Of a DNA stretch of 20,858 nucleotides, positions 1 to 20,858 are shown in pieces. The position numbers and the translations under genes are program-made. Origin of the DNA: a virus; the IMG/VR virus record IMGVR_UViG_3300021375_002223, positions 1 to 20,858 of that record; one strand, written 5' to 3'. Position 1 is the stretch's first letter. Each line of letters starts with the position of its first letter. Below the pieces are notes generated by a model that was given only the letters and a program-made list of their open reading frames with translations, made no database searches and had not been told where the DNA came from.

Positions 1-3000
1 ATTTTTCATTGTTACATCAATGTTGCCACCTAAGTTGTAATTATTTTCAGGATCATATATTGATGCTGTTAAGTTTGGTATTTGGTAGCCTGGTGGTACA
101 CTTACAACATGCATATTTGCATTACCTGTAAGTGCCGCTGTTAGTGTAGTTGTTAAACTTGTAGGTCTTGTAGCATGATTGATTTCAAATGCATTTTCGT
201 ATGCTTTGTTTACAATAAATGTTTGACTATTAACACTTGCTGTATCTGTTGAGCCTGTTGAAAGTGTAATACTGTCACCTACTGCAAATATATGTGTATT
301 TGCAGGAACATGGATAACTCTTGATGTTACAGAACTAGTTGTTGCATCACCTGTTAATGTTGGTGCTGGATACACTAAATACTTCATTGAAGTTAATTCT
401 GCTGTTGGTATAACATTTGTATTTGCTAAACCAATTGTGAATGTATTTTGTGTAACACTCTTAATAGCAAATTCTGTATTGTTAATGCCATTTGCTGAAC
501 CACTTGTATTAATAAAGATTGTATCAGTTGCACTTAGCAAATTGTTTGGTTTATTAATAATTAATTGAGAACCTACTGCTGATGATACTATTGCTCCTAA
601 ATTTGCTTTTTCTGATTGGTTGATTGCAAAACTTCCAACATTATCTGCAATGCTTTTTGGTATGATTGCATAGTTTGGTTGTGTGTTTGATACTGCAATA
701 TTACCTGTTAAAACTGAACTTGCATTATGTTGAGTATCAGCAAATCTTAATATGTTGTTATCAACTGCTTCTGTGTCCATAAACATTTTATGTTGTGGCT
801 CAACTGCATGTACATCTATTGCAACATTTGGTGCAGAAATAACTTTAGTACTATTTCCTGTGTTGTTAAGTGGCAAGTAATCAAATACAATATCTAAGTT
901 ACTACCAAACATTGATGGTAGTGAAACATTTGCTGAGTTGTTAATGCCCATATAGAATGTTCCTGCTGGCGCAATTTCAGTGTATAATTTACTAATATAC
1001 GCCTGTGTTGTACCTGCAATTAGTGAACTACTTCCGCTTCTAGGCTGAAGTAATATAGACGAATATCCACCATCTGTAGTTGATTGTTCAACTGTAGAAC
1101 CGAAATCATTAACTAATACTTGCTTGTTTTTATTTTCATCTATCTGATAGATCATTGCTTTAAGATTATTTGATGTATCATTTGCCGCAAATTTATTATC
1201 ACTATTATCAATAGTAACACTACTGTTGTTTACTTCTTTAATTTTTCTGTCTACAATATCTGCAAATCCGCCGCTGTCATCTTTAATAGCAACTCTTAAA
1301 TTTATTAATTCGTTTTTAGTTGTAGGTGCTAATGTATATTTTATTTTTGCACTATTAATAATTACTATAGGTACTGCTAGTTCAAAATTACTATGTAATG
1401 GTAAACCTGTTAAGCCGTTTTCAAATCCTACATTTAATATAAGTTTATTGTCGGCGCCTTGACCAAATGTATTTCTAACATCTTCGCCCCACCATTCAAA
1501 TGGATACTGGCCACCATTAACATGGCTAGGTCTTAGTTTATTTGTTTTAAGTCTTGCTCTAATTTTTTCTGGTTGGCCACTATGTACTGGTATGTTATTA
1601 CCATTTGGATCAGTCCATATTAAATTATTATTTTTTCTATCAACAATACTTAGAACATCTGTCATGCTATGATGATCAGAGAAATCAAGTTTAACTTTGT
1701 TTTTATTATTTTTATCTACTAGGTTTGAATTTATTCCTGATATAGAAAGACCTTTTTCAACTTCTCCTGTGTACTGAAGAGCCTGATGACTACCATAGTA
1801 TCTTGGAATAAGATCTAACTTACTTGAAATAGATGAGCCATTTCTGGCTTGAAGTTCTATAAACATACCGTCCATTGATGGTGTTTCTTGCTTATATGTA
1901 AAGTTTTCTATCCACCATGCAGTATCAAAGTTTTCTGTTTTTGCTAACATTTCAAAAGCATTGTTCATCCAATTTTCTGAATAGGCCTCATCTGCATCAC
2001 CGCCACTTTGATCCCAATATGGATGTTGTAAATATTCTTGAATGTTTGGTTGAATTCCTGTTTGTTCTAGTAATTGCGTTAAGCCTTCGCTGGTTACATA
2101 TCTAAATTCTAAGTCTAGTTCTACACCATCTATACTTCTTAATGATTCTGGGATACCTGCAAAGTCTGTTTCTAGTGTCAATGCACTATTTGTTGTTGGT
2201 AATCCTAATCCTAGATATACTGGTTTATTGTTATAATTAAATAAGTTACCAGGGTTATTACTTAAAAGATCTTGTTCTTCTGGTGTTTTTTCACTTGTAT
2301 TAAATAATGTTCTTGCAAATTCTCCAGCACTATCATCTTTAAAGAATAAATCTACAGTTTTATTTGTAGTATCTCTTAAAGTATGTACCGGGAATCTACT
2401 GGTCATTGTTCTTACAGAATCTGCAACATCCATTATAATTGTATTAGAATTTATTTTAAATGGTCGTTTAGTACCTGACACGCCTGGTATAATACTAGTA
2501 CTTGTATTTGAGTTCATATATTGAACATTACCAAAACCGTAATTTCCTAAATTGCTTGTAGTAAATCCTGTAATGGTTAAACTATTACTTGTTAAACTAC
2601 TTACAACACCAGTTCTTGTTTCTTTGGAACCTGTGTAAATTACTGCTGTTCTACTTGCTGTATTACTTGTTGTTGCTGGATCATAAATTTGTATAAAGTT
2701 ACCGTCATTGCTTTGTACCGGATACACATTTCCTGCGTATGCACCAGTGCTTGTAAATTGCACAAAGTCACCTGTGTCTATAATTGTTGCATTTGCACCT
2801 GATAAAATGCTGTTGCCTTTTCCGTCATTGTTACCAAATCCTGCAAGGGTGATTTCGTTATATGCTGTTCTGGATATAGTACCAGTATTTGGTGTTCTTA
2901 CATTTGCAGTTATTGTAAATGTTTTATCACTAGAATTCCAATTTGCCACAGTATAATCTTTTGCAATATCAAAGAAATCGTTTTTATCAGTTAATCTCTG

Positions 3001-6000
3001 AGAGCCTATATCAGCAAAGTTAAATGTTAAACCGTTTGACATATAAGATGCTACACTATTATTATATGCATCACCTAATTCTAATTTTACAGTATTAGTA
3101 CCTGAGAGTCCTTTAACTCTAGTACTAACTGTAAAGTCTAAACTTGACTCGTAACTTACATAACATTCTGAATTTATAGAAGCATAATCACTACCAGTAA
3201 CATTTGCTTCATTGATTGTAAAGAAGCCTTTAGAAGGATCATCTACTTCTACTGCACCTGGGTTACCGCCAAGTCCTTTTTCACTTAAACCTGTTACGGT
3301 ATATGCCTTACCAACAGTTAAGTTGGCGGCTGTTGCCTGTGAACCAAAGAATCTTACTGTATCACCAACACCTAATCCATTCATAGAGTTTGGTGCAACT
3401 AATACAGATTGTGTATGAGCATTTGGTAAGTTATCTTTAACTACTGATGCTTTTGTAAAAAATTCTAAATTTTGTACAGGATGAACATGCTCTGCATATA
3501 TTCTTGCTCTGTAATTTGGATCTTTGTAAGGCTCTACACTTTGTATTGGTTTTGTATCACCAGGTCGTATTTTTGTAATGCCTCTTGCTATTTTCTTTAA
3601 TGGTTTATAGTCGCCTTTGTAAACTACTCTTGGTGTTAGTACAAAGTCTTCATTGCTCCATTCTAAAACTGTATCTGATAAGTTTGCATTTTTTACAACA
3701 ATAACATTATCATAAAAATCAGCATTTGTTTTATCGCCTAGAACATTTCCGTCTGTCCATTTTGATAGTCTCTGATCTGAGAACAACATTGCTCTTCCGT
3801 CGACACTTTCTATGTAATTTTTTGCTCCAGAAATAAATCCACCTGCGCCTTCTATGCCGTGTTTCTTTAATCTGAAAATATTCCAATCTTCGTTTTCTGA
3901 TTTTCCTAAATGCAAGTAATCATTTTCAAAAGGTATTCTAGATTTACCTGTGCCAATATGTTTAGCAAAGTATGGAAGATCTATTGCCTCCCAATTAATT
4001 TTATTTCTATTGACATATCCTGCATTTGGAATTATGTAATCTTCTTTGTAATCTCTATACCACAATCCATCTTGTAATGAATTACTTGGTCTTTTCAACA
4101 TACTTTCAGTATCATCTATGTCAATAGTAATCTTATTATCTGTTAAATCATCGACTGTTTTATTATAGGTTCTTTTGCTTATGGTGTTAGCAATTAATGT
4201 ATCGTTGGCAACACTCTTAATACTTAAAACTTTACCTGGTACATCTGCTGTAAATGTATTATTAAATTGTACAGAACCACTTTCAATAACTGTTATGTTA
4301 GAACCAATACTAAAGTTGTCTGTATAAAGAGCAGTATTACTGAAACTGATTGTTGTGGTTGTTGAATCATTTGCTAAACTAAATGCAGTATATTCAGGTG
4401 TATTATAAATTCTTTGATTGTCAATGTAAACTTCAGTGAACGGATATTTACCGTCTATGTTTACAATATTATCTGTTTCAAATTTACTGTTTCCACTTAA
4501 TACAATCTGGAATGCATTGTTTGGATTTATTGAATAATCATTGACAATTGATGTATTTGCTGTTATACTAGTTCTGTTACCTCTATCATATGCCCAGTAT
4601 GTTGTTGCTACATTTTTACCGTCAACACTGACAATAATGTCATCTGTTGTAGTATTGTTTGCTGATCTGATTGGGAATCGTTGTGTAGGTTGATACCTAC
4701 CTGCTGTCATATTTAATGTGGCTAACGATGTACTTGGACTACCGCCTGGCAATGAACTTTCTGCTAGTGTGAAATCATAACCTCTAATAAACAGCCTGTT
4801 ATCGCCGCCTGTTCCTAATAGTGATATATTTGCTTGTATATTTACAAAACTGCTGTTAGACGTTGAATACTGTGCTGTTAGACTGCTTGTATTCAGCGGT
4901 ACCTGTAATGCCGGGTCAGAGTACAAATCAAATGTTGTATTGGTTAGTTTTTTCACAAAGTATGTGCCATTTAGTGCAGATACTTCTGCAAATAAACTTG
5001 TATCATGTGATGCACCTATGCTTGATAAATTAAATTGTAAATTAGCCAAATCAGCATTTGCTGTCTGGAATGCTGATAAACTTTGTAAGTTAGCACCTGG
5101 CTGTGTCCATGTTGTGGCATTTACATTAGCATTAAGGTTTTCATTTGTATATAATTCGTATGTAGGCAAACTATTTGAATCTGGGATTCTCTTAACATAA
5201 AATGTTTTGTTTATTATGTTTGCAGTATTAATAATATTTGCAGTATTGTTTACAAAAGTTATGCTATCTGAATCTGTATATATTGAATTAGTACCGCCTA
5301 CACCTTCAATTGCTAATTCAATTACAGCCGGATTTTGTAATTTAAGATCAACTACATGAGATTCTTTAGGCGCAATGTGAGTATTAAGTTGAATATTTGT
5401 TGCTGTAGTAACTCTTGCTGTAGTACCTTTTGTTATTTGTGTAGCAGAATGTATCTCTGCTGGAGTATCAATATCGCTAAATGCTGTAACATTTGCAACA
5501 TTGGCACTTAATAAATCTTTGTTAATTGCAAAAACTACATTGTCAATGTTTCTTTCATTGCCTAAGTATATGTCTCTTGTAGTAGATGTAGTATGGTCAG
5601 TAATGCTTACATTTGTTAATGCATTTGCACCTGTAAGTGGTTGATCGACGCCTGCTGAACTTCCTGCTAAACCATATGCTAGTACATCACTGAATTCTGA
5701 TATTACAATATTACCCGTAATAACTGCTACATTTGGTTTACTTGCATAACCGTCACCGCCATTTGTAATTGTTACACTTTCTAATTGTGCATTGGCAAAT
5801 AATTTTGCTGTTGCGGTTGCGGCATTACCAGTTGCTGGTGCGTCAATTTCAATTGCTGGTACACTATAATATGTTGTGTTTCTTTCAAATACAAAAATAT
5901 TTGAAACTGCACCTGTTACATTTTCAGGATATACTATCTCTACTTGCTGATTATCTCTAGTAAATTTGCTTTCATCAAGTTTAATGTCCATGCTTTGATG

Positions 6001-9000
6001 ATTATAAACATCACCAAACTCACCGCGTTTTATTGCCCACTCTTCAAATAATTCTATATTTTTATTTGTGTTTACAACATTTGATCTTATTAAACTTGTT
6101 AATGAGTTTGCAGTTCCTTTACTATTAATAATACCTTTGTAGTACTGGAATCCTATTTTGTCGTCTACTTTGATATCTGCATATTCATTTGTAGTTTCAT
6201 ATCCAAGTAAACCTTTTGCTAATTCAGATTGTACTGGATCTAGTAATGTTGCATCTTTATCATGATAAAGTCGTATGCTGTCAATTAATGTATCAAAGTT
6301 TGGTAATACTGCATCGCCGATAATAACAAGACCTTCTGCTTGATATCTGCCGTCCCAATTTTTACTTCTTTGAGTTTTTACTTCTAATCTGTCTTGTCTA
6401 ATACCTAATATGTTATCATTAATAACATCATTGAAAACTGTTTTGTTACTCATTACAAATGCATGTTCGACTAATTCTGTGTGAAGCAGTAATCCATATA
6501 TTCTATTATCTATCGGAGATATTGTAATTGTATTATCTTCTCTAACTACTGAACTATTTTCTGGTATAATTACTTTACCGTTTTCGTCTACAATACTATA
6601 TTGATCGTTTACCTGTCTTTGAATTTTTGATACTTTACCAGTAGTGCTAATAAATTTAACTGATTCTGATAGTGGACTTAATTTAATACTTTCGCCAACT
6701 GCATGTGTTTCTGTTGACCAAAACAAGAATCTTCGTCCTGCTAGTACCCAATCATTTAAACTGTTTATTGACGCATCGTATTCGCCAAAATCAAAACCTA
6801 TATCTTTTTGTTTTCTTCCTAGACTTACTAGGAAATCAAATACTTTTTCTACTGAAGTAAATGTTGTATCATAATAAACTTTTTCTGTTTTGCCAGTGCC
6901 TATTTGATATACTGTACCTGATGCACCGCCTATTGTTGGTAATGCGGCAATACTGGTCCATTGTGCTGTATTAAAAGCACCTGCACTAATATTATTTTTT
7001 GCTATGTAATATGTACTACCTAATTTAACAATTTCATCTTTAAGGTAATTTACAGTAGTTTCAAATATACTAAAGTCTGCTGGACTTCCTCCTTCTTGTA
7101 CACCTTCTTTAGGTCCTGCAAAGTCACTTGGTATTATTTCAAAATACTGTGATATTGTGTCGTAACCTGCTACAGAATACCCATTTGTAGTTTTTGTAAT
7201 TTTAACACCTGTATAAAAGTTTCTGCTATTATAAGGACTGGTATGTAAATTAACAGTTATATCTTCTGTGGGTAAAACTTGACTAGCACTAAAACCGTCT
7301 ACACTAATACTCTCACTATAAACTTTTAATGTTTTGCTATTAACAAATCCTGCAAACTTATGTCCTAATCTAGTGTCTAAGGTTTTAATTGGTTTTGCTA
7401 TTTCTGTTGTTGTACTTAAAGAATAAAATTTTAAATACTGATCAAGCAGTGATGTATATCCGGGTCTTAAAGTAATAACATTATCAGTACTTGTAAAACC
7501 GTGTGGATCATAATTTTGTCTAATTTTTCTTTTACCTGTATTTTTATCTACTACTTGCTCTGGTTGGACAGCAAGTTTGCTTGTACTTCTTCTGTCATAA
7601 AATTGTGATGTAAATTCTCCAGGCCTTGAAAGATATAATGCTTCTAGTACTGCAAACGGATAGTAACTACTTTTTCTCCAGGCATATTCTGCCGGTGATA
7701 TGTCACCAAATGTCCATTGCGAATTTATGCCTGGTGTACTACTATTAAAAGCAGTAAAAATAAAGTCTTGTGGTGATCTTAAATTACCCGACGAGTCTAC
7801 TGGTATTAAAGTATTAATTGTTGGTCTTGCCCAACGTTTCCAATAACCCTTTCTTGTTCCTGCTGGAATATAACCATCTCTGACATTATTCCAAAATGCT
7901 GTATATGAACTTGTGATTGCTGTAGGATATTGTGTGTCCCACCAACTTGGTTTTTTACAAAAGCCAAACATTTCCCATGGTGTTGTATTTGGAGTTTGTG
8001 TATCGTAGTAATAATCATACACGCCTCTCCAGTATCCTGGGTCGTTTGGTCCAGTTGCATAGTTCCATGTAAATTCATTTGTAGAATCATAAACTGTATT
8101 TGTTCTTGCATCTACATTACTTGCTCTAGTCCACTTATTAAAATTGCTTCTTAATAATTGATTGTACTCAACAAGGCTATAATCTGTTTCACAGAAGAAA
8201 CTAGGCTTTATTGTAAATTCATTTAAGTCAATATATTCGCATGTTCTGTATTCTTTTTCAATGTTGCTGTAAATGATTTGCTCAAATGCTAAAACTATAT
8301 CGTCAATCTTGTCATTTTGTCTTACAACATAACTACCATCGTGACATAAAATAACATCTTTATTTGTTTGATATGATGTATCTGTCATAAACTGTGGTTG
8401 GAATGCTCTGAACATTCCTAGTTTAGGTAAACTTGCTGGTACACTTGCAGATTCACTATCTTCGTAAATTCTTAATGTCAGTGTATCATCGAGTGCTAAT
8501 GTTATACTATTATCTAGTGTGACATCAAAAGGTAATGTAGTATCAATTGTGTAATCACTATCAGCACATAATACTGTATTATTATGCATTAATATATGTA
8601 AGTTTTTATCTAGTGACACATTTGCCGTATTGCTGAATGTGTATTCCTGTAAACTTATATTACTAATTGTTTTAGATTCTACTGCATAATCTGTACCGAT
8701 TGGTAGCATGTAGGATAAGTCATATGCATCTTTTGTAATTTTTGTTGACTTAATTGTTTTTAAAACTGTATCTAATATTTCTAAATTTGTTTGTGTTAAG
8801 TAATCATTATTTTTTAAATAAAGTTCTAAGTTTGTTAAAAACTTTCTTTTAAACTTATTATACTCATCATTACCAAATCTTAATGCGTTTAACAGGTTTC
8901 TATTTTCATTTTTACTAAGATACAATGAATGCAACAAGTCTGAATCTACTTGTCCTATATTAATATCGTTAATACTAAATGACTTGCTAGTATCTTTGAA

Positions 9001-11826
9001 ATTATTATTACCTGTTACTTTGCCTGTGAATCCTTCTTGGTTTTCTAAAATTTTATTTCCGTGTCCTACTAAATCACTTAATCTTGTTTCAGTAATTTCT
9101 GTGTTAAGAGGATTGTACTTTAATGCACTAGGAATCTCAAAGAAGCCATAGGAATCAATACTTGTTTTTCTTGCACCTTTAGTAAATGTTTTAACATTAA
9201 GTACATCTGTATCTTTTGGTGCAACTGCTTCAGTAAATGTGAAATCAAATGTTGCGCCAGTACCATGCCCATTGCTAGTTGCTGTTGTAATTATAGAACT
9301 GATGTTTCCAGGATGTCCAACTAGTTCGCTGTATAGTCCGTAATTGGTTACGGTGATACCTTTAATCTGTCCGCCACCGTTACTGATATTTCCATCGTAT
9401 GCTTCAGCATCACTAATAGCAATTTGTACATTTGAGTTGCTACCTGCAACACTCAATGTAAGTAAGTCACCTGTTTCGTATCCTAATCCAACATTTCTTA
9501 GTGTAACACTTTTTAGTGTTGGATTTAAAACTATACCAGTACTGCTAGTTCTAATAGCAAAATCTTTATTAATTGTTAATGGTGTATCATTTAATTTAAC
9601 TTTAATATCGTTTTCATATGGTGTAGCACTAGTTGTAAAGAATCTTTCTTTATCATTAATTTTGTCAATAATAATAACATCTTCTACATACTGTTTGGAA
9701 TGTGTTGGATGTACATCTTCATAAAATTTATAATTTGCTATATTGAAATTACCTGCTGTAATATTTGCATTTGCTACAAAATATTGATTATCATATTTTA
9801 CTATTTCATTTGTATAGTAAGTTTGTGTATTTGCAAAATCTCTATAGTGTGTTGGCAAACTAACTGGATGCCAATTATTTCTAAATCGTGGATTGTCTAA
9901 ACCTTTATAATCTTGTTGCAAATCTTTAAAGAACAAATACCCTGGTATAGTAGAGGTGTTTGCTAATAAGTTAGCCTTGTATGTTACAGTATGATTTCCT
10001 AAATGGTTAAAGAATGTAGGCTCACTGTTAAATTTGCTTGTTTGATAAACAATGTTAGCACCTAAGTCGCTATCAAATGTTGTGGTCTTACTGCTTGTCT
10101 TATCTGTATTATAAGTAAACACAGGGCAACCAGTAAAGTTACTGAATGGGTATTTTGCAGGATCATCTACTTTTGTACCTGCTGAGTCATATAAATTAAA
10201 TAGTGGTTCTTGATTAACTGCAATTTTTTGTTGTGCTTGTTTCCATGCTGTGCCAGTCCAAAAATAGTCTAATCCAATACTTGTACCTGTCACACTATAG
10301 ACATGTCCATTTGTAACAATGAGATTACTCAGTGTTGTATCTTCTGTAAATGATATCAGGCCACTGTTATCTACTACTCTGTAAATTTTTTGTGAAATAC
10401 TTTGTTCGTCTAGAGGGAAAATAATACTAGAGTTGGCTGTTGCTGATGCACTATTTACAGGAAAGCCTAAAGCCAGTCCTTCAATTTCTTCTTTCTTTTT
10501 ATCTGATACTATATCAACTTTTGATATAAATGTATTACCCCAGTTATATAATTCTATATCTCTGTCAAATTCTAAAATAGGTCGTGTTGCTCTACGAGCC
10601 GATGTTGGTAGTGCAAATCCTGTAGTGTTATCTTTTAATGGTTCACGCAATTCGTTTACATGCCACCAGTAATTTAATCTACTCCATGGGTTTTTATTTT
10701 TAGCACCTTTTTCAACAACCATGTAGTCTGGATTGTCTTGAGTTGTTTCTGAACCCCATGGCGATGTTCCCCAGCCATTTTCAGTATCAATATTAAATTG
10801 GATTTGTGGATTTATATATGTAGCATGAAAATCATCTATTGCAAAGTTTTGATTCCATACAACTCCATCTGGCAAGTAAAAAGTTCCGCCACCGTCAACT
10901 TTAGCATATACCACATTACCTGTTCTCTGGGCAGTATTACCTAAGTATTTGACATTATTTGTAACAGCATCTCCAACTTTTAATTGTAAGTTGCCTAGCC
11001 ACATTGATGAATTATCATGTGGTGCAGTAGTATCTGCTATGTTTCTCCAAGACTGTTTAAAGTCTCCGCCTGTTGCTGTGACATAATCACCTGGCAAGTT
11101 GGATTCTGAATAATATTGATTTAATACTGTCTGCGTATATGTAGATGCATTTGATTGCTCAAATGTGAAATCTGTATATTCTGCATAAGCAGATGTCGAA
11201 TCTGCTGGTAAAAGTAATTCTATTGCTTCGCCTACACCTGTAACAACATAAGCGGTATCTACACTATAAGATGTACCTGTAGCATATGAGCCAGTAAATC
11301 TAACAACCATTTCATTTCTAAGTGTAGTTCCTGTTGGTGATGTAAAAGTCTTTAATCCTATAATGTTGTCTATATTAATTGATACACTAGCATTACCTGT
11401 GACTTCAGTGACTTCTGGACCTGTTGGGTACCAGTAGTAATCCTGATAATTAATTAATTTGTCAAAGTTAATTGGCGGTGCGTATGCATACTGATTTGTT
11501 TTGAAAAGCCTATCATGATTTTCTATTAATCCACCTTTGCTTCTTAAGTCATATAAAAAGTCTTCGTAGAAAGTATAGTTTGTTGGTTTACCTGTTGTTG
11601 AATTTACTGTGGTAACCACAGGATCAAAACTGTAATATTCTCTATTAGGTGCAGGCTGTTCTATAAAAACTGTATTACTAGTAATATCTCTAGGAGTTCC
11701 TATAAAGCCTTGTATGTTTTCTATATTTGATTTTGAGAACAACTGCTCAACGGTGCTTTCAAAGAAATTCTTATTAACACTCGTCTGGTGTTGTATTGGT
11801 AATAAGTCAAAATACTTGTTAGTCAT
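1..11826 (-). CDS. Giant putative virion structural protein, downstream of gp6 (partial, 3' end outside window)
   Basis: I read this frame codon by codon from the ATG at 11826 to base 1 and found no stop, so at least 3942 residues are encoded and the true end is outside the window. The start overlaps the gp6 stop as TAATG, with AGGTGGAA at 11844-11837 as a possible ribosome-binding site, although that site also encodes the Gly/Ser tail of gp6. Visible landmarks are NYQDYYWYP at residues 126-134, a Trp-rich stretch near 370-430 containing NPWSRLNYWWH and RPILEFDRDIELYN, and a second Trp/Tyr-rich block near 1247-1340 (TPWEMFGF, PSWWDTQYP). Later come long Thr/Asn/Ser-rich beta-type stretches, one with ITNGGDGYASKP near 2015-2030. 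I see no signal peptide, transmembrane segment or enzyme motif. Very large proteins of this style follow gp6 in marine T4-like phages, and T4 itself has gp7 at this position. A baseplate or tail role is inferred from context, not from a recognised domain. Confidence 0.85.
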   Translation of the reverse strand, partial: MTNKYFDLLPIQHQTSVNKNFFESTVEQLFSKSNIENIQGFIGTPRDITSNTVFIEQPAPNREYYSFDPVVTTVNSTTGKPTNYTFYEDFLYDLRSKGGLIENHDRLFKTNQYAYAPPINFDKLINYQDYYWYPTGPEVTEVTGNASVSINIDNIIGLKTFTSPTGTTLRNEMVVRFTGSYATGTSYSVDTAYVVTGVGEAIELLLPADSTSAYAEYTDFTFEQSNASTYTQTVLNQYYSESNLPGDYVTATGGDFKQSWRNIADTTAPHDNSSMWLGNLQLKVGDAVTNNVKYLGNTAQRTGNVVYAKVDGGGTFYLPDGVVWNQNFAIDDFHATYINPQIQFNIDTENGWGTSPWGSETTQDNPDYMVVEKGAKNKNPWSRLNYWWHVNELREPLKDNTTGFALPTSARRATRPILEFDRDIELYNWGNTFISKVDIVSDKKKEEIEGLALGFPVNSASATANSSIIFPLDEQSISQKIYRVVDNSGLISFTEDTTLSNLIVTNGHVYSVTGTSIGLDYFWTGTAWKQAQQKIAVNQEPLFNLYDSAGTKVDDPAKYPFSNFTGCPVFTYNTDKTSSKTTTFDSDLGANIVYQTSKFNSEPTFFNHLGNHTVTYKANLLANTSTIPGYLFFKDLQQDYKGLDNPRFRNNWHPVSLPTHYRDFANTQTYYTNEIVKYDNQYFVANANITAGNFNIANYKFYEDVHPTHSKQYVEDVIIIDKINDKERFFTTSATPYENDIKVKLNDTPLTINKDFAIRTSSTGIVLNPTLKSVTLRNVGLGYETGDLLTLSVAGSNSNVQIAISDAEAYDGNISNGGGQIKGITVTNYGLYSELVGHPGNISSIITTATSNGHGTGATFDFTFTEAVAPKDTDVLNVKTFTKGARKTSIDSYGFFEIPSALKYNPLNTEITETRLSDLVGHGNKILENQEGFTGKVTGNNNFKDTSKSFSINDINIGQVDSDLLHSLYLSKNENRNLLNALRFGNDEYNKFKRKFLTNLELYLKNNDYLTQTNLEILDTVLKTIKSTKITKDAYDLSYMLPIGTDYAVESKTISNISLQEYTFSNTANVSLDKNLHILMHNNTVLCADSDYTIDTTLPFDVTLDNSITLALDDTLTLRIYEDSESASVPASLPKLGMFRAFQPQFMTDTSYQTNKDVILCHDGSYVVRQNDKIDDIVLAFEQIIYSNIEKEYRTCEYIDLNEFTIKPSFFCETDYSLVEYNQLLRSNFNKWTRASNVDARTNTVYDSTNEFTWNYATGPNDPGYWRGVYDYYYDTQTPNTTPWEMFGFCKKPSWWDTQYPTAITSSYTAFWNNVRDGYIPAGTRKGYWKRWARPTINTLIPVDSSGNLRSPQDFIFTAFNSSTPGINSQWTFGDISPAEYAWRKSSYYPFAVLEALYLSRPGEFTSQFYDRRSTSKLAVQPEQVVDKNTGKRKIRQNYDPHGFTSTDNVITLRPGYTSLLDQYLKFYSLSTTTEIAKPIKTLDTRLGHKFAGFVNSKTLKVYSESISVDGFSASQVLPTEDITVNLHTSPYNSRNFYTGVKITKTTNGYSVAGYDTISQYFEIIPSDFAGPKEGVQEGGSPADFSIFETTVNYLKDEIVKLGSTYYIAKNNISAGAFNTAQWTSIAALPTIGGASGTVYQIGTGKTEKVYYDTTFTSVEKVFDFLVSLGRKQKDIGFDFGEYDASINSLNDWVLAGRRFLFWSTETHAVGESIKLSPLSESVKFISTTGKVSKIQRQVNDQYSIVDENGKVIIPENSSVVREDNTITISPIDNRIYGLLLHTELVEHAFVMSNKTVFNDVINDNILGIRQDRLEVKTQRSKNWDGRYQAEGLVIIGDAVLPNFDTLIDSIRLYHDKDATLLDPVQSELAKGLLGYETTNEYADIKVDDKIGFQYYKGIINSKGTANSLTSLIRSNVVNTNKNIELFEEWAIKRGEFGDVYNHQSMDIKLDESKFTRDNQQVEIVYPENVTGAVSNIFVFERNTTYYSVPAIEIDAPATGNAATATAKLFANAQLESVTITNGGDGYASKPNVAVITGNIVISEFSDVLAYGLAGSSAGVDQPLTGANALTNVSITDHTTSTTRDIYLGNERNIDNVVFAINKDLLSANVANVTAFSDIDTPAEIHSATQITKGTTARVTTATNIQLNTHIAPKESHVVDLKLQNPAVIELAIEGVGGTNSIYTDSDSITFVNNTANIINTANIINKTFYVKRIPDSNSLPTYELYTNENLNANVNATTWTQPGANLQSLSAFQTANADLANLQFNLSSIGASHDTSLFAEVSALNGTYFVKKLTNTTFDLYSDPALQVPLNTSSLTAQYSTSNSSFVNIQANISLLGTGGDNRLFIRGYDFTLAESSLPGGSPSTSLATLNMTAGRYQPTQRFPIRSANNTTTDDIIVSVDGKNVATTYWAYDRGNRTSITANTSIVNDYSINPNNAFQIVLSGNSKFETDNIVNIDGKYPFTEVYIDNQRIYNTPEYTAFSLANDSTTTTISFSNTALYTDNFSIGSNITVIESGSVQFNNTFTADVPGKVLSIKSVANDTLIANTISKRTYNKTVDDLTDNKITIDIDDTESMLKRPSNSLQDGLWYRDYKEDYIIPNAGYVNRNKINWEAIDLPYFAKHIGTGKSRIPFENDYLHLGKSENEDWNIFRLKKHGIEGAGGFISGAKNYIESVDGRAMLFSDQRLSKWTDGNVLGDKTNADFYDNVIVVKNANLSDTVLEWSNEDFVLTPRVVYKGDYKPLKKIARGITKIRPGDTKPIQSVEPYKDPNYRARIYAEHVHPVQNLEFFTKASVVKDNLPNAHTQSVLVAPNSMNGLGVGDTVRFFGSQATAANLTVGKAYTVTGLSEKGLGGNPGAVEVDDPSKGFFTINEANVTGSDYASINSECYVSYESSLDFTVSTRVKGLSGTNTVKLELGDAYNNSVASYMSNGLTFNFADIGSQRLTDKNDFFDIAKDYTVANWNSSDKTFTITANVRTPNTGTISRTAYNEITLAGFGNNDGKGNSILSGANATIIDTGDFVQFTSTGAYAGNVYPVQSNDGNFIQIYDPATTSNTASRTAVIYTGSKETRTGVVSSLTSNSLTITGFTTSNLGNYGFGNVQYMNSNTSTSIIPGVSGTKRPFKINSNTIIMDVADSVRTMTSRFPVHTLRDTTNKTVDLFFKDDSAGEFARTLFNTSEKTPEEQDLLSNNPGNLFNYNNKPVYLGLGLPTTNSALTLETDFAGIPESLRSIDGVELDLEFRYVTSEGLTQLLEQTGIQPNIQEYLQHPYWDQSGGDADEAYSENWMNNAFEMLAKTENFDTAWWIENFTYKQETPSMDGMFIELQARNGSSISSKLDLIPRYYGSHQALQYTGEVEKGLSISGINSNLVDKNNKNKVKLDFSDHHSMTDVLSIVDRKNNNLIWTDPNGNNIPVHSGQPEKIRARLKTNKLRPSHVNGGQYPFEWWGEDVRNTFGQGADNKLILNVGFENGLTGLPLHSNFELAVPIVIINSAKIKYTLAPTTKNELINLRVAIKDDSGGFADIVDRKIKEVNNSSVTIDNSDNKFAANDTSNNLKAMIYQIDENKNKQVLVNDFGSTVEQSTTDGGYSSILLQPRSGSSSLIAGTTQAYISKLYTEIAPAGTFYMGINNSANVSLPSMFGSNLDIVFDYLPLNNTGNSTKVISAPNVAIDVHAVEPQHKMFMDTEAVDNNILRFADTQHNASSVLTGNIAVSNTQPNYAIIPKSIADNVGSFAINQSEKANLGAIVSSAVGSQLIINKPNNLLSATDTIFINTSGSANGINNTEFAIKSVTQNTFTIGLANTNVIPTAELTSMKYLVYPAPTLTGDATTSSVTSRVIHVPANTHIFAVGDSITLSTGSTDTASVNSQTFIVNKAYENAFEINHATRPTSLTTTLTAALTGNANMHVVSVPPGYQIPNLTASIYDPENNYNLGGNIDVTMKN

Positions 11827-14800
11827 TAGTAACCACTTCCACCTGATCCACCGCTACCACTACTGCCACTGCTACTGCTACTGCTTGTTGTACTTGACTT
11901 AGTGATTGCATTACCTTGAGTTTGTCTTAAGTTAGTTGCTGATAAACTCTTAACAACTTCAATGTTATCTACTGTTGCTGTTGAAAAGAATAGTTCATCT
12001 GAATCTGCTCTTACTTGATATAAGTCACCAAATATAGATTCTGATTTGCTAGGTACAATAACAACTGATGCTATTGCTTTACCTAACTCTTGGTGAATAT
12101 ATGCACTTAACTCTGAAAAATAAAATGTTTCTCCAAAGTCCCAATTTTCAACGTTAAAATATGTATCAATTAATGTTAGTACAGCACTTCTAATTTCTGC
12201 ATCACTAGTTGTGCTACCTGGTAGTTTTACCACTTTAATTTTTGCTTGTAATTCAGTATCAGCATCATCGCCAAATAACAGTTTAAATTTGCCACTGCTA
12301 TATACTAGTTGATCACTGACACTCTTAAATTCGTCTAGACCTGCAAATTCTTGTGCAAGTTGTTCTGCTGTTGGTGGTTTTGGCAAAGTTGTTGTTCCGC
12401 CATTTTTATAACTAATCATGTTTTGATAATATGATTTTGTTAGCATGAACATTTCTACCACATTACTGATACTAGGATCTATCCTAACATCACTTGGTGC
12501 AATGTGTTTCCATTCGAAAGAACAATTCCTTGGAGTTTCTTCTAATGTGTTTTGTTCAAAACTTCTACCAATCTTTACATTATATTGATTGTTTGCTGTT
12601 AGCACAATCATTTTTGGTGTAGTTACATCGTTTATTAATTCATATACTTTAGGTAATAATGATCTTGGAAATACTAATTTGTGATTTAGTTTACCTAAGT
12701 TGTTTTTTAAACTTGCTTCTGCTACAGAAAGATCTTTAACAATTATAAGATCAAAGTCTGTAAATGCAGTTTTGTTATCTGGGTCACTTCCAGGTGCAAC
12801 TGTGTCTAATACAAAATCTACTGATATAGATGTTTCTGTTGCAAAGTTTAATATTTTAAATTTGGCTGGTCTTTCATAAGTGTATCCATCTAAATCTGTA
12901 TACTGCTCAAAAAATACAAAATCTGTACTGCCAACAAACTGATCAAACAAGTCTGGATTATCTGGGAAGCCGTCGTAATCTGAATCAATTGGTTTAACAA
13001 CAACCTTTGCCGGATCGGCAAACCCATCGCTATATCTGTAAGAATCTATTATTTCAAACTGTAATGGCTTGTCTAATGATTCTTTTACATTTTTATAAAC
13101 TATTTCTAATTTGTCTGCATGTTTAAATCCATTCCATCTACTACTTAAACTATCAAAGTCAGAAATTTTAATGCTAGTATCTGATACTAAATCAATATGC
13201 CCTTCTGTTGCGGTGTCGCCTACTGCAAAGGATGTAGTTGTAGCATTACCTGTGTACGACTTGTAACTACTTGAACCAGTGTCATAATTTACATAAGCAA
13301 TGTTTCCGTTTGCTCCGCCAGTTAATGTTGTGCCAAACTTACTTAATGGTATTGTAATACTGCTAGGTAGTGCTGAAAGTTTTGCACTATTTAATTTTAC
13401 TACTGCTTTACCTGTTGTTGCTGAAATTGGATCAACTGCTATGGTTGTTGATACTGCCGGGACAAAATTGCCTTGGCTATAATCTGCTGAGCCTGATACT
13501 CCTGCTTCACCATTTATAAGTAGTCCAAAGTTACTAACAAATCTAACTTCTAAGTCTTTTGCTTTAGCATCTCTGCTTCTTAAAATAATTTCTGGACTAT
13601 TGCCTACATTAGGTGTGTAGGTAGCATTTGTTGATTCTAATTGCCAACTGTCACTTATATCATCTAAATTTGTATCTACCCAATTATATGTTTCAATTAA
13701 TTCTGGTTTAAAGTTTGCAGTAGTTAATGCTATTGTATCTTTTAATACTCGGCCTGTTTGTGAATCAAATGTTTTCTCATCACCTGAAAAATAAAACTTG
13801 ATGTCTTTTAAACTTTCAAATATAAGCCTAGTACCACGAGATGTTACTGTATAATTAGATATACTTGTTGTACTTGTTGTACTATTATATTCAAATTTCA
13901 TTAACCAACTTGCACCATTTGTGATAGTTGGTACAAAGTCTGCGTTTGCTTGTAGACTAGAGTTATCAATGATATACCAATGTGTACCATTTGCTGTACC
14001 TGGATTAAAATTATATCCTATACCAAAGTCTTCTTTGGCATCAATCCTGTTTTTAAATGCTGTTCCTATATCTGCTTCTAATAAAGCAGAGTTAAGTGTA
14101 GGGATAATCTCTACGGCTCTGTGAGCATTTTTAATTTCTTTGTTTAGTTTTACAACACCTTCTGTGACACTTAGTAAATTATTAGGCACACCGTTATTAG
14201 TAATGCCGGTAATTGTTGCAAGTTCTGAAATTGTTGGATCTGCTGGATCTTTAAATGTGATATATGATCCAGGCTGTATAATTCTATTATCGTTAGTGCT
14301 ATTATTAAGTGTTGTTCTAGCACCGTTTTCAATTCTTGTGAAGTATCCAGTGTTGTTTTTATTTTTGCTAGGCTGAGTTACCCATGTAATATCTTTGTTA
14401 TTTGCTGTTAAGTCAAATGCCAATGCATCTAATTCTTTGTGAAGTTTTCTATAGTCATCATATACAAAGTTCTGCAAGTTTGTATCTTTTGTGATGTTTG
14501 CTACATCTTCTTTTAATATTTGCAATATTGTTTTGCTTGAACCAAATGTCAAATAAGTTGATTTGTTTTCTTCATCTTTATATAATGCCCCGTCATCTGC
14601 AAATGATGTTACACTACTAAATCTTCCTGTTGGATCTTCGATATCAATATATCTACTATGTCCAGCATGTGTTCTATTTGTTGCTTTTAATTTTAATATG
14701 TTTACACTTTGGCTTAATGGAAATACATTATAGTCCTGAGCACTTACCATTCTATTTTGAGTGTAATATGTTTGCGGTGCTCTTCGCTTAATACTTGAAA

Positions 14801-16037
14801 GTGTCTCTGCGGCTGAGCCATTAGCAACTGTTGACTTTAATGACATTGTTAATTTTAAATTAAATTTTTCACCTTTGTTATTAAAGTAAGGTATTGATAA
14901 AGGAACTTCCTGCAAATTCTGTGGCCTTACAGTAACATTTTCTCCTAGACTTGTTCTGTAGTAAACTCTAAAAATGCCTGAAGGTATATTTGCAAAGTTC
15001 CCATCTGAGAATCTTACTCTTATACCGTCATCAAATAAATTGTCAATTGCATATACATTTCTTTCTTCTAAACTATTAGAGTTATATAATAATGTTTGCC
15101 CTTGCAGATTATTTACTTTTTTCCAACTTAGTTGTCTGACTGCATTTTCATCTAGTTGTTGTACAAAAACATCTGTTTCATTAATATTTGCTATTGCAAG
15201 ATCTAAAATTCTATTTGGTAATGCTCTTTCAAATATGTAATCTTCAAAACTTAATGTTCCTTGTTTGAACATCATAAAGAATCCAGTGTACTCACTGCCA
15301 AGTCCTCTTTTATCATTTCTGTAACTTACACGCATTTGGCTGTAAATGTCTGGCTCTGCTTCTTTGAATACCCCATTTTCTATATTTGTACTAACAAATT
15401 CAATAGGTACACTAGTACCATTAATAGTTATAGAACTTGAAAATACTGGTGCTGTACCAATTTGATTATTTAAACCATATACCTGCGTTGAAATACCACC
15501 AACTGTTTCTTCTTTAATTGGTTTTGTAAATGGGTTGCTTAAAGAGAATGCACTATTTAATATTGTAATAAATTGATCAAAACTATTTGCGTTTGATGGG
15601 TCGTTCCAATCAATGGTAACATTTTGTAAACTTTCACCGGATGCATCTATGATAGGTTCATCTGTTTGCACACTTTCGATTTTAACCAATCCACTTGCTG
15701 GTATATTTCTTTTAGGTGCATACCCAAGCATGTCTGCTAATCTTAAAATACTATCTTTGCTTTCAGCAGTTGCTAAAAAGTTTTCTCTGGTATTAAGATC
15801 TGCTCTAAAAGCCAAACTCTGTGATAGATATGCTAATAATTCTACTATTGCTACAAATTCTGAACTTTCAATATAGTCATTAAATGACTCTGGATAGTTT
15901 TCCTTTATGTAATTCAGCATTGAAGTACGCATAGTACTAAAATCATATGCCTTAAAACTAACTTTGGTAAATGCCTGATAGGCTACTTCCCAGTCTTCTG
16001 CGGCGAATAGATTTTGATTTCTTGTACTAATTGCCAT
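11826..16037 (-). CDS. 6: Baseplate wedge protein gp6-like, greatly enlarged (1403 aa)
   Basis: gp6 forms the dimeric wedge ring that holds the phage baseplate together. The N-terminal region (about residues 29-123) has the gp6 pattern: a YDF element, an LLAYLSQSLAFRADLNTREN helix, then SILRLADMLGYAPKR. The C-terminal region near 1297-1375 has WDFGETFYFSELSAYIHQEL, then an IVPSKSESIFGDLYQVR segment and ELFFSTATVDNIEV, as in the gp6 C-terminal domain. T4 gp6 is 660 residues; this one is about twice that, with the extra length mostly in a beta-rich middle. D1018, D1020, D1022 and D1026 form a DxDxDGxxD loop typical of calcium binding. The protein ends in a low-complexity Ser/Gly tail. ATG at 16037 is preceded by AGGGAG (16050-16045) and overlaps the gp25 stop as TAATG. 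The family is firm; the function of the insertion is unknown. Confidence 0.88.
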   Translation of the reverse strand: MAISTRNQNLFAAEDWEVAYQAFTKVSFKAYDFSTMRTSMLNYIKENYPESFNDYIESSEFVAIVELLAYLSQSLAFRADLNTRENFLATAESKDSILRLADMLGYAPKRNIPASGLVKIESVQTDEPIIDASGESLQNVTIDWNDPSNANSFDQFITILNSAFSLSNPFTKPIKEETVGGISTQVYGLNNQIGTAPVFSSSITINGTSVPIEFVSTNIENGVFKEAEPDIYSQMRVSYRNDKRGLGSEYTGFFMMFKQGTLSFEDYIFERALPNRILDLAIANINETDVFVQQLDENAVRQLSWKKVNNLQGQTLLYNSNSLEERNVYAIDNLFDDGIRVRFSDGNFANIPSGIFRVYYRTSLGENVTVRPQNLQEVPLSIPYFNNKGEKFNLKLTMSLKSTVANGSAAETLSSIKRRAPQTYYTQNRMVSAQDYNVFPLSQSVNILKLKATNRTHAGHSRYIDIEDPTGRFSSVTSFADDGALYKDEENKSTYLTFGSSKTILQILKEDVANITKDTNLQNFVYDDYRKLHKELDALAFDLTANNKDITWVTQPSKNKNNTGYFTRIENGARTTLNNSTNDNRIIQPGSYITFKDPADPTISELATITGITNNGVPNNLLSVTEGVVKLNKEIKNAHRAVEIIPTLNSALLEADIGTAFKNRIDAKEDFGIGYNFNPGTANGTHWYIIDNSSLQANADFVPTITNGASWLMKFEYNSTTSTTSISNYTVTSRGTRLIFESLKDIKFYFSGDEKTFDSQTGRVLKDTIALTTANFKPELIETYNWVDTNLDDISDSWQLESTNATYTPNVGNSPEIILRSRDAKAKDLEVRFVSNFGLLINGEAGVSGSADYSQGNFVPAVSTTIAVDPISATTGKAVVKLNSAKLSALPSSITIPLSKFGTTLTGGANGNIAYVNYDTGSSSYKSYTGNATTTSFAVGDTATEGHIDLVSDTSIKISDFDSLSSRWNGFKHADKLEIVYKNVKESLDKPLQFEIIDSYRYSDGFADPAKVVVKPIDSDYDGFPDNPDLFDQFVGSTDFVFFEQYTDLDGYTYERPAKFKILNFATETSISVDFVLDTVAPGSDPDNKTAFTDFDLIIVKDLSVAEASLKNNLGKLNHKLVFPRSLLPKVYELINDVTTPKMIVLTANNQYNVKIGRSFEQNTLEETPRNCSFEWKHIAPSDVRIDPSISNVVEMFMLTKSYYQNMISYKNGGTTTLPKPPTAEQLAQEFAGLDEFKSVSDQLVYSSGKFKLLFGDDADTELQAKIKVVKLPGSTTSDAEIRSAVLTLIDTYFNVENWDFGETFYFSELSAYIHQELGKAIASVVIVPSKSESIFGDLYQVRADSDELFFSTATVDNIEVVKSLSATNLRQTQGNAITKSSTTSSSSSSGSSGSGGSGGSGY
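11829..11885 (-). repeat. Ser/Gly low-complexity coding tail of gp6
   Basis: The last 19 codons of the gp6-like gene encode only Ser and Gly before a final Tyr. At DNA level this is a run of near-repeated triplets (act, gct, acc on the plus strand). It probably forms a flexible C-terminal tail or linker. Its DNA also holds the Shine-Dalgarno-like AGGTGGAA used or shared by the next gene. Such triplet runs can vary in length between relatives by slippage. Confidence 0.6.
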
Positions 16038-16408
16038 TATGCTTCTCCCTCAAACTCTCGTTCTAATCTCATTTCCAAGACATCTCTGCTTTGATCTACA
16101 TTATACTCTAAATACAGTTCAACTTTTAATAAATGATCTGAATTTTCAATATTAACATCTAGTAGTTCTACTCTAGGATCATTTCCAACTATATTTCTGC
16201 ATTCGTCTTCAACATCTTGCTTTGTTAAATTGTCAAATGGCTCCATCAGTACATCATGAATTATGCTACCATATTCGGGTCTCATGACTCTTTCCCCCTT
16301 ACGAGTTAGGAAATGATTAAGTAAATCTTGCTTGACTAAATCTAAATCCGTTAATGTGTAAGGCGGTTTTTTCTTATTATCTGTACTGAATCCAATAAAT
16401 GTTGCCAT
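16037..16408 (-). CDS. 25: Baseplate wedge protein gp25 (GPW/gp25 family)
   Basis: gp25 is the small wedge protein at the baseplate core that helps start sheath assembly. The 123 residues fit the family (T4 gp25 is 132). Recognisable elements are the FIGFST opening, DLDLVKQDLLNHFLTRKGERVMRPEYGS (residues about 21-48), which matches the family's gp25/lysozyme-like core, and DPRVELLDV near residue 77. In the last of these the usual conserved EPR triad reads DPR. Its stop overlaps the gp6 ATG (TAATG), so the two are probably translated together, as suits two proteins of one wedge. No Shine-Dalgarno sequence is visible before its own ATG. A late-promoter-like octamer lies only about six bases upstream, so the message may have an extremely short leader or none. 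Confidence 0.93.
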   Translation of the reverse strand: MATFIGFSTDNKKKPPYTLTDLDLVKQDLLNHFLTRKGERVMRPEYGSIIHDVLMEPFDNLTKQDVEDECRNIVGNDPRVELLDVNIENSDHLLKVELYLEYNVDQSRDVLEMRLEREFEGEA

Positions 16409-16413
16409 ACATA

Positions 16414-16421
16414 TATTTATC
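16414..16421 (-). promoter_or_regulatory. Late-promoter-like octamer GATAAATA before gp25
   Basis: The minus strand reads GATAAATA, one base from the T4 late consensus TATAAATA. It sits in the 63-base gap upstream of gp25. Its 3' edge is only five bases from the ATG, so a normal start site would fall on or beside the start codon. The match is clear; the placement makes activity uncertain. Confidence 0.4.
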
Positions 16422-16471
16422 AGTATTATTAACGGATACTTTAATGATGGGTGTTTTTGAGTCGTTTACTA

Positions 16472-17050
16472 TTATTGGGATTTGAGTTGCTGACTAGCCA
16501 TGTTAATTACAGCGGCCTTCTGTGCATCAGACATGCCGTCTAGTGCTTTTTGAATTTGCTGTAAATCGGCTGGATCAGATGTAGCACCTTTTACCTGTGG
16601 TTGCCCACCTGCAGTTCCGCCACTATCTGGTAATGCTGATAACATTGCAATTTGTAAGAATATTTCTTTTTTAATGTTTGGATCTAGTTGAACAGGATTT
16701 TCATCTTTAAACATTTTTTGTATGCTAGGCTGACCTTTAAAGACCGGAAAGCCTGCCGCGGCTTGACCTTTAAGTAACTGTGATGTTTGCATAAAGTCTT
16801 TCAAGTGTTCTGTATTGAGGAAATTAGGATCTTGATCAGGGTATTTTCTGGCTAGCCATGTTGTAAATGCATCAGAAACTTTATTTGCGCCTTTCATAGC
16901 ATCTTGTTGCACTTTACCTTTTAAGGCTTTATTATGCATCTTAGTACTACCCATTTTACCTAAAGCAGTTCTACCCATATTTGCAACTGCGGCTTTTCCT
17001 CTAGACAAAAGTCCAAATTCTTTTTCGTTTATGATCTCTTCAATTAACAT
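16472..17050 (-). CDS. Unknown 192-aa phage protein with capsid-targeting-like N-terminus
   Basis: I do not recognise a family. The 192-residue product begins MLIEEIINEKEFGLL, then a basic stretch rich in Lys, Gly and Ala to about residue 60. A Trp-containing helical segment follows (AFTTWLARKYPDQDP), then a Gly/Gln-rich linker near 143-155 and a Gln/Ala-rich helical end. There is no signal peptide or membrane segment. The short acidic-amphipathic start with an I-x-E step (IINE) resembles the cleaved targeting peptides of T4 internal head proteins, so a packaged or prohead protein is possible; this is inference. ATG at 17050 is preceded by GCAGGAG (17066-17060) and by a late-promoter-like octamer. 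It stands directly upstream of gp25, so it is probably expressed late with the virion genes. Confidence 0.8.
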   Translation of the reverse strand: MLIEEIINEKEFGLLSRGKAAVANMGRTALGKMGSTKMHNKALKGKVQQDAMKGANKVSDAFTTWLARKYPDQDPNFLNTEHLKDFMQTSQLLKGQAAAGFPVFKGQPSIQKMFKDENPVQLDPNIKKEIFLQIAMLSALPDSGGTAGGQPQVKGATSDPADLQQIQKALDGMSDAQKAAVINMASQQLKSQ

Positions 17051-17070
17051 GATTATTATCTCCTGCCAGT

Positions 17071-17078
17071 TATTTATC
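17071..17078 (-). promoter_or_regulatory. Late-promoter-like octamer GATAAATA before the 192-aa gene
   Basis: The minus strand reads GATAAATA 20 bases upstream of the ATG at 17050, one base from the T4 late consensus. It is identical to the octamer before gp25. A start about six bases downstream would leave a short leader that still holds most of the GCAGGAG ribosome site. Being in the divergent gap between opposite gene blocks is what would be expected for a promoter driving the 192-aa, gp25, gp6 and giant-gene run. Confidence 0.5.
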
Positions 17079-17097
17079 TCTTTGATGTAATGATTGT

Positions 17098-17103
17098 TAT
17101 AAT
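17098..17103 (+). promoter_or_regulatory. Possible sigma-70 -10 box (TATAAT) before the cargo operon
   Basis: A perfect TATAAT hexamer lies about 30 bases upstream of the nucleosidase ATG, in the 83-base divergent gap. I see no convincing -35 box at 16-18 bases spacing. A host-type early or middle promoter is therefore possible but weakly supported; in AT-rich DNA the hexamer can occur by chance. Confidence 0.3.
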
Positions 17104-17133
17104 TACAAGTACAACTATTAACAAGAGGTTACT

Positions 17134-17685
17134 ATGAAATATGTTTTAGTCGTTGCATTAGCGGACGAACTTGAAGGCTTACAAGGTGATTATAATACTG
17201 TGATTACTGGTGTAGGCAAAATTAATGCCACATTGGCTCTGACAAAATATTTAACAGAAAATCCAGATACAGAAATGGTAATAAACTATGGTACTGCTGG
17301 AGGCATTGATCCTAATATGAAAGGCATGCTACATATTGGTAAATTTGTTCAGTCTGATATGGATTGTAGAGAGTTTGGCTTTGCACAATATCAAACACCT
17401 TTTGAAACAAATACACACGAAATAGTGGTTGACGATAAGGCGTTTACATGTTATACTCAAGACAAGTTTGCTACAACTCAACCTGAAGGTTATTGTAATG
17501 TAGTTGATATGGAGGCGTATGCACTTGCAAAAGTGTGTATGCATTTTGGAGTAGACTTCAAATGTATGAAGTTTATAAGTGATATAATTGGACAAGGAGA
17601 TCAGACATCTGACTGGGAGGCCAATAAGGCCCTAGGTGTAGAAATGTTTGAATCAGGTTTTAAAGACCTAATAGGAGAAAAATAA
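17134..17685 (+). CDS. Compact MTA/SAH nucleosidase-like purine nucleosidase (PNP/UDP family)
   Basis: Family members of the MTAN type hydrolyse methylthioadenosine, S-adenosylhomocysteine or 5'-deoxyadenosine to adenine plus a sugar, in the cytoplasm. Key residues are in place: E12 at the position of E. coli MTAN E12, TGVGKINA (25-32), INYGTAGG (50-57) for the phosphate/ribose-side loop, VDMEAYALA (124-132) with the ribose-binding Met-Glu, and the catalytic Asp in FISD (D150). At 183 residues it is about 50 shorter than the E. coli enzyme. The main loss is the segment between the first strand and TGVGK. ATG follows AAGAGG at 17123-17128. The next gene, a TonB-dependent receptor, starts one base after this stop. 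Substrate preference (MTA/SAH versus another nucleoside, hydrolysis versus phosphorolysis) cannot be read from sequence. Confidence 0.85.
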   Translation: MKYVLVVALADELEGLQGDYNTVITGVGKINATLALTKYLTENPDTEMVINYGTAGGIDPNMKGMLHIGKFVQSDMDCREFGFAQYQTPFETNTHEIVVDDKAFTCYTQDKFATTQPEGYCNVVDMEAYALAKVCMHFGVDFKCMKFISDIIGQGDQTSDWEANKALGVEMFESGFKDLIGEK

Positions 17686-17686
17686 A

Positions 17687-19372
17687 ATGGAAAAATTTCT
17701 ATACGATAATATCGTAAAAATTGCAATGGTAATAACATTGCCGCTATGGACAGCATTTGCTCTAGCAGAAGATATAGAAGAAGTAATTGTAGTGGCTCAG
17801 CAAGTTGAAACCACAGAAGCAGATCCTTTAACATCTACTACAATAGTAGAAAGTATACTACCATCGTTTACTTGGACAGCAGGAGGCACTGGTGCCTTTC
17901 AAGGTTACAATGAACGTGGTGCTCAAACTGTACACACCGCAGTATATAAAAATGGCATACCTGCAAATACACCAGGGTCTGCTTGGTATGACTTTGGACA
18001 CGAAATTGTAAGTGGTCAAAGTGTAAAAGTTATTTCAGGTGCTAACGGTGTCATGTATGGCTCCGGTAGTATTGCTGGTACAGTATTAATTGAGGATACT
18101 ATCGAAAGAAGTATCACATCAAAATTAGGTAGCAATCAAGAAAAGTATATTAGTGTTGCTCCTACATCATGGTTTCAGTACACAGACTACACAACCGACC
18201 AACAAGCAAGAAACGACAACACAGAAAGCGACACATACGAAAATCAAAGTGCCAAAATTATTGCTGATGCTGGCGACTTTACATTTATTGTGAGTGCTAC
18301 AGATTACTCATACGATTATGATAATTGTTATACTGCTAGTTTCAGTCAAAGCAATGATTGTTTACAAGACGGTGAAAAATTCACAGTCAGTATTAGAAAT
18401 GAATATTTTACTATTGGTAGAACAGAAGACAAAGCAGAATACTACACAGAAGGTGTTAGCACATATCAAAACGAAAGTAGTAGAGATTATTTCAGAGCAG
18501 GTGATACAGTAGACCTGTCTAATTTATTACAAGTAACATACGGTGTTGATGGCAGTAAAGATCAATACAACGAACATAGTCAAGATAACTACGGTGCTTT
18601 CTTAAGCATAAATGCCGAATTTGCCCTAAAGTATAACTTTGGATTCAGAGTAGGCAATGCTGATCAAAATGCACTAAGGCTAGGTATCGAAAGCGGACAG
18701 TTCTTTATGAATGTTGGTACAAGTTTTAGACGTCCTAATTTATACGAAGTACATGGCGACAGTTGGGTAAGTGCTAATGAAGATTTACTACCAGAAGAAG
18801 GTACCGGTTACGAAATAGGTTTTGGTGCTATTAGTTTATTCATGTATGATTTTGAAGAAGCCATTGAATATGCAAGTGGATATACTACTACTAACATTAT
18901 TGCGCCTGCAACTTATGATGCTGATGGCAATCTTTTAACTGAAGAAGTTACAGAAGATGTTTACACACCAGCGGCGTATTACAACACAGGCAGTTACTCT
19001 ACGCAAGGGGTTAGGTTTGCTAATACATGGGGTCCTGTAAGTATTGTACTTAAAGTAAACGACACAGAACAAGTTAGAATACCAGAATATGTTGCTGTAA
19101 TAACTTGGCAACAAACATTTAAAGGTGTTGACTACAGAATTAAATATGCTGGACAGTTTGATAGAGCACCAGGGCAGTATGATTTCTTACCTGAAGGACA
19201 AGAATTCTTAGACGACTTAAAAAAACTTAATATCTATGTTGGTAAACAGTTTGCATCTGGTGTCAACTTAAACTTTACAATAGATAATGTTACTGATGAA
19301 GAAGTAGAGGTACTGCCTTTCTATAATACACAAGGCAGAGAATACAGATTGGCGTTGACTTATAAGTGGTAA
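17687..19372 (+). CDS. Phage-encoded TonB-dependent outer-membrane receptor (BtuB-like architecture)
   Basis: TonB-dependent receptors take scarce ligands (iron chelates, cobalamin, glycans) across the outer membrane using the TonB-ExbBD motor. This 561-residue protein is complete. It has a signal peptide with a hydrophobic core at about 11-26 and a probable cut after A27 (FALA/ED), and a TonB box at about 31-37 (EEVIVVA). The plug runs to about 137, with ERG (76-78), the VYKNGIPANTPGSAWYDFG stretch and SVKVISGANGVMYGSGSIAG (112-131). The barrel has the diagnostic FRRPNLYEVHG (347-357), ending in DNVTDEE then YNTQGREYRLALTYKW, with terminal Trp where Phe is usual. The start of the plug looks shortened compared with BtuB, and the whole is smaller than BtuB's roughly 614 residues. 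C214 and C225 could form a loop disulfide. AGGAGA (17673-17678) precedes the ATG. The ligand is unknown; the BtuB resemblance is in layout and the end motif only. Confidence 0.93.
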   Translation: MEKFLYDNIVKIAMVITLPLWTAFALAEDIEEVIVVAQQVETTEADPLTSTTIVESILPSFTWTAGGTGAFQGYNERGAQTVHTAVYKNGIPANTPGSAWYDFGHEIVSGQSVKVISGANGVMYGSGSIAGTVLIEDTIERSITSKLGSNQEKYISVAPTSWFQYTDYTTDQQARNDNTESDTYENQSAKIIADAGDFTFIVSATDYSYDYDNCYTASFSQSNDCLQDGEKFTVSIRNEYFTIGRTEDKAEYYTEGVSTYQNESSRDYFRAGDTVDLSNLLQVTYGVDGSKDQYNEHSQDNYGAFLSINAEFALKYNFGFRVGNADQNALRLGIESGQFFMNVGTSFRRPNLYEVHGDSWVSANEDLLPEEGTGYEIGFGAISLFMYDFEEAIEYASGYTTTNIIAPATYDADGNLLTEEVTEDVYTPAAYYNTGSYSTQGVRFANTWGPVSIVLKVNDTEQVRIPEYVAVITWQQTFKGVDYRIKYAGQFDRAPGQYDFLPEGQEFLDDLKKLNIYVGKQFASGVNLNFTIDNVTDEEVEVLPFYNTQGREYRLALTYKW

Positions 19373-19408
19373 ATTTATCACTATTATAAGCAATTAAAAC
19401 TCATTTAG

Positions 19409-19416
19409 TGTAAATA
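19409..19416 (+). promoter_or_regulatory. Possible late-promoter-like octamer TGTAAATA
   Basis: TGTAAATA differs by one base from the T4 late consensus and lies 33 bases before the ATG of the first small cargo ORF, in the 76-base gap after the receptor gene. It could allow the two small genes to be expressed separately from the receptor. Evidence is only one near-match in AT-rich DNA. No clear terminator hairpin is seen in the same gap. Confidence 0.25.
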
Positions 19417-19448
19417 ATTTTAGGTAAACATTAAAATCAAAGGACCAT

Positions 19449-19712
19449 ATGAAAACCGATAAAATTATCAAAAGAATAGTTGCAACATTTAAAGAATTAG
19501 AATCAAAGGCTACTGAAATGAATTCCGCAGGAGGTATAAATTTTATACACCCAATGGTACAAAGAGACCGACGCGGTAAGTTTGATAGCCTTGGATTTTA
19601 TAATTCAAAAACTAAAAGATATGCTCTAGTTTTTATTAGAGATTATATTGCTAGAAATGTAGAACACATTCCAGAACTAGATGACATGAGAAGAGTCATT
19701 ACTAGCAAATGA
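19449..19712 (+). CDS. Small protein of unknown function (87 aa)
   Basis: I do not recognise a family. The 87-residue product is basic, with an N-terminal amphipathic helix (KIIKRIVATFKELESKATEM), a middle stretch containing a Gly pair and HPMVQRDRRGKFDSLGFYN, and a helix-like end rich in charged residues. There is no signal peptide or membrane segment. AAAGGA (19439-19444) precedes the ATG with only four bases of spacing, which is short but usable. Its TGA overlaps the next ATG as ATGA, so the two small genes are probably translated together. It is coding rather than noise because of its ribosome site and coupled junction; no function can be assigned. Confidence 0.7.
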   Translation: MKTDKIIKRIVATFKELESKATEMNSAGGINFIHPMVQRDRRGKFDSLGFYNSKTKRYALVFIRDYIARNVEHIPELDDMRRVITSK

Positions 19713-19924
19713 CCGAATCATTAACAAAACAATTTACTAACGACACGTTAGAAGAGGAACTTAGAGTTATGCTCGTTGAGAAAAACAACGAGTGTAACAT
19801 GCTAAGAGAACATATTAAAATGCTTGAAAAAAGTGTTGCTGATGAACAGGAACAAAAATATAGAGCATTAGTTAAAAGTGCAGATCTGCAACTTGAATTA
19901 AATAAATTAGATACTACTAAATAG
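19709..19924 (+). CDS. Small coiled-coil protein of unknown function (71 aa)
   Basis: This 71-residue product is largely a predicted helix with heptad-like spacing of Leu/Met/Val from about residue 14 to 67 (LEEELRVMLVEKNN, then NMLREHIKMLEKSVADEQEQ), as in a short coiled coil. It is rich in Glu and Lys and has no membrane segment. Its ATG overlaps the previous stop (ATGA), with AGAAGAG at 19690-19696 as a distant ribosome site. Its 3' end runs 18 bases into the end of the convergent lysozyme-like gene. It is probably a small accessory or scaffold-type protein; the partner is unknown. Confidence 0.68.
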   Translation: MTESLTKQFTNDTLEEELRVMLVEKNNECNMLREHIKMLEKSVADEQEQKYRALVKSADLQLELNKLDTTK

Positions 19925-20725
19925 ACTTACTTCAGCAACACGCCTATCAAAAAGCATGTTACTGACACCCATACCTTTTTGCTTTACTACTTCTGCAAAT
20001 TCCATAAAGTAAGTAGCACACTGATAGTCGCCTGTGTTTAGGCACTTAACTATTTTGCTTGTTGCAAATTTATTATGACCAATGTCATATGCTAATGAAA
20101 TTAATGCAACAAATTGATTATGAGTAAGTGGTACTTTTATTTTATCTGTGACAGTATTATATGCTGTACTAATATCTAATTGAAGTAATCTGTCAATGAA
20201 CTCTGGTTTTGCACCATTGATAAAACTATAAACATAATAGTTTTCCATTTCATTGTAAACTGCAATTGGTTTATTTGCAACATCAAAATCTATAACACCA
20301 TTCTTAAATAACGACGAGCCTTTTAAGTAAGGATGATTCATTCTAATAGTTTTTGCTACTCTAGGATCTTCTAAAGGCAAAATTCCATTATCATTAAATG
20401 CTATCATCATATTAGATATTTCTGATTGTTGCAACTTATGTGAAAAACCAATGTATGTTTCGCTTGTTAATTCAGTTGGTATAATATAAGATTTATAATT
20501 GCTCACAATAAATTCTTTTGCGTGAAATAATACTTTGGTAGTAGTATGATTATTTACAGACTGAAACTTAGGTGTCTTTCCGTCTATCTTAAAATACACA
20601 GGCATTAAGGGATCAGTGCCTTCATAATTTACACCAGTGTATGAACCTTGCGGAGAATAATAATCCAATGGCGAAACATCGCCAGGATCTACTTGACCTA
20701 TTGCCAAATTATCTATGTAGGCCAT
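19907..20725 (-). CDS. Lysozyme-fold (GH24-like) protein with apparently lost catalytic residues
   Basis: GH24 muramidases cut peptidoglycan, and T4 carries one in its baseplate protein gp5. The C-terminal part here is clearly that fold: VPLTHNQFVALISLAYDIG (198-216), then FATSKIVKCLNTGD and a closing RRVAEVSLF (261-269). The N-terminal lysozyme half can be lined up without gaps as KEFIVSNYKSYIIP (70-83) and YIGFSH (91-96). In this alignment the catalytic Glu becomes I73, the Asp becomes I82 and the Thr of TIGxGH becomes Y91. About 60 extra residues lie between the halves, and about 65 residues of unrecognised sequence precede the domain. AGGAG (20739-20735) supports the ATG, which overlaps the upstream stop as TAATG. 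It is more likely a structural baseplate or tail part with a borrowed fold than an active endolysin. No signal peptide is present. Confidence 0.75.
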   Translation of the reverse strand: MAYIDNLAIGQVDPGDVSPLDYYSPQGSYTGVNYEGTDPLMPVYFKIDGKTPKFQSVNNHTTTKVLFHAKEFIVSNYKSYIIPTELTSETYIGFSHKLQQSEISNMMIAFNDNGILPLEDPRVAKTIRMNHPYLKGSSLFKNGVIDFDVANKPIAVYNEMENYYVYSFINGAKPEFIDRLLQLDISTAYNTVTDKIKVPLTHNQFVALISLAYDIGHNKFATSKIVKCLNTGDYQCATYFMEFAEVVKQKGMGVSNMLFDRRVAEVSLFSSI

Positions 20726-20858
20726 TACTTTTTACTCCTAGAAGGACTTGGTTCAATACCAACCCACCTAGAAATAATTGTATTGAGTTTTGTATCAAAC
20801 ATCAGCAATGGTGTAGGTATTTTGTCTTGTACTGTTCGTTTAGGATAGCCAGGTGTTA
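20725..20858 (-). CDS. C-terminal end of an unidentified gene (partial, 5' end outside window)
   Basis: One minus-strand frame is open from the window edge to a TAA at 20727-20725, giving 43 residues that begin TPGYPKRTVQDKIPTPLLMF and end in WVGIEPSPSRSKK. The other two minus frames contain early stops. The stop shares a base with the ATG of the lysozyme-like gene (TAATG), matching the junctions at gp25-gp6 and gp6-giant ORF. The tail is basic. Position suggests another virion gene, but 43 residues are too few for me to name it. Confidence 0.65.
   Translation of the reverse strand, partial: TPGYPKRTVQDKIPTPLLMFDTKLNTIISRWVGIEPSPSRSKK

Follow-up and report, generated by a model that had tools for sequence, protein, structure and literature searches.

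A complete BtuB-like TonB-dependent receptor gene, maintained and exchanged among phages

Based on profile searches, structure prediction, gene order and selection analysis, we here confirm that the 561-residue open reading frame at 17687-19372 (+) of a 20,858-base virus record (the window, i.e. the whole stretch of DNA analysed) encodes a complete TonB-dependent receptor, with signal peptide, TonB box, plug and predicted 22-strand barrel. The receptor is of the BtuB (vitamin B12) type. An intact TonB receptor in a T4-like phage, among virion genes, had been claimed in the preliminary description, and is borne out by profile, structure, synteny and selection. The family retains a complete and conserved BtuB-like architecture under purifying selection, and has long been maintained and exchanged among phages. 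We infer that the receptor is expressed, membrane-located, TonB-driven and corrinoid-binding, and our preferred reading, held with modest confidence, is that of a phage-owned outer-membrane transporter importing one fixed small ligand, most likely a corrinoid. A group of large ocean phages thus carries its own long-maintained gene for a B12-receptor-like gate in the host outer membrane, which suggests that the virus controls host uptake or attachment during infection.

All the parts listed in the preliminary description are found in the reading frame. The ribosome site is a Shine-Dalgarno AGGAGA (17673-17678, +), 8 nt upstream of the receptor ATG and within the 3' end of the preceding nucleosidase gene. 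A predicted signal peptide (residues 1-27, 17687-17767, +) ends in TAFALA and is followed by ED, as judged by eye from the sequence and the alignment; most aligned members in a 39-member alignment have A-x-A followed by E or D at this cut. The TonB box IEEVIVVA (residues 30-37, 17774-17797, +) aligns with the E. coli BtuB segment DTLVVTAN, and its I30, E31 and V35 are invariant in 39/39 members. The plug domain spans residues 47-138 (17825-18100, +), and the 22-strand beta-barrel residues 142-560 (18110-19366, +). NERGAQ, VMYGSGSIAG and SFRRPNLYE are all present, and the C-terminus reads LALTYKW.

The plug and barrel profile check fared unevenly. PF07715 (Plug) matches residues 47-132 of the window receptor (E 2.6e-7), scoring 31.6 bits against a curated cut-off of 23.9, and matches all 39 members at E up to 0.01, whereas the Pfam barrel model PF00593 misses the window receptor and is found in only 5 of the 39. 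The plugged 22-strand barrel expected from the preliminary description was recovered in an AlphaFold2 model built from the 39-sequence alignment (pLDDT 83, pTM 0.79), in which DSSP gives a plug and then 22 barrel strands, as counted by hand. The top PDB fold match (Foldseek) is BtuB:TonB at E 1.6e-19, with BtuB structures at TM-scores of 0.70-0.73. Searched against PDB sequences, the 39-member profile matches BtuB at E 2.8e-18, with PhuR next at 0.012. NCBIfam and PDB sequence searches with the window receptor alone gave no match, while its relatives do match: TIGR01779, 'TonB-dependent vitamin B12 receptor', is both the best and the most frequent family (33/39, best E 5.7e-17), though the window receptor itself has no match to it at E 0.01. 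With hhalign, run against E. coli BtuB as the single target and not against a database, the family aligns from end to end, TonB box included.

On the question of which receptor subfamily is concerned (BtuB, FecA or SusC), profile and fold therefore point to BtuB, and the receptor is neither FecA-like nor SusC-like. The SusC type was ruled out by fold, by profile and by the length of 561 residues. Among viral predicted structures, only one matches significantly, a SusC-type receptor from an uncultured marine phage (BFVD A0A8D9FQQ5), which is longer, of a different family, 11% identical and superposes at a TM-score of 0.56/0.41. No SusD-type match is seen among the window genes and no SusC among the PDB profile matches. 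The phage receptor shares with E. coli BtuB (TIGR01779/PRK10641) the plug and 22-strand barrel, a TonB box close to the N-terminus, acidic loops L2 and L3 and conserved plug and C-terminal strands, BtuB being the best PDB match by both fold and profile. It differs in length (561 vs 614 residues), in sequence (about 18% identical when aligned by structure, 25% with hhalign), in an extra L3 cysteine pair, in a partial match only to the calcium-binding aspartates, in being phage-encoded and in having no B12 riboswitch that we could find.

A scan of viral contigs in IMG/VR retrieved 136 relatives with the single sequence and at least 238 with the profile; among the loci read, identity is 36-93%. 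About 70 columns are invariant among the 39 relatives that align end to end (38-87% identity), far more than chance would give, with invariant residues in the TonB box, the plug, L2 (R.DN.E.D.Y), L3 (YDYDNCY) and the barrel. Scans of 84,980 species genomes of bacteria and archaea, which start from short exact peptide patterns and may miss distant bacterial relatives beyond BtuB, gave no relative, and tblastn detected none in 50,697 phage records and none in 72,556 plasmids. Hence, with relatives present in IMG/VR and none found in bacterial or archaeal genomes, plasmids or catalogued phages, the family is phage-maintained. PHROG 5687 (760 positions, function unannotated) is matched by 36/39 members, in the window member over about 100 plug-region residues only.

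Purifying selection is evident from pairwise dN/dS, with a median of 0.15 over 80 pairs and 0.07-0.19 in the pairs inspected. On a 0-1 scale, conservation is highest in L3 (0.88), L2 (0.81), the TonB box (0.80), L9 (0.79), the plug (0.77) and L7 (0.72), compared to an average of 0.63 for the barrel strands, while L5 (0.43), L1 (0.35) and L8 (0.31) vary. Both the sequence and the length of L5 and L8 are hypervariable, and in one allele type roughly 65-70 residues are inserted near L5. A transporter that is coupled to TonB, keeps one ligand and has several surface loops free to vary would be expected to show this pattern. L2, an extracellular loop and the same one as part of the BtuB calcium cage, bears the acidic motif RNDNTESDTY (residues 175-184; the loop and the start of the next strand cover residues 173-184, 18203-18238, +). 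L3 (residues 207-225, 18305-18361, +), likewise extracellular, reads YDYDNCY...NDC with a putative disulfide. The L2 motif R[NTS]DN.E.D.Y occurs in 76/76 unique full-length members and YDYDNCY in 68/76, as does the cysteine pair NCY..N.C, these counts being somewhat favoured because part of the sampling used the same motifs as search patterns; members found via UvsW or its neighbour are free of that bias.

Receptor alleles follow the genes around them only in part. Compared to the window, one set of loci (L288, L290-L296) is 85-87% identical in gp6 and 86-88% in the nucleosidase but only 45-51% in the receptor, whereas another (L003, L009, L010, L021) is 64-66% identical in gp6 and 81-87% in the receptor. 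As receptor identity is thus uncoupled from that of the flanking gp6 and nucleosidase genes, whole receptor alleles have evidently been swapped between phage backgrounds. In agreement, receptor distances correlate with UvsW distances at r 0.54 only, while those of UvsW and its neighbour correlate at 0.91. At window positions 11826-20725, compared to L288 and L290-L296, exchange of the receptor cassette leaves the flanks conserved.

In the window, the receptor lies between baseplate and lysozyme-domain genes. Upstream are baseplate wedge gp6 (11826-16037, -; phrog_10646, with PA5oct-like phages, Phosso and Atu_ph07 as the closest catalogued phages) and gp25 (16037-16408, -; PF04965, phrog_261), followed by a 183-residue MTA/SAH-type nucleosidase (17134-17685, +). 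The latter matches PF01048 and, under the curated cut-off, PRK05634 (E 1.8e-23); MTA/SAH nucleosidases are its nearest structures, and its MEA and ISD catalytic-region motifs are conserved. Its stop lies one base ahead of the receptor ATG, so the two are probably co-translated. Downstream, two small conserved reading frames of 87 residues (19449-19712, +; cluster 23) and 71 residues (19709-19924, +; cluster 25) accompany the receptor in the window's subclade, and a lysozyme-domain gene (19907-20725, -; PF00959) follows. At the other end, the first reading frame of the window (1-11826, -) is the opening part of a gene for a giant virion protein, with a match to phrog_10938 over its first 2,230 residues. 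The counterpart in a related record (G003, the contig of L008; 38880-60155) encodes 7,091 residues.

A search for the same gene beside gp25 and gp6 in other viral contigs, as proposed in the preliminary description, gave a positive result: the order gp6-gp25-nucleosidase-receptor-small reading frames-lysozyme is repeated in more than ten of them (L003-L010, L020-L021, L288, L290-L296). In this subclade, receptor and nucleosidase are adjacent on the plus strand between the gp25 block and the lysozyme-domain gene; in many other relatives the nucleosidase lies several genes downstream. Most relatives carry the receptor elsewhere, in the recombination module, in the order UvsX-UvsY-AAA-receptor-UvsW, i.e. 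between a 345-residue AAA protein (phrog_1250) and the UvsW helicase. The position beside gp25 is most simply explained as a secondary relocation from this module.

By sequence comparison, the phage that carries the receptor groups with PA5oct, Atu_ph07 and RaK2, jumbo phages of the T4 superfamily. Both gp6 and the UvsW of relatives match phages of this superfamily (the PA5oct group, Sinorhizobium Phosso, Agrobacterium Atu_ph07, RaK2 and others), UvsW being 54% identical to that of PA5oct-like phages; UvsX and UvsY were assigned by PHROGs, and one related record (G001) is 340 kb long. Immediately ahead of UvsW, no gene of receptor size is present in PA5oct, Atu_ph07 or Vibrio phage 2.275.O. 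In a UvsW tree of 143 sequences, which over-represents loci retrieved through the receptor, receptor-bearing phages form two separated groups, with 5 changes compared to 42 expected from shuffled labels. We note that in the second of these clades (the L062-L081 group), a 371-residue gene without a PHROG match, e.g. at 2475-3587 (+) of L066, separates the AAA gene from the receptor. The idea that the interval from the AAA gene to UvsW is a general 'outer-membrane protein slot' was rejected, as the genes found there in other lineages have, by eye, neither a signal-peptide-like start nor a barrel-like end.

We propose that the receptor would operate as follows. The host Sec pathway would export it and the host BAM machinery would insert it in the outer membrane, where the host TonB-ExbB-ExbD system would power it through its TonB box. 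During infection it would then import a single fixed small ligand. A corrinoid, vitamin B12 or an analogue, may be bound by L2 and L3 with a calcium-type acidic cluster, and its import would relieve a shortage in host cofactor metabolism. A search of 12 phage records gave no TonB gene, which implies a host with a TonB system, and the host TonB would serve. Judging from the class Ia ribonucleotide reductase NrdAB and from the hosts of related phages, this host may be Gram-negative, perhaps one of the gammaproteobacteria.

The identity of the ligand is the point on which the strongest alternative turns. It accepts uptake and disputes only the cargo: a BtuB-like scaffold that has drifted in specificity would carry a siderophore, haem, zinc, a nucleoside or a saccharide, which we consider quite possible, if somewhat short of an even prospect. 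The haem-type families TIGR01786 and TIGR01785 match 23/39 and 14/39 members, and the Foldseek PDB matches include Cir, PirA, PfeA, ZnuD and OprC; neither a B12-dependent ribonucleotide reductase nor a riboswitch was found. A B12 requirement through a class II reductase was ruled out, the phage enzyme being class Ia NrdAB and not B12-dependent, and an Rfam scan of the window and six related loci gave only a tRNA and no cobalamin riboswitch. Such a riboswitch upstream of btuB is common, not universal. Against a changed ligand, the haem-type matches are weaker than that to TIGR01779, the top and commonest NCBIfam match, and in the profile search a gap of about 15 orders of magnitude separates BtuB from all other solved receptors.

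The binding loops bear on the same question. The affinity of BtuB for B12 is governed by its loops L2-L5 and by a calcium cage of five aspartates close to the pocket (PMC7360065). The cage (D179, D193, D195, D230, D241) aligns only partially with the phage receptor: three of the five, D193, D195 and D230, fall near acidic residues that are conserved in L2 and L3 of the phage receptor, residue-by-residue equivalence not being established. Assignment of B12 or another corrinoid as the ligand is tentative, and we hold it to be a minority prospect. The adjacent nucleosidase, of SAH/MTA-cleaving type, and a protein with a B12-binding domain fit corrinoid/SAM metabolism loosely; the domain is encoded in only 2 of 12 records (G001 and G002, of one lineage). 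In G001 it belongs to a 616-residue protein (58-1908, -, of L300), probably a B12-type radical-SAM enzyme as far as its sequence tells, two genes from an NH3-dependent NAD synthetase-like gene. The fullest version of the transporter reading is that a marine jumbo-phage lineage owns, refines and trades alleles of a phage-specific, BtuB-like B12 importer, which would supply the infected cell with scarce corrinoid and might act jointly with the nucleosidase, which would clear SAH or 5'-deoxyadenosine; in this detailed form we regard it as rather unlikely.

Alternatively, the receptor may serve superinfection exclusion or receptor remodelling, leaving fewer receptors, or decoys, for other phages and bacteriocins with no need for transport, as the preliminary description had also entertained. 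BtuB-like receptors are classical phage and colicin receptors, and the exchange of whole alleles across phage backgrounds, together with the hypervariable L5 and L8, would suit such a role. So would the lack of the gene at this site in some close relatives (L135/L228, L227, L231 and L232), in which the AAA gene directly adjoins UvsW. However, a decoy needs no TonB box, and conservation is strongest in the TonB box, the plug and the putative ligand loops, with L2, L3, L7 and L9 exceeding the barrel wall; this pattern favours TonB-powered uptake. In addition, the known exclusion protein Cor acts on FhuA and inactivates this host receptor (PMC11436027), i.e. it disables a receptor and supplies no whole new one. 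We accordingly judge exclusion as the main function improbable, while the allele cassettes and the hypervariable L5 and L8 may reflect a surface role beyond transport.

A role as a virion or lysis component, with the barrel placed in the particle or permeabilising the outer membrane at lysis, is very improbable: the window receptor does lie beside baseplate genes and near a lysozyme-domain gene, but on the strand opposite to both, most relatives carry it in the recombination module, and the protein combines a signal peptide with a plug and a conserved TonB box. The possibility of an assembly chimera, which the preliminary description had raised against itself, or of host DNA mis-binned as viral is negligible, for although the record is a 20.9 kb metagenome fragment, the gene order recurs in independent contigs with receptors of 45-89% identity, at least 238 relatives lie in viral contigs and none was found in bacterial genomes.

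If the transporter reading is right, the consequences reach beyond this locus. Phage auxiliary genes are mostly cytoplasmic enzymes, while a conserved, phage-maintained outer-membrane nutrient receptor would put entry into the host across the outer membrane under viral control and could alter which receptors other phages and bacteriocins meet. Should the ligand indeed be a corrinoid, lytic infection would be tied directly to the ocean B12 economy, and were the receptor a B12 importer, outer-membrane vitamin uptake would become a viral trait. The conserved ligand loops, set against the hypervariable L5 and L8, make the question of uptake versus exclusion testable with one cloned gene.

A phage-borne receptor had been called unexpected, which holds only in part. 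The marine megaphage Mar_Mega_1 was reported with a SusC-type TonB receptor, proposed to raise nutrient uptake (PMC9723777), and likewise combines a TonB-dependent receptor with a large marine phage. In the pelagiphage Polarivirus skadi (Skadi), a gene among the structural genes is annotated as a TonB-dependent receptor, read by the authors as a hint to the receptor used (PMC10504331); unlike the window phage, Skadi is a small HTVC010P-type phage, and its annotated receptor gave no match to the window receptor in the phage-record search. Phage TonB receptors have therefore been reported before, whereas for a BtuB-type, phage-maintained family we found no description in the open-access literature searched. 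When BtuB itself is used as the query against phage records, mostly bacterial records or unannotated fragments filed under phage are returned. Examples are AFYI01000005.1 and CAKLQH020000002.1, 'phage' records that resemble bacterial chromosome contigs with a B12 receptor beside 16S rRNA; such mislabelled contigs are a source of false phage receptors.
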